From contig NZ_CANMJB010000004.1 in the NCBI RefSeq assembly GCF_947498175.1, positions 248,001-312,000 on the forward strand: DNA of 64,000 bases, read 5' to 3'. The notes beneath the pieces are model-generated. The model was not told the DNA's origin. It saw only the letters and a program-made list of their open reading frames with translations, and did no database searches. The translations under genes and the position numbers were made by a program. Below, piece by piece: positions 1 to 64,000 of this stretch; the first letter of the stretch is position 1, and each line of letters begins with the position of its first letter. The stretch is from an uncultured Algimonas sp. (GTDB lineage Bacteria > Pseudomonadota > Alphaproteobacteria > Caulobacterales > Maricaulaceae).

Positions 1-1
1 G

Positions 2-166
2 CTGCCCCAGGCTGTGGCGATGTCGCGTTTCGTGGATGCCGTCCGTTTCGACCTTGGATATGAGGAAAACCTCCGTCCTCACCGTTCGTCGCGCCTGCTG
101 GCCTGGTTGAGCCAAGGCCCCAAGGACCGTCCGCAGAGCCTGCAGACGAAAGCCGGTCCGCAATGA
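2..166 (+). CDS. 3' end of an unrecognised gene
   Basis: An open frame enters from the left edge and stops with the TGA that overlaps the next start codon in an ATGA arrangement. Only about 54 C-terminal residues are visible; they are rich in Arg, Pro and Gln near the end, which looks like a flexible tail. No family can be named from this piece. The 4-bp overlap with the DUF2254 gene says it is probably the upstream member of the same operon. Confidence 0.55.
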   Translation: MPQAVAMSRFVDAVRFDLGYEENLRPHRSSRLLAWLSQGPKDRPQSLQTKAGPQ

Positions 167-1506
167 GTTTTCGGATCAACCTCTCCGCCCGATTGGGCCG
201 CTTGCGGATGTATTGGCGCCGCGCGGTCTGGGCCTTTCCGACATTGGCCATCTTCATCGGACTGTTTCTCGCCGCCAGCATGACCAAGCTGGACTGGACG
301 ATCCCGAAAACGCTCGGCGGACTGCTGACCACGGGCGGGCCGGTCGGTGCACGCGACCTCGTCCAGACCGTGGCATCGACCTCGGTGACGGTGGCCACCT
401 TCGTTTTCTCCGTGACGATCGTGGCGCTGCAGGTCGCTGCGTCACAATACTCCCCGCGCGTTCCGCGCCAGTTCATTCGCGACCGCTCCACGCAGCTTAC
501 GCTCGCGATCTTCATCCTGACCTTCGTCTATAGCCTCGCAGTCCTTCGCAAGATCCATGCCAGCGAGGACTTCGTTCCCCAGTTCGCCGTCACCATCGCC
601 TTCGCCCTGTCGCTGCTGAGCGTCGGCGCCTTCGTCTACTTCATTCATCACATCATCCATGCGATGCGGGTCGAGAAGATCCTGAACGATCTGCAACACA
701 AAACCGTGTCGGCCATCCGCGGCAATTACGACGAGCTGACGGATTCCGATCCCCGGCCCGAACTGCCGGAAATCCCTTCGCATGCAGTGCCGCTGCACGC
801 GAGCCAGTCCGACATCATCCAGCGCATCGATGCCGATCTCATCGTGCCGTTCGCGCAGGAACACGACATGGTCATTCGGTTCGTCCGTGAACTGGGCGAC
901 CAGGCTGTCGCGGATACGGCGATCGCGTGGGTGTGGACGTGCGATCCGGACGCAGACCTTCCCGACATCGATACCGAAATCCAACCCAAGGTGCTCAAGG
1001 CGCTGCAGTTGGGACGGGAGCGCAGCCTGCAAGCCGATGTCGGCTTCGGCCTGACCCAACTGGTCGATATCGCCTTGCGCGCCGTTTCGACGGCGATCAA
1101 CGACCCGACGACGGCTTGCGCCTCGATCCGCGCGTCCGAGGTCGTGCTGGTCCAGCTCTGCAAGCACCGGCTCGGCAACGAACTGCACCGTGACGACGCG
1201 GAGACGTTGCGCATCGCTGTGCCGAGGCGCTCCTTTCCCGACTATCTCGACATGGTTGTGACGCCGCTTCGGCACACCTGTCCGAACGATGTCACTGTCA
1301 TGCTGCGGCTTTGCGAGATGCTGAGCAATGTCGGCCGGGCCGCGGTCAATAGCGAGGATCAACGCGAAGACGTCGCCAAGCAACTGGCCCTCGTCATGCG
1401 CGCAACCGACCGTGCGATCGAGGAAAAGGTGGACCTCGAGAAACTGGACCGCGCGGCCGATGACGTCGAGATCGCGCTGGCCGGCAAGCCGCCGAGGTTC
1501 GCATGA
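163..1506 (+). CDS. DUF2254 family membrane protein
   Basis: A 447-residue protein with four hydrophobic segments in the first 165 residues (about 20-42, 70-92, 106-128 and 137-165) followed by a soluble C-terminal half. The segment reading VASTSVTVATFVFSVT, followed by SQYSPR, is the hallmark of the DUF2254 family of predicted inner-membrane proteins; length fits the family. The biochemical role of the family is not established. The start overlaps the upstream stop (ATGA) and the stop overlaps the next start, so it is translationally coupled on both sides. Confidence 0.85.
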   Translation: MSFRINLSARLGRLRMYWRRAVWAFPTLAIFIGLFLAASMTKLDWTIPKTLGGLLTTGGPVGARDLVQTVASTSVTVATFVFSVTIVALQVAASQYSPRVPRQFIRDRSTQLTLAIFILTFVYSLAVLRKIHASEDFVPQFAVTIAFALSLLSVGAFVYFIHHIIHAMRVEKILNDLQHKTVSAIRGNYDELTDSDPRPELPEIPSHAVPLHASQSDIIQRIDADLIVPFAQEHDMVIRFVRELGDQAVADTAIAWVWTCDPDADLPDIDTEIQPKVLKALQLGRERSLQADVGFGLTQLVDIALRAVSTAINDPTTACASIRASEVVLVQLCKHRLGNELHRDDAETLRIAVPRRSFPDYLDMVVTPLRHTCPNDVTVMLRLCEMLSNVGRAAVNSEDQREDVAKQLALVMRATDRAIEEKVDLEKLDRAADDVEIALAGKPPRFA

Positions 1507-4500
1507 GCTGGCGCCCGACACTCGCCGTGCGCGGCTTGCTGTACTTCATGGTCGGCGGCATCACGACGACGCTGCTTTACTGGATCGTCGGGATCTCGGC
1601 ATTCCTGCTCGCTGTGATCTTCTCGGCGCGTTTCTACACCGATGTCATGTGGTATGACAGCGTCGGCTATCTCGATGTCTTCCTGACGATCGTCAAGACG
1701 AAGATCTGGATGGGGATGATCCCCTTCCTGTTGATGAGCTTCCTGGTCGCGACCAACATGATCCTCGCCCAGAAGCTGGCGCGGACCGACAGGATCATCT
1801 CATCGGACGAAAAGCGCGTGGATAGATGGCGCCGCGCCATCGCGCCGCATACGCGGCCGGTCATCATCACGATCGCGCTGATATGCGGTCTCGTCTTCGG
1901 GCTGGAAGCCTACCCGCACTGGGAAACTTACATTCTATGGTCTGAGCGTGTGGAATGGGGCCGTACCGATCCACAGTTCGACCGCGATCTCAGCTATTTC
2001 ATGTTCGAACTGTCCCTGCATGTGCTGATCAATCACTGGCTGTTCATGGGCACGCTGGTGATCCTGTTGCTGACCTTGCTGACCAGTTACATCTTCGGCG
2101 GCATCAGACCGCAGGCGCCGCATGCGATGCTGCCGGTCCAGGTCAATCTGCACATTTCCGCCATCCTGTTCTGCCTGATGGCGCTCATCGGCTGGGGGCT
2201 GCTGCTGGAGCTTCATCTGCTCAGCTATTCGGAGCGCGGCATCATCACCGGTCTCGGTTTCACCGACTCCAACGCCAGTCTTCTGGCTTACAAATTCGTT
2301 GCCGGTGGGGTCATACTCGGGTTCGTGCTGTTCCAGCTCAACGTCCACAAACCGGGCTGGATATTGCCGACCGCGGCATTCATCTGGCTTTTCCTGATCG
2401 GCCTGTCCGTCGTCCGCTTCTATCCGAACCTGTTCCAGCTCATCATCGTCGAGCCGCAGGAAATGGAGCGCGAGCGCCCCTATATCGAAGACCACCTCAT
2501 CTTCACGCGGTACGGTTTCGGTCTCGACGAGGTCGAACGGCTCAACACGCCGGGCATTGCGGAGCCAAGTCCGGAATATGTCGAGAAATATCGCCCCGTG
2601 TTGGAGAAACTGCGCCTTTGGGATCCGGACACGCTGCGGATAAATTTCCGGGAGCTGCAATCCCTGCGCGCCTATTTCGATTTCCACAGCGTGGATGTCG
2701 ACCGCTACGTGATCGACGGCGAGACCGTTCCCGTCATGATCGCCGCACGTGAACTCAACATCATGAACCTTCCGGAGCATTCTCGCCGCTGGCAGGCCAA
2801 ACACCTGGTCTACACGCACGGCTTCGGGCTTGTCGCCGCATCGGTCACGAATGCCAGTGAGGCGGGCGCGCCGGAGTTCTTGGCTTACGATCTGCCGACG
2901 GCCGGCGAAGATGTGTTGAGCGCGCGCAATCCGCGGCTCTATTTCGGGGAGATGTCGCCGGAATATTCGATCGTCCGGACCGACACGATAGAACTCGATC
3001 ACCCGATCGAAGGGTACGGCTTCGCCGAATATGATTATGACGGTGCGGCGGGTGTTCCGATCGGCTCGTTGATCAACCGGCTGCTCTTCGCTGTCCGCTT
3101 CTGGGACATCCGTCTCGCACTGACGACCCTGCTGGATGACGATAGCCGGGTGCTGATCAATCGCGACGTCCGGACGCGCGTTCAGAAGATCGCTCCCTTT
3201 CTACAGGTCGATGGCAACCCCTATCCGGCGGCCGTCGACGGGCGCATCAAATGGATTGTCGATGCCTACACGACAAGCGATATGATGCCTTATGCCAAAC
3301 GCGTCGATCTGAAAGACCTGACCCAGGTTTTCCAGCCCAAGCAGGACAATTCGGGATTCCTGCCCGAAGAATTCGTCCGGACCCTGACGGGACAGAAGAA
3401 GACCGCAAGCTATATGCGCGGCAGCGTGAAAGCCGTCGTCGATGCCTATGACGGCACGATCGAACTCTATGTCATGGATCCGGACGACAAGGTGCTCCAG
3501 GTCTGGCGCAATGTGTTCCCCGAAGCTTTCCGTCCGGTTTCCGAAGCCAGCCAGTCCTTGCGCGCGCATTTCCGCTATCCGCAGGATCTGTTCCGCATAC
3601 AATCCGTCATCTGGTCGGACTACCATATGCGCTCCCCTGAGGCGTTCTATACCCGCGAGGGCGCTTGGCAGATACCGCCCGACGCAGCCTTCATCTCGTT
3701 GAGACGCGAACGGGCCGAGCCAAGCTACGAGCAACGCAATAAGGACCTGCGACCCTACTGGCTGCACACGCGCTTTCCCGGCCGCGAGGAAGAGGAATTC
3801 GCCATCGTGCAGCCCTTCAGCCCGGAACAGCGCAACATCATGGCCGGCTATCTGGTGGGCGGCAGCGACGGCGATCGTTACGGCAAGCTCGTTTCCTATG
3901 CTTTCCCGCCGATGAGTGCCGTGATCGGACCGGCGCAGGCGCAGGCCAGGATCGATCAGGACCCACGCATATCGGCCTGGATGACGTTGCGCATGCAATC
4001 CGGGTCGAGGGTTTCGAGAGGGCGGCTCATCGCGGTTCCGGTCGGCGACTCCTTGATCTACGCCTTGCCGCTCTTCGTTCAGGCGGACAAATCAAGCGTC
4101 TCGGAATTGCTGGGAAGCCAGCTCTCCAGCGTGCCCGAACTCAAGCAGGTCATCCTCGTTCTGGGCGACCGGGTCGTCATGCGCGAAACCTTGAAGGAAG
4201 CGGTATCGGCTCTTTTCGACGAAACAGGCGAAGCGACGGACCCGGCCGATCCTCCGGCCGATACGGCGACGACGGGCCTGATCGATGACACTGGCGACGC
4301 GCCGTCCGGTCAGCCGGAGGGGCGGCCCGACCCGAATTCCGCTCAGTCAGGGACGGCTGAAGACAAGGCTGGTTCGGATGGGTCTGAGAAACCCGATTCC
4401 GACACATCCGATCCGAAGGCACCTGAAACGGATCCGTCCGGAACGGACGCGGTCGAGGACGAAACGTCCAAATCAGACAATTCCAAACCAGACAATTCCA

Positions 4501-4556
4501 AAACAGACGAGTCCAAAACAGACGAGTCAGAACCGAACGGATCCGGAGACCCGTAG
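1503..4556 (+). CDS. UPF0182 family large membrane protein
   Basis: A 1017-residue protein with about seven transmembrane segments in the first 310 residues and a large extracytoplasmic domain after them. This is the architecture of the UPF0182 (COG1615) family, which has no settled function. Recognisable family features are the early FYTDVMWYDSVGY-type segment, the YPNLFQ...VEPQE linker after the last membrane helix and a conserved region around residues 580-850. The last 120 residues are a low-complexity acidic tail rich in Asp, Ser, Thr and Lys, longer than in a minimal family member, ending in a pentapeptide repeat. The start overlaps the DUF2254 stop by 4 bp. Confidence 0.85.
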   Translation: MSWRPTLAVRGLLYFMVGGITTTLLYWIVGISAFLLAVIFSARFYTDVMWYDSVGYLDVFLTIVKTKIWMGMIPFLLMSFLVATNMILAQKLARTDRIISSDEKRVDRWRRAIAPHTRPVIITIALICGLVFGLEAYPHWETYILWSERVEWGRTDPQFDRDLSYFMFELSLHVLINHWLFMGTLVILLLTLLTSYIFGGIRPQAPHAMLPVQVNLHISAILFCLMALIGWGLLLELHLLSYSERGIITGLGFTDSNASLLAYKFVAGGVILGFVLFQLNVHKPGWILPTAAFIWLFLIGLSVVRFYPNLFQLIIVEPQEMERERPYIEDHLIFTRYGFGLDEVERLNTPGIAEPSPEYVEKYRPVLEKLRLWDPDTLRINFRELQSLRAYFDFHSVDVDRYVIDGETVPVMIAARELNIMNLPEHSRRWQAKHLVYTHGFGLVAASVTNASEAGAPEFLAYDLPTAGEDVLSARNPRLYFGEMSPEYSIVRTDTIELDHPIEGYGFAEYDYDGAAGVPIGSLINRLLFAVRFWDIRLALTTLLDDDSRVLINRDVRTRVQKIAPFLQVDGNPYPAAVDGRIKWIVDAYTTSDMMPYAKRVDLKDLTQVFQPKQDNSGFLPEEFVRTLTGQKKTASYMRGSVKAVVDAYDGTIELYVMDPDDKVLQVWRNVFPEAFRPVSEASQSLRAHFRYPQDLFRIQSVIWSDYHMRSPEAFYTREGAWQIPPDAAFISLRRERAEPSYEQRNKDLRPYWLHTRFPGREEEEFAIVQPFSPEQRNIMAGYLVGGSDGDRYGKLVSYAFPPMSAVIGPAQAQARIDQDPRISAWMTLRMQSGSRVSRGRLIAVPVGDSLIYALPLFVQADKSSVSELLGSQLSSVPELKQVILVLGDRVVMRETLKEAVSALFDETGEATDPADPPADTATTGLIDDTGDAPSGQPEGRPDPNSAQSGTAEDKAGSDGSEKPDSDTSDPKAPETDPSGTDAVEDETSKSDNSKPDNSKTDESKTDESEPNGSGDP
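4467..4541 (+). repeat. 15-bp tandem repeat coding for SKxDx pentapeptides
   Basis: Five consecutive 15-bp units at the 3' end of the UPF0182 gene encode SKSDN, SKPDN, SKTDE, SKTDE and SEPNG. The first four units are very similar in DNA sequence, so the tail has probably grown and shrunk by slippage. The unit length keeps the reading frame. Confidence 0.8.
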
Positions 4557-4614
4557 AAGCGAAAACCAAAAGGCAGGGGAAACATCAATGCGCTAGTCGC
4601 GGAAGGAGTGGAAT

Positions 4615-5142
4615 ATGCTAACCATCGTTCTGATCGTGGTCCTCGTCGTCATCTTGGCCAGTATCATCGTTTCGGCGCTACGGCGCCACGACAGCAACAA
4701 CTATTTCGATCAGGACCGGCAGCCTTTCTACGCCGAGCCCGACACCCTCGTCGAAGGCGGGTTGCTCTACTCCCAGAAGGACCGGGACGGTGAAGAAGGC
4801 CATACCTATACCGTGACGCCTGCGGGCGAGGCCGGCTTGCGCGCCTGGCTGCGCGAGCCGAGCAACGATCCCGGCTTCCTGCATCTGAATTTTTCAGGGC
4901 TGCTGGCCGGGTTCGAACCGGTCAAGATTTCCGAGCGCCGACGGAACATCCACGAATCCCGCAAAGCCGAATATGAACGCATCGAGCAGCTTTTGGTCAA
5001 TCGTCCCGAGTGGCGATACGCGCTGGCAGCGGCGCGCGCCGGGGTCCGGTTCGAGCGCGCCTGCCTCGATTTCTGGAGCGATATCGCCGACGAATATTCG
5101 GACGGCGACGGCAAATCCGACGACTCCGACACGTCCGACTGA
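4615..5142 (+). CDS. Membrane-anchored PadR-like wing-domain protein, copy 1
   Basis: 175 residues. Residues 1-22 form one hydrophobic helix followed by RRHD, so the rest should lie in the cytoplasm. Residues about 45-85 (GGLLYSQ, then YTVTPAGEAGLRAWLREP) match the wing and following helix of PadR regulators, and the C-terminal half with its ERAxLDFW motif matches the PadR C-terminal helices. The front helices of the winged-helix domain appear to be replaced by the membrane helix, so DNA binding is doubtful. The start follows a good GGAG site. A paralogue lies 12 bp downstream. The PadR relationship is my reading of motifs, not a search result. Confidence 0.65.
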   Translation: MLTIVLIVVLVVILASIIVSALRRHDSNNYFDQDRQPFYAEPDTLVEGGLLYSQKDRDGEEGHTYTVTPAGEAGLRAWLREPSNDPGFLHLNFSGLLAGFEPVKISERRRNIHESRKAEYERIEQLLVNRPEWRYALAAARAGVRFERACLDFWSDIADEYSDGDGKSDDSDTSD

Positions 5143-5153
5143 AGGAAACCGCC

Positions 5154-5717
5154 ATGCTGATACTTATTCTGATCGTTGCCTGCATTGTCATCCTGCTGAT
5201 CTATCTGGTCGTCACGGTCCGCCGTCACGACAAGCGGGCCTATGCGGACCAGGACCGCGATCCCTTTCACAGCGAGATGTCCAGACTGACCGCCGCAGGA
5301 CTGCTTTATGAGCAGGAAGAGCGGAAATTCGGGCGGCCGCGAAAATCATACATCGTCACTCCGGCCGGTGAGGCGGCGCTCCGAACTTGGTTGCGCGAAC
5401 CGATGAATGATCCGGGTTTGCTGCGCCTCTATTTCGCCGGGATCGTGGCCCCATCCGACGTGGTCAACCTGGCCCGTGAGCAAAAGCAGCAGCATTGCGA
5501 GCGCCTCGAGCAATATGACCGCATCGACTCGCTCTTCGGCCGGAAGAAAGGTTGGGACGAGGGGCGGGACCTTGCCGCTCTCGGCCGCCGCTTCGAGGAA
5601 TTCTGCGTCGATTTCTGGGCCAAGCAAATCGAAGAACCCCTGCGCGGACCGACAGAGGACGACGAAGGTGCCGACACGGAGGAAGAAGAAAAAGAGAAGG
5701 AAACCGACGATGCCTGA
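5154..5717 (+). CDS. Membrane-anchored PadR-like wing-domain protein, copy 2
   Basis: 187 residues, a tandem paralogue of the preceding gene: an N-terminal hydrophobic helix (about 1-24) ending in RRHDKRAY, the AGLLYEQ wing region, the YIVTPAGEAALRTWLREP stretch, an RLYFAGI segment and an FEEFCVDFW helix, then a highly acidic tail of Glu and Asp. The ATG after GAAGGAAACC is chosen as start; a longer frame exists upstream but overlaps copy 1. The stop overlaps the start of the curlin gene by 8 bp, so it is probably co-translated. Two diverged copies in tandem suggest a heterodimer or specialised pair; that is inference. Confidence 0.65.
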   Translation: MLILILIVACIVILLIYLVVTVRRHDKRAYADQDRDPFHSEMSRLTAAGLLYEQEERKFGRPRKSYIVTPAGEAALRTWLREPMNDPGLLRLYFAGIVAPSDVVNLAREQKQQHCERLEQYDRIDSLFGRKKGWDEGRDLAALGRRFEEFCVDFWAKQIEEPLRGPTEDDEGADTEEEEKEKETDDA

Positions 5718-7749
5718 TTTCGAAGACCCACACGTCACCGTTCGCATCGCTGCAATGGCCCTGAGCCTCTCTTGCGGCATGCTGTGCGCGTCGCCGTCAT
5801 CGGCTCAAGACCAATCCACCGTCCGGCAAGTCGGCGACACGACGCGGGAGACCAGCGTCGCGACGGTCGAGCAAACCGGGCAGGACAATGACGCGACCGA
5901 AGCTTTCGGCGGCACCGGTGAAGTCGACCTCTTCACGGGCAACACCCTGGAAATCGCTCCGGACGGGGAAGGCATCTTTCAGAAAGGCCGCGACGCCAAG
6001 GCGCGGATCGAGCAGGTCGGACGGGGCAATGCCGCCGCGATCACGCAGGCCGATCAGGTTGGCGACGGCGCCGACGGTGCAACCGCGACGATCCTGCAGG
6101 GCAGCGAGGGGGCCGAGGCGATCGACAGCCAAGCCTATCTGGAGCAGCGCGGCGATCGCGGCACGATGCGTCTCATACAATCGGGCCGGGACAACCGGTC
6201 CTACGGCATCCAGGTCGGGAACGAAGACGGTTCGGCCACGCCGTCCGGACAGACCCACACGCTCGCCGGACGAGGTCACCGTTCCGAAATCATCCAGCAT
6301 ACGACCGGCGGTGAGGCGGACGTCACCCTGTCCGAAGGCGATGAGAGTCAAGGCTTCGTGTTGCAGGAACAGCGGAACGCGAAGGCATCGATCAACATGA
6401 AGAACGGCGCCGGGAGCATGGCCGAAATCCGCCAGATCGGCGAAGGACGTGCCAGCAATAGCGACATCGATGTCGATGGCGGCGAGAACTCGGTCAAGGT
6501 CGTTCAGGAGGGGGGCAGCGGAGCTCATTCCGCGACCGCGACGCAGGCTGGAAGCAAGCTGTCCGCCGAATTCCGGCAGGAACGTCAGGATGACGGGTCG
6601 GACGGCAATATCGGCACCGTCAACCAGAAAGGTGAGTCCAACAGCGCGACCGTCGAACAGTCGGATGCGGGCGGCAATAGCGCGCAGATCGCCCAGGAAG
6701 GCCAGACATCCGTCGATCTGTCCGCGACCTCCGTCCAGACGGGAACGGGTGGCGCCAACAAGAGCGATGTCGATCAGACGGGCACGTTCCAGGTCGCGAA
6801 TATCGAACAATCCGGCAAAGGCGGCGGGAGCGTTGCCAGTATCGATCAATCCACGGACGGCACAGACGATAACGAGGCGCGGATCCGGCAGCGGATCGAC
6901 GCCGATGCCGGTACGGATACAGCGGATATCGACCAGGGGGGCAGTGCCAACCTGGCCCGCATCGAACAGGACCGTGCATCGGGCGGTACGGGGAGCAACG
7001 CCACCGTGACCCAACCGGGACGGCGCGGCGATGCGACCATCATGCAGACCGGGTCCGGGCTGAAAGCGCAAATCGACATGAGCGGCATCGCGAATCTGGG
7101 CCGTATCGAGCAAGCCGGAGAAGGTCCGAGTGCCGAGGCCGCGATCACTTCCGGTGCCAAGACCGAAGGCAATGACGCGGAAATCGTCCAGGATAGCGGC
7201 GGAGCGATCGCAGCGATCGATCAGACCTCCACGCGCAACACGGCCCGCATCGAACAGAAAAACCCCAGCCCGTCCCAAGGTACGACGGAAGCCGATATCG
7301 ATCAGGGATCGGGCGTTCAGAATGATGCCCAGATCGAACAGTCCGGCCCCGGTACGGGTCGCAGTTCGACCGTCACGCAGACAGGTCGCGAAAACAAGGC
7401 GGTCGTCACCCAGAAAGGCGAAGGCGATACGATCGGACTTACGTTGCAGATCACTGGGGATTTCAATTCCGTCACATCCGACCAGACCGCAGAAAGCGGT
7501 AACAACCTCACGGCGTCTTTCAAGACACAGGGCGACAATAACGACCTGACCTATGCGCAGACCGGCGACAATCTCGGCGCGACCATCGAACAGAATGGCA
7601 ACGGCAACGCGATCGAGGTGACGCAGTCCGGCAGTAGCTACGATGTCAGCATCACACAGAACGGCGACAATAACAGCTTCTCGATCAGTTATGAGGGCCC
7701 CACCGAAGGAGGCGGCGGATACTCGGTGGTTCAAAATGGCGGCGAGTGA
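5710..7749 (+). CDS. Large curlin-repeat secreted protein
   Basis: 679 residues, with an N-terminal hydrophobic stretch ending in ASPSSAQ that reads as a signal peptide (a second possible start lies 45 bp inside). The mature part is almost entirely degenerate curlin-type repeats in which a hydrophobic-x-hydrophobic-x-Gln strand is followed by Gly/Asn turns, for example ATVEQSDAGGN, ANIEQSGKGG and VSITQNGDNNS. The repeats are most regular in the last 130 residues. Such proteins form amyloid-like beta-solenoid fibres outside the cell. At about four times the size of CsgA, it is unusually long. No CsgG, CsgE or CsgF homologue is visible nearby. A long open frame on the opposite strand is only a shadow of the codon bias. 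Confidence 0.8.
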   Translation: MPDFEDPHVTVRIAAMALSLSCGMLCASPSSAQDQSTVRQVGDTTRETSVATVEQTGQDNDATEAFGGTGEVDLFTGNTLEIAPDGEGIFQKGRDAKARIEQVGRGNAAAITQADQVGDGADGATATILQGSEGAEAIDSQAYLEQRGDRGTMRLIQSGRDNRSYGIQVGNEDGSATPSGQTHTLAGRGHRSEIIQHTTGGEADVTLSEGDESQGFVLQEQRNAKASINMKNGAGSMAEIRQIGEGRASNSDIDVDGGENSVKVVQEGGSGAHSATATQAGSKLSAEFRQERQDDGSDGNIGTVNQKGESNSATVEQSDAGGNSAQIAQEGQTSVDLSATSVQTGTGGANKSDVDQTGTFQVANIEQSGKGGGSVASIDQSTDGTDDNEARIRQRIDADAGTDTADIDQGGSANLARIEQDRASGGTGSNATVTQPGRRGDATIMQTGSGLKAQIDMSGIANLGRIEQAGEGPSAEAAITSGAKTEGNDAEIVQDSGGAIAAIDQTSTRNTARIEQKNPSPSQGTTEADIDQGSGVQNDAQIEQSGPGTGRSSTVTQTGRENKAVVTQKGEGDTIGLTLQITGDFNSVTSDQTAESGNNLTASFKTQGDNNDLTYAQTGDNLGATIEQNGNGNAIEVTQSGSSYDVSITQNGDNNSFSISYEGPTEGGGGYSVVQNGGE

Positions 7750-8032
7750 CCGGATTGGGCGCCGTTTCCGCTCAGGCGCGATATGGCTGGTGGCGATTGC
7801 ATTGTCGGGCGCGAGCCTGTCATTCGTAGGTCAGCCTCTGCACTCTGTCGCCGATCTCAAGGACGATAGCCTACAGGCCTGCCGAGAAATATTTACGTCG
7901 GCTGGAGAGCCTGTGTTCTTCAACGGTCTTGAAGTCCGTTTCCGCGATCTCGGTACCGAGACCGAAATCACGGTCACGGACATCCACAACGGTTCAGAGA
8001 CGATCCTGACGCTTCCCGAAGCAGCCCAGTGA
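7736..8032 (+). CDS. Small exported protein downstream of the curlin gene
   Basis: 98 residues with a basic N terminus and one hydrophobic segment (about residues 12-32) that could be a signal peptide or anchor, followed by a short beta-rich domain with a single Cys. The start chosen overlaps the curlin stop by 14 bp; a longer version starting inside the curlin gene is possible. Its place and size recall small curli accessory proteins such as CsgC/CsgH, but I see no diagnostic motif, so the role is only suggested by context. Confidence 0.5.
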   Translation: MAASDRIGRRFRSGAIWLVAIALSGASLSFVGQPLHSVADLKDDSLQACREIFTSAGEPVFFNGLEVRFRDLGTETEITVTDIHNGSETILTLPEAAQ

Positions 8033-8083
8033 CCGTATGAGATGTTTGGCAGTGAAGTCCGAGAGGCGAAGAGCGTAGCGACC

Positions 8084-8902
8084 CTATTTAAGTGTTTCGA
8101 TGAGCGCCTTCATCTTTCGGAGATCATCCGTCCCAGCGGGCGTATAGGTGATGAGGCGCAAATCGGGGCGGCCGTCGACAGCGAATGACGAAAATTCGAA
8201 AGAGATTGCGCCGACCTTAGGGTGCTGCATTCTCTTGACGCCGTCTCCGGTCGATTGAACGTCGCTTTCGGCCCACATGGTGGAGAACTCAGGGCTTTTC
8301 TCCAAGAGCTCGGAGATGAGCTCGGCGGCGCGTCCATCTTCGCCGGCGCGGGCTATGGCGGCCCGAAACGTCGCGACCAGATACCGGGCGACACCGTCCC
8401 AGTCACGTTGCGCCGCTCGAGTGTCAGGATCCAGAAACATTCTGCGCAAGATGTTTCGATCATCTTCTTCAAGTGCAGGATAGTTGGTCAGTGCTGCCCG
8501 TGCCGCATCATTCCAAGCGATGATATCCCATTGCGATGTGGCGATGAATGCCGGCATCAACGACAAGGCATCGAGAAAACGCTGAAGGCGCGGCGTTATG
8601 CCTGAAGTCGGGTTCGTCTGCGGCTTTGGCAGTCGCCCGATGCCGACGAGATAAAGATGTTCTCGCTCCGCTTCGGTCAGCATCAGGGCTTTCGACAAGC
8701 TGTCGAGCACGCGCGGAGACGGCGGTCCGCCACGCCCCTGTTCGAGCCAGGTGTACCAGGTCGTACTGATATTCGCGCGCTGGGCCACTTCCTCGCGCCT
8801 GAGACCGGGTGTGCGCCGACGGCCCGAAAAGCCGAAAGCGGACGGGTCGAGGCGGTCGCGGCGCGTCTTGAGAAAAGTGCTAAGAGTGCCTTGTGGGTCC
8901 AT
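8084..8902 (-). CDS. HTH transcriptional regulator with MmyB-like ligand domain
   Basis: 272 residues. The first 80 residues are an XRE-type helix-turn-helix containing RRTPGLRREEVAQRA and TWYTWLEQGR, the signature of the actinobacterial/proteobacterial MmyB-like family. The rest (about 100-265) is the PAS-like MmyB ligand-binding domain, with the typical IIAWNDAARA and RRMFLDPDTR segments. These proteins are cytoplasmic repressors or activators that often control a neighbouring gene. It is divergent from the efflux operon, and a conserved palindromic box lies 22 bp in front of its start, fitting autoregulation. Confidence 0.85.
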   Translation of the reverse strand: MDPQGTLSTFLKTRRDRLDPSAFGFSGRRRTPGLRREEVAQRANISTTWYTWLEQGRGGPPSPRVLDSLSKALMLTEAEREHLYLVGIGRLPKPQTNPTSGITPRLQRFLDALSLMPAFIATSQWDIIAWNDAARAALTNYPALEEDDRNILRRMFLDPDTRAAQRDWDGVARYLVATFRAAIARAGEDGRAAELISELLEKSPEFSTMWAESDVQSTGDGVKRMQHPKVGAISFEFSSFAVDGRPDLRLITYTPAGTDDLRKMKALIETLK

Positions 8903-8924
8903 TTAAGACATGTCCTGTTACTAA

Positions 8925-8965
8925 CTATACCTGTATAAACTACCAGCTTTAACAGTGTGGCCTTG
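8925..8965 (+). promoter_or_regulatory. Regulatory box, copy 1 (regulator/efflux intergenic region)
   Basis: The 20-mer CTATACCTGTATAAACTACC is followed by a less conserved half containing CTTTAACAG and GTGG. Inside the 20-mer, TATAC and GTATA form an inverted repeat around CT. The identical 20-mer recurs at 13621, and the 41-bp blocks agree at about 36 positions. Its place between the regulator and the efflux genes makes it a likely operator for the MmyB-type regulator. Confidence 0.6.
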
Positions 8966-9161
8966 TGCGCGAAATCGCTTTGGTGAGCAATAGCCGAGTG
9001 ATGACCCGTTCAAAGCAGCGTTGCAGGCCCTCAGTGGGTCGAGAGCGGTACAAGTGTGCTGAAACGCCGTGCCAACGCTCCAGTCACGACAACAGCTATC
9101 ATCATGTACGGTTCACTGGAGCCTGTCCAAGTCAGGCCGGGCGGCCGTCATAAACATCGCG

Positions 9162-10385
9162 GTGGACAGTACACTCATTGATCCGATCTCCGTGAACCCG
9201 GAATCGCTCAAAAGCTCTGCCCGGACGAAAGTGCGGCTTTGGATCGCAACCCTATTGACCGTCCTCGTTCTCGTGACGGCCGCTCTTGCCAGTTGGTGGC
9301 TTTTGGGCAGCGCGCCTGCTCCACAGACAGATCCTGCGCCGATCCCTGCGCCACTCGTCGAAACCGTACCGATCAGCCATGGCGAGGAGCCGATATCGGT
9401 CACCGGGTTCGGGACCATCATTCCTGCGCGCGAAGTGTCCATCAGTCCGCAGGTCGAAGGAGTCGTCATCGAGATATCGGACAATCTGGAGCCGGGCGGA
9501 CTCGTGCGCGAAGACGAGATGCTATTCAGGATCGATCCGCAGGACATGGAATTGGAGGTCACGCAGGCCGAAGCCTTGGTCGCCCAAGCCGAATATGAGC
9601 TGACGCGAGAAGTGTCCGAAGCCGAAACGGCCCGTCAGGATTTCCAAGACCTGTTCCCCGACAGGCAAGACGAAAACATCTCGCCGCTTGCGCGCCGGGA
9701 GCCGCAGACAAGACGGGCGCAGGCGAACCTGGCCGCTGCCATGAGCCGCTTGGCCGAAGCCCGTCTGGCACTGTCCCGGACGGTCGTACGTGCGCCGTTC
9801 GATGCGGCAATCGTCGATGAAGATCTGGATGTTGGCGGTCGGGTCGATCCCGCAATGACGCCCTTGAGGCTCGTCGGCGACCGCGAATTCTGGATCATGG
9901 CATCGACTCCGTTGGCGGACCTTCGAAGATTGAGCGATGCGCAGGATCGATCGGTAGTCGTCACGATAAATCCGGGCACCGCGACGCCTTCCGTTCGCGA
10001 AGGTCGTTTTGTGCGGACATTGCCGTCCGTCGATCCTGAAGGGCGTTTAGGACGCATCCTTGTGTCCGTGGAGGATCCCCTTGGCTATCGCACGGAGGCC
10101 GTCGCCCTGACACTTGGCGGTTATGCGCGCGTCGATGTCGATGCGGGCTCTCTTGAAAACGCAATGCTCGTTCCGCGCGAGGCTGTGCGAGAAAACAACG
10201 TCGTCTGGGTTCGAGATGGACGCGGACAATTGCAGTTTCGAGACGCGGACATACTCTGGCACGGCCATGACACTGTCATCGCTCGGATCGACCATTTGCC
10301 TGGCGAAACTTTGATCGTGAGTTACCTCGACAATCCGCTGCCGGGTCAGTCGATCCGCGTCCGCGATGAGCCTGCCTATGGTTGA
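9162..10385 (+). CDS. RND efflux periplasmic adaptor (HlyD/AcrA family)
   Basis: 407 residues from the chosen GTG start (other in-frame starts at 9069 and 9192 are possible, no strong ribosome site is visible). An N-terminal membrane anchor at about residues 22-46 is followed by the lipoyl/barrel-sandwich motif around EVSISPQVEGVV, an alpha-hairpin region rich in Ala, Gln and Glu, and a beta-barrel with VVRAPFDAAIV. This is the adaptor that links an inner-membrane RND pump to an outer-membrane channel. The stop overlaps the permease start. No outer-membrane factor gene is present here. Confidence 0.8.
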   Translation: MDSTLIDPISVNPESLKSSARTKVRLWIATLLTVLVLVTAALASWWLLGSAPAPQTDPAPIPAPLVETVPISHGEEPISVTGFGTIIPAREVSISPQVEGVVIEISDNLEPGGLVREDEMLFRIDPQDMELEVTQAEALVAQAEYELTREVSEAETARQDFQDLFPDRQDENISPLARREPQTRRAQANLAAAMSRLAEARLALSRTVVRAPFDAAIVDEDLDVGGRVDPAMTPLRLVGDREFWIMASTPLADLRRLSDAQDRSVVVTINPGTATPSVREGRFVRTLPSVDPEGRLGRILVSVEDPLGYRTEAVALTLGGYARVDVDAGSLENAMLVPREAVRENNVVWVRDGRGQLQFRDADILWHGHDTVIARIDHLPGETLIVSYLDNPLPGQSIRVRDEPAYG

Positions 10386-13300
10386 TGTCGCGAAGACCTC
10401 TTACGCGGTAGAGCGCGACGATCCCGTCAGTTGGTTCGCCCGCAATTCCGTCGCCGCCAACCTCGTCATGCTGGCTCTATTGATCGGCGGTGCGTTCGCC
10501 GCACTTCAGATCAGACAGGAAGTCTAACCGAGCTTTCAGCTCGACTTTGTCGATGTGCAGATTGCCTATCCGGGCGCCACGCCTGCGGAAATAGAAACCA
10601 GCATCATTCTGCCGATCGAAGAAGCCGTCCGGACATTGAGTGTCTCGGGACGTGTCGAAGCGACGGCCAGCGAGGACAATGCGGCTATCGCCATAGAGCT
10701 GGCAGATGGCGCAGACGCCAACCGTGCCTTGCAGGATATTACCAGTGCCGTCAGCCGGATCGTTTCATTTCCAGAAGAGGCCGAAGAAACACTGATCGCC
10801 ATCCGCGACGAGCGCACGCCGGTCAAATGGCTCGTCGTATCGGGTCCTCTGACGGAGCGCCAGATAACCAGCCTGGCCGAACGCATGCGTCGCGACCTAT
10901 TGGCCACGCCGACCATTTCCCAGGTCGACATCACGCCGGCGCGGCGGCCCGAGATTACGTTCGAAATTCCGCAGGCCCGCCTCCGGGCGCTCGGACTCCG
11001 CCTCGACGAGGTCGCTGCGATCATCCGGGAAAATGCGCGCGACGGGGCCGGCGGCACGGTGCGTACACGTGGCGGAGACATTGTGCTGCGGGCGCAGGAA
11101 CGACGCGACGCGGCGTCCGCCTATGGCGACATCCCGCTTATGGCCAGCGATGAAGGTGCGCCGATCCTGTTGCGGGATGTCGCCACGATTACGGATGGCT
11201 TCGAAGATGTCTCCTTTCGGAGTTTCTATAATGGCGGGCGCGGGACGTTCGTCTGGATCTATCAGAACGGCGACGAAAAACAGCTCGAAATCGCCGAAAC
11301 GGTCGATGCCTATCTCGAAGAGCTGCGTCCGACTTTGCCGGACGGCATCGATATTGATGCGCTGCAGGACGAAGCGAGCCAATATAGGTCGCGCGTTCGG
11401 TTATTGATTAAGAACGGTCTCATAGGTCTGGCATTGGTGCTGGTCGTGTTGGGCCTGTTTCTGGAAGCCCGGCTCGCCTTCTGGGTCGCGGCGGGCATAC
11501 CCCGACCCTTGTCGGGGCTTTGCTGCTGCTGCCGCTTTTCGGGGCGAGCGTGAACATGATCTCTCTGTTCGGATTCATCGTCACGCTCGGCATCGTCGTC
11601 GACGATGCCGTCATCGTCGGCGAGAACATCTTCCACAAGATGAACCAGGGACGCGGGCGCATGGACGCCGCCATCGAAGGAGCGCGGGAAATGGTGGTCC
11701 CGGTCTTCTTCGCTGTGGCGACGAATATCATCGCATTCTTGCCCTTGATGTTCGTGCCCGGCGAGACTGGGCGCTTCTTCGCGCCACTTCCCGCCGTGGT
11801 CACAGCTGTTTTCCTGATTTCGATTATCGAAGCCCTGTTCATCCTGCCGGCGCATATCGGACATGGCCGAAAAGCCGCCCACCGGACGCCGTCCTTTCCC
11901 GTTCGCATCCAGCGACGCTTCAGCGACGGGTTTGAGCGCATGGCGGACCGGATCGTGGCACCAATGGTTGCGAGTGCGATAAGATATCGGGGCCTGACGA
12001 TCGCGACTGTGGCAGGGATTGTCGCCATCGGGATCGCCTACGGCCTCTCGGGACGCATACCCTACAGCTTTTCCCCTATCATCGCAGGCTTGCGTGTCGA
12101 TGCGGAAGTGCAGACTGCCCCGGGAGCTCCTTTCGGCGACACGGTTCGCGTCGCCATGGCCGTCGAAGAGGCCGGTTTGCGCGCTGCCGAACAGTTGGGC
12201 GGTGTCGATCAGGTCTTGAAGGGACGCATGAACGTGATGGGCCGTCTCGGGGAAAATTGGGCCGACGTGAATTTCATCCTCGTGTAGCCGGAAGCCCGGT
12301 CGTTCGACCAGGCGGATTTTGCAAGGCTCTGGCGCCAGGAAATCGGCGACGTCACCGGGATCGACTCGCTTTACTTCGAATGGGAGGAAGGGCCGTCGAG
12401 CGGTTCCGGCCTTACGATCGAATTGAGCCATCCCAACCCGCGGTCTTTGGAAGCGGCCGCAGAACAACTCGCCGCCGCTCTGGCCCGGTTCGATGGGGTC
12501 ACGGATGTGCGCGACGGTTATGCGAGCGGCAAGCCGACCCTGGACATCGAACTGCTTCCGGCCGGCCGCGCGCTGGGCCTAGCGACGGAGGATGTGTCGC
12601 GCCAGGTTCGGCATGCCTTTTTCGGGGCCGAGGCGCTCCGTCTGCAACGGGGCCGACACGAATTGCGGGTCATGGTCAAACTGCCGGAGGCCGAACGACG
12701 GCGTATCCATGATGTCGAAAACCTCATGATCCGGACACCCGACGGAGGGGAGGCCGTCTTAACGCAGCTTGCCAATCTCGAACCTGACCGGGCTTTCACG
12801 GAAATTATCCGAGTCGATGGGCGCCGCGTACTCGCTGTCACCAGCAACGTCGTGCCCGAAATCGTCAGCATGTCCAGGGTCAGATCGGTCATTGAATCGA
12901 GCGTGTTTCCGCAATTTCGGGCGAATTATCCAGAGCTCGAGATCGGATATGGAGGCCGTCAGCGCAAAGAAAGTCGCGCCATGGACCAGCTGTCCGTCGG
13001 ATTGATCATCGCGGGTGTCGTCGTGTTCGGACTGCTGGCGGCCCTCTTGCGCAGTTACGGTCAGGCAGTTCTTGTGTTGACGGCTATCCCGGTTGCCGCA
13101 GCGGCCGCGATCGCGGGTCACGTGCTGCGCGGCAGTGACTTCTCGGTGGTCAGCCTGTTCGGCATCATCGCGCTCGGCGGGCTTGCCATCAATGGCAGCT
13201 TTGTCTTGGCTCAGGAATTCAATCGCTTGAGGCAGGCGGAAGAGATGGGTGTTCACACTGCAGCGGTTGGTGCAGCGCGGCGGCGGTTTCGACCGATCTT

Positions 13301-13544
13301 CCTGACCTCGGTCACCACGTTTGCTGGCCTGTCGCCCATGATATTCGAAACCGATCCGCAGGCGCTCTTCCTCGTGCCCATGGCGATCGCGCTGGGCTTC
13401 GGCACGTTGCTAAGCGGCATGGCGATTGTTTTCGTCCTACCATGCCTGCTTGTCGTTCACGCAGATCTGGCGGCTGCGTGGTCTCGAAAGACGATCCGCA
13501 AGATGGGCGACGGCCCGTCACGTCTTGTCGATGACAGCGCATGA
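10378..13544 (+). pseudogene. RND efflux permease (HAE1-like) with two stops and a frameshift
   Basis: The reading begins at the ATG overlapping the adaptor stop and shows a complete RND permease of about 1055 residues if three lesions are ignored. A TAA at 10525-10527 sits in the conserved QIRQEV-x-PSF segment. A one-base frameshift near 11500 separates ARLAFWVAAGIP from LVGALLLLPLFG. A TAG at 12285-12287 follows VNFILV. Between them the family hallmarks are well kept: the TLGIVVDDAVIVGEN acidic transmembrane segment, the pore-domain segments and the final helices. The protein is almost certainly not made in full, yet little else has decayed, so inactivation is recent or the sequence contains errors. 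Confidence 0.85.
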
Positions 13545-13620
13545 CATGCCGATCGAGCGGCGCACTCATGCATTGAAGCCTAGGCGAATTCCCTTATGGG
13601 GCAGTCAATCACGTTGGTTC

Positions 13621-13661
13621 CTATACCTGTATAAACTACCCTCTTTAACAGGGTGGGATTG
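13621..13661 (+). promoter_or_regulatory. Regulatory box, copy 2 (upstream of epimerase operon)
   Basis: Exact copy of the 20-mer found at 8925, followed by a similar CTTTAACAGGGTGG half. This copy also has ACCCT and AGGGT as an inverted repeat around CTTTAAC. It ends about 40 bp before the start of the epimerase-like gene, a position suited to a promoter or operator. Confidence 0.6.
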
Positions 13662-13698
13662 TTGGTCAATTGGGGCTCAGACCGACGGAGAGATGTTC

Positions 13699-14592
13699 AT
13701 GAAAATATTTGTCACGGGTGCGACAGGGTTCGTCGGGCGTGCTGTTTCTGGCGAATTGCAGCGCCGTGGCCATCACGTGACAGGTCTGGCTCGTAGCAGA
13801 GACTCAGCCGAGAAGCTCGCAAAGACCGGCATCGGAATCCATACCGGCGACATATCCGACCCTGCCACCATCGTCCCCGTTCTGAACGATGTCGACGCCG
13901 TCGTGCATACGGCTTTCGATCACGACTTTTCCCGATATGCGGACAATTGCGCTGCCGATGGCCGTCTGCTCGAGGCTGTGGTCCGACATCTGGAAGGAAC
14001 GGACAAGATCCTTCTGGCGACCTCCGCCACGGTCGTGACAGGCGATGACACAGTCACCACTGAACATGACGTCGCTGTCGATCATGTTCCGCGTAGCGCA
14101 TCCGAAGCCTTTCTCGAATTCTCGCATCGCGGGGTCCGGACGAATATCGTCCGCTTACCGCCGACTGTCCATGGATTCGGAGACAGCGCTTTCATCCCGG
14201 CCATGATCGCCAAGGCTCGGGAAAGCGGGTTATCGGCCTATATGGGAGACGGCGCCAATCGCTGGCCTGCCGTTCACCGCATGGATGCGGCACGGCTATT
14301 TTGCGACGCGGTCGAACAGGCGCGCTCCGGCGTGCGCTATCATGCCGTGGCCGAACCCGGCATCGCGTTCCGAACCATCGCGGAAGCGATTGGCGAGGGG
14401 TTAGGCTTCCCGGTTGAAAGCCTTTCCACCGAGCGCGCCGAAGACCATTTCGGCTGGTTGGCCATGTTCGCAGGTCTCGACAATCCGACATCGAGCGATT
14501 GGACGCGCGAGACGACAGGCTGGGAGCCACGGGAAAAGTCCTTGCTAGAGGATCTTGAGACCGGCGGGTATTTCAATCCGCCTCACCATTGA
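13699..14592 (+). CDS. NAD(P)-dependent epimerase/dehydratase-like SDR
   Basis: 297 residues. The N terminus KIFVTGATGFVGRAV is the Rossmann nucleotide-binding motif of extended/atypical SDR enzymes. The usual catalytic YxxxK is not obvious; the region around residues 130-150 reads RSASEAFLEF instead, as in atypical SDR proteins. The start follows GGAGAG at a good distance; a longer frame exists upstream but runs back into the permease gene. Substrate unknown. It heads a three-gene set with a cupin lipoprotein and a Kelch protein, behind regulatory box copy 2. Confidence 0.75.
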   Translation: MKIFVTGATGFVGRAVSGELQRRGHHVTGLARSRDSAEKLAKTGIGIHTGDISDPATIVPVLNDVDAVVHTAFDHDFSRYADNCAADGRLLEAVVRHLEGTDKILLATSATVVTGDDTVTTEHDVAVDHVPRSASEAFLEFSHRGVRTNIVRLPPTVHGFGDSAFIPAMIAKARESGLSAYMGDGANRWPAVHRMDAARLFCDAVEQARSGVRYHAVAEPGIAFRTIAEAIGEGLGFPVESLSTERAEDHFGWLAMFAGLDNPTSSDWTRETTGWEPREKSLLEDLETGGYFNPPHH

Positions 14593-14602
14593 GGATATAT
14601 CC

Positions 14603-15112
14603 ATGTTTAAATCTGTTGCCTGTTCTATCGCGGCCCTGTGTCTGGCCGCCTGCTCCACGCTTCCGAGTGGAGCGGACTCTAGGCTTGTATCGCAGGACGT
14701 AGCAGGACTGGGTGTTGTCGATGCCCCGGACGTCATGGAAATCATTCCCTTCGACAGAGCCGTGAACCGTGATTTCCGCCCCCTCTACGAAGGCTATCCC
14801 GAAAGGCCGCACCTCCACACACTGGACGGCGATCCGGATCGGGGACCGTCACTCACTCTGTTCCGGTATAGTCGCAACTATGGCGGCAATCTTCATTATC
14901 ACACGCACAGCTACCGCCTGTGGCTGATCGAGGGAGAGATGAAGCATTGGGACGCGAATGGGAGCGAGGCGAGAGCGGCCTTGCTTCGTCCGGGAGCCTA
15001 TATCTATCAGCCTGCCAATCAGGCCCATGCCGCGAATTGCCTGACCGAGAGGTGCACGGCCTACGTTTTGTTCGACGGGCCGATCGAAACCGGACCGGCA
15101 GGGGATCACTGA
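14603..15112 (+). CDS. Cupin-like lipoprotein
   Basis: 169 residues. The N terminus ends in LCLAAC, a lipobox with the lipid-modified Cys at about residue 18. The rest has a single cupin-type core: NLHYHTHSYRLWLIEG holds the metal-ligand histidines and a conserved Glu, and PGAYIYQPANQAHA provides the second motif. It should sit at the periplasmic face of a membrane. Ligand or reaction unknown. It lies 10 bp after the SDR gene and 1 bp before the Kelch gene. Confidence 0.7.
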   Translation: MFKSVACSIAALCLAACSTLPSGADSRLVSQDVAGLGVVDAPDVMEIIPFDRAVNRDFRPLYEGYPERPHLHTLDGDPDRGPSLTLFRYSRNYGGNLHYHTHSYRLWLIEGEMKHWDANGSEARAALLRPGAYIYQPANQAHAANCLTERCTAYVLFDGPIETGPAGDH

Positions 15113-15113
15113 C

Positions 15114-16157
15114 ATGTCGCACGCGCCGATACGATGTCTCTTCGTTAGAATGTCTGCCGCCGTCTTATCGGTGCTATCGCTGTTATACGGACCCTATGCG
15201 TTCGCACAGTCGGCCTGGATGGAGTCCGCCCCGCTGCCGTCACCGCGCCAGGAAATATACGCGACGACATTCGACGGGCGGATATACACGGCGGGCGGTC
15301 TGACGGATGGAGCGACTGTAGTAAAAGATGACTTTCTCGTTTATGACCCTGCAAATAACCGATGGGACCAACTTCCTGATCTTCCATCCGCCCGTCATCA
15401 CATAACCTTATCGGCAGTGAATGGCGTCATCTATGCGTTGGGCGGCTTTTCCGGCGGTTTTCCGGGCTAGAGGCCGGAAGGCGAGGTTTTCGCTTTCGAT
15501 ATTGAGGCCGGTGAATGGAACCATCTGACCGAGTTGCCTGTCGCCAGAGGCGAACATGTTGCACATGTGGTCGATGGACGGCTCTATGTCATTGGTGGTC
15601 GCGTCGGTCGCACGGACATGGCTGCGACCTATTCGGAACACAGAGACACGAGTCGCATGGACGTTCTCGACATACGGACAGGAAAATGGTCGCGTGGACC
15701 CGACGCTCCGATAGCCCGCAACAGCGCGGCAAGCGCCGTGATCGACGGAAAAATCCATGTTGTCGGAGGGCGCCAATACCTGGAACAGCAGGACGGAACG
15801 GCCGCGAATGTCAATGTGGCATCACACGAAGTCTACGACCCGGAAACGGAACTCTGGTCGGCGATAGCTCCCCTGCCCATCGCCGCCGGTGCGCCTGCCG
15901 GTGCGAGTGCGGATGGAAAGATCTATGTCTTCGGCGGAGAGCAATGGGTTCCAACCCAAAAGGTGTTCGGCGCCGCTTGGGTCTACGATGCTGCGACGGA
16001 TGAATGGGAGACGCTCCCCGATCTGAATGTCCCGCGTCATGGCTTGGCGGCTGCTGCAATCGGCGATCGCATATACGCAGTCGGCGGCGCGTCGAAGACA
16101 GGAGCGGGAGACGTCGCTCAGGTTGAAGTCCTGATGGCGATGGAAGGGCGCGAATAG
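15114..16157 (+). pseudogene. Exported Kelch-repeat protein with an internal TAG
   Basis: A signal peptide ending in PYAFAQS is followed by about six Kelch repeats with the YALGGF/YVIGGR, DPxxNxW and LPxxR signatures, forming a predicted beta-propeller. The frame is interrupted once by TAG at 15468-15470, in the GGFPG-x-RPEGEV segment; reading continues in the same frame to 16157 with well-preserved repeats. A single G-to-A change from a Trp codon would explain it. Full length would be 347 residues. The propeller is likely periplasmic; a role with the cupin lipoprotein is suggested only by adjacency. Confidence 0.8.
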
Positions 16158-16273
16158 CCGTTCGATGGAGTATAGGTGACGTATCGTTCTATCGCTTAGA
16201 TGATGCTAGATCGCCGTCGCCTTTATTAGTAACAATTATGAGAAATTAAAAAGCGAGAGCCAAGCAGCAATCC

Positions 16274-16290
16274 CTGCGGATCAACCGCAG
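16274..16290 (+). terminator. Possible weak terminator after the Kelch gene
   Basis: CTGCGG and CCGCAG form a 6-bp stem around ATCAA; a T-rich stretch (TTTGTTTT) begins about 8 bp later. It lies 117 bp after the Kelch stop. The gap before the T tract weakens the case. Confidence 0.3.
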
Positions 16291-16653
16291 TGGCCAATTT
16301 GTTTTCGTCAAAGCTCGCTACGATAGTCTGCTCCGACGAGGTAATCCGCCGTTAAGTATATAGGTCCCATAAAAATACACCTCAAGCGCGCTCCGCAGAT
16401 GTTCTTTTAAAACTTGCCAGTACAGATGCCTAAAGCCAATTGTTTTCAACTATCGACTGGCCGAACCGTAAACCTACAATACCCTCGAACTCGAGCTCAT
16501 CAACTCGCACAGGTCACTCCAGAGATCTTGGGAGAAGTCATACGAAAGCATTGAAGCGGACAACTCATTGCTACACAGAGTCGTATGAAGGTTAAAAAGG
16601 AAGGTCTTCTCCCCCGATTAGAAGAAACGGACATAAAAGAGGCTTTTTGTCTA

Positions 16654-16672
16654 AGCTCGCCGATGGCGAGCT
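16654..16672 (+). terminator. Perfect 8-bp hairpin, terminator-like
   Basis: AGCTCGCC and GGCGAGCT pair perfectly around a GAT loop, followed directly by CTTTGTC. The short T run makes it at best a modest terminator; it could also be an operator upstream of rmlA. Confidence 0.35.
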
Positions 16673-16890
16673 CTTTGTCAGCATTGTCGGGTCCTGATTA
16701 AAGTTGTAGCGAAGAGTATTTTGGTAAGGTGTGGAGACTGTAAGTGTTGTGTTGTTTTTTCTGAGTGCCACAGTCTATCAAGTTTCAAAAGGCGATCTAA
16801 ACGTAGATGACGAACACCTCGCTGCATTGGCGCTCACGCGATCGCCTTCATTTCGATTGGCGGCGCTTCATTACTCACCTGGGGGCAATC

Positions 16891-17777
16891 ATGGACCGTA
16901 AAGGCATAATTCTGGCAGGGGGGACTGGGTCTCGTCTGCATCCTTCAACAATCTCCGTCTCGAAGCAGCTGATGTCTGTCTTCGATAAGCCCATGATCTA
17001 TTACCCTCTCTCCGTGCTGATGCAGGCTGGCATTCGCGAAATCATAATTATCACAACACCGCATGATTTCGCCGCCTTTAAAAACTTGCTGGGCGATGGA
17101 AAGCTTGGGGCATACAGATTACCTATGCGCGACAGCCCAGCCCGGATGGCCTAGCACAGGCGTTAATCATTGCGGAAGAGTTCCTAGACGGCAGTCCTAG
17201 CCTATTAATCTTAGGTGATAATCTGTTCTCTGGACAAGGCTTCAACGCGGCTTTGCAATCCGCTATGTCCGTGACGGTTGGGGCGACAGTGTTCGGCTTC
17301 CATGTCAAAAATCCATCGAATTATGGTGTCGTGGGGTTTGATAAGAACAAACGTGCCGTCTCCCTTGCCGAGAAACCCGAGAAACCCGAGAAACCCAAGA
17401 ACCCCGCATCAAACTTCGCTGTGACAGGACTATATTTCTATGACTCAGATGCGCCGGCAATGGCAAAGAAGGTAAAGCCGTCCGCGCGTGGTGAGTTGGA
17501 GATAACCTCGCTCAACCAGCTCTATCTTGACGCTGGCAAGCTGAACGTCGAACTCCTGGAGGACGGTGCAACCTGGCTCGACACCGGCACGCACCGTTCG
17601 CTGCTGCAGGCTGCTCATTTCGTCAGCGTGATCGAGGAACGTCAAGGACTGCGGATCTGCTGCCCAGAAGCCATCGCGTTCGAAAAAGGGTGGATCGACG
17701 CCGAACAGCTTAAAGCGCTGGCCAAGCCGCTTGAAAAAAGCGGATATGGGCGCTTTCTCAATCATCTGGTCGATTGA
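16891..17777 (+). pseudogene. rmlA: Glucose-1-phosphate thymidylyltransferase, frameshifted
   Basis: RmlA makes dTDP-glucose for deoxysugar synthesis. The N-terminal part has the nucleotide-binding GGTGSRLHP loop and [16 protein letters not shown]; the continuation in another frame has [25 protein letters not shown], and AVTGLYFYD. The switch lies near 17100-17112, where about one base is lost between LLGDGK and WGIQITYA. The C-terminal half is otherwise intact and includes a small in-frame repeat expansion (17370-17396). No rmlB, rmlC or rmlD is present nearby, so this is a stranded remnant. Confidence 0.85.
17370..17396 (+). repeat. Three 9-bp repeats (GAGAAACCC) inside rmlA
   Basis: Three perfect units of GAGAAACCC encode EKPEKPEKP just before the conserved NFAVTGLYFYD motif, where RmlA normally has one EKP. 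The expansion keeps the frame and looks like slippage. Confidence 0.85.
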
Positions 17778-17809
17778 TTGCTCAAACAAGTCAAGGCTTA
17801 CTGGACATC

Positions 17810-18256
17810 ATGACCCTCGTACCGTCAGAGGCGTTCTCGCGGACACCTGTCAAGATCCAGGCCAAAAGTTCGGCTATGCCCGCACAACACAGCGGTATTG
17901 CCGTCGTGATCCCCTGCTATAAGGTGATCAAGCATGTGGACGATCTGTTCGGACGCTTCGGCCCCGAAGTCGATGCGATCTACGCCGTAGACGACCAGTG
18001 TCCAGAGGGCAGCGGGACCTACATCGAGAAAACTGGGACCGACCCGCGCGTGCGCGTGATCTACAATCCTGAAAATTTAGGCGTCGGGCGCGCCGTGCTC
18101 GACGGCATGAAAGCGGCGCGCGACGACGGCTACGCCATCGGGGTCAAGATCGACGGCGACGGCCAGATGGGCCCGGCCCTAATCCGCAAATTCGTCCGGC
18201 CTATCCAGATGGGGCTGGCGGACTACACTGAGGGCAACCGTTTCTACGATAAAGAT
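17810..18256 (+). pseudogene. Family 2 glycosyltransferase, truncated by an IS remnant
   Basis: The N-terminal 150 residues of a dolichol-phosphate-mannose-synthase-like GT2 enzyme: IAVVIPCYKV, AVDDQCPEGS, NLGVGRAV, the DxD-type KIDGDGQM, and TEGNRFYD. Homology stops abruptly at about 18256, where sequence of an IS1182-type transposase begins on the other strand, so the acceptor half and membrane helices are missing. An ATG at 17876 is an alternative start. It lies 33 bp after rmlA, an original operon partner. Confidence 0.8.
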
Positions 18257-19458
18257 GTCAGGCTTAACTCGGCGCGCACGCCCTGCAGTCTTTGGGTCAG
18301 GAAGTCGTGGTGTCCCATCCAGTGCTTGATGGAGCCGAACAGGTGCTCGACCGCGCCCTTGCGCAGGGCCATCACATCGGTGCGGACAGCGAGCCGCGCT
18401 GCCATGCGGTCAAGCACGGCCTCGCCCTCGTAGCGTACCAACTTGCGGAACTTTGCCTTAATTCAATGTGCGCGCATATCGCAGGTCCGGCAGGCTGAGC
18501 GGTTAACGTAGCTGATGGCTTTCGTGCCCCGCATTGCCTCTTTATAGCGTGGTAAAAGAGTCTCACCGCTGGGGTAGCTCAGCGTGTCAGTGGTCGCGTC
18601 GTAGGTGAAGGTGTCCTTCGGGAACAAGCCCGCCTTGATGCCTGGGCTACGGACGAGCTTGGCGACATAGGCCGCGGTCCCAGCCGCTTCGCATACTTTA
18701 GTGTGTTCGATCTTGTAGTAACTGCGGTCTGCAATGGATTCAATCGTGTGCACACCAAGGTTGTTCTCGGCCACCTCCGCTGTCTCGCACAGCAAGCCAA
18801 GATCGCTGACCTTGTTGTGCACCTGTGCTTCCACGATCATCCGGTGCTTGGCATCGACTGCAATCTAGGCATTGTGGCCGACGCCGATGCCGCTGGAGGC
18901 ATGTATGGCTCTGGCATCGGGTCGGTGAGCGAGATCTGCGCCTCGCCGCTCGCCACCAACTCGGCGCGGGTGCTCTGCAACTCCGCGCGCTTCGCCCGGA
19001 TGGACGCGATCTTCTCCCTTAGCCGCTAAATTTGCTGCGGTGGCTCGTCTTTGTCCCCGTCGCATTTGTCTGCCTTGTCCATCTCGGCCAGGTATTATCA
19101 GCTTTTGTCGCTTTCGGTCATGGTCTTCTCCATCTTCGCACCCGTATAACTGCGGTGTCGGCTTTTGACCACTTTAAGCTTGGTGCCATCCATTGCGATC
19201 ATCTCACCGCTATAGAGGTCCAGACCGCAGTATAGTGCCACGAACTCGCGGAACACTAGCCGGTAGGCAGAACGCTTAATCTGGTGGAAATCTGCGATCT
19301 TCTTGTAGTCCGGCCGGAGCTGGCGCAGCAGCCAGATGACCTCCAGGTTTCGGTGGGTCTCGGCTTCAAGCTTTCGGCTCGATCGGATGTGGTTGAGATA
19401 GCTATAGACGTAGAACTTGAGCAAGTCGCACGGGTCCGTAGCCTTGATATGCCCCAGA
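18257..19458 (-). mobile_element. IS1182-type transposase remnant
   Basis: Read on the minus strand, pieces in several frames add up to most of an IS1182-family transposase: a front piece with CDLLKFYVYSYLNHIRSS and NLEVIWLLRQLRPD, a middle with IAVDAKH and MIVEAQVHNKV after a stop, and an end with GAVEHLFGSIKHWMGHH and RAELSLTSL. At least one internal TAG and several frameshifts are present. The first residues of the family are missing at 19458 and the last few at 18257, and no terminal inverted repeats are visible, so it is a dead internal fragment. Confidence 0.75.
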
Positions 19459-20149
19459 ACTTCTCGAAGAGCGTCCAAAGGTTCGAGAAGTCCTTGTTCG
19501 CGCTGTTGGCATGCTTCGGCTTCGAGCCATTGGTGGGATTAACGCGACTGCTCCATCAGTCGAAAAACCTGCTTGGCGTGTGTGCGGGTGATCTGGTCCA
19601 TTGGGAGGTCGCCGCACAGCGACATGCAGTTTTCACAGCTACTGTTTTGCCTTGGTCTAGTCGCGGAGTTGTGCCGCTGACTTACCCTATTTTCCACTGG
19701 ACAGATCGTGTCACAGCATAACTGAAAAGCTTGCTGATTGAAAGCGTTGTCGGCTTCGCCAAGCCGAGATATGCGTCCGACTTTATTGTCGCGGAGGAAG
19801 ATGCAATGTCGATCCCTCATAAGCGCTTGATGATCTCTTCTAGGCTGGTGTCGCTCGCAAGTCTTCAGTAGGGATGTAGATCATCCCTTGAACATCGCTC
19901 GGGATCGCGCGGCCTCGTAGGCATTTGCGCCAAGGTTTCCCCATCCGGAAGAGACTTCCAGAACGCATCGTCCGCCGCAGCCAAAGCATCCCTACGAGCC
20001 CGCGCAACTTCTATCGAGCTTGTAGCAAAAGCATTTCGAATGGTCTTACGAGTGTCCAGTTCTTGGTACGCGAGAGGAGCACGCCGGTTGTAGCTCCAGA
20101 AGCCTTGCCCGCGTTTGAGGTATTGGTTCAGCCGTTTTAAAACAGGCAT
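19459..20149 (-). pseudogene. Tyrosine recombinase (phage-type integrase), decayed N-terminal part
   Basis: On the minus strand the start reads MPVLKRLNQYLKRGQGFW and continues with a SAM-like N-terminal segment typical of alphaproteobacterial prophage integrases. Past a stop near 19865 the same protein can be followed through other frames: LASDTSLEEIIKRL, then ALCGDLPMDQITRTHAK-like sequence, then NSANKDFSNLWTLFEKFW. It ends where the IS1182 remnant begins, so the catalytic domain with its Arg-His-Arg-Tyr residues is lost. It records an earlier prophage or island integration. Confidence 0.65.
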
Positions 20150-20271
20150 AATATAGCACACGAGGTAACACGTCATGTGGTAAACAAGTCTAGGAAATCG
20201 GAGGTTGAAAGAGCCCTGATGAGGAAACTTCTAGTGATTTCAGAAACTTGTCCGGTTCGTGAACCCTGAAA

Positions 20272-20300
20272 ATGGTGCCCCCACACGGAACGATACCGAG
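20272..20300 (-). other. Possible integrase attachment-site remnant (tRNA 3'-end-like)
   Basis: On the minus strand this reads a TATCGTTCCG segment followed by GTGGGGGCACCA, which resembles the T-loop and acceptor end of a tRNA gene with encoded CCA. It lies about 120 bp upstream of the integrase start, where attL/attR sites usually sit. The T-stem is imperfect and no full tRNA is present. Inference only. Confidence 0.3.
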
Positions 20301-20503
20301 GGGAAGAAAATATAATTCAGTGACATATAGCGGTCAAGTTGTGATTTGTATCACATCACACGATTGGTATGTGGCACATATGCTCACACTTCTTGTGAGG
20401 TGCAGAAGTCAGACCGCTTGTGCTGCTGCTGACCTGCCCCCTGAAAAGTGGTCCGGTTTGAAAGTTAGAGTTTTTGGCTATTTTGGGCTTGAAGGAGCAC
20501 GAT

Positions 20504-20797
20504 ATGGCGAAGAAACGCTACACACCTGAACAGATCATCGCGAAGCTCAGAGAGGCCGATGTCCGGCTCGCTGCTGGCGAGAAAACGAATGCTATCTGTC
20601 GAGCGCTTGGCATTACCGAGCAGACTTACTATCGATGGCGACGTGAGTACGGCGGCCTCAAGGTTGACCAGGCGCGGCGTTTAAAGGCGCTGGAGAAGGA
20701 GAACCTTCGGCTCCGCAAGGCGGTCTCCGACCTTACCTTGGATGCCATGATCTTGAAAGATCGGAGGCGCAGCCGGAGGGTCGAGGGAAAGTACTAG
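20504..20797 (+). CDS. IS3 transposase OrfA
   Basis: 97 residues: MAKKRYTPEQIIAKLREAD and AICRALGITEQTYYRW form the helix-turn-helix that binds the IS ends, followed by a leucine-zipper-like RLKALEKENLRLRK. The last 10-15 residues differ from the usual OrfA end, suggesting a frame change just before the stop, so normal OrfA-OrfB frameshifting is probably lost. Confidence 0.75.
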   Translation: MAKKRYTPEQIIAKLREADVRLAAGEKTNAICRALGITEQTYYRWRREYGGLKVDQARRLKALEKENLRLRKAVSDLTLDAMILKDRRRSRRVEGKY

Positions 20798-21624
20798 GCC
20801 CTTCGCGTCGCCAGCACCGTTCCACCCAGAGAAAGCCGTGCCGTCCGAGGACAGACGAAGCAGCTCTCACGGCCGCCATTATCCGCTTGGCCGAGCAGTA
20901 TGGACGATATGGTTATCACCGCATCACGGCTTTGCTTCGCCGTGAGGGGTGGACGGTGAACGCCAAGCGGGTGGAAACGGATCTGGCGACGCGAAGGGCT
21001 CAAGGTTCCGCAAAAGCAGCCCAAACGGGGTAGGCTCTGGTTCAATGATGGGTCCTGCATCCGGCTGCGGCCGCAGCATGCAGGACACGTCTGGTCGTAT
21101 GACTTCGTGTCGGACCGAACCCATGACGGCCGCGCGTTCCGCATGCTCACGGTCATTGACGAGCACACCAGAGAGTGCTTGGCCATCCACGCGCAAAGGA
21201 AACTGAAGCATGATGACGTGCTGGCCGTGTTGACAGATCTGTTCACCTAGAGAGGCGCACCGCAGCACATCCGGTCGGACAATGGCGCAGAGTTCACGGC
21301 CCAGGCCGTGCGGGACTAGCTGGGCCGGCTCGGCGTGAAGACGCTCTAATAGAGCCAGGGTCGCCTTGGGAGAACGGATACAATGAGAGCTTTAACGGCA
21401 AGCTCAGAGATGAACTGCTGAATGGAGAAATCTGCTACAGCCTGAAGGAAGCGCAACTCCTCATCGAACGCTGGCGACAGCACTACAACACTGTTCGGCC
21501 GCATAGCTCTGTGGGATACCGACCTCCGGCACCCAAAACGATCTTGCCTCGCCCATCCGGGCCGACCTACACTGCGTTCCGGTCGACCCAGATGGGCGAC
21601 CCTAACCGCCGAGCTCTAACTTAG
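20798..21624 (+). pseudogene. IS3 transposase OrfB, multiply broken
   Basis: Pieces in different frames match an rve-type integrase core: EQYGRYGYHRITALLRREGW, MLTVIDEHTRECLAI-like sequence, [10 protein letters not shown], and a final block reading [16 protein letters not shown] and CYSLKEAQ. Stops include TAG at about 21248 and, in the LGRLGVKTL region, a TAG where Trp is expected and adjacent TAA-TAG with a base lost. The element cannot move by itself. Confidence 0.75.
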
Positions 21625-21832
21625 CGGATGGACCACCTCATGGGGGCAGGTCAGTATCGTGCACGAACATGGCTCATAAAACTCGCAAATCAAGCAGAGA
21701 GGCTCTTAGCTTGAAGTTTTATTATACTTTTCATAAACGTAAGTCCGTTCTCGGTTGTATGCGCTGATTTACATATTACACTGCTCTTCCAAAAATCCTA
21801 TAATTCGCCCTAATGATCAAAAAGCATAGTTT

Positions 21833-24064
21833 GTGTCCAAAACCAGTATACGACTATCGGTGTTTCTCGAATCCGCCTTATGGCTAGCGCGCTGCGCAAG
21901 ATCTCGGATCCCTCTCTATTTCGGAGAAAACGCTAGAATTTCACAAGCTCATGCTAATGCGGCATTGAAGGTTATATTCGATATCGAAGCCGGGAAAACG
22001 CCGAGACTGCGTGCATTCGCGCGCTATGCGAATACATATCGCAGCCACCATAGCCGCCTTAGATTACTAAAGCGATGGAACCGAAATCGTTTCGACGAAG
22101 AACGCGTCGACACTTTCTGGGAAAAAGCGACGCTTTGCGAAGGAAGTCTGGACAGAAATTCCGCCGGATTGGTCAAACTGTTAGAAGCGCAACGTTCTAG
22201 TTCATATGCCAAATCTCCAATCGTTTCAAGATTCCGTTCGTCGATACCATCGGAACGAAGAAAGCCACAAACGAATAAAATTATACTTGTCGCATCATCG
22301 CACGTTACGGCCGAGCGATTGGATGTCCTATCTTCCCAAGACGTTGATGATATTGCCGTAATATCCACTCGATGGGGAGACTCTAGGGCCCTGGCGGCTC
22401 GAGTCGCCCGCATCTTCCCGCGGAAATCCGTGTCAGTCGCAGTCGACATCGCCGATATCGCCACTCGTTGGGGGTCGGTTTCCACCAAGGCCAACCACGC
22501 CGCATCAGTCATGGCTGACCGCTACGGTGCAGCGATCGCCGACCGATTACCGGGACAGGGGTGGCCTTCATGCGACGATTCATTCCGTACGGTTCTGGGC
22601 GAGCATATTTCCGACGTGTTGTATCGGTTCATCCAATCTGTGACCTTGCTTCGCGCGGCTTTGCGGGACTGCGATCCATGTCGAAGCCAGTTCTGTGCGG
22701 TGGAGTCTTATTTGCCGGCACTTGCCGTCGCTCGCCTTGGCGCGGAACCATCGGTGCCGATCTGGCTCGATCTCGTCCCCCCGCCCCGACCCGAAAAATC
22801 GGCACTGCAGGATTCGCTGGATAGAAAACGACGTCGGCTGAGCCGCGCGCTTCGCAAGAGACTGCCACGGTCGACAATCTCCCGACCTGTCTTCCTGTTT
22901 TCCATGTCATCCCGCATGGAAATCTACAATAACAGTGTCACCGACATCGCCCAGGCCGCCGCTACCGCACACTGCGCGTTCCTCGACTTCGACTCCACCG
23001 CACCCCGCAATCCGGACAGTTTGCAGAGCGTTCTGTCGTTCGCAGAGTTTCCAAAAGATGCCGATGCGGCCGATGCCGTGATTCGTGCGGCGGTCGATGC
23101 ATTGGAGGATTGTCCCGAACTCGTCCCTCTTTTCTCGATACTCCGTCCGCAACTGGAAGCCGCGACGCCGTATCTAATGGGCCTCCATGCTCTTCGACTG
23201 GAAAGCGAGAAAGAATTGCTTGCTTTGACAAATGCAGTGGTTGTCGGCTGCCCGGCTCGCGAGGCCGGCTTTCGCACCCTTGGCCTCGCAGCAAAGGCGG
23301 CAGGTCATGCTACAGCCGATCTCCAAGTTCTTCTAACCGGCGCGTCGGGCCGTTACCGCCCCCCGGTCGCCGATATGTGTCTCCTGACAGACCGATATAC
23401 AGCCGAAGACTATGCAACGGACTTTGCGGTTGCATCCGACCACATATCCGTCGTCGGTTCGCTCATGGCCGACCGGGAACTCGCCGACATCGTCCCATCG
23501 GGGTCACGCGGGGCCTTCAACATTCTGCTGGCTGCACAACCCCTGTCGCAGCACGCCATGAAAAGCTGGTTGGATGCATTGGGGAGGTATTGTCACACTC
23601 GGTCGAACACGCGTGTGATCTTGCGCGCCCACCCTGCGCAGGATGCGACAAGGCGGGCTTGGATGCTCGACCGCCTGAGGCGTTCAGCTGGATCCACGCA
23701 AGTCGTTATGTCATCCGCTCCGCGTGTCGGCGGCGATCTGGCTGACGCGAACGTCCTTGTCACGTTCTATTCCAATGTCGCGCTTCTGGCCGGAGCGCTT
23801 GGCATCCCAGCGCTTGCCCTGGATCATCCGGTCCGCGGTCGGATCGTCGACTTCGACCGGCGCGGCGCGGCACATCATATCGCCAGCAAGGAAGCATTGC
23901 ATCGCGAACTCGACGCAATCAAGGGGTCCGACGAACCTTGGAGACCGGAGTTGCGCAAGCGGTTCGATACGCGCTATGGTGACGGCCGTGCCGCCGAACG
24001 TATTGTATCGGTCTTGCGTAGTTTAGCGAAGAAAAATGGGCGGACACCGCATGCGTCGGATTAG
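21833..24064 (+). CDS. GT-B-fold-like surface glycan enzyme
   Basis: 743 residues from a GTG start. No transmembrane helix is obvious. The C-terminal third has the pattern shared by CDP-glycerol-transferase/capsule glycosyltransferase GT-B proteins: VILRAHPAQD, then TFYSNVALLAGALGIPALALD, i.e. a His-Pro followed by a donor-site Ser and a Gly-x-Pro. The N-terminal 400 residues are not recognised. The same C-terminal pattern recurs in the genes at 25732 and 29770. It probably acts in the cytoplasm on a capsule or cell-wall glycan; donor and acceptor are unknown. It overlaps the next gene by 29 bp. Confidence 0.6.
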   Translation: MSKTSIRLSVFLESALWLARCARSRIPLYFGENARISQAHANAALKVIFDIEAGKTPRLRAFARYANTYRSHHSRLRLLKRWNRNRFDEERVDTFWEKATLCEGSLDRNSAGLVKLLEAQRSSSYAKSPIVSRFRSSIPSERRKPQTNKIILVASSHVTAERLDVLSSQDVDDIAVISTRWGDSRALAARVARIFPRKSVSVAVDIADIATRWGSVSTKANHAASVMADRYGAAIADRLPGQGWPSCDDSFRTVLGEHISDVLYRFIQSVTLLRAALRDCDPCRSQFCAVESYLPALAVARLGAEPSVPIWLDLVPPPRPEKSALQDSLDRKRRRLSRALRKRLPRSTISRPVFLFSMSSRMEIYNNSVTDIAQAAATAHCAFLDFDSTAPRNPDSLQSVLSFAEFPKDADAADAVIRAAVDALEDCPELVPLFSILRPQLEAATPYLMGLHALRLESEKELLALTNAVVVGCPAREAGFRTLGLAAKAAGHATADLQVLLTGASGRYRPPVADMCLLTDRYTAEDYATDFAVASDHISVVGSLMADRELADIVPSGSRGAFNILLAAQPLSQHAMKSWLDALGRYCHTRSNTRVILRAHPAQDATRRAWMLDRLRRSAGSTQVVMSSAPRVGGDLADANVLVTFYSNVALLAGALGIPALALDHPVRGRIVDFDRRGAAHHIASKEALHRELDAIKGSDEPWRPELRKRFDTRYGDGRAAERIVSVLRSLAKKNGRTPHASD

Positions 24065-25739
24065 CGCCGCTCTTCACAGGCACACGATAGACACAGATAC
24101 GCTGGCGAGCCTGCGGGCTTTTCTGAAAACCATTCTGCGCGACGATGCCGCACGGATCGTTTATGTATCGATGCTCAGCATGCTCGGTGCAATATCCCAG
24201 ATCGGATTCGCCTATCTCTTGTTTCGACTCGTGACAGGCCGCGAAATACAGATCGGATCATTCGTCTTTGAACAAAATGTCCTGGCTGTCGGTTTGGCTG
24301 TCCTAGGCGCACTCGCCGCGATCCTGCCCTTTCTGACACAACGTGCTATAATTCAGGCCACCACGAAATATTTGGCTGCGAATGTGCGGTGGATGCGCGG
24401 AAAACTCGCAGATCTTGAAAGTCGCTATAGGATTCTGAGTTCGGGTCTTACACAATCGGAGATCACCCGCCTCATGTCGTCCGAAGCTCGCTATGCGAGC
24501 CTGGCCTATGCATCTGTGCTGCAGATCATTTTTCCGGGACTGCTTTTTCTAGCCTGTTACGGCGCACTCTGGATCATAAACCCGATGTGGACCTTCATCG
24601 TATCCGTCCTTATCGTTCCTTTTCTGGCATTGAGCGCCTTTGTGGTTCTCACTGGCATCGCCCGAAACGAGGAACTTCGGGCCGCATCGATTGCGCATAG
24701 TCGGGCGGCGGCCGCATTCGTTGCCGGAGTGAATCGCCATTTCTCCGCCAATCGATGGGGCAACACACTCGCACAATCCGCCGACGATTCCTATGATGAA
24801 ACATACGTTTCAGCCTACGGCCATCGCTTGTCGTTGGGCATCCTCCTGACCCTTGTCATGGATACCTTAACATTCGTGATTGTCGCCATAGTGGCGCTCT
24901 TGATCGTTTTCGGACGCATCGATCTCACGGAGGTGGCCGCCGTGCTGATATACGGCCTCATTTTGCGTTTCGGGATCGGAAAGCTGAGCGGCTGTGTCAA
25001 TCAATCCGTGTCCGTTGTCAGCCAGCTTCCCTATTATGGGAGTTTCATCCGGCTGAAATCCAACCTGCGCGACACTTCTATAACGCCCACCACAGCCAAG
25101 AGACTGGTTCCACCGCCCGCTTCCGTGATTTACGTCCATCCCGATGGTGCATCCTGGTCCGTTGCGCAGAGCTATATGCGCCATGTCCTTCAGGGTGGAA
25201 CAAGCGTAATCGATGTCCAGACTGCAGCCTTGCTGGCTTCGAACTACCCGCCATTGTTCGAGAATTATCAAAACACGCTGCAATTGTCTCCTCAAATGCT
25301 GAAATCCCGCATTCTCGAAGCCTTTCCACAAAGCGCACGCCGAGCCGAAGACTTTGAGAAACTCATGGCTTTGAAAGATGCGCCATTGACCCAAGCCCGA
25401 TTGCAGTCTCTGCCTCCGCCGGTCCGTTTCTTGATTGCAGTGCGCTACGCTAAGCGCAACGGCTTCGCCAAACGGTTGATTCTGGTGGATGCTGGCGATT
25501 ACATCCGACTTACGCCTGAAGAACGTGTCTGGCTGGACGGAGAGTTAAGAGACGCACATACTGTTTACGTTTGCGCCAACCCTGCACTCGCTCCACGTGT
25601 CGGAGCCGACCTGCCGGTTCTAGTATGGGACTCCGAGAGCATCCAGAGGTTTGAAGACGCCGCTTCGATGTTGCAGTTGGTTCGAGAACTCGGCAAGGAA
25701 AATTCCGAAACAATTGGAGATGATGACGAACATGAGTGA
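24036..25739 (+). CDS. ABC-exporter-like membrane protein with degenerate ATPase half
   Basis: 567 residues. The first 340 residues have six hydrophobic segments in the spacing of an ABC exporter membrane domain (for example VYVSMLSMLGAISQIGFAYLLF near the start). The remaining 220 residues sit where the nucleotide-binding domain should be and keep a possible Walker B/switch region (RLILVDAGDYIRLT ... HTVYVCANPAL). However, no Walker A GxxGxGKS/T loop and no LSGGQ signature can be found, and Walker B lacks the catalytic Glu. So it looks like an ATPase-dead relative. An ATG at 24051 is an alternative start. It overlaps both neighbours, implying tight coupling with the glycan enzymes. Confidence 0.65.
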   Translation: MGGHRMRRISAALHRHTIDTDTLASLRAFLKTILRDDAARIVYVSMLSMLGAISQIGFAYLLFRLVTGREIQIGSFVFEQNVLAVGLAVLGALAAILPFLTQRAIIQATTKYLAANVRWMRGKLADLESRYRILSSGLTQSEITRLMSSEARYASLAYASVLQIIFPGLLFLACYGALWIINPMWTFIVSVLIVPFLALSAFVVLTGIARNEELRAASIAHSRAAAAFVAGVNRHFSANRWGNTLAQSADDSYDETYVSAYGHRLSLGILLTLVMDTLTFVIVAIVALLIVFGRIDLTEVAAVLIYGLILRFGIGKLSGCVNQSVSVVSQLPYYGSFIRLKSNLRDTSITPTTAKRLVPPPASVIYVHPDGASWSVAQSYMRHVLQGGTSVIDVQTAALLASNYPPLFENYQNTLQLSPQMLKSRILEAFPQSARRAEDFEKLMALKDAPLTQARLQSLPPPVRFLIAVRYAKRNGFAKRLILVDAGDYIRLTPEERVWLDGELRDAHTVYVCANPALAPRVGADLPVLVWDSESIQRFEDAASMLQLVRELGKENSETIGDDDEHE

Positions 25740-27816
25740 ACTCAGTCTCGACACAGCTCCTGGTGCACGACCGATTGAGGATGTATCGGAAGAGGAAGCA
25801 ATGCGCCGGACTATGGTCTGGATTGACCCAACGCGGAATTTCGACGGATTGTTTACGGCGTTGCAATCAATAGAGAACAAGCTTCATCACCCGCCATTCT
25901 ATTTCATCGCCAGCAAGGTGCGTAGTGTCATCGCAACGGAAATGGCCGAACGAGGCCTGGAAATCGCGGACCGCATCGTCGAATATCGAACAATCAACAG
26001 TGATTACGACGCCACTCTCTACGCCAAGGGCATGGAGTTTGCCATCCATACCTTTGAAGCGCTTCAGTCCGCTTATCGCGATGGGTATGGCACGCCATTG
26101 TGGAAGCTCGCGCCTGAAATGCAGGAGCCTTTTTCCATCGGCATGATGGACCGCTTGGTCTCCCAGATGCGGCCTCTGCTGGAATTACGGATCGCAATGG
26201 GAGAAGTTGACGCAACGCAGCTTATATATCTCATTAGACCCTCGCCATATGGCTACGCCATATACCGAAGTGCGTTTGCCATGCTCGAAGACATAGATGT
26301 GATTGCAAATTTTCAGCACAATGCTGAACGTGCGGCCGTACACCACATGAAAGCCTCGCTGGATACCGTCTCGGCCGTACCTGCAAAGTTGCACGACTTA
26401 CCAATCCCGAGGCCGGACACTCCGCCCAAAAGCGGCCGGGTGATCATCAGTACCAATCTCATGGACCATCAGTACCGCATGACCAGCGCGCCCGTGATCG
26501 TCGCTCTTGTCGATAAAGCCGATATGATCGTCGCGGACTCTCGACCGACCGATACGCAGGCATTTGTAACACAGTTTTCGCTCGAATCCGCATTGGCCTC
26601 TGGACGGCTAAACCTCTGTTCGAAACATCCCGACCCGACACGACATAAAACCCTCGGTCCCAATCGCGAGATCATCGCGCTGGTTGCAGATAGTTTGGAA
26701 GACCATATTTCGTCCGACGATAATCCGACCTATCGGGCTTTCGCTCATGTATTGTCCGATTACCTTCGGGTATACGGATTGGCTTTCATTCGTTCGATCG
26801 TACATCTCGAACAAGCTTGGTCCCCACATGTGGCAAAAGCCAAACGTGTGGTCGTAACGCCTGGACGCACCATAGAGTCAGGCGTCCTTACGCAGTTAGC
26901 ACGGCGTCATAACGTTCCTTCCGTCGAAATACAGAGCGGGACCTTGTCCAGAAATCCTCGCTATATCCGACCGCAAGCCGACTATGTCCTATCGATCGAA
27001 TCCTTGTCCGAAGGCGTATATCGCGACTATTTGGGGTTTCCGGGAGAACGCATCAAAACGGTAGGCGGCCCCAAGTTGGAGTATGATATTTTTCCCATGC
27101 GCGGCGTGACCCGGGACGAAATTCTAGTCGATCATCCTCGTTTGTCAGGATTGGGTGATGACAGGGCAGTGGTGATGTTAGCTTCCCAGCCTATCGGATT
27201 GGACAAGGCCGCAGCAATTTTCGAAATGCTGGCAGCCGGAATCGCTGGAGCACGGCAACCCTATACCCTTCTGTGCAAGCCGCATCCGAACGAGGTTCCC
27301 GCCTATCGGTCCCGATATCGAGAGCTGGCAAAGGCGGCCGGTATCGATTGTATCATAGACACGGAGCTCAACGCCCTCGAAGCGGTAAGCGTGTCTGACA
27401 TTGTTACGACCTATTTCTCCACAGTAGGCCTTGAAGCATTTGCGCTAGGCAAACCTGTTCTGGTAATCAATCCCTTCGGGACAAGGACACCCTTTGATTT
27501 AAATGAACTGGGTGTGGCGCACGAAACAAAGACGGCTGAAGAAGTGACGGAAGCGCTTCATGCGTTCGAACAAGGCCAATTAGAAGACCTGGATTCGGCT
27601 CCGAGCCTACTTTGTCTCCGGGACGGATTGACGCTGGAACGAACGACGGAATTCATTCTCTCGCCGGATAGGGTGCCCACACGGCCTCTTCCGCCTAGAG
27701 CATGGACGGAAGTCGCGTGGTCATGGGCAAATCGCTTGCATTACACTACATCTCGTCTCGTCAAACATCGCTTGCATCACACCAAATCTCGTATTGTAAA
27801 ATATCGAAGACTTTGA
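25732..27816 (+). CDS. GT-B-fold-like surface glycan enzyme
   Basis: 694 residues from the ATG that overlaps the upstream stop (ATGAGTGA); ATGs 9 and 12 bp earlier are also in frame. The central and C-terminal parts show a GT-B pattern: VEIQSGTLSRNPRY, VGGPKLEYDIFP, LLCKPHPNEVP, and TTYFSTVGLEAFALGKPVLVINP, as in capsule or teichoic-type polymer transferases. The N-terminal 250 residues are not recognised. The protein ends in a basic tail made of a duplicated 12-residue unit. Substrates unknown; context points to surface polysaccharide. Confidence 0.6.
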   Translation: MSELSLDTAPGARPIEDVSEEEAMRRTMVWIDPTRNFDGLFTALQSIENKLHHPPFYFIASKVRSVIATEMAERGLEIADRIVEYRTINSDYDATLYAKGMEFAIHTFEALQSAYRDGYGTPLWKLAPEMQEPFSIGMMDRLVSQMRPLLELRIAMGEVDATQLIYLIRPSPYGYAIYRSAFAMLEDIDVIANFQHNAERAAVHHMKASLDTVSAVPAKLHDLPIPRPDTPPKSGRVIISTNLMDHQYRMTSAPVIVALVDKADMIVADSRPTDTQAFVTQFSLESALASGRLNLCSKHPDPTRHKTLGPNREIIALVADSLEDHISSDDNPTYRAFAHVLSDYLRVYGLAFIRSIVHLEQAWSPHVAKAKRVVVTPGRTIESGVLTQLARRHNVPSVEIQSGTLSRNPRYIRPQADYVLSIESLSEGVYRDYLGFPGERIKTVGGPKLEYDIFPMRGVTRDEILVDHPRLSGLGDDRAVVMLASQPIGLDKAAAIFEMLAAGIAGARQPYTLLCKPHPNEVPAYRSRYRELAKAAGIDCIIDTELNALEAVSVSDIVTTYFSTVGLEAFALGKPVLVINPFGTRTPFDLNELGVAHETKTAEEVTEALHAFEQGQLEDLDSAPSLLCLRDGLTLERTTEFILSPDRVPTRPLPPRAWTEVAWSWANRLHYTTSRLVKHRLHHTKSRIVKYRRL
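27733..27804 (+). repeat. 36-bp tandem duplication at the 3' end of a glycan gene
   Basis: Two adjacent 36-bp units encode RLHYTTSRLVKH and RLHHTKSRIVKY, giving a basic C-terminal tail. The copies have diverged at several positions, so the duplication is not very recent. It keeps the frame. Confidence 0.8.
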
Positions 27817-27886
27817 TCTAAGCTTTCAACTATTTTCCAAAGCCGTACTAACTTCAGAGCATTATAGGGCAGCTGATGGGTGGACC

Positions 27887-29773
27887 ATGCGCCAATCTGC
27901 CGATCAGAGAAAAAAGACAGACCTTATGTTAGCGCTCTATGTCGATATCCTCTCACCCGGTCTTTCATCCTTTCGCAAAGCATTGCAGGATGAAATCGGT
28001 ACAGGACAGCCAATCGAAGTCCTTCTGTCCTATAACGCCTATACACAACACGTTCCCGGAATTCTTAGGCCGCTTGATCTGGTGGATGGCGAAGTCTTCA
28101 ACCAGTCATACCGCAAGGCATATGAATGGCAGTTGGCTCTTCCATCAACGCAGTTAGAAAATGGGCGCTCACTTGCGGATCATATGACCTATGACGGCGA
28201 TAAAATCGCCTATGGGGGTTGGGTCTGGCGACCCACGCTGGCCATGCATGCGAGAATAGGGGTTCTGGAAATCATATTCGCCGCTTTGGAAGCATCTCCG
28301 GACAGCCCTGTCGTCATATTCGGCAAATCACGGGAATTGAGCTGGATACGTGACTTTGCCGAACGCGTTGTAAAACAAAAAGGGCGCGAACTCATCGACG
28401 AAACAAGTCTGCTAAGCCCTCAGTCAGCAGAGCTGTATATTGACCACCTAGCATGTATCACAGCCGATATCGAAGCTGGGCGCAGCAACATTCGAAAACA
28501 AAGCGAAGATCTGCGCAGGAAACGTCTACAAATCATCGTCAAGCGTGAGAATACTTACCGTGAGCGCATTAAACGCCTTGATGGATCCATTGCTGCGATT
28601 CGGAGAGTTATTAAAAATATGAGCAGTGAGGGGTTTAATGCGGAAACGACGGAAGCCATGAGAAGTCGTTTGAGGATGCTCGACACTGAATACGCTGAAT
28701 CTAATACTGCGAGCGTCGCAACACTGCGTGAACTCGAACTCACTGCATCTGCCCAGGCGGAGAGAGCGGAGGCTTATTCTGTCTTGCGAAAGGACGTTGC
28801 GCGCCTGCGACAGATCAAACGTAAGCAAGCTTTGCGGACAGCTACCATTAAGCGCACCATTCAGATCCGCAATCGGCTCAGAAGTCTTGCTGATCGGATA
28901 GAAAATACCGAAAAGTACAACAAGAACACAATAGTTGGTCAAGCTTTTCTCGAAACGTATCGGAAGCTCAATCTCGATGATGTAGAGATCGACGATGCAA
29001 TCTTACAGAAGGTCCTGGATAAGCACTTGAACACTTTGCGAGACTTTGAACAGGACAATGCCAATCTGTTGCGGGACTTGGATTTGCAAGATGCAGTCGG
29101 ATGGACTTCCGAATGGCTTCCACAAGTCGAAGATGCCTTGAATAGAACTTGGTTGGAACATTCGGCGCCCGACATTTTCGAACGCCTGAAACATCTTCGT
29201 TCCGAGCTCCGCGAGTGGCTAGACCTTTATAACAGTGATGATGCTTCAGCCTCGGTCCCACATGCCCGTGCTACACGTTCCAACGCCCATCTCTTGATGC
29301 GAGAATTCAGACTTTATGAGAAACAACATGAAGCGCAAACTCGCATGGCTGAGCGCAGAAAGAACGCCTTTAATGCTTTAGAGGAGGCGCTGAAAGTCTT
29401 CCGCAAGCGCCTTCCCAACAATTCTCTACCAGAACGCGTAGACACGGAAACAAGGCGTTTGAAAGATCGAGTCGCTTCTGGCCAAGTAACCGAGCAAGAA
29501 CGTGCTGGCATCCCCGCGAGGATGTTCGCGCTGGCACACATGGTGAAACTGACGACCGCATTAGACGCCCAGTCCATGTTGCTGAAAAACCAAATGAAGA
29601 AAAAGGGAGGAAAAGTTTCGGAAGCGGAGGCGATCCTCGTCGCCAAAACAAAAACATTCGATGGCGACCTGCAATCAATCGAAGCGATCAAATTGGAGTC
29701 GCAACGGCTGACCGAGGCTGTCACGACCGCGAAGGCCTTGATACAGGCCCTTGCCAAGGATGACGGTCAATGA
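27887..29773 (+). CDS. Long coiled-coil protein of unknown function
   Basis: 628 residues, an ATG after GGTGG; an internal ATG at 27926 is also possible. Residues about 14-165 form a globular alpha/beta-looking domain (LALYVDILSPGLSSF, then VVIFGKSRELSWIRDF). From about 185 to 340 there is a very long heptad-rich coiled coil dense in Arg, Lys, Glu and Leu, and further helices follow to the end. No signal peptide or membrane helix. The stop overlaps the next start by 4 bp. It may act as a scaffold or length-measuring partner of the glycan enzymes on either side; that is a guess from context. Confidence 0.6.
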   Translation: MRQSADQRKKTDLMLALYVDILSPGLSSFRKALQDEIGTGQPIEVLLSYNAYTQHVPGILRPLDLVDGEVFNQSYRKAYEWQLALPSTQLENGRSLADHMTYDGDKIAYGGWVWRPTLAMHARIGVLEIIFAALEASPDSPVVIFGKSRELSWIRDFAERVVKQKGRELIDETSLLSPQSAELYIDHLACITADIEAGRSNIRKQSEDLRRKRLQIIVKRENTYRERIKRLDGSIAAIRRVIKNMSSEGFNAETTEAMRSRLRMLDTEYAESNTASVATLRELELTASAQAERAEAYSVLRKDVARLRQIKRKQALRTATIKRTIQIRNRLRSLADRIENTEKYNKNTIVGQAFLETYRKLNLDDVEIDDAILQKVLDKHLNTLRDFEQDNANLLRDLDLQDAVGWTSEWLPQVEDALNRTWLEHSAPDIFERLKHLRSELREWLDLYNSDDASASVPHARATRSNAHLLMREFRLYEKQHEAQTRMAERRKNAFNALEEALKVFRKRLPNNSLPERVDTETRRLKDRVASGQVTEQERAGIPARMFALAHMVKLTTALDAQSMLLKNQMKKKGGKVSEAEAILVAKTKTFDGDLQSIEAIKLESQRLTEAVTTAKALIQALAKDDGQ

Positions 29774-31446
29774 ATTTTCTGCAAAAACTGTTCGGAAAGC
29801 GGAAGTCCGTGGACGAAAGCGAGGAAAACTCGCGAGTAGTGAAGGAAAAACCTGTAGCTGACCGGCTTTCGACGTCCACACTCGAATCCGAAGCCAAGCC
29901 GGCTTTGCCAGTCGGTTACGAGCTCGATGAAGCAATCGAGCAAGCTCGCGCTAGCCTGTCGAACGTTCATCCAGTTGACCCGAGCCGGAATCGAATCGCT
30001 TTTGTGACCCGTGGTAGCAGCGGGGTTCGCTGGTTTCCTGATCCGCAGACGAATACTCTGGTGCAACGCGACGAGTATGCCGAGAACATACCGGAAGCCC
30101 TTGTCGAGATTTGTCAAAAGACGGGATGGGAACTGGTTGTCATTTACATGGGCAGAGCACCGGAGTTTGACGCTAAGCATCTGAGCTATTCCGACCGCTT
30201 TCCGGAAACGGCGCGCGACGTCGATTTCTCCGGGCTAGGGTCTTCGATCGCCAATCTACGCCTTGCCATGGGCAATCACTTCCAGAAGAAATGGGACGAA
30301 GTCCGCGACGATTCAGGCTTCAAGGCCGCTTTCTCCTACAAGGGCATTCCGCTTTACGAGGAGGTCGAACTCGGCCTCGATCGCTTTGCGCCCGTTATCG
30401 CGGCCAACGACATCACCAACTATGCCCACTGGAAGGCATTGTTCGACCACTTCTCACCGCTGATGATAATTGGCGGACGTCTGGACTCAAATCCGGGGTT
30501 GTTGCAGGCCGCCCAAGACGCCGACGTTTTCTCCGCCAACGTCAAACTCGGAATTGGCGAGGAAATGTTGACACCTTTCTTCCTGGGAGACGGCGACGGT
30601 AGACCAGCGAAAAGGATCAGCCCGGATCTGCATTTGCTTTGGGGTCCGAAACAGGCGGAGATGCTGGACGTCCGTGTCGAAGAACATCCCTCCGACTGGG
30701 TCGCCGTCGGCCGGACGCGTAACGATAGTTTCGGAGACGCAGCACCAGCCGGACGGTCGGCGCGGTTCCGGGAGCATATCGGCGCGCAGCCCAACAGTCC
30801 GATTATTGTGTACGGCGCCAACCACCGGACCTTCTATGCCAAGAACCCCGGCGACAATGACGGGCTATGCTGTCTTAGCTGGAATTCCTACAAGGCCGCC
30901 ATGGTAGCTCTGATCGACGTAGCGCGTGAGCATCCAGGAACGGTGGTCGTCGTCAAACCGCACCCTTCCGACGACATTTCAAACATTCGCAAGTTTGTCG
31001 AAACGATTACGGGGCCTGTGCGGATCGTCACCAACGAGGAAGGCTTCCATAATGCCGCCATCCTTGGAGAAGCAGACATATTCGTGTCCTCGGTCAGTTC
31101 GATGTTTAGCGAAGCCTTGGCCAGCGACTGCGTGCCGGTCTCGTTGTGGCTGGATGAAATCAATTTCCTCTACGAAAAAAACCGCCACACCATGTTTAGC
31201 GAAATTGCCTTGCCGGCGGAAAGCATCAAGGAGATGAAATCTGTCGTCGCCGAAATCCTGTCAACATCCAACAAAGAGCCGATTCTTGCTGAATTGCGCG
31301 GAAACCTGCCGCATTATTTCGGGCCTGTTGACGGTAGGAATGCGGATCGCGCCGTCACTGCTGCCTTGCACGCATTGATGGATCGCCGACCCGAACTCGC
31401 AGACGCTGCGGAATGGCTCAAGGACACGGCGGAACTCTCCTATTAG
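29770..31446 (+). CDS. GT-B-fold-like surface glycan enzyme
   Basis: 558 residues, starting in the ATGA overlap with the coiled-coil gene. The C-terminal half reads IVYGANHRTFYAKN, TVVVVKPHPSDD and DIFVSSVSSMFSEALASDCVPVSLW, the His-Pro / Ser-Ser / Glu-Ala pattern of CDP-glycerol-type or capsule GT-B transferases. The first 60 residues are charged and probably flexible. It is the third protein of this general type in the five-gene run, so the locus may build a polymer from several linkages. Exact reaction unknown. Confidence 0.6.
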   Translation: MNFLQKLFGKRKSVDESEENSRVVKEKPVADRLSTSTLESEAKPALPVGYELDEAIEQARASLSNVHPVDPSRNRIAFVTRGSSGVRWFPDPQTNTLVQRDEYAENIPEALVEICQKTGWELVVIYMGRAPEFDAKHLSYSDRFPETARDVDFSGLGSSIANLRLAMGNHFQKKWDEVRDDSGFKAAFSYKGIPLYEEVELGLDRFAPVIAANDITNYAHWKALFDHFSPLMIIGGRLDSNPGLLQAAQDADVFSANVKLGIGEEMLTPFFLGDGDGRPAKRISPDLHLLWGPKQAEMLDVRVEEHPSDWVAVGRTRNDSFGDAAPAGRSARFREHIGAQPNSPIIVYGANHRTFYAKNPGDNDGLCCLSWNSYKAAMVALIDVAREHPGTVVVVKPHPSDDISNIRKFVETITGPVRIVTNEEGFHNAAILGEADIFVSSVSSMFSEALASDCVPVSLWLDEINFLYEKNRHTMFSEIALPAESIKEMKSVVAEILSTSNKEPILAELRGNLPHYFGPVDGRNADRAVTAALHALMDRRPELADAAEWLKDTAELSY

Positions 31447-31475
31447 CGCCCTTATGGGGATGGCCGGCTTACAAG

Positions 31476-32432
31476 TTAGGATCCACCTACCATTACGTCG
31501 TAAATGCGGTTCTGATGATCGAGTTGATCGGCGACGCGCAATAGGTGGGGGGAGCCGTCCGGGGACAGAAAGGCCGCTACTTGGCGGCGGATGCCGGGTT
31601 TGAAATCGGTATCGTCGGATGCGCCCTCACACTCGATCTCTTCGACGGCAAAGCCGGCTTTGGTGCGGATCTTGAGCCCTTCGAGTGGCTGGAACATGTA
31701 GGTCCGCCCATTCGTGCAGATTTCGACCATCCAACGCGGCGCTGCGTTCCAATCGGCATGATAAGAAAACAACGCTCCAGTCTTCGCGAGCCCGTGACCG
31801 ACGAACACGGCAGGATCATGCCATCCTGTTGTCCCAGCGCTCATCGTCTCGATCATGTCGGGGAAGCCACCCATGAAAAAAGCCATGTCCGCCACATGGG
31901 TGGAGTTGGCAAGAAACCACGAGGCCTTAACGCTGTCGGGCTGTGCGGACGGCCCGATGCGGTCCGACCATTCACTAATTTCGAAGCGGAAGGAAGTCGC
32001 CCCCCCATCCTCTGCGATGCGGCGGCGGGCTTCTTGGACAGACGCATAGAAGCGGCGGTTATAGGCGACAAACACATCGCTGTTCGTAATCTCGGCCTTG
32101 GCGACGACCGATGCGATTTCCTGGGCGTTCAGTCCGGCGGGTTTTTCCACCAACATGTTGCGGACCCCGGCATCCATGAGTGTGATAGACGCTTCTGCCA
32201 GGACGGGAACCGGTAACGCGACAATGGCGTGGGTGCAGTCTTTCAGCGCGTCGTGGTTGGCATCTAGGCCGCCGGTCAGGACAGGGAGGCCAACAACGTC
32301 TTTGAATTTGGCGGCAGACGTTTCGCCGCGGCCGACCACGATGCTGTCCACGCCATCGGCTTTCAGCACATGGCCGTAGGCTTGGGCCATGGGTCCGGCA
32401 CCGATCAGTGCGACTTTGACAGAAGGACTCAT
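31476..32432 (-). CDS. Gfo/Idh/MocA-family sugar oxidoreductase
   Basis: 318 residues. VALIGAGPMAQAYGHVL is the NAD(P)-binding loop and NMLVEKPAGLN holds the EKP motif with the catalytic Lys. Such enzymes oxidise or reduce nucleotide sugars or free sugars in the cytosol. It is the last gene of a minus-strand run (37745 to 31476) of nonulosonate-type genes and converges on the GT-B cluster with only 29 bp between stops. A PtmF-like role is possible but cannot be decided from sequence. Confidence 0.8.
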   Translation of the reverse strand: MSPSVKVALIGAGPMAQAYGHVLKADGVDSIVVGRGETSAAKFKDVVGLPVLTGGLDANHDALKDCTHAIVALPVPVLAEASITLMDAGVRNMLVEKPAGLNAQEIASVVAKAEITNSDVFVAYNRRFYASVQEARRRIAEDGGATSFRFEISEWSDRIGPSAQPDSVKASWFLANSTHVADMAFFMGGFPDMIETMSAGTTGWHDPAVFVGHGLAKTGALFSYHADWNAAPRWMVEICTNGRTYMFQPLEGLKIRTKAGFAVEEIECEGASDDTDFKPGIRRQVAAFLSPDGSPHLLRVADQLDHQNRIYDVMVGGS

Positions 32433-32450
32433 GAGGCTCGCTTTCTTGGA

Positions 32451-33398
32451 TCAAGTCACCATGCAGAGGTCGCCATTCGGCGCCTGTGGGTGAATGGCGG
32501 GACGTAACGCGTCGAGATAGAGGCGGTGCAAGCGCGAAGATTGTGCGAGTGTAGGCAGGTTGGAGGTTCGCTCGGCGACCATCTCCTGCAATGCAAACCC
32601 GAGCTGGCTAGTGTAGAGTATCGTGAAAGGGTCGGAATTTATCATGCCGCCGGTTTCACTGATGTCGTAGCCTTTTCCGTTCTGTTCGACCCTGATTGAG
32701 ATAGGATCTCCATTGCCGGGTCTGGATATCAGAGTGGCTACGCTGTCATCGGCCAATTCGGCCCGCAAAGTTCCGGTCAGTTCGCGGTAGCCGGCGCGCT
32801 TGGCGTCTCTTGCATCCGCGTCGTTTAGCATGATCGTCTTGATTTCGCTATCTGCGAGAAGCTCGGCAAGGGCCAGGAAATGGATACCGTTGCTGCCCAA
32901 TCCCCAGTCGGAGCCGGTGACCTCCAGAGAAAGCGGTGCATTCGTTAGACGAGCTGCTAGAGACCGATAATCCGGCCATATGTTTCGCGTCGTGTTCACC
33001 CATGTCGGAATGCCTTCCAACAGCTCGGCAGCTCGGTCGTAATCGCTGTCCGCGGTAAATAGGACCTTTTCCAGCATGACCGCGCGCGGTCGTGTCCGGG
33101 CGAGCGTAGAGCAAAGCGCATCCATTCGCTGGTGCGCCGAACAGGCTATGATCAACAGATCGACCGTCTCGGGAAGCTCGTCCGCGCTATTGACCATCTT
33201 CAGCATATTGACGCGGCCATCGGTGCGCCCGACTTGCGCAAAACGTTCCGCACTCAAGTTGCGCGCTGCTTCGGAAGGTTCCACACCAAAGACGCTTAAA
33301 TTCTCCAGCTCTACCGTTGCCGCTGACTGCAGCAGGCGCGAGCCGATGTTGCCGCAGCCGATCACCGCGATCGTACGGGGTCGTTTCGTATCGCTCAT
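32451..33398 (-). CDS. Gfo/Idh/MocA-like oxidoreductase
   Basis: 315 residues from the ATG following GGAAAACGAAT; an ATG 18 bp upstream is also possible. TIAVIGCGNIGSRLLQ is a Rossmann loop. In the place of EKP it reads MLEKVLFTADSDY, so the Pro is replaced though the Lys remains. The C-terminal half, with SLEVTGSDWGLGSNGIHFL, is the predicted alpha/beta substrate domain. It lies 18 bp upstream of the other oxidoreductase and downstream of the PtmE-like gene, and PtmF of the GDP-sugar branch of legionaminate synthesis is the closest idea. Confidence 0.65.
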   Translation of the reverse strand: MSDTKRPRTIAVIGCGNIGSRLLQSAATVELENLSVFGVEPSEAARNLSAERFAQVGRTDGRVNMLKMVNSADELPETVDLLIIACSAHQRMDALCSTLARTRPRAVMLEKVLFTADSDYDRAAELLEGIPTWVNTTRNIWPDYRSLAARLTNAPLSLEVTGSDWGLGSNGIHFLALAELLADSEIKTIMLNDADARDAKRAGYRELTGTLRAELADDSVATLISRPGNGDPISIRVEQNGKGYDISETGGMINSDPFTILYTSQLGFALQEMVAERTSNLPTLAQSSRLHRLYLDALRPAIHPQAPNGDLCMVT

Positions 33399-33427
33399 AT
33401 TCGTTTTCCGAGGCATTGCTAAGCCGC

Positions 33428-34489
33428 CTACTGACCTTCCTCGTCACTAGGCATGAAGCGCGACTGTGCTGCTTCGAACTCGCTTTTGGAACCGATGTCG
33501 ATCCAGGTGTCGCGCATCAAGTGGACAGAACAGTCGTGTTTGGCGTTCACCAGATCAGAAAACAAGGTCGGCATGTCGTAGAACTTGTCATCGGGAACGT
33601 AGCGGAGGGCCTCGCGCGAGACGCAGTAGATGCCGGCGTTGATGTGGTGGGTCAGGGTCGGCTTCTCGCGTGTCTCCTGATAGCGATGACCATCGCTTTC
33701 CACGACGCCGAAGGCAATGTTCGTGCGATGTTCACGAATGCACATGGTGGCCGTCGCACCCGTCTTGACGTGGACGCCGATCAGGTCGTCGAAATCCATG
33801 TCCGTGAGAAGGTCACCATTCATGACGATGAACGGCATCCCCATGTTCCTGGGTAGAAGCGACAGGGCGCCGGCCGTGCCGAGACGCTTATCCTCGCGAA
33901 TGTAGCTGATGTGTACGTCCATGTGATCGCCGTCACCGAAATAATCTTCGACCATATGACCCAAATAGCCGATCGAGATGTAGAAACGGCGGAATCCCTG
34001 CTCTCGGAAGCGCAGGATGATATGCTCGAGGATCGGCTTGTCACCAAGTTGGAGAAGAGGCTTCGGACAATTTTCCGTAAGCGGCATCAGGCGGCGGCCC
34101 AGCCCGCCCGCCATGAGCACGATGGGAGCAACCTTGTCGGATGTACGCGGCAAATGTTTCTGGCCTGCCAGACCAAGCAATATGCCGTCTGCATCCACGA
34201 TCGGGGCGTAGTCTATGTCGCGGGAGACGAGTTCGGACTCGACATCCATCAGATCGTCATCCCTGAAGACGAACGGAGTGCGATTGGCGATGCTGTCCAA
34301 CGTGTCGTCAAGTTCCGCACCGCTAATGATGGCGCGGCGGAAATCGCCGTCTGTGGCCGTCCCGACGAGCCTTCCCTTCTCGTCCGTCACCAACAGGATC
34401 TTGGTGACGGATTTCTCGAGCTGCTCCAGCGCTTGGCGCAAACTCATTGTCTGCGAGGCGCGCGATGATGCGGCGTCCTGAATATCCAT
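33428..34489 (-). CDS. CBS-domain sugar-1-phosphate nucleotidyltransferase, PtmE-like
   Basis: 353 residues. Residues about 10-118 carry two CBS domains (LLVTDEKGRLVGTATDGD and VDADGILLGLAG). Residues about 125-345 are a nucleotidyltransferase with MAGGLGRRLMPLTENCPKPLL as the NTP-binding loop and FIVMNGDLLTDMDF at the metal site. In Campylobacter, PtmE with this architecture makes GDP-glucosamine for legionaminic acid. Here the same reaction is inferred from domain order and neighbours; another sugar-1-phosphate or CTP is possible. Confidence 0.8.
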   Translation of the reverse strand: MDIQDAASSRASQTMSLRQALEQLEKSVTKILLVTDEKGRLVGTATDGDFRRAIISGAELDDTLDSIANRTPFVFRDDDLMDVESELVSRDIDYAPIVDADGILLGLAGQKHLPRTSDKVAPIVLMAGGLGRRLMPLTENCPKPLLQLGDKPILEHIILRFREQGFRRFYISIGYLGHMVEDYFGDGDHMDVHISYIREDKRLGTAGALSLLPRNMGMPFIVMNGDLLTDMDFDDLIGVHVKTGATATMCIREHRTNIAFGVVESDGHRYQETREKPTLTHHINAGIYCVSREALRYVPDDKFYDMPTLFSDLVNAKHDCSVHLMRDTWIDIGSKSEFEAAQSRFMPSDEEGQ

Positions 34490-34498
34490 GACCTGCCC

Positions 34499-35362
34499 CT
34501 ACTCTGTCTCGGTGTTTGAACTGCCGGACTTTCGCGTCCACGGCATGATTTTCCGTTTGAGCGCGCCTGCACGGCGCAGCCGGTCGCGGGATTCCTCTAT
34601 AAAGCGCGCATGTGGCCGATGTGCCAGTTCGCCCAGACCCGTCCGGCCAGCCTCGATATCCGCCCTTAGCCAAGTATTCAACAGGCGCACTCGCGCGATT
34701 TCGTGCTCACGCCTATGGCTGTTAGCGGCATCCCCCGTCTGCGTGTCCGGACGGACGAACTGTCTGGCCAGTATGTCCGGAATGACACCGATATCGCCTT
34801 TGGTCATCAGGCGTAGCCACAGGTCCCAATCTTCGAGCGCATCAACGCGCATGTTCATCCCGCCGACCTCACGATAGGTGGAAGCACGGAATAGGGTGCC
34901 GATGGTCAGAATTCGGTTGCGCTCCGCCATGTCATAAAGGGTCGGCAGCAGTTCCGGAGCGTGGCGTTTCAGAAGGGTCTGGCGCCCGCCCTCTTCGAGA
35001 ACCTTCTCATATCCGCATGTCACGGCGATATCGTCTGAATGGGCGTCGAGATAGTGTGATAGGCGCTCCAATGCCTGCGGAACCAATGCGTCGTCATCGT
35101 CGTGCAGCATGAGATAATCGCCAGTTGCCGCATCCAGTCCCATCTTGGCGGCGCGTGCACGACCTAGATGTTCGGCCTCGTCGATCACGGTTTGAGCTAT
35201 GCCTACGCCAGAGAGACTGCCGGCATCGATCGGATCTTCTCCATCATTGACCACGACCCAGTCGAAAACCGCGGTTTGCATGCGCAAGCCCTCAGCCGCG
35301 CGCGCCAAAGCGTCGGGTCGGCCGAACGTGCGCGTCACGACGGAAATGGATGGTGATCCCAT
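34499..35362 (-). CDS. Family 2 glycosyltransferase
   Basis: 287 residues from the chosen ATG 7 bp after the aminotransferase stop (a longer form overlapping that gene is possible). SPSISVVTRTFGRPDALARA is the GT-A nucleotide-binding start, WVVVNDGED follows, and DYLMLHDDDDALVPQ holds the DxD metal site. The C terminus is basic. It is a cytosolic or membrane-peripheral transferase, probably adding a sugar in the same pathway as the surrounding nonulosonate genes. Confidence 0.8.
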   Translation of the reverse strand: MGSPSISVVTRTFGRPDALARAAEGLRMQTAVFDWVVVNDGEDPIDAGSLSGVGIAQTVIDEAEHLGRARAAKMGLDAATGDYLMLHDDDDALVPQALERLSHYLDAHSDDIAVTCGYEKVLEEGGRQTLLKRHAPELLPTLYDMAERNRILTIGTLFRASTYREVGGMNMRVDALEDWDLWLRLMTKGDIGVIPDILARQFVRPDTQTGDAANSHRREHEIARVRLLNTWLRADIEAGRTGLGELAHRPHARFIEESRDRLRRAGALKRKIMPWTRKSGSSNTETE

Positions 35363-35369
35363 GCGCACC

Positions 35370-36530
35370 CTATACCCTGAGGATTTCCTTGAGTGTTTCG
35401 ATGACGCGGTTCTGCTCACCTGCCGTCAGCTGGGTCGAACAGGGCAGGGTCACGATGCGGCCCCAGACGCCCTCGCCGACCGATTGGTCCTCGCACGGAA
35501 CGTCTGCGAAAGGTTTTTGCAGATGAACGGGCTTCCAGAAGGTCCGAGCCTGGATCCGACGGTTCATCAGCGCGTCGCAGATTTCGGAAGCAGACGGCTG
35601 GATCGCCTCATCCACCACGATGCCCGAGAACCAGCAGGTGCTCTGCCGGTCATTCGGATAAGGGAACGGGCTGACTCCGGGCAGCCCGGCCAGCTTTTCA
35701 TCATAGGTAGCCCGGATGCGGCGTTTGGCAGAGAGGAACTTTGGCAGGCGTTCGAGCTGCGCGCAGCCGACTGCGGCTTCCAGATTCGTCATGCGGTAAT
35801 TGTAGCCGACTTCGTCATGATCATAGTCCGTGGAAACGCGGGCCGTGGTGGAGACGTGCTTGATCCGGGTCAGTAACGCATCGTCGTCACCCACCACCAT
35901 GCCGCCGCCGCCGCTGGTGATTGTCTTGTTGCCGTTGAAGGAATAGCAGGTCAGGTCCGCGCACTGCCCGATGGGACGGCCCTTGTAATCCACCCCTATG
36001 GCGGCAGCCGCGTCGGCGATAACCGGAATCCCGTAATCGCGCGCAATCGCGTTGATCGCGTCCATATCAGCCGGCGTACCAAGAGTGTAGACTGGCATGA
36101 TAGCGGCAAGGCGCTCGCCCGTGTCGACATGGAACCAATCTTCGCCGCGCCTCTCTACCTTGGCATCCAATCCGGCCCGAACCTTCGCCGCATCAAGCGT
36201 CCAGCTGTCAGCCTCGATATCGAACAGCCAGGGCCGCGCGCCTGCATGGGCGATGGAATTAGCCGAAGCAATGAAAGTGAAGCTTGGTAGGATGACCAAA
36301 TCTCCACGCCCGATATCCAATGCGTGCAGCGACATGTGCAGCGCCATCGTGCCGGCCCCCATGGCGACAGCGTGTTTGGTTCCCGACAGCTTAGCCACAC
36401 CCTCTTCCAATTCGCCGACAAAGGCGCCGACCGTGGAGACATAGGTCGTGCGGATGCACTCCTGCAAATTGTCGCCTTCGGCTTGGGTGATGTTCGGGAC
36501 AGCAAGGGGAATGAATGGAAGTTCGGCCAT
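35370..36530 (-). CDS. LegC-like PLP-dependent sugar aminotransferase (DegT family)
   Basis: 386 residues. YSFNGNKTITSGGGGMVV carries the PLP-binding Lys and the glycine run typical of LegC-type aminotransferases; GAGTMALHMSLHAL binds the cofactor phosphate. The family transfers an amino group from glutamate to C4 of a 4-keto-6-deoxy nucleotide sugar. It lies 3 bp downstream of the 4,6-dehydratase, whose product would be its substrate, which strengthens the call. Confidence 0.85.
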   Translation of the reverse strand: MAELPFIPLAVPNITQAEGDNLQECIRTTYVSTVGAFVGELEEGVAKLSGTKHAVAMGAGTMALHMSLHALDIGRGDLVILPSFTFIASANSIAHAGARPWLFDIEADSWTLDAAKVRAGLDAKVERRGEDWFHVDTGERLAAIMPVYTLGTPADMDAINAIARDYGIPVIADAAAAIGVDYKGRPIGQCADLTCYSFNGNKTITSGGGGMVVGDDDALLTRIKHVSTTARVSTDYDHDEVGYNYRMTNLEAAVGCAQLERLPKFLSAKRRIRATYDEKLAGLPGVSPFPYPNDRQSTCWFSGIVVDEAIQPSASEICDALMNRRIQARTFWKPVHLQKPFADVPCEDQSVGEGVWGRIVTLPCSTQLTAGEQNRVIETLKEILRV

Positions 36531-36533
36531 GGA

Positions 36534-37745
36534 TCAGGCTCGCTGGTCCAGATTGGACTTGCTATCGATGTGGGCCTCGAGAAAGCGAGGCTCAACACGG
36601 GCAATCATCGCCTTGATCTCGTCCTTATCGGCTTTGTTTTCGCCTCCGACCACACGGATCAGATCTGACACCAGACCGGATACGCTTGCCGTCCTTGGGG
36701 CCTTGTAGGTCACCACACCCAGCGCGCTCAGTCCGATTTCTCGGTAGGCTTCGCCTTCGCCGACAAATTCTTCATAGGGCTTTTCGCCCGCCGTATTGGA
36801 CGGGGTGATCAATAGCGGCCATTCGCCCCTGGCGCGACAGGACCCGACAGCTCGGATGGCCTCGGCTTCATCGTCATAGAGACGCGGAGTGAGATCGTGC
36901 GCTGTAAGAAATGCTTCGGCGACTGACTGCAGTGTCACGAGGTGTTTCTGCGGATCGAGCTTGGGCACGGCGATCTGCTCGTGATCCGGAATGATGGAAG
37001 CCAGCATGCAAATCTGCCCACTCTCTTCCAGACTGACGAAATAACGGCGGATGCCGTCGGGCGCGGCGAGCGCCTGTCCGCTAGCTAGGCGATTCTGGAA
37101 GCTCTGCAACAAAGAACCATTGGAATAAGCGACATTGGCAAAACGTGCCGTCGTAACCTTGCCTGTCAGCCCGGCCTCTCGGGCGCCGTCGAAAAGTACG
37201 TGTTCCATTATCCGCTTGGTCGCGCCCATGAAGGAGACCGCATTGGCGGCTTTGTCGGTAGAGACGCTGAAATAGTCGGCATCCGGGTTGGTTCTGACAA
37301 TGAAGTCTCGGAACCGCGCCTGCTTGACGATATTGGTGTCCAGCATCTGCAGCACGGAGAAGACGTCCTTTTCGCTACGTACATGCTTGATCGCCGCGAA
37401 GTTCAGGATGCGGTCGTAGTTTTCCTGCTCCATCAGGCGGAGCATGGCAGCGCTGCCGTAATCAAGCGGCAGAGTGCGGAAATCCTGGGTCTTCAGTACG
37501 CCGGGGCGGGACCGGAACTGTCGCACCAACTCAGCCAGCGCATTCTCGTTCTGGTCGACGACATGCAGGGCCGCCGGCGCGTAGCCCGCCAGAACCTTGA
37601 CGGTTTCCGACCCAATCGACCCCGCAGCGCCGACCGCAAGAATACGCTTGCCTGTCACCGCTTCGCAAATTGCTTCGTCGCAAGCCTGGACATCGTGCGA
37701 GAACATCGACCGTTCACGATGCGTGGCAGTGGAAGATATCGACAT
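36534..37745 (-). CDS. Nucleotide-sugar 4,6-dehydratase, LegB/CapD-like
   Basis: 403 residues. RILAVGAAGSIGSETV is the NAD-binding loop; YFSVSTDKAANAVSFMGATKRI is the catalytic block, where Met replaces the usual Tyr of MxxxK as in PglF/FlaA1-type short dehydratases. No membrane helices, so it is the soluble type. It converts an NDP-N-acetylglucosamine to the 4-keto-6-deoxy sugar. It is the first gene of the minus-strand run, 3 bp before the aminotransferase. Confidence 0.8.
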   Translation of the reverse strand: MSISSTATHRERSMFSHDVQACDEAICEAVTGKRILAVGAAGSIGSETVKVLAGYAPAALHVVDQNENALAELVRQFRSRPGVLKTQDFRTLPLDYGSAAMLRLMEQENYDRILNFAAIKHVRSEKDVFSVLQMLDTNIVKQARFRDFIVRTNPDADYFSVSTDKAANAVSFMGATKRIMEHVLFDGAREAGLTGKVTTARFANVAYSNGSLLQSFQNRLASGQALAAPDGIRRYFVSLEESGQICMLASIIPDHEQIAVPKLDPQKHLVTLQSVAEAFLTAHDLTPRLYDDEAEAIRAVGSCRARGEWPLLITPSNTAGEKPYEEFVGEGEAYREIGLSALGVVTYKAPRTASVSGLVSDLIRVVGGENKADKDEIKAMIARVEPRFLEAHIDSKSNLDQRA

Positions 37746-38159
37746 GGATGGTCCGAAAGATTAAAATCAGGCTGCGTTCGGGCCACATTTGAAAATGGCG
37801 GGATCTCAGCGACACCGCTCGACTAGCAAGAATGCGTCACGCCGACAAGGTGCGGCAAAACCTGTTGACGCCTAAACGCTCTTTTTGAAGCCGTCGTGTC
37901 GGCCTGTCGGATGCTTACATGCAGGCACTTTGGAAAATCGGCTTAAGTCGAGCAATCCTACTCGCTTTCCCTTACCGGCTTTACCGCTGATTTCAGACCG
38001 GTTTAGGATGTTCTGACGGAACCGCTGAGAACCGTTGCTTTTGCAGGGCAGCAAGCCATGGCGCTGCGAAAATATAAATGAACTGAAACGGAATTCTCCC
38101 GATCCGACAAGCTTGCCTCGGCAAGCCTGCACCTGTCATCACGGATCGAGAGGATATCT
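37746..38159. other. Intergenic region between two minus-strand gene blocks
   Basis: About 410 bp with no supported gene. It must hold the promoter of the dehydratase-led run (reading left). Near its right end, GCTTGCC and GGCAAGC (38111-38126) form a perfect 7-bp inverted repeat around TC, 34 bp beyond the stop of the formyltransferase gene; without a T tract it is only a weak terminator candidate. Confidence 0.5.
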
Positions 38160-38966
38160 TCAGGGAACCGCGCCGGCGGCCGAATCCATACTTGCACGCA
38201 TAGCTTCGGCAGTCGGAACATTGTCCAGAAACGCCGTTGCAATTTCGTCCGTGAACTCCTTGTTGAGACTGTAGCGGAGCTCCAGTGACGCGTCCTGCGG
38301 CTTGCCCGATTTGTTCAGAATGTCACCTGTCTCGATCAGATCCACAACCCCGTCGACTGCAGCCCGCGCCGCTTCCATTCCCACCGTGAAATAGTCGCCC
38401 GACTGAAAGTCCGGCCGGACAATGCGGAGGATTTCGCCGCCGTCCAGTTTGTCTGACAACCGGTGCAGCGTAGCTCCGATCATGTCGAAGCGTCCATCAT
38501 AAGCCGCCCAGAAATTGCACGAGCTGCCGCGGTAGTAGGGCGATACACCCATGTGGATGTTCACCGCATTCAGTCCGATCAGATGCTCTGCGAGCCATCC
38601 CTTGATGAAACCCCCACCAAAAACGACGGCACAGTCGCAATGGGCCAAATCGTCCGCTAGCGACGCATTGAGATGATTCATGTCGCCGAACGCCATGGGG
38701 AGGGTCCGCAGCCCCGAAGACTGCAGACCAGGTTGTCCGAACACCTCGCGCTCGGCGGCCCTGACGCGGGCGAAATAGGTCTTCATCACATCCGACTTGC
38801 GGATGAAACCGCGCTGCGCGCCGGGAAACAGTGTCGTAACCTCCTGCAGGACCGTAACGCTGTCGCAACGCTCAGCCAGACGGCTCAGCAGATATTGGTG
38901 CCGCGGGTGGTTCATGGTCACGACCAGCGGATGGCGTAGCGGATCAACGGGCGCGGAAGCAGTCAT
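38160..38966 (-). CDS. Formyltransferase-like enzyme
   Basis: 268 residues from the second in-frame start, which leaves a 26-bp gap after the deacetylase stop. AVNIHMGVSPYYRGSS is the Asn-x-His plus PxYRG block of the 10-formyl-tetrahydrofolate formyltransferase fold (methionyl-tRNA and sugar N-formyltransferases). GGEIL and DxFxxG segments follow. Its surroundings suggest N-formylation of an amino sugar; the third catalytic Asp cannot be placed with certainty. Confidence 0.7.
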   Translation of the reverse strand: MTASAPVDPLRHPLVVTMNHPRHQYLLSRLAERCDSVTVLQEVTTLFPGAQRGFIRKSDVMKTYFARVRAAEREVFGQPGLQSSGLRTLPMAFGDMNHLNASLADDLAHCDCAVVFGGGFIKGWLAEHLIGLNAVNIHMGVSPYYRGSSCNFWAAYDGRFDMIGATLHRLSDKLDGGEILRIVRPDFQSGDYFTVGMEAARAAVDGVVDLIETGDILNKSGKPQDASLELRYSLNKEFTDEIATAFLDNVPTAEAMRASMDSAAGAVP

Positions 38967-38992
38967 ATCGGTGCAGCTTTGTCTGAGAGATT

Positions 38993-39997
38993 TCAATCGA
39001 TGGAATGTATCAAGTCGGTGTGATTGTCGCGTGGAAGTTCCAACATGGGCGACAGCCCGCCTTGCACGCAATCGGCGCGAAAGCCGACATCCACGTCCAG
39101 TTCGACAAGAACATCAAGTGTCGACGCATTGTAGGAATTGGATGGATGGCTCATCGTTCTCGGCGTTTCCCCACATATGCGTTCGATGCTCAGTGAGTTG
39201 CGGCGGTATTCGGTGAACTGATGGTCGCGACTAAGATTTTCCATGCGCGTGGGGTGAGTGGTGGAATGAAGCCCAATTTCGTGCCCACGGTCGTGCAGCG
39301 TAAGAATATGGTCTTCCGAAAGAAAGACCTGTTCGGCGATATCACCCTTCTCCAGGCCGGCTGTGACAATCATGTCGTCAACCATGCCTCTGTAAGCCTC
39401 CGGTCCCAGCACTTCGTCACGCACAAAACGAAACAGGCGATCCGACGAACTGTAAACTTGATAGGCCGACAGATAAGTTTGTGGATCGAAATCACGCTCA
39501 ACGCGCGCGGCTACGATGTCGGCGTGCGACGATCGCGAAACGATCGTGTGGAAGTCCGCGTAGAAGTCGTCGACGTTTTTGAAATGCACGTTTCGGAAGT
39601 ATCGATGAGTTTCCAGAACGCTCGCTTCGTCGCTCGACTCGATCTCATATATGCCTGTGTAGATGAAGTATAACGCTGTGAGGCCCTTCGCTTCCAGAAT
39701 GGGCAAGGCCACATCATATTGTCCGCGCAGCGCATCGTCGAAAGTGATGCAGATCTCGTCGCGCAGCGCACCTGCGCGGCATCTCTCCAACCATTCCCGC
39801 GCGGGGAGCAGTCTGGACCCGAAGTAATCAAGCATAACGGCGAATTCATCGGACGACATGGACCCTTGCGCCGTTGGCGGCAGCGCGTCGTCATGCAGAT
39901 GATGCGCCATGATTCCGAAAGCCGCAGCATGCGAGACCGGGCTGACAGGCAAGATGGCCTCACCCGGCGCGCTCTCATTCATAGGATTTGGCTTCAT
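38993..39997 (-). CDS. Polysaccharide deacetylase-like (NodB fold)
   Basis: 334 residues. EICITFDDALRGQ is NodB motif 1, with FDDA instead of the common FDDG, and EIGLHSTTHPTRM is motif 2 with both zinc-ligand histidines. CE4 enzymes remove N- or O-acetyl groups; no signal peptide is visible, so a cytosolic sugar substrate is likelier than exported polymer. It is divergent from neuB across 270 bp, which should hold both promoters. Confidence 0.7.
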   Translation of the reverse strand: MKPNPMNESAPGEAILPVSPVSHAAAFGIMAHHLHDDALPPTAQGSMSSDEFAVMLDYFGSRLLPAREWLERCRAGALRDEICITFDDALRGQYDVALPILEAKGLTALYFIYTGIYEIESSDEASVLETHRYFRNVHFKNVDDFYADFHTIVSRSSHADIVAARVERDFDPQTYLSAYQVYSSSDRLFRFVRDEVLGPEAYRGMVDDMIVTAGLEKGDIAEQVFLSEDHILTLHDRGHEIGLHSTTHPTRMENLSRDHQFTEYRRNSLSIERICGETPRTMSHPSNSYNASTLDVLVELDVDVGFRADCVQGGLSPMLELPRDNHTDLIHSID

Positions 39998-40268
39998 ACG
40001 AATTTGGCTTCACACCCATGGCTGGATCGGTCATTGCAATTATGTGCAGGCCCCGGTTCCATTGCCGAAGATTGGACCGATGGCCGCTAGCAGCGGATCC
40101 GTCAAAAGACAACCAGGTATCGGGTGCGGAGCCCATCTACCGGACTCGCTTTTGACCTCCCCGATCCAATTTCGCGCGGTTGCGCAGTTTTTCCATATAG
40201 GTCATATCGAGCTCGCCCCGTGTTTGGCCCGCGACCCGTCCGTGTCTATAACACCTTGAAAAAAGCTG

Positions 40269-41318
40269 ATGATGCCTTCCAGATTTATCCAAACCTTCGA
40301 TGACCCTGACGCGCCCTGTTTCGTCATCGGCGAAATCGGGGTCAATCATAATGGCTCTTTAGATCTTGCCCATCAATTGATCGATATCGCGGTCGAGGCG
40401 GGGGCGGACGCCGTGAAGTTCCAGACCTTCACGGCCGAAGCCCTTGTCACTCGGACCGTACGCAAGGCCAATTATCAGTCGCGCAACCATCAAATCGACG
40501 AAAGCCAGCTGTCCATGCTCAAGCGATTGGAGCTGTCCGAGGCCGACCTGCGTGCCTGCAAGAATCATTGCGATGCCAAAGACATCGTCTTTCTATCGAC
40601 CCCGTTCGACGAAGCGGCTGCGGACTTGCTGGAATCGGTCGGTGTGCAGGGTTACAAGGTCAGCTCCGGCGATCTCACCAATTTGCCGCTACTATCGCAC
40701 ATGGCCGCAAAAGGCCTGCCCATGATCATCAGTACGGGTATGGCGACGATGGCCGAGGTCGAGGACGCAGTGCGCGCGGTCGAAGCGGCAGGCGATCCGT
40801 CGCTCGCCATTCTGCACTGCGTTTCCGATTACCCGGCCGCCCCGGAAGAGGCGAACCTCGCCGCAATAGACACGATCTCGACCGCTTTCGGTAAACCGAC
40901 CGGATGGTCCGACCACACACTTGGTGACGCCGTCTGCCTCGCGGCTGTGGCGCGCGGCGCGCGCATCATCGAAAAGCACTATACTCTCGACACCGCGATG
41001 GAAGGTCCCGACCACAAGGCCTCGCTCGACCCGGACGAATTTCGTGATCTGTTACGCAAAATCCGGATCGTGCAAACTTCCATCGGCGACGGCGTAAAAC
41101 GCCCTCAACCGTCCGAGACTGAGACCGCCCAAGTCGCCCGCAGGTCCATCGTCGTCGCGCGCGACATCAAGGCGGGCGAGACCATCGCGCGCACGGATCT
41201 CGTGATGAAACGCCCTGGCACGGGTCTGGCGCCGAAACACTTGGATTGGGTCGTGGGCCGCACCGCACGGTCCGACCTTCCGTCCGACACGCTCGTCTCG
41301 CTTGACCAGCTCGGCTAA
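40269..41318 (+). CDS. neuB: Nonulosonate (N-acetylneuraminate/legionaminate) synthase
   Basis: 349 residues. The N-terminal barrel begins with FVIGEIGVNHNGSLDLA and has VKFQTF; SGDLTNLPLL and TGMATMAEV are further family blocks. The C-terminal SAF (antifreeze-like) domain spans about 285-349. The enzyme condenses phosphoenolpyruvate with an N-acetyl-mannosamine-type sugar. Whether the product is neuraminic or legionaminic acid cannot be read from these motifs; the LegB/LegC-like genes nearby favour the legionaminic type. It is followed immediately by neuC. Confidence 0.9.
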   Translation: MMPSRFIQTFDDPDAPCFVIGEIGVNHNGSLDLAHQLIDIAVEAGADAVKFQTFTAEALVTRTVRKANYQSRNHQIDESQLSMLKRLELSEADLRACKNHCDAKDIVFLSTPFDEAAADLLESVGVQGYKVSSGDLTNLPLLSHMAAKGLPMIISTGMATMAEVEDAVRAVEAAGDPSLAILHCVSDYPAAPEEANLAAIDTISTAFGKPTGWSDHTLGDAVCLAAVARGARIIEKHYTLDTAMEGPDHKASLDPDEFRDLLRKIRIVQTSIGDGVKRPQPSETETAQVARRSIVVARDIKAGETIARTDLVMKRPGTGLAPKHLDWVVGRTARSDLPSDTLVSLDQLG

Positions 41319-42482
41319 GTGGGCGCACCCTCCACAGTCTGGGTCCTGACGACCTCGCGCGCCGACTTCGGCATCTATCGTTCCGTGCTGAGCGCGCTGG
41401 ACAGCCATCCGGCGCTAACCCCCGAATTGATCGTGACGGGCATGCATATGAGCGCGCGGCACGGCGTCTCCCTGCCAGCCGTAGAACAGAGCGGCTACGA
41501 CATTGCGGGCCGGTTCTCATGCTTGGAAGAGGACGACGATAGCCCCCATGCCGTTGCCCATAGCATGGCCCGCGCGACCGAAGGTCTGGCAAATGTCTTG
41601 CAAACGCGCTGTCCCGACTTGCTCCTGACGCTGGGCGACCGGTTCGAGATGCTAAGCGCGGCGTTGGCCGCAATACCATTTCGCGTTCCCGTTGCACATA
41701 TTCACGGCGGAGAGGAGACGGAAGGCGCGATTGACAATGTCTTTCGCCATATGCTGACGAAAATGGCGCATCTGCATTTTCCGGCCACACCCACCGCGGC
41801 TCGGCGCATCCGCCAAATGGGCGAGCCTGCGGCGCACATCGTGACGTCCGGAGCTCCCGCGCTTGACAGCATTTCGGCAACACCGAATTTGACGGCGGAC
41901 GAATTCGAGACTCGTTTCGGCTTTCCACTGGATGAGCCATTCCTGATGGTCACTTACCATCCCGTCACGCTGCAGACTGATACCTCCATGCGGGAATTGA
42001 AAGCGCTGCTGAGCGTGTTGCAAGAACGCCCGGAGAGGATCGTCTTTTCCGGGACCAATGCCGATACGGGCGGAATTGAGGTGCAGGCGAATATTGACCG
42101 CTTTGCCGCACGTCATAGCAATATCGTTCAAATCGAGAGCTTTGGCGCAACGGCCTACTATACGGCGATGCGTCATGCGCAGGCCATGCTCGGCAACAGC
42201 AGTTCCGGCATTATCGAAGCCGCCAGCGCGGGACTGCCTGTGGTCAATATCGGCGACCGTCAGGCCGGTCGGGAACGCTCGGCCAACATCGTCGACACGT
42301 ACGGCCGTATCGAGAACATCCGCGCGGCCCTCACCGAAGCGCTATCCCGGAGAGGAACGGATTTTCGGAACGTCTATGGCGACGGCAAGGCCGGCACGGT
42401 CATCGCCGACGCGATCGCGGCTTACTTGTCCGATTCACCCACGGCGGGGAAGGCCTTCGCCGACATCGGAGTTTTCGCATGA
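41319..42482 (+). CDS. neuC: Hydrolysing NDP-GlcNAc 2-epimerase
   Basis: 387 residues from the GTG directly after the neuB stop. VLTTSRADFGIYRSVL opens the GT-B-like fold; PVAHIHGGEETEGAIDN and GNSSSGIIEAASAGLPVVNIG are the conserved active-site blocks of the NeuC/LegG class, which releases the NDP and gives a ManNAc-type sugar for NeuB. If the PtmE-like enzyme makes a GDP-sugar, this would use the GDP form, as LegG does; that is inference. Confidence 0.9.
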   Translation: MGAPSTVWVLTTSRADFGIYRSVLSALDSHPALTPELIVTGMHMSARHGVSLPAVEQSGYDIAGRFSCLEEDDDSPHAVAHSMARATEGLANVLQTRCPDLLLTLGDRFEMLSAALAAIPFRVPVAHIHGGEETEGAIDNVFRHMLTKMAHLHFPATPTAARRIRQMGEPAAHIVTSGAPALDSISATPNLTADEFETRFGFPLDEPFLMVTYHPVTLQTDTSMRELKALLSVLQERPERIVFSGTNADTGGIEVQANIDRFAARHSNIVQIESFGATAYYTAMRHAQAMLGNSSSGIIEAASAGLPVVNIGDRQAGRERSANIVDTYGRIENIRAALTEALSRRGTDFRNVYGDGKAGTVIADAIAAYLSDSPTAGKAFADIGVFA

Positions 42483-42492
42483 GCCGGGATAC

Positions 42493-43113
42493 ATGAGTCC
42501 GGTCGTCATTCTCGGCGCGGGCGGTCATGCGCGCGTGCTCGCGGACGTTCTGAAGCGCAGCGGCAATGCGGCGCTCGGGTTCATCGACCGCGATCCTGGC
42601 GCGCCGGGCGTAGTCGGAACGGATGCGCAGTTAGGTTCATTGGCCGACACGCATCAAGACCTGCATTTCATCGTCGGCGTAGGTTCTGTGCGGGGCGGAC
42701 ACGGCTTGCGCGAAAAGCTTTGGACCATGGCCCTCGAGGCCGGTCTTGAACCGATGTCAGCCGTCCATCCAGCGGCTATCCTGGCCGGGGACGTCACTCT
42801 CGGCGCGGGCACAGTCGTCATGGCAGGTGCGATATTGAATCCCGGCGTGTGCACGGGAGTCAACGTTATCGTCAACACGGGCGCAGTGCTGGACCACGAC
42901 GTAAAGCTCGGAGACCATGTCCATGTCGCGCCGGGCTGCACTTTGTCTGGTGGCGTAGAGATCGGCGATCATAGCCTGCTTGGCACAGCAACGGTAGCCC
43001 GACAGAGCGCGCGTGTCGGCTCTAACGTGACGATCGGAGCCGGCAGCCTGCTGCTGGGTGACTATGCCGACGACCGGACTTACTTCGGCCGCCCGGCGAA
43101 AGCGTGGGATTAG
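42493..43113 (+). CDS. neuD: NeuD/PglD-like sugar acyltransferase
   Basis: 206 residues. VVILGAGGHARVLADVL is the N-terminal Rossmann-like PglD domain; the rest is a left-handed beta-helix of hexapeptide repeats with the catalytic-type LDHDVKLGDHVHVAPG block. It acetylates an amino or hydroxyl group of the sugar before or after condensation. The true start is the ATG 10 bp after neuC; upstream frame is out of the family. The three genes neuB, neuC and neuD form one operon. Confidence 0.85.
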   Translation: MSPVVILGAGGHARVLADVLKRSGNAALGFIDRDPGAPGVVGTDAQLGSLADTHQDLHFIVGVGSVRGGHGLREKLWTMALEAGLEPMSAVHPAAILAGDVTLGAGTVVMAGAILNPGVCTGVNVIVNTGAVLDHDVKLGDHVHVAPGCTLSGGVEIGDHSLLGTATVARQSARVGSNVTIGAGSLLLGDYADDRTYFGRPAKAWD

Positions 43114-43155
43114 GTTATTTCTGCCGAAGACAGATTGACCGCCTGGCCAATTGTC

Positions 43156-44568
43156 ATGGCATGGCCAGCGATCGATACGCCGGACGATCTGAAGCGATTG
43201 CGCCGTTTCCAGCGGTGGAATCTCGCGCCTTGGGTTTCGGGAACGGGCGGGCGCGTCTTGCTTCCTGAAGTCGGCGAAGTCGCCGACCCGGACTGCGCCG
43301 ATACGCTTCTGCTCTGGAACCAGGCGGAAACCATCGGTGCGCCGCGTGACCGGCTGGAACGGGGTTTGGCCGTCGATCCGCTTATGGACATCAGCGCGTC
43401 CGATACGCTCAATCGATGGGTAGCGACACAATTGGGAGAAGGCACGCGGGCTGCGCGGCACTGGCCGCGCTCCGTGTCGGACCTGCGCGGTTTCATCGGC
43501 AACCGTCCGGTGCTGATTGTCGGCTCCGGACCACAGACGGCCGAGGCGCGGCAAAGAGCAATCCGCGACCAGCCTGTGCCGGTGATTCTCGGCTCGGCTC
43601 TCGCCGACACGGATTTCGTTGACATCCTGCCGCCTGGCTTGGTGGTTTGCGCGGACGGGGCCGGTCAGTTCGGAGCCACTCCGGCCGCACAGCAGCTGAT
43701 CGGCATGATGGCGGGGCAATTACGGCGCGGCGCGCATCTGGTGGTCCCGGAAGAGCTCGGTCCGCTGGCGCGCCACGCCTTAGGGGAAATAGCGCCAGAT
43801 CGGATCCACAGCGTACCGATGGGAGGGGGTTCCGATGCGCTCTGGCGGAACGGACAATCGCGACCTTTGGGCAATGTGCTTACCACGCTCGGTCTGCCTG
43901 TCGCAGCAACGATCGTCGTACAGAGACGCAACCCGACGATCGACACGATCGGTATCAGCTTGATGGCCGCAGGCTCGGAGGGCAGCACCCATTGGGCGCA
44001 CAGAGCGGCATCAACGCTCCTCCGGCGAAAAGCGACCGATCTGTTGGTGCAGGAGCCCGGCTCCGTGCTCCCGGTGGACGGCTATTTGGATCGCCATTAC
44101 TCTGCGCTTGATGCCATGATCGGAGAGCTGAACGCCGACGCCGTTTCCGTAACCGCATCCGCGGAACCCATCTATTCGAGTTCATCCGACTCGAAGCAAA
44201 CTCCACTATATTTGAATGCCGTCCGGAGGCTTCTCGCCTCTTTCGTCGAAACGCTTGATTGGCTTGAGGCCACACGGCATGGAATGGCCGTGATGATCGG
44301 ACTCTCAATAGCCGTTCTAGCAGTCATAACCGGGCTGCAAGGAACCAAATTCGCCGCGGTCGCCATTGCTCTGACAGCCCTTCTGCTCAGTCTGGCCACG
44401 GCTGTGTTCCTGCGGCTACGGATGCGGCGCTGGCAACACATATTTGAACGACGCCGCCGACTCATCGAAGCACGCGGGCTGGAGTTGATGTCCGAACGTC
44501 TCGCCGCCGTCGAGGACCGTCTTGATGCACTCGATGATCATGGTCCAAGGTCTACCGACCCTCAATAA
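43156..44568 (+). CDS. MptE/DUF115-like protein with C-terminal membrane helices
   Basis: 470 residues from the first ATG; a TTG 21 bp upstream is also in frame. Residues about 120-190 read NRPVLIVGSGPQTAEARQ and GLVVCADGAGQFG, which resembles the DUF115/MptE-like fold found in bacterial nonulosonate (Maf/sialyltransferase-like) proteins. Two membrane helices lie at about 375-420, followed by a basic helix and an acidic end. It may transfer the activated nonulosonate at the membrane. The assignment is a motif impression and moderate at best. Confidence 0.5.
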   Translation: MAWPAIDTPDDLKRLRRFQRWNLAPWVSGTGGRVLLPEVGEVADPDCADTLLLWNQAETIGAPRDRLERGLAVDPLMDISASDTLNRWVATQLGEGTRAARHWPRSVSDLRGFIGNRPVLIVGSGPQTAEARQRAIRDQPVPVILGSALADTDFVDILPPGLVVCADGAGQFGATPAAQQLIGMMAGQLRRGAHLVVPEELGPLARHALGEIAPDRIHSVPMGGGSDALWRNGQSRPLGNVLTTLGLPVAATIVVQRRNPTIDTIGISLMAAGSEGSTHWAHRAASTLLRRKATDLLVQEPGSVLPVDGYLDRHYSALDAMIGELNADAVSVTASAEPIYSSSSDSKQTPLYLNAVRRLLASFVETLDWLEATRHGMAVMIGLSIAVLAVITGLQGTKFAAVAIALTALLLSLATAVFLRLRMRRWQHIFERRRRLIEARGLELMSERLAAVEDRLDALDDHGPRSTDPQ

Positions 44569-45877
44569 TATTCGGTCAGCAGAAGGACGCCATCCGACCC
44601 GGCCCCGCCAGATGCGGCAAGCACAACCTTCGGCGTCATTCCAGCCCCGGCTCCGCCTGCGCCGTAACCTGTCGCGTCCAAGCCATTGCCAGGGCGCGGC
44701 ACTCCGCCCCCGCCGAGTAGGGTCGAGCCTCCGGCCTGACTGCCTGTGATCACATTGAGCGATCCATAGGTCGTGCCGCTGGATCCCGGCTGTCCGGCAA
44801 TTGCGAGATCACCACCTGAAGCCGAACCGCCCTCTCCTGGAAGATAGTGGCGATAGCCGCCATTGGCGATGCGCTCCGGTGCCCCCATGCCCCCGCTGGC
44901 AAAGACAGCGGCCACACCGGAGCCGAACTGCGTATCGCCTCCATCCTCACCGGAGCGGGTTTCTCCGGCCGCAGGCAGGGACAGGCCCCCTGCGCCACCC
45001 GCACCGACCGTGTAGGTATAACTTTGCTGCAGCGCACTGCCAGTGATGCGGGCTTTGACATGTCCCCCGGCACCCCCGCCGCCGGCCCCGGCAAGGACGG
45101 ATACGTTCGGCACATGTGCGCCCGCACCACCGCCCCCACCGCCTTGCGCGACCACATCCAACGCTACGACCCCGTCCGGTACGGCATATTGTCCCGTTCC
45201 CGGGCCGAATACGCGCACTATGCTTCGACCTGTCGAGAGGCCGTTGGCGCTGACGGTGCCGCTATCCGCATCAACGCTGAGCGTGTCGACCCATCCAGAC
45301 TGGGCCGTATGAGCCCGAAATGCGAGGCCCCCGCCCTGTGTCAGGCCGATCTCAGCTTTGCCTACAAAGCCCGTTTGAAACAGGACGGACGCGCTATCCC
45401 GTGATGAAGCACGGTTTATCGACAATCGGTGAGACCCTCCATTCCCTGCGCTCAACAGCGTGGAATCACCGCGTACGGACAGGGGGTTGAGTGAGTCCGC
45501 ATCGGTGCCGATGCCGAGGTGTGAGAGGCTATCGGGCATGCTCCTTCCACCGCCCCATTCAACCCGTCCATGCCATCAAAAACCAGGATCGTCCCCGTCT
45601 CCATATCCCAAGCGCGCCACCCTGACTGCGGCTCGAGGAAACGCCATTGCCCGAGCGCGCGAGCGGCGACGGTGCCATCGCGGCCTGCGAACGCACCGGT
45701 TGCATCGGCGGAAACCCGCAGGCAAACTCCATCCGCGGCATTTGCAGGCGGCTCGAGGGCTTCTCCGGCCAAGGTCAGTTGCACAGCGGCGTCGAGAGTG
45801 GTCAGCGCTTCCTTGACAATGATGTGTTTGGCTTGCGCCGGGGCGGGTGTGGGAAGGGACAGGCGCGGCGTGGTCAT
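44562..45877 (-). pseudogene. DUF2793 phage/tail-type protein, frameshifted
   Basis: The start reads MTTPRLSLPTPAPAQAKHI, and the next 110 residues, with ADGVCLRVSADATGAFAGRDG and WRFLEPQSGWRAW, are a DUF2793 domain as in alphaproteobacterial phage and gene-transfer-agent host-range proteins. A one-base shift near 45550 separates it from a downstream part beginning SLSHLGIGTDADSLNPLSV and ASVLFQTGFVGKAEIGL. The last 190 residues are extremely Gly-rich, as in tail-fibre or surface-adhesive domains. Combined length would be about 435 residues. It has no phage neighbours here. Confidence 0.75.
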
Positions 45878-46109
45878 GAAAGGGCTCTCCAGAATTATCG
45901 AAGACCCTATGGTAGACCCTGTTCCGACAACGAGGATCGAATATCTGAAAATCTTTGCAAAACGGTTTGTAAACAACAAGTTGTTGTCGAACCCTCATGT
46001 GCTTGGACGAGGATGGGTCTTGGCAGTGTGTCCGGACTTCATGCTTCGCGGGCCGAGACTGGGCGATCTGCCGAAAGGCATGGCAATCTACGTCTACCGA
46101 AGAAAAGCG

Positions 46110-47228
46110 CTAGGGCATGGCTGCCAGGGCTGCCTCGATGACTTTGTCCTGATCTTCCGGTTTAAGATAGGCGTGCATGGGCAGGCTAATGCAGACGCGG
46201 GACACCAGGTCTGTGACCGGCAATCCGTTTCCGACCGTCGGGAAGTCGGCATAAGCGGTTTGTCGGTGTGTTGGGCGTGGATAATAACGTGCCGTAGGGA
46301 TCCCGACTTCGGATAGGGCTTTTGAAAACGCAGCTGGATCACACACCTCGACCGTATATTGCGCCCAGGTCGATATGACGCCGCCCGGAATGACTGGGAT
46401 ACGGGAAACATGGTTCCGCAAACCTTCGTCATATCGCGCCGCGATCCGGTTGCGAGCGACGATTTCCTCAGCGAAAACAGCCAATTTCGGCAATAGGATC
46501 GCTGCTTGAATCGTGTCGAGCCTGGAGTTTAAGCCGATCCGGTTATTATCGAAAGGCTCTTCCCCTCGCCCATGGAAACGCAAGCTCTGCAACACCTCCA
46601 GCAACGCCGCGTCGTTCGTTACCAGAGCCCCGCCGTCGCCGTAACACCCCAATGGCTTGGCCGGAAAGAAGCTCGTCGTCTGCACATCCGCCCAAGCGAC
46701 CGGGTGGCGTTCGTCCAGAGTTGAACCGAAACCTTGCGCGCTGTCCGAAACCAGCTTCATCCCCGACTCTCGAACGATCGGTGTAATGGCCTTGTAATCG
46801 GCGCACTGACCGAACAAGTCCACGACGATGACGGCTCTCGGCGTCAACTCGCCTTTCGCTCGGACGTTCGCGATCGCCTGTTTCAGGCTGTCCGGGCAAA
46901 GATTGTAGGTGTCGCGATCAATGTCGACGAAGATTGGTGTGGCACCGAGAAGGGCGATCACCTCGGCCGTCGCGTGATAGGTAAATGACGGGCAGAACAC
47001 GGCGTCACCCAGACCGACACCCCATGCCATCAGCGGCAACAGCAACGCGTCGGTTCCGTTGGCGCAGCTGAGTGCATGATCGGCGCAAGCGAACTCGGCC
47101 AGTCGTTTTTCCAGCTCGCCCACCTGCGGGCCGAGGATGTAGCGTCCGTGCCTCAACACGTCCGCAATGCCCGCATCGATGTCATCCTTCAGGCGTGCCT
47201 GCTGAGCGTGGAGATCGATAAACTGCAT
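46110..47228 (-). CDS. DegT/DnrJ/EryC1 sugar aminotransferase
   Basis: 372 residues from the ATG preceded by GGAG; a longer frame upstream is unlikely. MQFIDLHAQQARLKDDID and HGRYILGPQVGELE are typical starts of the WlbE/QdtB-type subgroup; SFFPAKPLGCYGDGGALV holds the PLP Lys. It is a second aminotransferase, of a different subgroup from the LegC-like one, so the island may make two different amino sugars. Substrate not predictable here. Confidence 0.85.
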   Translation of the reverse strand: MQFIDLHAQQARLKDDIDAGIADVLRHGRYILGPQVGELEKRLAEFACADHALSCANGTDALLLPLMAWGVGLGDAVFCPSFTYHATAEVIALLGATPIFVDIDRDTYNLCPDSLKQAIANVRAKGELTPRAVIVVDLFGQCADYKAITPIVRESGMKLVSDSAQGFGSTLDERHPVAWADVQTTSFFPAKPLGCYGDGGALVTNDAALLEVLQSLRFHGRGEEPFDNNRIGLNSRLDTIQAAILLPKLAVFAEEIVARNRIAARYDEGLRNHVSRIPVIPGGVISTWAQYTVEVCDPAAFSKALSEVGIPTARYYPRPTHRQTAYADFPTVGNGLPVTDLVSRVCISLPMHAYLKPEDQDKVIEAALAAMP

Positions 47229-47449
47229 GAAGAGAACTCCGGTCGTGCCCGTTCTGGAGAGCGCAGGGCAAGCCGGGTCTCGATAAAGCGCCGGAGCGCA
47301 ATTCCCAATCACCTTATTGCGCACACCATTACAATCACAGTCGGAAATGGACCTGGACCCGGAGCTGTCCTCGCGACTGGAATATTCAGGTCCCAAACCG
47401 TGATACGCATATGTCGCGGAGGCATCGCGCGCCGGTCACGATCGTTGTC

Positions 47450-47470
47450 ATGACGGCTTTAAACCGTCAT
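47450..47470. promoter_or_regulatory. Perfect 7-bp inverted repeat between sugar genes
   Basis: ATGACGG and CCGTCAT pair perfectly around CTTTAAA. It lies beyond the stop of the cytidylyltransferase gene and before the aminotransferase gene on the minus strand. It could be an operator or a weak terminator; there is no T tract. Confidence 0.35.
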
Positions 47471-47522
47471 CACGAAACTCACGGGGCTTTTGACACGGCA
47501 GCCAAAACCGTAAGCTGGAGTT

Positions 47523-48287
47523 CTAACCAGGATCGCCGATAAGGCCGAGGGACGTGAAGAAGGGGTGTTCATAATAGTCCAGCATGCCGCGCGCGGTATC
47601 GAGTTCGAAAGGCGTGTCGATGTCGATGGCAGGGCTGGATTGAACGAGATGACCCGTCTTGCCGAAGAATATGCCCTTGGGTCGCGCTTCACGGAAGCTG
47701 GAAACGCGGAAGACATAGACCGCCCCTGTCAGGGCGTAGCTGGCATCCTCCGACTCGGCAACGTTCCACGCGTCCCGGCCGGGCATTAAGCGTTGAACGC
47801 AACAATGTTCATCGACCGTGACCAGCCACGACGGATGATAGCTTAAAGCCTGGAACGTCGCCACGGCATCGAGCTTGCCCGCATCCAACGCCGCAATGCA
47901 AGCCATGATTTCTTCGAGTGTCCGGAACGGCGAGGTGGGTTCGAGATAGACGATGATGTCCGGTGTCGTCCCTTCGGCATCCATTGCATCAAGATGATAG
48001 TGGAGCATTTCCACTACAGTGGAATGATCCTGCGATATCTCGTCGGGACGGTCCAGCACCTCCGCGCCGCTATCGCGGGCCGCCTGAGCGATATCCGGAT
48101 GATCCGTCGAAACGCAGACACCCATCGTGTCCGGTACCGTCTGGCCGATCGCGACCGCCCAGTGCAGGAGCGAGCCATTGCCGAGCCCTTGCAGATTCTT
48201 GCTCGGTATACCCTTGCTGCCGCCACGCGCAGGCACGAAGACAAGGATATTCGGGGATGTGCCCGGATCGGTAGCATCGCTATGCAT
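47523..48287 (-). CDS. CMP-nonulosonate synthetase (acylneuraminate cytidylyltransferase), copy 1
   Basis: 254 residues from the ATG that follows GAGGGAACAG. LVFVPARGGSKGIPSKNL is the CTP-binding loop of the NeuA/LegF family; CVSTDHPDIA and IIVYLEPTSPFRT are further blocks. It activates a nonulosonic acid with CTP in the cytosol. It overlaps the upstream copy 2 by 8 bp. The two copies are only moderately alike, suggesting different substrates. Confidence 0.85.
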   Translation of the reverse strand: MHSDATDPGTSPNILVFVPARGGSKGIPSKNLQGLGNGSLLHWAVAIGQTVPDTMGVCVSTDHPDIAQAARDSGAEVLDRPDEISQDHSTVVEMLHYHLDAMDAEGTTPDIIVYLEPTSPFRTLEEIMACIAALDAGKLDAVATFQALSYHPSWLVTVDEHCCVQRLMPGRDAWNVAESEDASYALTGAVYVFRVSSFREARPKGIFFGKTGHLVQSSPAIDIDTPFELDTARGMLDYYEHPFFTSLGLIGDPG

Positions 48288-48984
48288 CTGTTCCCTCATC
48301 GGCCAGAGCCTTTTCCATCCAGACCCGGGCGAGGGTCAGGTCAAAATCGGTATCTATATCGATGGAACGGTGATGAGGCATTTCGTAGGCATAGGTCGGA
48401 TCCATCAGGAAGCTCGATTTCTCGGAGGCGAGGAAGCTTTCACGATCGCAGACGTAGACCGCTCCGTTGGGAACATAGGCCTTCTCCTGTTCCTGGCGCC
48501 TTTTGAATGGATCGGCCGCTTCAAAATAAGGCTCCATGATCTCTTTGCGTTTGGCCCAGAAACGTCCCGGGGTGACTTCGCTTTCCGTGACGCTCACGAC
48601 GGTATGGCAGCGGACCGTCTCGAACAAATCGACGCAGGCTCTGATATCCTGGGTCAGGCGCAGGGGTGAGGTCGGCTGCAGATAGACGAAACGATCATAG
48701 CCGTTTCCGAGAATGTCCAGGGCGTGGAGCGCCGCCGCCTTTGCGGTTGCGGTCGAACCGGACAAATGCTCGGGACGGTCAATGACGCCTGCCCCGTGAC
48801 GCCTAGCCTCGGCTTTCGTGGGCTCGTGATCGGTGCTGACATAGATGTTGTCCAAGCCGATGACAGGCGCGGCCGCCTCGATCGCAATCTGGATCAGGGA
48901 ACGTCCGTCGATCTCCATGAGGTTCTTGCCAGGCAGGCGGACGGAGCCCCCTCTTGCCGGTATAATTGCGGGGATGACGGACAT
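48280..48984 (-). CDS. CMP-nonulosonate synthetase (acylneuraminate cytidylyltransferase), copy 2
   Basis: 234 residues from the ATG preceded by GGGAGG. AIIPARGGSVRLPGKNL is the CTP-binding loop, IYVSTDHEPTK and RFVYLQPTSPLRL the following blocks, and DIDTDFDLTLAR the C-terminal metal-binding stretch. Same reaction class as copy 1. In the legionaminate pathway of Campylobacter, LegF and PtmB are two such paralogues in one locus, so a pair is not unprecedented. Confidence 0.85.
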   Translation of the reverse strand: MSVIPAIIPARGGSVRLPGKNLMEIDGRSLIQIAIEAAAPVIGLDNIYVSTDHEPTKAEARRHGAGVIDRPEHLSGSTATAKAAALHALDILGNGYDRFVYLQPTSPLRLTQDIRACVDLFETVRCHTVVSVTESEVTPGRFWAKRKEIMEPYFEAADPFKRRQEQEKAYVPNGAVYVCDRESFLASEKSSFLMDPTYAYEMPHHRSIDIDTDFDLTLARVWMEKALADEGTDA

Positions 48985-49012
48985 CACCGCCCTCCCGAAT
49001 CAGTGACTGTCT

Positions 49013-49831
49013 TTACCAGCACGAGAAGCCTCCATCGACGAACAGGTTTGTGCCGGTAATGTAGCCTGCGGCGGGAGAGGCGAGGAAAACGGCCGGCCCC
49101 ACAAGGTCTTCGACACGGCCCATGCGGCCAAGCGGCGTGCGCGCCTCGTACTGGCTGACGAACGCGTCGTTCTGGCCGGACTGAACGCCACCCGGCGTCA
49201 GTGTGTTCACGCGAATGCCGTTGCGGCCCCAGTATCCCGCAAGATAGCGCGACAGACTGACAACACCCCCCTTCGAGGCCGAGTAGATCGGCGGCGTGTT
49301 GATCTGGGTACCCATATAGTTCGAGCTGGCATAGAGGGACGGGTTCGGTGCGATCGAGCCGTAGATACTGGACACGAAGGTCATGGAGGCAGTTGCACCA
49401 TGCTCTCGCATGTGTGCCGCCATCGCTTGGGAAAGAAAGAATGCGCCCGACAGGTTGACGTCCATGACTGCGTTCCAGACCTCCGCGTCCATATCGTCTG
49501 GACCGGCCATGAAACGAAGCAGATCCGGCCCCTTGGAAGCCGCATTGTTGAGCAGGTGGTGGATCGGCCCCATCGCGCCTGCAATCTCTTCGGTGATCCC
49601 GGCATTATCCGCCTCCGAACCGATCCGGAACGCAAAGCCCCTGATACGCCCGGACTCCGCCTGCTCCCCGAACATTTCGCGCGTGCGCGCGGGCGTATCG
49701 TCCATCATGTCGATCAGCGCCACTGTGGCTCCGGCGTCCAGAAACCCTAGAGCCATGTGCCGACCCAGAATTCCCAATCCACCTGTGATGACCACGCATT
49801 GTCCGGATAGCGAAAACTTCGAATTTGCCAT
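49013..49831 (-). CDS. Short-chain dehydrogenase, PtmA-like
   Basis: 272 residues. VVITGGLGILGRHMALGF is the NAD(P)-binding loop, YSASKGGVVSLSRYL holds the catalytic Tyr and Lys, and it ends in GTNLFVDGGFSCW. The ending and the placement next to the CMP-synthetases fit the PtmA-type oxidoreductase of nonulosonate loci. It starts a minus-strand block of three genes. It resembles the SDR at 56141 closely in layout. Confidence 0.8.
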   Translation of the reverse strand: MANSKFSLSGQCVVITGGLGILGRHMALGFLDAGATVALIDMMDDTPARTREMFGEQAESGRIRGFAFRIGSEADNAGITEEIAGAMGPIHHLLNNAASKGPDLLRFMAGPDDMDAEVWNAVMDVNLSGAFFLSQAMAAHMREHGATASMTFVSSIYGSIAPNPSLYASSNYMGTQINTPPIYSASKGGVVSLSRYLAGYWGRNGIRVNTLTPGGVQSGQNDAFVSQYEARTPLGRMGRVEDLVGPAVFLASPAAGYITGTNLFVDGGFSCW

Positions 49832-50100
49832 GAGTAGCCGCTCGCTGTGTTTCCGGTGCCAGTGTCGAAAGCGCCGTTCGTAACGGTCATAGACATTACG
49901 TCGAAGCCGTTATGACAGTCGGAAAGACGACGCAAGTGTTGCAACGGGCGGGTGTTCCTCTCTTGCCGCAATATAATACGCACTCTGGCGGAGACGATTT
50001 CGTTGCGAAGTCATTCGCCGCTTTTCGGTTAAAAGTCTGTCTTCCAAATGTAGCGCAATTGAGGCCTTTGAAGTGCGAGAAAGGAAATTAAGGCGTCGTC

Positions 50101-51346
50101 ATGAAGATCGCATATCGCAGAGACATCGATGGATTGCGGGCCATCGCGGTCGGAGCCGTGGTCCTTTTTCACGCCAACGTCTCGGCGATCCCCCCCGGGG
50201 GAGGGAGGGGTATGTCGGCGTCGACGTGTTCTTCGTCATTTCGGGCTTTCTGATCGCCACCTTGATCGTCAAGCACGAGGGCAGCTCGAAAGAATTCTAC
50301 AAGACTTTCTATGAACGCCGGGTCCGATGGCTGTTCCCGCCTATGGTGCCGGCGTTGCTGTTCACGCGCGTCGGCGGCGATCATGGCCGGCGGGATCGCC
50401 CTGTCGGTCGGCCTGTCCGTGCTGTCGTATTTCTATGTCGAACAGCGCCTGCGAAAGCGACGAATTCTGGCGTCCCCCAACCGTTTGCTCATGGCATTCC
50501 TGGCCGGTTCCGTTGTGATCGGCCTGACGGGCGCCGTCATCCGGATCAGCGACGGCCTTCCAAGTCGGATTCCCAAATCCGTTGCAGAATATAAAACGAA
50601 ACTGGCCGAGCAAAATTTCAGATTTAGAGAGGCATCCGAGGTCGAGAGATGTTGGCTGAGAAACGACAGCGACATGGACACATTGACCCAGAAATGCATG
50701 GCATCGGAGGAAGGCCGGAAAAATGTGATCGTGATGGGTGATTCCCACTCCGCCCACCTCATGGCCGGATTGAGAAGCGCCTTTCCGGAAACGCATTTCA
50801 GCCAAGTTTCAGGCAGTAGCTGTCCGCTCGTGAGAGGCTACTCGGCCGGTGTGAGAAAGGCCTGCCGTGCCATTCTCGACTGGATGGAGGACACCAACAA
50901 CTTTTGTCCCTTCCACGCCGTAGTTCTGAGCACACGAGGCGAAAGGGATTCGGCCCGACTTTTGGGCCAATGGGCCATCGAATTGTCGGAGATCTATGAC
51001 GGCGAAGTTCACGTCGTGGGACCCGCCTCCCTTCTATGTTCTGAACATGCCGACCATTTATCCCGAGATAATGGACAAGTCCGACGAAGACATCGATGCC
51101 GCTTTCGATGAGGCCCTAGATGCCCGGCTGACCAGCCTCGACGCGCAGATGGCGCATCAATTGACCGAAACCCGGGTGAATTACATCTCGCTGTTCGACG
51201 TCATATGCGAAAGCGATGTAACGCTATGCAGTCATTTCGATACGCAAGGATGGCCAATCCTCGTCGATAATTCGCATTTCAGCCGACAGGCTTCCATCGA
51301 GGTTGTTGCAAAAGCGAAATCCACAGGCCGCCTGCGTCTCGATTGA
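50101..51346 (+). pseudogene. Acyltransferase-3/SGNH O-acetyltransferase, broken three times
   Basis: The start, YRRDIDGLRAIAVGAVVLFH, and VDVFFVISGFLIATLI are the first acyltransferase-3 helices. A frameshift sits in a C7-G5-A-G3-A-G4 tract (50190-50210). Right after the second helix the reading jumps to ALSVGLSVLSYFYVEQ, which belongs to the last helices, so most of the membrane domain is deleted. The periplasmic SGNH domain follows, with VIVMGDSHSAHLM, then a one-base shift near 51024, then VDNSHFSRQAS with the catalytic His. Such enzymes O-acetylate surface glycans. Not functional as read. Confidence 0.8.
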
Positions 51347-51365
51347 CATGAACGGAGCCCACACG

Positions 51366-52040
51366 ATGGGAGCCACGCTGGTCACGAAAGACAAAGCGCC
51401 TCAGGACCAGCCCGTGAAAGGCATTCTCTAGCTGACGACCGTCGTTCTCGTTGCGGCAGGGGCGGTGTTCGCCTTGTTCTATACAGACCCGGCACAGGGA
51501 CCTAGCATGGACACGGCGACCGTTTCCACGATGCCGCAAAGCGCCTTCAAACCCGGCGTGAACATCGCGGTCGGAACACATTCGACACAAAGAGGCACAG
51601 CCGACGTAACACTCGACGCGGACACGATCGTCATCCGCGACATCGATCCCGACCGCATACAGGATCACCGTTGGGTCGTGTCGGGCGTCGAAGCCGGCCA
51701 AGACCATACAGCCGTGTTCGGCATCATCCCGTCCAGCAACTCCGCGCAGACAACGAATTTCAGCACCATCTACGCAGCCAAGGGAGATACACCGCGCGTC
51801 TACACCGCCAATGTCAATTCGGCTCTGGGAATGGCACGTTCCACGCGCAAAGCAGCCATCGAGGGTCTCGAGATCTTCAGACTGGACAGCCAATGGGCCG
51901 TAATCATGATAACCGCAAGCCCGCCCACGCCGTCCACCATGCAGGTCATCGTCAGACCGAGCACCCAACCTGAGGGAACAGACACGCTCGCTGTCACCGT
52001 TTTCGATGTTTCGATAAGAGATGCGAACCGTGGGCAATGA
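51366..52040 (+). pseudogene. Membrane-anchored protein of the acylation locus, internal TAG
   Basis: The reading starts after GGAG and meets TAG at 51429-51431 as codon 22, just before a perfectly good membrane helix (TTVVLVAAGAVFALFYT). The same frame continues as a 200-residue extracytoplasmic domain with no stop. The domain is beta-rich; it takes the place an AlgF-like periplasmic partner would have before the AlgI-like gene, but I see no AlgF motif. Downstream starts inside the frame could still give a shorter protein lacking part of the anchor. Confidence 0.6.
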
Positions 52041-52230
52041 TCGTGCGTCACCCAGCGGTTGAACGGGCATCTTTACCCCGGACCGCGAGTGCGCCCTTGC
52101 CTATCGGGTCCGGCGCGGCGTATTCGAGCGAAGCCGAAGCGGTACGGCATCCGTGAGGGTTTCGGTCTAGCGTCACCGCGATCTGAACAACTCAAAGGCA
52201 CGCATCCGCACCTTTTGGCACAGGCAACGC

Positions 52231-53694
52231 ATGGTCTTCAGTTCTTTCGACTTCGTGTGGGTGTTCTTGCCGATCACCTATCTTCTGTTCCTGATCGTGA
52301 ACCGGATGTTTCCACGTGCCAACGGTGCGCTGCTGCTTGCGGCATCCGTGATTTTCTACAGCTATTGGAGCGTGCTTTACCTTCCGCTGCTGCTCGGCAG
52401 TATCGCGGTCAACTATGCCTTGGGCTTCATCATTCACCGCCGCGGCGTGTTGAAACTGGGCGTCGCGCTCAATCTCGCCTTGCTGTTCTGGTTCAAATAT
52501 GCCGCCTTCGTGCTGGGCATCTTCACGAGCGGAGACATCGCCTCCGACATTCTCGGCAACGTCATCATACCATTGGGAATTTCCTTCTACACGTTCCAGC
52601 AGATCAGCTATCTGGTCGACGTGAAGCGCGGCGATGCCGCACGCTCCGGTCCCTTCACCTATGCAGCCTATGTATCGCTGTTTCCGCAACTGATCGCCGG
52701 GCCGATCGTGCGTTATGCATCGATCGAAATGCAACTCAAAGGAATGTTGCGCGGTGTCCCGACGCGGCGACTGATCGTCCTCTTTTCCTCCGGACTGTTT
52801 CTGTTCGCCCTCGGACTGTTCAAGAAAGTCGTTCTGGCCGATGGGCTCGCCAATTGGGCCGACCCGGTCTTCGCACAGGCCCTGGTTGGGCCGATCAGCC
52901 AGTCGGACGCCATACTCGGGACGCTGGCCTACACTTTCCAGCTCTATTTCGATTTTTCCGGCTATTCCGACATGGCGCTCGGCCTGGGGCGAATGTTCGG
53001 ACTCTACCTGCCGATGAACTTCTTCTCGCCCTATAAGTCGCGCTCGATCGCGGATTTCTGGCGGCGCTGGCATATCTCCCTGTCCTTCTTTGTGCGGGAC
53101 TACATCTACATTCCGCTCGGCGGCAACCGGAAAGGCGTTGCACGCCAAGCGCTCAACCTGTTCTTCGCCTTCATCCTAATCGGCATCTGGCACGGGGCGG
53201 GCTGGACTTTCGTTGTCTGGGGTGTCGCCCATGCGCTCATGGTTCTGGTTTCGACGTTTAACCGCCGCCTTCCTCTGCTGAAGGCAATCCCACCGCTCCC
53301 GATGGTCATGGCGGTCGGCGTCACATTCGTCTGCGCGGCGCTGGCCTGGATTCCGTTCCGGGCCGAAACTCTGGACGCGAGCTGGACGATCCTGTCCTCC
53401 ATCTTCGGATCGGAGACGGAGAAGACTCTCTTCGTCGCCATCGGCGAAGAACGGCTCGGCATGATTGCGGTCGGGCTGTCCGCGCTCGTCGCATTCTTCG
53501 CGCCCAACGCCCTGCAATGGCTAGGCTCGCGTCGCCATGCGCTCCTGTTCGGTCAGGCCTGGCCGACAGGACATTATATGAAACGCGATTGGCGTCGGCG
53601 CTGGTTGTTGCCGGTCATGACGGCGCTCGCGCTCTATATCGCCCTCTCCTCGATGGAACTCGAGCCGTCCTCCTTCATATACTTCAATTTCTAG
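52231..53694 (+). CDS. MBOAT O-acyltransferase, AlgI-like
   Basis: 487 residues with about eleven hydrophobic segments. FYTFQQISYLVDVKRGD, DFSGYSDMALGLGRMFG, SIADFWRRWHISLSFFVRDY and LIGIWHGAGWTF are the MBOAT signature blocks; the catalytic His is in the last one, at about residue 320. AlgI-type proteins pass acetyl groups across the inner membrane to modify exported polysaccharide. It is followed 7 bp later by an SGNH-like partner, the usual pairing. Confidence 0.9.
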   Translation: MVFSSFDFVWVFLPITYLLFLIVNRMFPRANGALLLAASVIFYSYWSVLYLPLLLGSIAVNYALGFIIHRRGVLKLGVALNLALLFWFKYAAFVLGIFTSGDIASDILGNVIIPLGISFYTFQQISYLVDVKRGDAARSGPFTYAAYVSLFPQLIAGPIVRYASIEMQLKGMLRGVPTRRLIVLFSSGLFLFALGLFKKVVLADGLANWADPVFAQALVGPISQSDAILGTLAYTFQLYFDFSGYSDMALGLGRMFGLYLPMNFFSPYKSRSIADFWRRWHISLSFFVRDYIYIPLGGNRKGVARQALNLFFAFILIGIWHGAGWTFVVWGVAHALMVLVSTFNRRLPLLKAIPPLPMVMAVGVTFVCAALAWIPFRAETLDASWTILSSIFGSETEKTLFVAIGEERLGMIAVGLSALVAFFAPNALQWLGSRRHALLFGQAWPTGHYMKRDWRRRWLLPVMTALALYIALSSMELEPSSFIYFNF

Positions 53695-53701
53695 GCAGAC
53701 C

Positions 53702-55207
53702 ATGTCCAAGCGAGTCATCATTGCCGGAGCCATCACCCTTCTCACCTTTGTCGGTGCGCATGTGCTGTTCGCCGCCGGAACCGCGCGGTATGTCGAGAAT
53801 AGTTTTGTCAGCCGTGGGCCGAATGTACGTGCCATCGCCGATAATATACCCCGCGACGATCCGAGGCTGATTGCCCGTCATGTAGACATCAACGGCGCGG
53901 CGGATCTGATCGGGCTGTACGCCAAATCCCGTATGGAAAGGTCGGACGCGCCGGATATCATCTTGGCCGGGTCGTCTGTCTCGTATGGCTTCGGCGTGTC
54001 GCAGAACGCCAATCTGGCCGCAGCCATGACGCGTGTCTCAGATACGCCGATCGACATCGGCAATGTGGCCATCACAGCCTATGATGTGCGCAGTCTGGGT
54101 ATTTTCCTGTGTGAGCTCGTCGCCCACGATCTGTCGCCGGACCTGCTTCTAGTCGAGATTCCGGTCGTGAACGAAATTCCCTCGATCAACGGGCCGAACC
54201 CGCCCAATCGTCAATGGTTTCAGGATGGGACCTGCCCTCCGGACGATTCCGGCAAGCCGCCATCGTCGCTATTCCAGTACTTCCTGCGACATCCCTGGGG
54301 AGTGCATACGCCGTCTATGTTATCGGACAGGGACGGCCCTACGCGCGACGACGCCGTGGTCAATACCCTTCAGGCACCACCCGCGACCTATAATTTCACG
54401 CCGGCCGACATCGCTTCCAAGAGAGAGCTCGCCAAGGAAAGGCTGCAGAAACTGATCTCCGTCACCAAACTATACGATGTCCCCACCGCCTTCTTCCGCA
54501 GCCCTCTCTACCGGCCGGTGTTCGATAAAGGCGGTCTTGGGCCGATGCTCGACAGCTATGACGATATCTGGCGCGAACTGTGCACTTCCAACGCTGTCGT
54601 TTGCATCGACACGTTCGAGGATATCGAGAAAGCGGCCGACAACTTCTACAATCTGACCCATTTCAACGCCTATGGTGCTGAAACCTATTCCGTCGCATTG
54701 CTCGGCGAGCTCCAACGTCTGGGCTATGACGTGCCGACAACGAGCCGCTTCGTCCCGCGCAAAGCTCCCGTTTCCACCCGACCCGACAACAGCGTCGATC
54801 TGGACGGTCCGTTCGAGGCTCTCGCAACGCGCTTCTTCCTGCGCGAAACGCCCGGGGAACCCGACGATGTCATCTATTTCAGGCCGCTGGCGGGCAAGAT
54901 CCGTCTGATCCAGTCGAACGGAGAGCGGTCCAATCAATGGACCTACATGCGCGAGGACGACGGACGTGTGACGTTTACCTTCATCCGGCGATTTGCCGAC
55001 GGCCGCAAGCAGCAGAGCGCCGTCGGAACCGTGGAATTTACCGAGTCAGGCTGGACCGAGCGCACGGACGGGACGACGGATGCCTTGCCCGCAACCAGCA
55101 CGGTCAGCCTGATGGAGGACGGATCGCTGCAGCGCACCGCCAATGGCCGCACGGAGCGCCATCTTGCCGCCGAACGATTGACACTCCCGCCCCTGACGCC
55201 GCGCTAA
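53702..55207 (+). CDS. SGNH-like acyltransferase partner of the MBOAT
   Basis: 501 residues. An N-terminal hydrophobic segment (about 5-24) anchors or exports it. ILAGSSVSYGFGVSQ is an SGNH-type block 1 with Ser in place of the Asp of GDS, DIGNVAITAYDVRSLG gives the Gly/Asn blocks, and NLTHFNAYGAET holds the terminal His. This arrangement resembles AlgJ/AlgX-type proteins that receive acetyl groups from AlgI. The C-terminal 150 residues look like a separate beta domain. Periplasmic action is inferred. Confidence 0.7.
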   Translation: MSKRVIIAGAITLLTFVGAHVLFAAGTARYVENSFVSRGPNVRAIADNIPRDDPRLIARHVDINGAADLIGLYAKSRMERSDAPDIILAGSSVSYGFGVSQNANLAAAMTRVSDTPIDIGNVAITAYDVRSLGIFLCELVAHDLSPDLLLVEIPVVNEIPSINGPNPPNRQWFQDGTCPPDDSGKPPSSLFQYFLRHPWGVHTPSMLSDRDGPTRDDAVVNTLQAPPATYNFTPADIASKRELAKERLQKLISVTKLYDVPTAFFRSPLYRPVFDKGGLGPMLDSYDDIWRELCTSNAVVCIDTFEDIEKAADNFYNLTHFNAYGAETYSVALLGELQRLGYDVPTTSRFVPRKAPVSTRPDNSVDLDGPFEALATRFFLRETPGEPDDVIYFRPLAGKIRLIQSNGERSNQWTYMREDDGRVTFTFIRRFADGRKQQSAVGTVEFTESGWTERTDGTTDALPATSTVSLMEDGSLQRTANGRTERHLAAERLTLPPLTPR

Positions 55208-55220
55208 GGCGACAGGACCG

Positions 55221-56147
55221 CTAGAGCCGCTCGATCGGCACGAGAGTGCCGTCGGGTATGTCGGCCGCGCTCACCAGCACGGACAGGCTCTTCATCGTCT
55301 GGTCGAGCGGCACTTGCAGCTCGCCTGTTCTGGCCTGCCGGACGAAGCGCTGCAGGGTCCGGCGAAAGGCGGTGAAATTGTCGGATATGGTGATCTGGCG
55401 ACCGCCTTTCGATCCGCTGATCTGCAATCCGAAGAACGGGCCTTCGGGACCGAGATTGGCAATGGACAGCGTCTCGCTCCCCGCGCAGCCGACGGTTCGC
55501 GTGGCCCCGTTCCGCACGATCCATTTCGGGTCGAGATGCGGGAAGGCCCCGAGAGCGGCGTCGATCATGTGGATGCCGTATTTGTCCCAGCCATTGATGA
55601 CCGCGCACTGGATGGACATCAAATTGCCGACAAGATCGGGCTGGCCGCGAAAGTCGTCCAGTTCGCGCGCGAACCGCAGCCCCGAACAGCTCATCAGCTT
55701 GCCGGACGCCAGATAGGGCCGGAAGGCTTCGATATCGGCGCGGTCGAGGCTGAGCGGCTTGTCGACGAAGACGGACAGTCCCGCTTCGAGAAACGGCATG
55801 GCCATCTCCGCGTGACGCAAGTGGTCGTCGCGGGCGATGACGACCGCATCGACGGTTCCGGTCATGTCGGACAGCTCGTTCACGACCGTTTCGATCCGGC
55901 ACGCCTTCGCAATCGTTCGCGACAGATCCCGTTCCTGCGTCCAGACATGGGTGACGCGGGCATCGGGCAATCCGATGTCGGCGCGGTCCTGACGGGAGAG
56001 ATAGCGGTGGATGCCGTCCCATCCCGAAGTCGCCATGCCGTCTTCGTCATAGCCGTTGACGATGGCCGAAAACGAAAAAGGGTGGCCGTTGCCGGGGCTC
56101 AGGCCGACCATGCCGAGCCGCAACGGCGCGTCGACCTCGGCTACCAT
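55221..56147 (-). CDS. Gfo/Idh/MocA-family oxidoreductase
   Basis: 308 residues from the ATG that overlaps the stop of the upstream SDR. LRLGMVGLSPGNGHPFSFS replaces the usual GxGxxG loop, and LSVFVDKPLSLD has DKP in place of EKP with the Lys kept. WDKYGIHMIDAAL is the substrate-domain His block. Such a variant loop occurs in sugar-dehydrogenase branches. It pairs with the SDR at 56141 as the 49013 SDR does with the oxidoreductases in the main island. Confidence 0.75.
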   Translation of the reverse strand: MVAEVDAPLRLGMVGLSPGNGHPFSFSAIVNGYDEDGMATSGWDGIHRYLSRQDRADIGLPDARVTHVWTQERDLSRTIAKACRIETVVNELSDMTGTVDAVVIARDDHLRHAEMAMPFLEAGLSVFVDKPLSLDRADIEAFRPYLASGKLMSCSGLRFARELDDFRGQPDLVGNLMSIQCAVINGWDKYGIHMIDAALGAFPHLDPKWIVRNGATRTVGCAGSETLSIANLGPEGPFFGLQISGSKGGRQITISDNFTAFRRTLQRFVRQARTGELQVPLDQTMKSLSVLVSAADIPDGTLVPIERL

Positions 56148-56938
56148 GCGGTCCAGCCGCCATCGATGCTGATGTTCTGACCGGTGATGTAGCTGGCCGC
56201 ATCCGTGCACAGCATGACGGCGGCCGCCTTGACCTCGTGCGGATGGCCGATGCGCCCGACCATCGTCTTCTCGCCCAAGCGCTCGATGAAGGCCGGGTTT
56301 TCCTTCTGCGTGGATTCGTAAGGGAAGGGCCCGGGGCTGATCGCATTCACGCGGATGCCCTTGGGCGACAGGAAACTGGCCAGATAGCGGTTGAGTTGCA
56401 CCACGCCGCCCTTGGCCGCATTGTAGGAGGGCGGATTGGCGTAACGCTCGCCGTCATACATGCGGTGGTCGGGCGCGACGAGACCGTACATGGAGGCCAC
56501 GTTCAGGATGACGCCGCCGGGCGATTTCAGATGCGGCTCGAACGCTTTCGTCATGCGGAACACGCCGTTGAGCGAGATGTTGATGTCGAACAGCCAGTCT
56601 TCCTCGCTGATCGACTCCCATGTATTCTTCTTGCCGAAGCCGGAGCAGTTGACGAGACCGTCCAGCGTCTCGAAATCGTCGGTCACGGCGATGCGAAGGG
56701 CTTCGACCGCTTCGCTGTCGCCGATATCGACCCCGTAGCCGCGGCAATCCGTGCCGTAGCTTTCAGCGAGTCCTTTGGCGAATGACCGGCAGTTTTCCGC
56801 ATCCCGACTCGCCACCAACACGTTGGCCCCTTGCTCCGCCAGGCCATGGCTGATCTGCGATCCCAGCAGACCCGCCCCACCGGAGACGAGGAATGTCCGT
56901 CCAGACAAGTTCAGAAGAGATTTGAGCGAATGATTCAT
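56141..56938 (-). CDS. Short-chain dehydrogenase, PtmA-like
   Basis: 265 residues. FLVSGGAGLLGSQISHGL is the cofactor loop, YNAAKGGVVQLNRYL carries the catalytic Tyr and Lys, and it ends in GQNISIDGGWTAW, an ending shared by PtmA-type proteins. It is 7 bp overlapped with the oxidoreductase downstream. A second copy of this type (49013) exists 7 kb away, so one may have arisen by duplication or they may serve two sugars. Confidence 0.8.
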   Translation of the reverse strand: MNHSLKSLLNLSGRTFLVSGGAGLLGSQISHGLAEQGANVLVASRDAENCRSFAKGLAESYGTDCRGYGVDIGDSEAVEALRIAVTDDFETLDGLVNCSGFGKKNTWESISEEDWLFDINISLNGVFRMTKAFEPHLKSPGGVILNVASMYGLVAPDHRMYDGERYANPPSYNAAKGGVVQLNRYLASFLSPKGIRVNAISPGPFPYESTQKENPAFIERLGEKTMVGRIGHPHEVKAAAVMLCTDAASYITGQNISIDGGWTAW

Positions 56939-57431
56939 CTATAGTCTCGGATTAAGTCAGGCTGGCGAAGGAACCGCGTCTCTCGGCCGGTCCATATATC
57001 GAGTGGGAGCGTGACGGTTTCGGTCTTGTTGATTGGACCCAGACGCAGTGTAGGGGAGCCTTACGAGGCGAGGCAAGACCGTTTCCGGAATAGAGGTCCG
57101 TTTTCGGAGCCGGATATACAAAGCGCCTCGCATATCAGCTCCGAGTTTTGGCTGATATGCTATCGCCGTCTCCATCATCCACATTTCCAAACAGCGCGGC
57201 GCGGCGATAAGCAGCAGATCGGCAGATGAATCCTCATTCTACCTGCAGCAGGTCGGTGCGTGATATTCATGCACTTCGCCGCGGTCTGCCCTGGACCTGT
57301 GTCGCACCCTTTGGACTTCTCATGTCGAGGTTGGATTGACGATGAACCCGTGACGCAGCGACTGATCCGTGGATAGCATTTTTGAAAGGCCATATTTCAG
57401 GCAAATCGAATGCTTTCGGACCTTGCCGGAA
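56939..57431. other. Intergenic region left of the prophage, with a 10-bp palindrome
   Basis: About 490 bp without a supported gene. It should hold the promoter of the SDR/oxidoreductase pair (reading left). A perfect inverted repeat GCATATCAGC ... GCTGATATGC lies at 57130-57160. Confidence 0.5.
57130..57160. promoter_or_regulatory. Perfect 10-bp inverted repeat
   Basis: GCATATCAGC (57130-57139) and GCTGATATGC (57151-57160) are exact reverse complements separated by 11 bp. This geometry fits a dimeric repressor site or a hairpin; there is no T tract after it on the plus strand. It lies about 190 bp in front of the SDR gene start on the minus strand. Confidence 0.45.
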
Positions 57432-57770
57432 TCACGCGCCCGACTGCCTTACAAACCCGTCGCAAGGATCGTCGCGCTGCGCCGCATCCGTGACTCGGAT
57501 CACGTCATAGAGGCCCGGATCCTTTGCCGTGCCCGCTTCGATGAATCCGACTACCCTGACACGCGCATCGGGCTGGACCCGCGACAGATAGAGCGGGACT
57601 CCGCGATCCTTGCGAGCATGACCGGATCCGGCGATCAGCACGACGGGCGCGGGCCCCGGCGAGGCCGCGTGGGCCTCCAGCGTGCGTGCGGCGAAAGTCG
57701 CGTCGCGCAAACGTTATGCTTCGATCATGCCCGCCGCCATCTCGGGCGCGATCAGGCCGCAATGAGCGTC
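57432..57770 (-). pseudogene. ChaN-like lipoprotein, C-terminal fragment with internal TAA
   Basis: On the minus strand the piece reads DAHCGLIAPEMAAGMIEA, then TAA (57714-57716), then RLRDATFAARTLEAH and VVLIAGSGHARKDRGVPLYL, the C-terminal half of ChaN-like (heme-binding/Tiki-fold) proteins. The stop stands where the family has Gln, so a CAA-to-TAA change fits. The N-terminal two thirds are missing and are replaced, at about 57770, by phage sequence running on the other strand. This marks the left breakpoint of the prophage. Confidence 0.75.
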
Positions 57771-58097
57771 GATATGGCCAATGGCGACAACATCGGCCAG
57801 CTGGACCCATGGCAATGGCCGGACGCTTTTAGCGACATGACGGTGGACGATACCAACGCCATGCTGGACGCGCTGGCCATCACGCCACGGCGTGCGAGTG
57901 ACCAATCGCCCGACTGGGCCGGACATGTGGTCGCGGATCATTTGGGCCTTAGCATGGACGACAAGCACGCCCGGTCGCGGTTCAAGACCATGCTCAAGAC
58001 ATGGCTGGCCAATGGGGTGATCAGGACCGTCCATCTGGACGACGGCAAGCGCAACAAGCGGCCTCATATTGAGGTCACTGGAAAGCATCGCGCATGA
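57762..58097 (+). pseudogene. Phage AAA ATPase (RepA/primase-helicase type), C-terminal fragment
   Basis: 111 residues. PWQWPDAFSDMTVDD, GHVVADHLGL, then RFKTMLKTWLANGVIR are the C-terminal region of prophage AAA ATPases of the RepA-like group. The Walker motifs and the whole ATPase core are absent because the gene is cut at the junction with the ChaN fragment. It overlaps the next open frame, but the real terminase start lies 237 bp downstream. Confidence 0.65.
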
Positions 58098-58161
58098 TTG
58101 CCTCACCACTTAATAAGCCCGGTGTGGCAGGTGTGGCAAACGCCCCCCGTCAACACTGCCT

Positions 58162-58209
58162 CACCACCACCCCGCCCCCTTTAGAGGGTGGGTGGTGTGG
58201 TGTGGCCAT
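58162..58209 (+). other. GC-rich hairpin between ATPase fragment and terminase
   Basis: CACCACCACCCC and a later GGGTGGGTGGTGTGG can pair around CGCCCCCTTTAGA. It sits in the 236-bp gap before the terminase, which holds no gene. A second run of GGTGTGGCAG follows. It may be a terminator or a packaging-related structure; neither can be shown. Confidence 0.3.
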
Positions 58210-58333
58210 GCAGCGCATTCGCGGTGGGGTGTGGCAGCACGCCTTGCAAATGGTCCCAATGCCCCCGTTTTCTTTTGAGGGTGGGACCGACGATGGGAGT
58301 TGTTTTTCTACACACACACGGGAGGGCTGCCCA

Positions 58334-59851
58334 ATGGCTAAACCTTCCACGCTGGTGAAGCGGTTCGCAAAGACCCTATCGGTTCCGACTGGCCGCATGG
58401 CTGGGAAGCCGATCAAGCTGGCCCCGTATCAAAACCGGTTCATCGACGGCACTTTTGCCTCCGGCGTCAACATTGGCGTTCTGTCTGTGGGGCGCGGCAA
58501 CGGCAAGTCGGCTCTGTCCGCAATCCTCGGTCTGGGGGAACTGTGCGGGGCATGGTCGAGCGAAGCAGAGCGCGAAATCATTATCGCGGCCCGGACGCAA
58601 GAACGGGCGAAGATCGCGTGGCGCTACGTCGTGTCTTTCATCGCCACGCTTAGCGAAACTGAACAGGCCAAGTTTACGATCCGGCGGCAACCCCGCTTTG
58701 AAATCCAGTATGACGACGCCAACGGCCCGCATATGCTCAAGGCAATCTCTGCCGACGGCAAGTCTGCGCTAGGTTCCAGTCCGACGCTCTGCATCTTGGA
58801 CGAGCGCGGCCATTGGGCACTGTCTGCTGGTGACGCGCTCGAGGGCGCGCTGCTGACCGGCGCGTCCAAGCGTGACGGCAAGGTGCTGATCATATCGACC
58901 TCGACCAGCAATGATATGCACCCGCTTTCCCTCTGGCTGGATCGTGACGCACCCGGCGTCTATCGCCAAGAGCATCGGCCTACGCCCGGTCTGCCCGTGG
59001 ACGACGAGGCCAGTCTGCTGATCGCCAATCCCGGCGCGAAGCATGGGATCGGCCCGACACTGACCCGGCTAAAACAGGACGCGGCGCTAGCCATGGAGCG
59101 CGGCGGCTCTGCCCTATCCCAATCCCGTCTGCTGTTCCGCAACGAGCGGGTGCAGGAAGACAACCGGGACGCGCTAATCACGTTGGACGAATGGCTTGCG
59201 CTTGAGACGGACGACCTGCCCCCACGGCAAGGCTCTGTCGTCATCGGACTGGATCAAGGCCAATCGGCGTCCATGACGGCGGTGGCGTTCCTGTGGCCCG
59301 ACACGGGACGGCTGGAAGCGTTCGGCGCGTTCGGCACGCAACCGAGGCTCGAGGCGCGCGGCCAGTCCGACGCGGTAGGCGACTTGTATTCGACCATGCA
59401 CAAGCGTGGGGAACTGCTGCTGATGGGCAAGCGCACGGTCCCGCTCGAGCAATTCCTGCGGGTCATGCTGGCCAAACTGGACGGCGAAACCATGGCGGCA
59501 ATCGTCTGTGACCGGTTCAAGCAATCCGAAATCTCGGACGGGCTGGACGCTATTGGCAACCGCGCGCCCGTTATCTGGCGCGGCATGGGCTTCCGGGACG
59601 GCGGGAAAGACGTGGAACGGTTCCGGCGGTCTGTCTTCGTCGGCAAGGTCCACACCGGAACGAACTATCTACTGCATCACGCCATGGGCGAGGCGGCGGT
59701 GCAAATCGACCCGGCGGGCAATTCCAAGATTGTGAAGGGGCGGAGCATGGGCCGGATCGACGCGGCTTGTGCGGCCGTGCTGGCCGTCGCGGAAGGCGCG
59801 CGCATCATGGGCTGCCCTGCGGCTAAAACAGGGAGGTTCGCATGGGGCTGA
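58334..59851 (+). CDS. Phage terminase large subunit
   Basis: 505 residues from the ATG after GGGAGG. SVGRGNGKSA (about 51-60) is the Walker A loop and LCILDE (152-157) Walker B of the packaging ATPase. The C-terminal nuclease domain begins near residue 300 with VIGLDQGQSASMTA, whose Asp is a metal ligand. It cuts and pumps phage DNA into proheads. The gene is intact, unlike several of its neighbours, and overlaps the next gene by 10 bp. Confidence 0.85.
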   Translation: MAKPSTLVKRFAKTLSVPTGRMAGKPIKLAPYQNRFIDGTFASGVNIGVLSVGRGNGKSALSAILGLGELCGAWSSEAEREIIIAARTQERAKIAWRYVVSFIATLSETEQAKFTIRRQPRFEIQYDDANGPHMLKAISADGKSALGSSPTLCILDERGHWALSAGDALEGALLTGASKRDGKVLIISTSTSNDMHPLSLWLDRDAPGVYRQEHRPTPGLPVDDEASLLIANPGAKHGIGPTLTRLKQDAALAMERGGSALSQSRLLFRNERVQEDNRDALITLDEWLALETDDLPPRQGSVVIGLDQGQSASMTAVAFLWPDTGRLEAFGAFGTQPRLEARGQSDAVGDLYSTMHKRGELLLMGKRTVPLEQFLRVMLAKLDGETMAAIVCDRFKQSEISDGLDAIGNRAPVIWRGMGFRDGGKDVERFRRSVFVGKVHTGTNYLLHHAMGEAAVQIDPAGNSKIVKGRSMGRIDAACAAVLAVAEGARIMGCPAAKTGRFAWG

Positions 59852-60201
59852 AATCCATAGCGTCGCGACTGATCGCGAAACATGGCCAAACGGCTACCAT
59901 CCTTCGCCCCGGCGAGGGAACGGAGAATGCGTTCTGGGAACCCATTCCCGGTGAAGATGTGCCGCACCCTGCGACAGTGCTGCTGGCATCGGTTGCTGTG
60001 GATCTGGAAGCCTTCGCAGGTGGCCAGACGGCGCTGACCGATAATCGGGTGCTGGTTTCCGTCGAGGGGTTGGGAATTGTCCCTGATACCTCTGACAAGC
60101 TGCTTCTGGGCGGGGTGGAATACCGGACGGAGAAAGTGACGCGCCTGGCCCCGGCTGGCAAGGTTATCTTTTACGAAATGCAGGTCCACTCCAATGAGTA
60201 G
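59842..60201 (+). CDS. Phage head-tail adaptor-like protein
   Basis: 119 residues, mostly beta-strand, with ATILRPGEGTENAFWEPI and LLLGGVEYRTEKVTRL. The size, position and strand pattern fit a head-closure or head-tail joining protein of siphophages, but no single diagnostic motif is available. It overlaps terminase (10 bp) and HNH nuclease (8 bp). Confidence 0.55.
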   Translation: MGLKSIASRLIAKHGQTATILRPGEGTENAFWEPIPGEDVPHPATVLLASVAVDLEAFAGGQTALTDNRVLVSVEGLGIVPDTSDKLLLGGVEYRTEKVTRLAPAGKVIFYEMQVHSNE

Positions 60202-60529
60202 GCGGGTTGAACATATCCGTCACTCCAAGCGCGTGACGCGCGGCCCTCGGTGGAAGGCGCTGCGGATGCAGGCGTTGGACCATGACGGCTGGGCCTGTGT
60301 CGTCTGCGGCACGCATAAGCGGCTCGAGGTCGATCATATCCAGCCGGTGCGGACGCATCCAGAACTCGCTAACGATCTGGACAACCTGCAATGCCTTTGC
60401 GGCCTCTGCCACACCCGGAAAACAAGAATTGAAGTCGGCCATAAACCGCTGACTCCAAAGCGCCAACAATGGCGCGACATGCAGCGAAACCCTGTCACGC
60501 ATAAGGAGAATGATCATGCTGACATCTAA
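60194..60529 (+). CDS. HNH endonuclease
   Basis: 111 residues. Cys35/Cys38 (CVVC), EVDHIQP with the catalytic His near 48, the Asn near 60-64, and CGLCHTRKT (Cys69, Cys72, His73) make a complete zinc-bound HNH fold. Such a nuclease commonly sits next to the terminase of HK97-type phages and helps packaging. It looks intact. Its end overlaps the capsid start. Confidence 0.85.
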   Translation: MSRRVEHIRHSKRVTRGPRWKALRMQALDHDGWACVVCGTHKRLEVDHIQPVRTHPELANDLDNLQCLCGLCHTRKTRIEVGHKPLTPKRQQWRDMQRNPVTHKENDHADI

Positions 60530-61769
60530 GAAACTCGAGCTGCGACGCTCGGAAATCCGCCAGTCCCTTTCGGAGCTGGCAAACATCGAAAACCCGTCCG
60601 ATGACGAGGTGCGCAAGATTGGCGAACTGGATACGGAATACCGGTCCAAGGAAGCCCAATACCGCGCGGCCCTGATCTCGGAAGACGATGAGCGCCGGGA
60701 AGCCAGTGCGGAACTCGAGACCCGTTCTGACAAGGAATGGGCGGACATGGCGTCCGGTTTCGAGGTTCGCCAAGTCGCGGCGGCGCTGGACACGGGCGCG
60801 ACCATTGACGGCGTGACGGCGGAAGTCGTGCAGGAACTTCGCAATGCAGGCGGCTTTCAAGGCATCCCGGTTCCGCTCGAGGCGCTGGAAACCCGGGCCG
60901 GTGAAACGCTGGCGGGCGGCGTTCCTGATCCTATCCGCACTATGCCGACAATCGACCGCATCTTTGCAGGCTCGAGCGCCACGCAAATGGGTTGCCAGAT
61001 GATCAACGTCGGCGTTGGCGAGGTGGAATACCCTGTCGCGACCGGCGGGGCGCAACCCGGCTGGGCTGATAGCGAAACTGGCGACGTTCCGGGGCCGCAA
61101 GCCTATACGACGGTGGACCTTCGTATGCGCCCGGATCAGATGCTTGGCGTGCAGATGAAAATCACGCGGAAGGCGCTGAAATAAGCCGGGGCTGGACTGG
61201 AGCAATCCATCCGACGCGACATTCAGGCGGCAATCAAGGAAGAGACGGGGTGGGTTATCTTCCTGGGCTCTGGCACATCCGGCGAACCGCTGGGCGTCAT
61301 CACGGGCGCATCGACCTACGGCATCACGGAAACGGCTGTGGACGCTGCGGCGTCTTACGCGGCCTTCCGCGCTGCTGTGGTGCGCTTCATGACGGCAAAC
61401 GCGGCAAACTCGGCTAAAGCCGTGAACCTGCTGCTGCGCCCTGAAATCTTCGACAACATAGACGACGACCTTATCACGGGCACGGCCACGTCGGAGTGGG
61501 ACCGCCTTGTTGCCAAGATTGGCCAGACGGTGCTGACAACGAACGGCCTCACGGCCCCGGCGGGTGATCCGGCGGCGTCCAAGGCGCTGCTGACGACCGC
61601 GACCAACGGCGTTGCGCCGATCTTCTGCGGCATATGGGGAGCGGTGGACCTTATCCGCGACCCCTATTCGGACGCCAAGTCCGGCCAGTTGCGCCTGACG
61701 GCCCTGACGACCATGGATGTGACGGTTGCGCGAGGCGTGCAGCTGGAAGTCCTGACGGGTCTGCAATAA
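60516..61769 (+). pseudogene. Phage major capsid protein (HK97-like) with internal TAA
   Basis: The start is the ATG 7 bp after AAGGAGA. Residues about 1-75 form the coiled-coil delta (scaffold) domain (LELRRSEIRQSLSELANI), the rest the HK97 fold with TMPTIDRIFAGSS, GWVIFLGSGTSGEPLGVI and the C-terminal VDLIRDPYSDAKSGQ. TAA at 61182-61184 replaces a Gln codon (KALK-x-AGAGLEQSIRRD), which a single C-to-T change explains. Otherwise full length, about 417 residues. Confidence 0.85.
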
Positions 61770-62315
61770 TGCTCTGGGGCGGTCTGCAAGGCGGCTTAGA
61801 GGTTCGCCAAGAGGGTGAAGCCGTCCGCGTAGCGGGCCGCTTCCCCTATGACACCCGGACGGAACTTGCACCGGGTTACTTTGAGACCATCGCGCGGGGC
61901 GTTTACGTCGCGCGTAAACTCTGGCGAGGAACTTCACTTCCTCGCTGGCCACGACTTCGAGAAACCGCTGGCCAGTCGAAGCGCCGGCACGTTGACCGTG
62001 CGGAGCGATGACGACGCGCTTGTCATCGAGGCGACCGTGGCAGGTCAAACATCATGGGCACGGGACTTTCTCGCGGCGGATAGTGCGGGGCTGATCCGGA
62101 GCTTGTCGCCGGGGTTCCGTGTGGACCCGGACGGCGAGCGCGTGACGCGGATGGGCGAAACCGTTCATCGGACCATCACGGCGGCGGCTCTGGCCGAAAT
62201 CTCGGCTGTGACCCGTGCAGCCTACCCTACGGCACAAATCGAGGCCCGGAACTGGTCTGCGGACTGCCCCGTGCCCCGTCGCGTCATCCCGGCGCGCCAA
62301 CGGTGGAGGGCTTAG
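61769..62315 (+). pseudogene. Prohead protease (HK97/S78 family), frameshifted
   Basis: It starts in the TAATG overlap with the capsid stop. The first 44 residues run to PGYFETIARG; then the frame must change near 61900 to read RVNSGEELHFLAGHDFEKPLA, which has the catalytic His, and AEISAVTRAAYP with the Ser block. It trims the capsid delta domain during head maturation. About 180 residues if repaired. Here the gene stands after capsid, opposite to the usual order. Confidence 0.8.
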
Positions 62316-62317
62316 GC

Positions 62318-62718
62318 ATGATAGAACTTCGCAAAGAAGACGAGGCAATCCCGGCCAGCTATCCAACTGCCACAGCCCCGGCTGGAGTGAACCCGGCGGC
62401 GGTCTGGCAACACATCGAGGCTTACACCTGGACGCGCTGCACCGATCGCACCGTGACGTGGACGGTCGAGGGAGACACGGGCGACGATTGGACCCCGCCC
62501 TTGTCGCCTGTAACGGCCATGCAGGCGGAGCGGTGGAATGACGGCGCTTGGCGGCATACCTTGCGGATGACGACGACCACGTAAGCGTGTCGTCCTATTC
62601 GGTGAATATGGGCGGGGCCATTCAGGAATCCTATTCTCGGAGCGCGGCGCATACCGCCCGCGCCCTGCAAAATAGCGGGGCGGCTGATCTGCTGCGCCCC
62701 TATCGGAGGCTCAAATGA
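62318..62718 (+). pseudogene. Unidentified phage structural-region gene, frameshifted
   Basis: It starts 3 bp after the protease. MIELRKEDEAIPASYP and TWTVEGDTGDDWTPPLSPV read well up to about 62550; the natural continuation is in another frame (YLADDDDHVSVSSYSV ... GAADLLRPYRRLK) and stops at 62718, overlapping the portal start. Combined length about 133 residues. Position between protease and portal suggests a small connector or head protein; no family is recognised. Confidence 0.55.
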
Positions 62719-63764
62719 TCTGGCAATTCAAGAAGAAAACGGAAATCCGCTCTGCATCTAGCGGGGGCTACACGTCGCAAATGATCTACGCCCGGACGGC
62801 CTACATCACGGGCACGAACGGCACGGCGGAACTGACTGCGACCGTCCAGGGTGCGGTTTCGCTCTGGGAAAACGGGTTGTCGGTTGCGGACGTGACCAGC
62901 ACGGGTTTGCTGACCCATCGCACGCTCGGCATCATCGGGCGCATGTTCGCGCTACGCGGCGAAGCCCTGTTCTACATGGCGGACTACGTGCTGATTCCGG
63001 CATCGGATTGGGACTTGACCACGCGGTTATCGGTCCCGACTGCTTACCGGCTGACGCTTCCCGATACGGGCGGCGGTCGCACCGTAACGGCCTTGGCGGG
63101 TGAAGTGCTGCACTTCCGCATCGGTGCGGACGCAATCTAGCCTTGGACCGGCACGGCCCCGCTCAAACGGTCCAGCCTGTCGGCTGATCTGCTGCAAGTC
63201 ATCGAGCGGGCCATGGTCGAGATTTACGGCGACGCCCCACTAGGCTCGAGCATCGTTCCATTCCCTAAAACGCCGGAAGCGGACCTGTCCGAACTGGCGA
63301 GGGGCTTTCGCGGGACGCGGGGGCGAGTGCAGGTGCGCGAAAGCGTCAACGTCTCGGCTGCGGGCGGACCGGCCCCGGTGCAGGATTGGCGTGCAAACGA
63401 CCTTACGCCCGATCTCTCCAAGGCGCTTATGGACAAGACGCTGGATCAGGCGCTGGAGCAAATCGCTATGGCGTTCGGCATCCTTCACGGCATCCTCAAC
63501 CGGGCCACGACCGGCCCCATGATCCGGGAGGCGCAACGCCACCTCGCGCAATGGACGCTATCGCCCATCGCCGGGATGATCGCGGAGGAAGCATCCGAAA
63601 AGCTGGGCGGAATCGTCACGCTTAATGTCGAGCGTCCCTTGCAAGCCTTCGACACGGGCGGGCGCGCTCGAGCGGCCAAAGCGCTGGTCGATACCATGAC
63701 GGCGGCGAAGGAAAGCGGCGCTGACATGGGCGAGGCTATGCGGCTGGTCGATTGGGCGAAATGA
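62715..63764 (+). pseudogene. Phage portal protein (HK97 type) with internal TAG
   Basis: It starts at MIWQFKKKTEIRSASSGGY in a 4-bp overlap. TLGIIGRMFALRGEALFYM and DLTPDLSKALMDKTLDQALEQIAMAFGI-type sequence (helical portal core) and REAQRHLAQWTLSPI are typical. TAG at 63138-63140 interrupts the frame at RIGADAI-x-PWTGTAPLKR, after which reading continues to 63764. About 349 residues if read through, close to small HK97-type portals. It should form the dodecameric DNA gate of the head. Confidence 0.8.
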
Positions 63765-63812
63765 CGACACATTGACATTGTGCCCGGATCGCGGGCATGA
63801 CGGAACGGCGAA

Positions 63813-63834
63813 GCGGGGTGCGTCAACACCCCGC
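63813..63834 (+). terminator. Hairpin after the portal gene
   Basis: GCGGGGTG and CACCCCGC form a perfect 8-bp stem around CGTCAA, 49 bp after the portal stop. No T run follows, so it is only a possible terminator or mRNA-stabilising element. Confidence 0.35.
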
Positions 63835-63869
63835 CCGCCTTATCACTAACCGCTTAACTGGAGCGACCA

Positions 63870-64000
63870 ATGACTGACAAAACCCCTACCACGAATCCGC
63901 CTGCTGAAAAGCCGTCCCATCGCCTTGGCGATATAGAAGATAAGCTGGCCGAAGCCTGCGACCTTACACGCATTTTCATCATGATCGACGGCGTGAATTG
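63870..64000 (+). CDS. Start of a phage gene, cut by the window edge
   Basis: The ATG after GGAGCGACCA opens a frame of 43 residues (MTDKTPTTNPPAEKPSHRLG, then IEDKLAEACDLTRIFIM) that runs off the end. It is hydrophilic with no recognised family. Confidence 0.45.
   Translation, partial: MTDKTPTTNPPAEKPSHRLGDIEDKLAEACDLTRIFIMIDGVN

Follow-up and report, generated by a model that had tools for sequence, protein, structure and literature searches.

A nonulosonic acid locus of an Algimonas sp. with large GT-B proteins and an ABC-exporter-like membrane protein lacking Walker A

The gene block and the adjoining sugar pathway

The window, i.e. the whole stretch of DNA analysed (64,000 nucleotides from an uncultured Algimonas sp.), has five same-strand open reading frames, g1 to g5, at 21833..31446 in the ORF list. 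As the sequence-only reading that preceded this work had it, the genes overlap or nearly so; the pairs g1/g2, g2/g3 and g4/g5 overlap, and 70-109 bases lie between g3 and g4.

21833..24064, + strand: g1, 743 aa, GT-B protein with a large N-terminal domain
24036..25739, + strand: g2, 567 aa, type IV ABC-exporter-like membrane protein with a dead NBD remnant
~25720..27816, + strand: g3, ~698 aa, GT-B protein with a large N-terminal domain (open frame from 25651)
27887 or 27926..29773, + strand: g4, helical orphan, possibly coiled-coil, with no transmembrane stretch
29770..31446, + strand: g5, GT-B-like protein (BFO_1060, below cut-off)

The block as read earlier stops at 31446; a convergent nonulosonic acid pathway starts at 31476.

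31476..32432, - strand: Gfo/Idh-type protein A (PF01408, 1.3e-6)
32451..33416, - strand: Gfo/Idh-type protein B (PF01408, 0.00048, below cut-off)
33428..34489, - strand: CBS and nucleotidyltransferase protein (PF00483, 4.5e-34, plus CBS), which we take to be PtmE/LegX-like
34499..35419, - strand: GT2 glycosyltransferase (PF00535, 4e-13)
35370..36530, - strand: LegC-type aminotransferase (TIGR04181, 387 bits, below the cut-off of 420)
36534..37745, - strand: LegB-type dehydratase (PF02719, 3.2e-33)
40269..41318, + strand: NeuB/LegI-type nonulosonic acid synthase (TIGR03569, 443.9 bits, over cut-off)
41319..42482, + strand: NeuC/LegG-type epimerase/hydrolase (TIGR03568, 380.4 bits, over cut-off)
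43135..44568, + strand: possible Maf/GT29/GT42-like protein with C-terminal membrane helices (putative family placement; no Pfam match)
47523..48299, - strand: CMP-nonulosonic acid synthetase-like protein (PF02348, 7.5e-17)
48280..48987, - strand: CMP-nonulosonic acid synthetase-like protein (PF02348, 2.4e-19)
52231..55207, + strand: MBOAT acyltransferase (PF03062, 2.4e-30) and a partner protein without a Pfam match, presumably AlgJ-like

LegB, LegC, NeuB, NeuC and CMP synthetase, which together mark a nonulosonic (legionaminic-type) pathway, are all present, LegC just under its cut-off. The family matches show flanking enzymes predicted to make a CMP-activated sugar of legionaminic type, its exact identity being putative. 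Relatives of these proteins are found in other genomes: LegB orthologues (58-67%) in the other five carriers described below; Gfo/Idh A (34-39%) in G104, G123, S. mexicanum and Mesorhizobium AR07; Gfo/Idh B in G104, G123, G028 and S. mexicanum; the PtmE/LegX-like protein (51-60%) in G104, G123 (partial) and G180; the 48280..48987 synthetase-like protein in G123, G028 and G222; and the 43135..44568 protein in G104, G123 and the A. lipoferum leg locus. A relative of the MBOAT protein adjoins the g2 homologue in G028.

The GT-B proteins and g4

Three GT-B-like proteins had been proposed, and gene by gene every match falls below its curated cut-off, i.e. g1 with DUF6716 (0.0011), g3 with BFO_1060 (1e-10; 41 versus 200 bits) and g5 with BFO_1060 (8.2e-10; 38 versus 200 bits). 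The assignment, weak for each gene, is firm at the level of sequence families for g1 and g3. A profile of eight GT-B domains matches 3c4q, which we take to be a GT-B enzyme, at 1.4e-8; g1 is related along its full length to a protein of G028 (22.9% over 790 columns, 2.9e-20, against a small local database) and g3 to one of G104 (30% over nearly the full length, 2.8e-80). The third protein, g5, joins the g1/g3 profile by profile comparison only (hhalign, 58.6%, E 9.5e-5), and direct searches found no relative of it in the 298 other genomes of the order. Neither g1 nor g5 matched anything in the plasmids searched, and the g3/G104 alignment had no confirmed match in the genome contigs.

In the GT-B alignment (A5, which omits g5, L036:7449-9221, L072:17312-18502 and two rhizobial proteins) Q, H-P, S and A are retained in all eight domains, that of g1 included. 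The HP motif is that of the bacterial sialyltransferases (GT38/52/80), where, according to the available text, it helps to bind the CMP donor (PMC2169525). No invariant columns corresponding to the D/E-D/E-G sialyltransferase motif are present in A5, the N-terminal halves of which align poorly; because this motif is not conserved, a CMP-sugar donor for the GT-B proteins remains putative. Among the g1/g3-type proteins of the carriers, some score over cut-off with PF05159 (Capsule_synth) and with PF04464 (CDP-glycerol glycerophosphotransferase); PF04464 relatives use CDP-glycerol. One Capsule_synth protein of S. mexicanum aligns with g3 (blastp, 29.6% over 98 aa), and g3 relatives occur in nonulosonic loci, of Kps type, on two rhizobial plasmids, one from a Mesorhizobium and one from a Sinorhizobium. 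The earlier view that no Kps or Tag components are visible thus survives for exporters, but not for the relatives of g1 and g3, and the view that the genes stand apart from established capsule systems is not supported. Because of the fold, the HP motif, the distant similarity to capsule families and the location of relatives in rhizobial Kps-type loci, we infer a role in glycan building for the GT-B proteins.

The coiled coil formerly assigned to g4 is only suggested, by a Snf7 match (0.0038) below cut-off and a modest heptad score, and there is nothing behind the idea that g4 acts as a ruler or scaffold beyond its helical sequence. No relatives of g4 were found in 136 other genomes of the family (137 with itself), and none but itself in 60 genomes, the plasmids or the genome contigs; it had no match in the PDB, nor did its N-terminal part match the g3 profile. 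From this absence elsewhere we infer that g4 is a strain-specific accessory protein.

A membrane protein with a dead ATPase domain

g2 has six hydrophobic stretches, and its family is homologous to the six-helix membrane domain of type IV ABC exporters, as seen by comparison with four intact exporters (hhalign, 97.2%, E 3e-11) in an alignment that reaches Walker A. Walker A itself is absent from the window protein, from all four full-length relatives in a six-frame scan and from the g2-family proteins of L034, L035 and L036 (the last also being one of the four); in five of the six rows of the family alignment (A4, which omits a 389-aa protein of G217 and an interrupted copy in G104) the position reads SWS or similar. 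These two observations bear out the claim of a dead ABC protein, and as judged from its sequence g2 is an ABC-exporter fold without Walker A. The C-terminal remnant domain is kept in six family members and absent from the G217 protein, which is membrane-only. g2 matches no Pfam family, the g2 family has no meaningful match among PDB sequences, and the L036 protein as query found no match in plasmids.

Heterodimeric ABC exporters often have one degenerate site, which, together with the homology of its membrane part to real exporters, favours g2 being the dead half of an ATP-driven heterodimer with its live half encoded elsewhere. Such an arrangement is unlikely, given that searches of the window and of the relatives' flanking stretches found no ABC transporter ATPase, that neither the ABC signature nor Walker B is recognisable by eye in the g2 family, and that the NBD is missing altogether from the G217 protein. 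In detail, the window has no stretch with Walker A and an ABC signature. A looser pattern, applied to the flanks of the seven genomes (6.9 to 118 kb apiece), was passed by a single stretch, in G180; by eye it is an elongation-factor-G-like protein and not an ABC transporter ATPase. The exporter checks were run on six frames; ORF lists that keep the longest overlapping frame missed at least one real gene, the ABC exporter in L039. Rhizobial KpsM/T/E and KpsC/S-like queries had no match in 118 kb of G000 or in the stretches from six relatives (tblastn, 1e-3), and in six genomes all 12 Wzx (PF01943) and all nine Poly_export matches fall outside the Leg/g2 loci. The earlier statement that Wzx and Kps exporters are missing is upheld, in that none was recognised in the locus.

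The dead NBD might alternatively reflect an island losing function. Consistent with decay, GC3 is 0.52-0.65 in g1-g5 versus 0.66-0.77 in nine other genes, fragmentary (split) ORFs lie upstream at 16807-18433, IS-like remains extend to ~20.8 kb (by eye), and the g2-like copy in G104 is broken by an IS-like ORF. By contrast, the frames of g1-g5 are long and uninterrupted, and across two families six of the seven g2-family proteins are still encoded by a long ORF that includes the C-terminal remnant, which would hardly be expected under neutral decay; decay of the locus is very unlikely. Identity within the g2 family is low (15-29%, versus 51-73% for LegB, LegC, NeuB and NeuC), a point against the main reading given below; the family may be under weaker constraint, some members may have been replaced, or the family may be a looser one.

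Recurrence across genomes and comparison with known systems

Among 299 genomes of the order (presumably one set for all three order searches), six carry a LegB of at least 58% identity, a line drawn once a gap from 58% down to 49% had become apparent, and the same six are six of the seven genomes with the g2 family (P ~7e-12, kinship ignored). These six carriers span five genera and two families, and in five of them g2 and legB lie ~6-11 kb apart on the same contig; one of them, G028, holds Leg genes together with a homologue of g2 and two GT-B proteins of the large kind. The seventh genome, G217, has no close LegB, an exception that counts against the main reading. The 13 other LegB-bearing genomes of the order have no g2-family match, and in the four of these 13 loci that were read (L093 of f2, L094 of f4, L095 of the same genus and L096 of the same family) there is no NeuB-like ORF. 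The count of seven leaves out two of the nine initial g2 matches in the order, G212 and G291, which are ordinary Walker A-bearing ABC exporters. In 385 genomes of the class the g2 profile found its own protein and four others, three of which (G489, G382, G498) are likewise ordinary exporters with Walker A, the fourth (G374) having no match with a second profile.

The recurring unit exceeds five genes, comprising the nonulosonic pathway (31-49 kb), the g1/g3-type HP-motif GT-B proteins and g2. Part of the set recurs elsewhere, and in G104 the g2 relative immediately precedes that of g3, but the five-gene unit previously described does not recur as such; the surface-glycan part of that description stands, whereas no relative was found for g4 in 136 other genomes of the family or, by direct search, for g5 in 298 others of the order.

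A locus of this kind might instead serve legionaminic acid glycosylation of flagellin, with GT-B or Maf-like proteins modifying flagellin in the cytoplasm and g2 being irrelevant. Flagellin is present in five of the six genomes searched (a set without G222), the 43135..44568 protein is possibly Maf-like, and for Caulobacter the available text of PMC7591256 describes glycosylation of the FlmG type, which takes place in the cytoplasm and uses pseudaminic acid. However, ~220 kb of the contig separate the G000 flagellin from the locus, and G028 (99% complete) has the locus genes and no flagellin match. Since one carrier thus has no flagellin match, flagellin-only glycosylation is unlikely, and the flagellin explanation as a whole appears distinctly less probable than a surface-glycan role.

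Most likely, then, the genes beside the sialic-acid-like sugar pathway build a surface glycan. The window can be read as a capsule-like nonulosonic glycan module, with a dead ABC protein where an exporter would be expected and a putative transport role for g2. In the full explanation, to which we give a probability of about 0.55, the block would contribute the glycosyltransferases and the membrane protein to a locus for a nonulosonic (legionaminic-type) surface glycan: the flanking enzymes would supply the CMP-activated sugar, the large GT-B proteins, working in the cytoplasm, would use this sugar or its partner sugars to assemble a short or polymeric capsule-like glycan, and g2, with no ABC ATPase nearby, would translocate the glycan independently of ATP or anchor the GT-B enzymes at the membrane. 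g2 is most likely a membrane component of the pathway, in one of these two capacities, which are not separable here. It may even be, although this is doubtful, that g2 is the first of a class of glycan flippases working without ATP, i.e. ABC exporters that lost ATP hydrolysis, kept a remodelled NBD, export the nonulosonic glycans of HP-motif GT-B proteins and replace the Kps ABC exporter found in related capsule loci. A dead ABC protein travelling with one type of Leg locus bears on how nonulosonic glycans might cross membranes by routes other than Wzx and Kps. No dead-ABC nonulosonic-locus system is described among the titles of the literature matches listed, which is not proof of absence.

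To our knowledge, g2-like and large GT-B proteins are not part of FlmG/Maf systems. The latter share a nonulosonic donor and, possibly, the Maf-like protein with the locus, but the g2-type locus also occurs in a genome with no flagellin match. The weak matches of g3 and g5 to the NCBIfam BFO_1060, with scores far below cut-off, recall Tannerella, the GtfS pseudaminic acid transferase of which is likewise a nonulosonic GT-B enzyme (PMC6120980); the available text of that paper does not mention BFO_1060 as GtfS.

The locus resembles Kps-type (group 2)/rhizobial K-antigen loci in gene content, i.e. nonulosonic genes and a g3-type GT-B protein, with some carrier GT-B proteins matching the two capsule-related Pfam families. 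The S. mexicanum locus has NeuB, NeuC, CMP-synthetase, LegC, PtmE, both Gfo/Idh relatives and the g3-type protein, and is adjoined by KpsM, KpsT and Capsule_synth proteins. Part of this set is also present in Mesorhizobium AR07. By contrast, the carriers have g2 where the rhizobial plasmids have Kps proteins, and the Kps queries found nothing in the carrier loci.

With MsbA/PglK-kind type IV exporters g2 shares the homologous membrane domain; it differs from them in lacking Walker A and other recognisable ATPase motifs, and a nearby ABC ATPase. In the proton-driven SbmA/BacA (SLiPT) proteins, as set out in the available text, an ABC-type membrane domain likewise occurs without a working ATPase (PMC13316013). 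The SLiPT glutamate ladder is not conserved in the g2 membrane domain, as judged from the six rows of A4, a shallow alignment in which the sole membrane-domain column acidic in all six lies two residues before an R-Y pair. g2 further appears to differ from SbmA/BacA in retaining a C-terminal remnant of ~200 aa, a part that the G217 protein lacks. If g2 does transport, it would join SbmA as an ABC membrane domain that operates without coupling to ATP, in this instance with the NBD remnant retained.

The five genes and the adjoining sugar pathway

In the 2.85 Mb genome that holds the window, the five genes lie on one strand, and a nonulosonic acid locus starts 30 bases past the end of g5 in convergent orientation.

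Features of the window
21833-31446, forward strand: five genes, i.e. g1 and g3 (GT-B proteins with a large N-terminal domain), g2 (ABC-exporter-like membrane protein), g4 (helical protein), g5 (GT-B-like protein)
16807-18433: split RmlA-like nucleotidyltransferase, then a short GT2-like ORF; IS-like remains adjoin, to ~20.8 kb (by eye)
43135-44568: 477-aa protein with an IVGSGP motif and C-terminal membrane helices
44562-45539: tail-fibre-like, glycine-rich ORF within the glycan locus (by eye)
58094-63764, window end: terminase-like and further phage- or gene-transfer-agent-like genes (by eye)

The nonulosonic locus encodes, in order, Gfo/Idh proteins, a CBS-nucleotidyltransferase, a LegC-type aminotransferase, a LegB-type dehydratase, NeuB, NeuC and two cytidylyltransferases. 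NeuB and NeuC each exceed the NCBIfam cut-off; LegC scores 387 bits, below its cut-off of 420, which leaves legionaminic acid as the likely, rather than the proven, sugar. The GC3 of g1-g5 is lower than that of nine other window genes, and no wider family was found for g4 or g5 in searches of genomes of the family and order and of plasmids. The region at 16807-18433, with the IS-like remains, looks like a broken sugar locus next to the five genes. Part of the 44562-45539 ORF is 33% identical over 94 aa to an ORF (stretch L095) that adjoins another sugar locus.

The 43135-44568 protein has relatives in the Leg loci of genomes G104 and G123 and, more distantly, in that of Azospirillum lipoferum AZO_p6. 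Its best PDB profile match, 5mu5, presumably a Maf glycosyltransferase, was not significant (E 0.21); the protein may be a nonulosonic transferase. The Leg loci of G123 and G104 have CysD/CysN-like sulfate activation genes close by, and the G123 locus also has KdsA-like and KdsD-like neighbours; the glycan could be sulfated or carry Kdo.

Sulfate activation or Kds-like genes (DAHP_synth_1, SIS and CBS matches; names by eye)
L014:148-4089
L014:13561-14544
L018:2671-5545

g2, an ABC-type membrane protein lacking Walker A, and its recurrence with LegB

The g2 protein has six hydrophobic stretches and no Pfam match. When a profile of six members is compared with four intact ABC exporters (97.2% probability, E 3e-11), the alignment spans the membrane domain and extends into the Walker A region, where five of the six have SWS, NWA, DWS or SWA and one differs; Walker A is absent from every family member scanned, and R152-Y153 (g2 numbering) is invariant in all six.

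No stretch of the window combines Walker A with an ABC signature, and no ABC transporter ATPase was seen in the flanks of the seven g2-family genomes (118 kb in G000, the window's own; 57.8-60 kb in four others; 36 kb in G217; 6.9 kb in G222). A looser pattern passed one flank stretch, which by eye resembles an elongation-factor-G-type protein.

The profile matched nine of 299 genomes of the order, of which two, ordinary ABC exporters with Walker A, were dropped, leaving G000, G104, G123, G028, G180, G222 and G217. With the window's LegB as query, 19 of the 299 matched at E 1e-60 or better, at 58-100% identity in six and 37-49% in 13. The six (G000, G028, G222, G104, G180 and G123) are six of the seven g2-family genomes; none of the 13 is among the nine profile matches. 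The chance of such overlap is ~7e-12 (hypergeometric), or 3e-7 by genus, neither corrected for descent and both with the LegB identity line set post hoc, once the gap was visible. Five of the six carry g2 and legB on a single contig, separated by ~6-11 kb; in G222 they are on two short contigs. The exception, G217, is without a close LegB and encodes a 389-aa membrane-only family member, its nucleotide-binding domain (NBD) absent entirely, in a glycosyltransferase-rich locus (L035:7250-8419). G104 has a second g2-like copy (L012:13244-15811, minus strand), in two pieces flanking an integrase-like ORF that also occurs in L066.

Among five carriers, i.e. genomes with both g2 family and close LegB type, mean identity is 63% for LegB, 62% for LegC, 60% for NeuB and 54% for NeuC; that for g2 is 18.6%. 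Surface-glycan genes often evolve fast. The low g2 identity may reflect fast change, or a family less unified than it appears; unity is favoured because the S-W-like motif at the Walker A position and the R-Y pair are common to members.

The GT-B proteins and their capsule-type kin

G028 encodes a full-length relative of g1 (2.9e-20, from a search of a small local database), and G104 a nearly full-length one of g3, directly after its own g2 (2.8e-80). GT-B relatives comprise 1586 aa with two such domains in G123, 1288 aa in G028 and 911 aa in G180; Q490, H522-P523, S567 and A573 (g3 numbering) are kept in eight aligned domains. The GT-B profile matched 3c4q, which we take to be a GT-B enzyme, at 1.4e-8; KpsC (0.22) and SiaD (0.27) were listed but not significant. 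The sequence-only reading, that nothing of the capsule kind is present, is contradicted by two family matches of the G123 and G028 proteins: one to PF04464 (CDP-glycerol glycerophosphotransferase) at 3.4e-19 and 1.8e-9, the other to PF05159 (Capsule_synth), where both score 27.5 bits against a cut-off of 20. The large GT-B proteins are thus remotely related to transferases of the capsule and teichoic-acid type.

When plasmids were searched with g3, four records matched: two Priestia proteins, whose annotation is CDP-glycerol glycerophosphotransferase family, and proteins of Mesorhizobium sp. AR07 and Sinorhizobium mexicanum, both inside nonulosonic loci. The S. mexicanum locus encodes an ABC-2 membrane protein (5.4e-15), an ABC ATPase (4.3e-15), a GT29-type protein (2.1e-9), a KpsE-like protein (no Pfam match; 28% identical to its Mesorhizobium counterpart) and two Capsule_synth proteins, one with short blastp similarity to g3 (29.6% over 98 aa, 2.7e-5). 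The Mesorhizobium locus has Capsule_synth (5.1e-38), a Wzz-type protein (2.5e-4) and a protein 22% identical to the S. mexicanum KpsM-like protein; no clear ATPase was recognised there. Rhizobial K-antigens containing pseudaminic acid are described in PMC7591256 and PMC4270759. Together, these relatives and antigens suggest that the g3-type GT-B belongs with capsule-like nonulosonic glycans.

Proposed role and comparison with known systems

The CMP-sugars would be donors used by the GT-B proteins, the product would be a capsule-like glycan and g2 its membrane component, which might either move the glycan without ATP or anchor the enzymes. Poly_export and Wzx matches are present in all six genomes searched, none inside the Leg/g2 loci (9/9 and 12/12 outside); Wzy_C matches also occur. 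Flagellin was found in five of six genomes searched and had no match in G028, yet the locus is present there, so flagellin-only modification is unlikely as its general role.

The HP motif, which has a part in CMP-sialic acid binding in bacterial sialyltransferases (PMC2169525) and also occurs in KpsC-type Kdo transferases (PMC10148158), is shared by the window-type GT-B domains, whereas their alignment shows no conservation of D/E-D/E-G, the second sialyltransferase motif. SbmA, as portrayed in PMC13316013, has an ABC-type membrane domain able to run on protons; by contrast, g2 retains an NBD remnant, and its family (six rows) has no conserved glutamate ladder.

With respect to export, the g2 profile had no match in three plasmid loci (Mesorhizobium AR07, S. 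mexicanum and A. lipoferum), and rhizobial Kps-type proteins gave no tblastn match at 1e-3 in stretches from the seven g2-family genomes, while rhizobial GT-B queries recovered g3 and its kin. Thus, in the stretches covered, the locus of the window's relatives has g2 and no Kps exporter.
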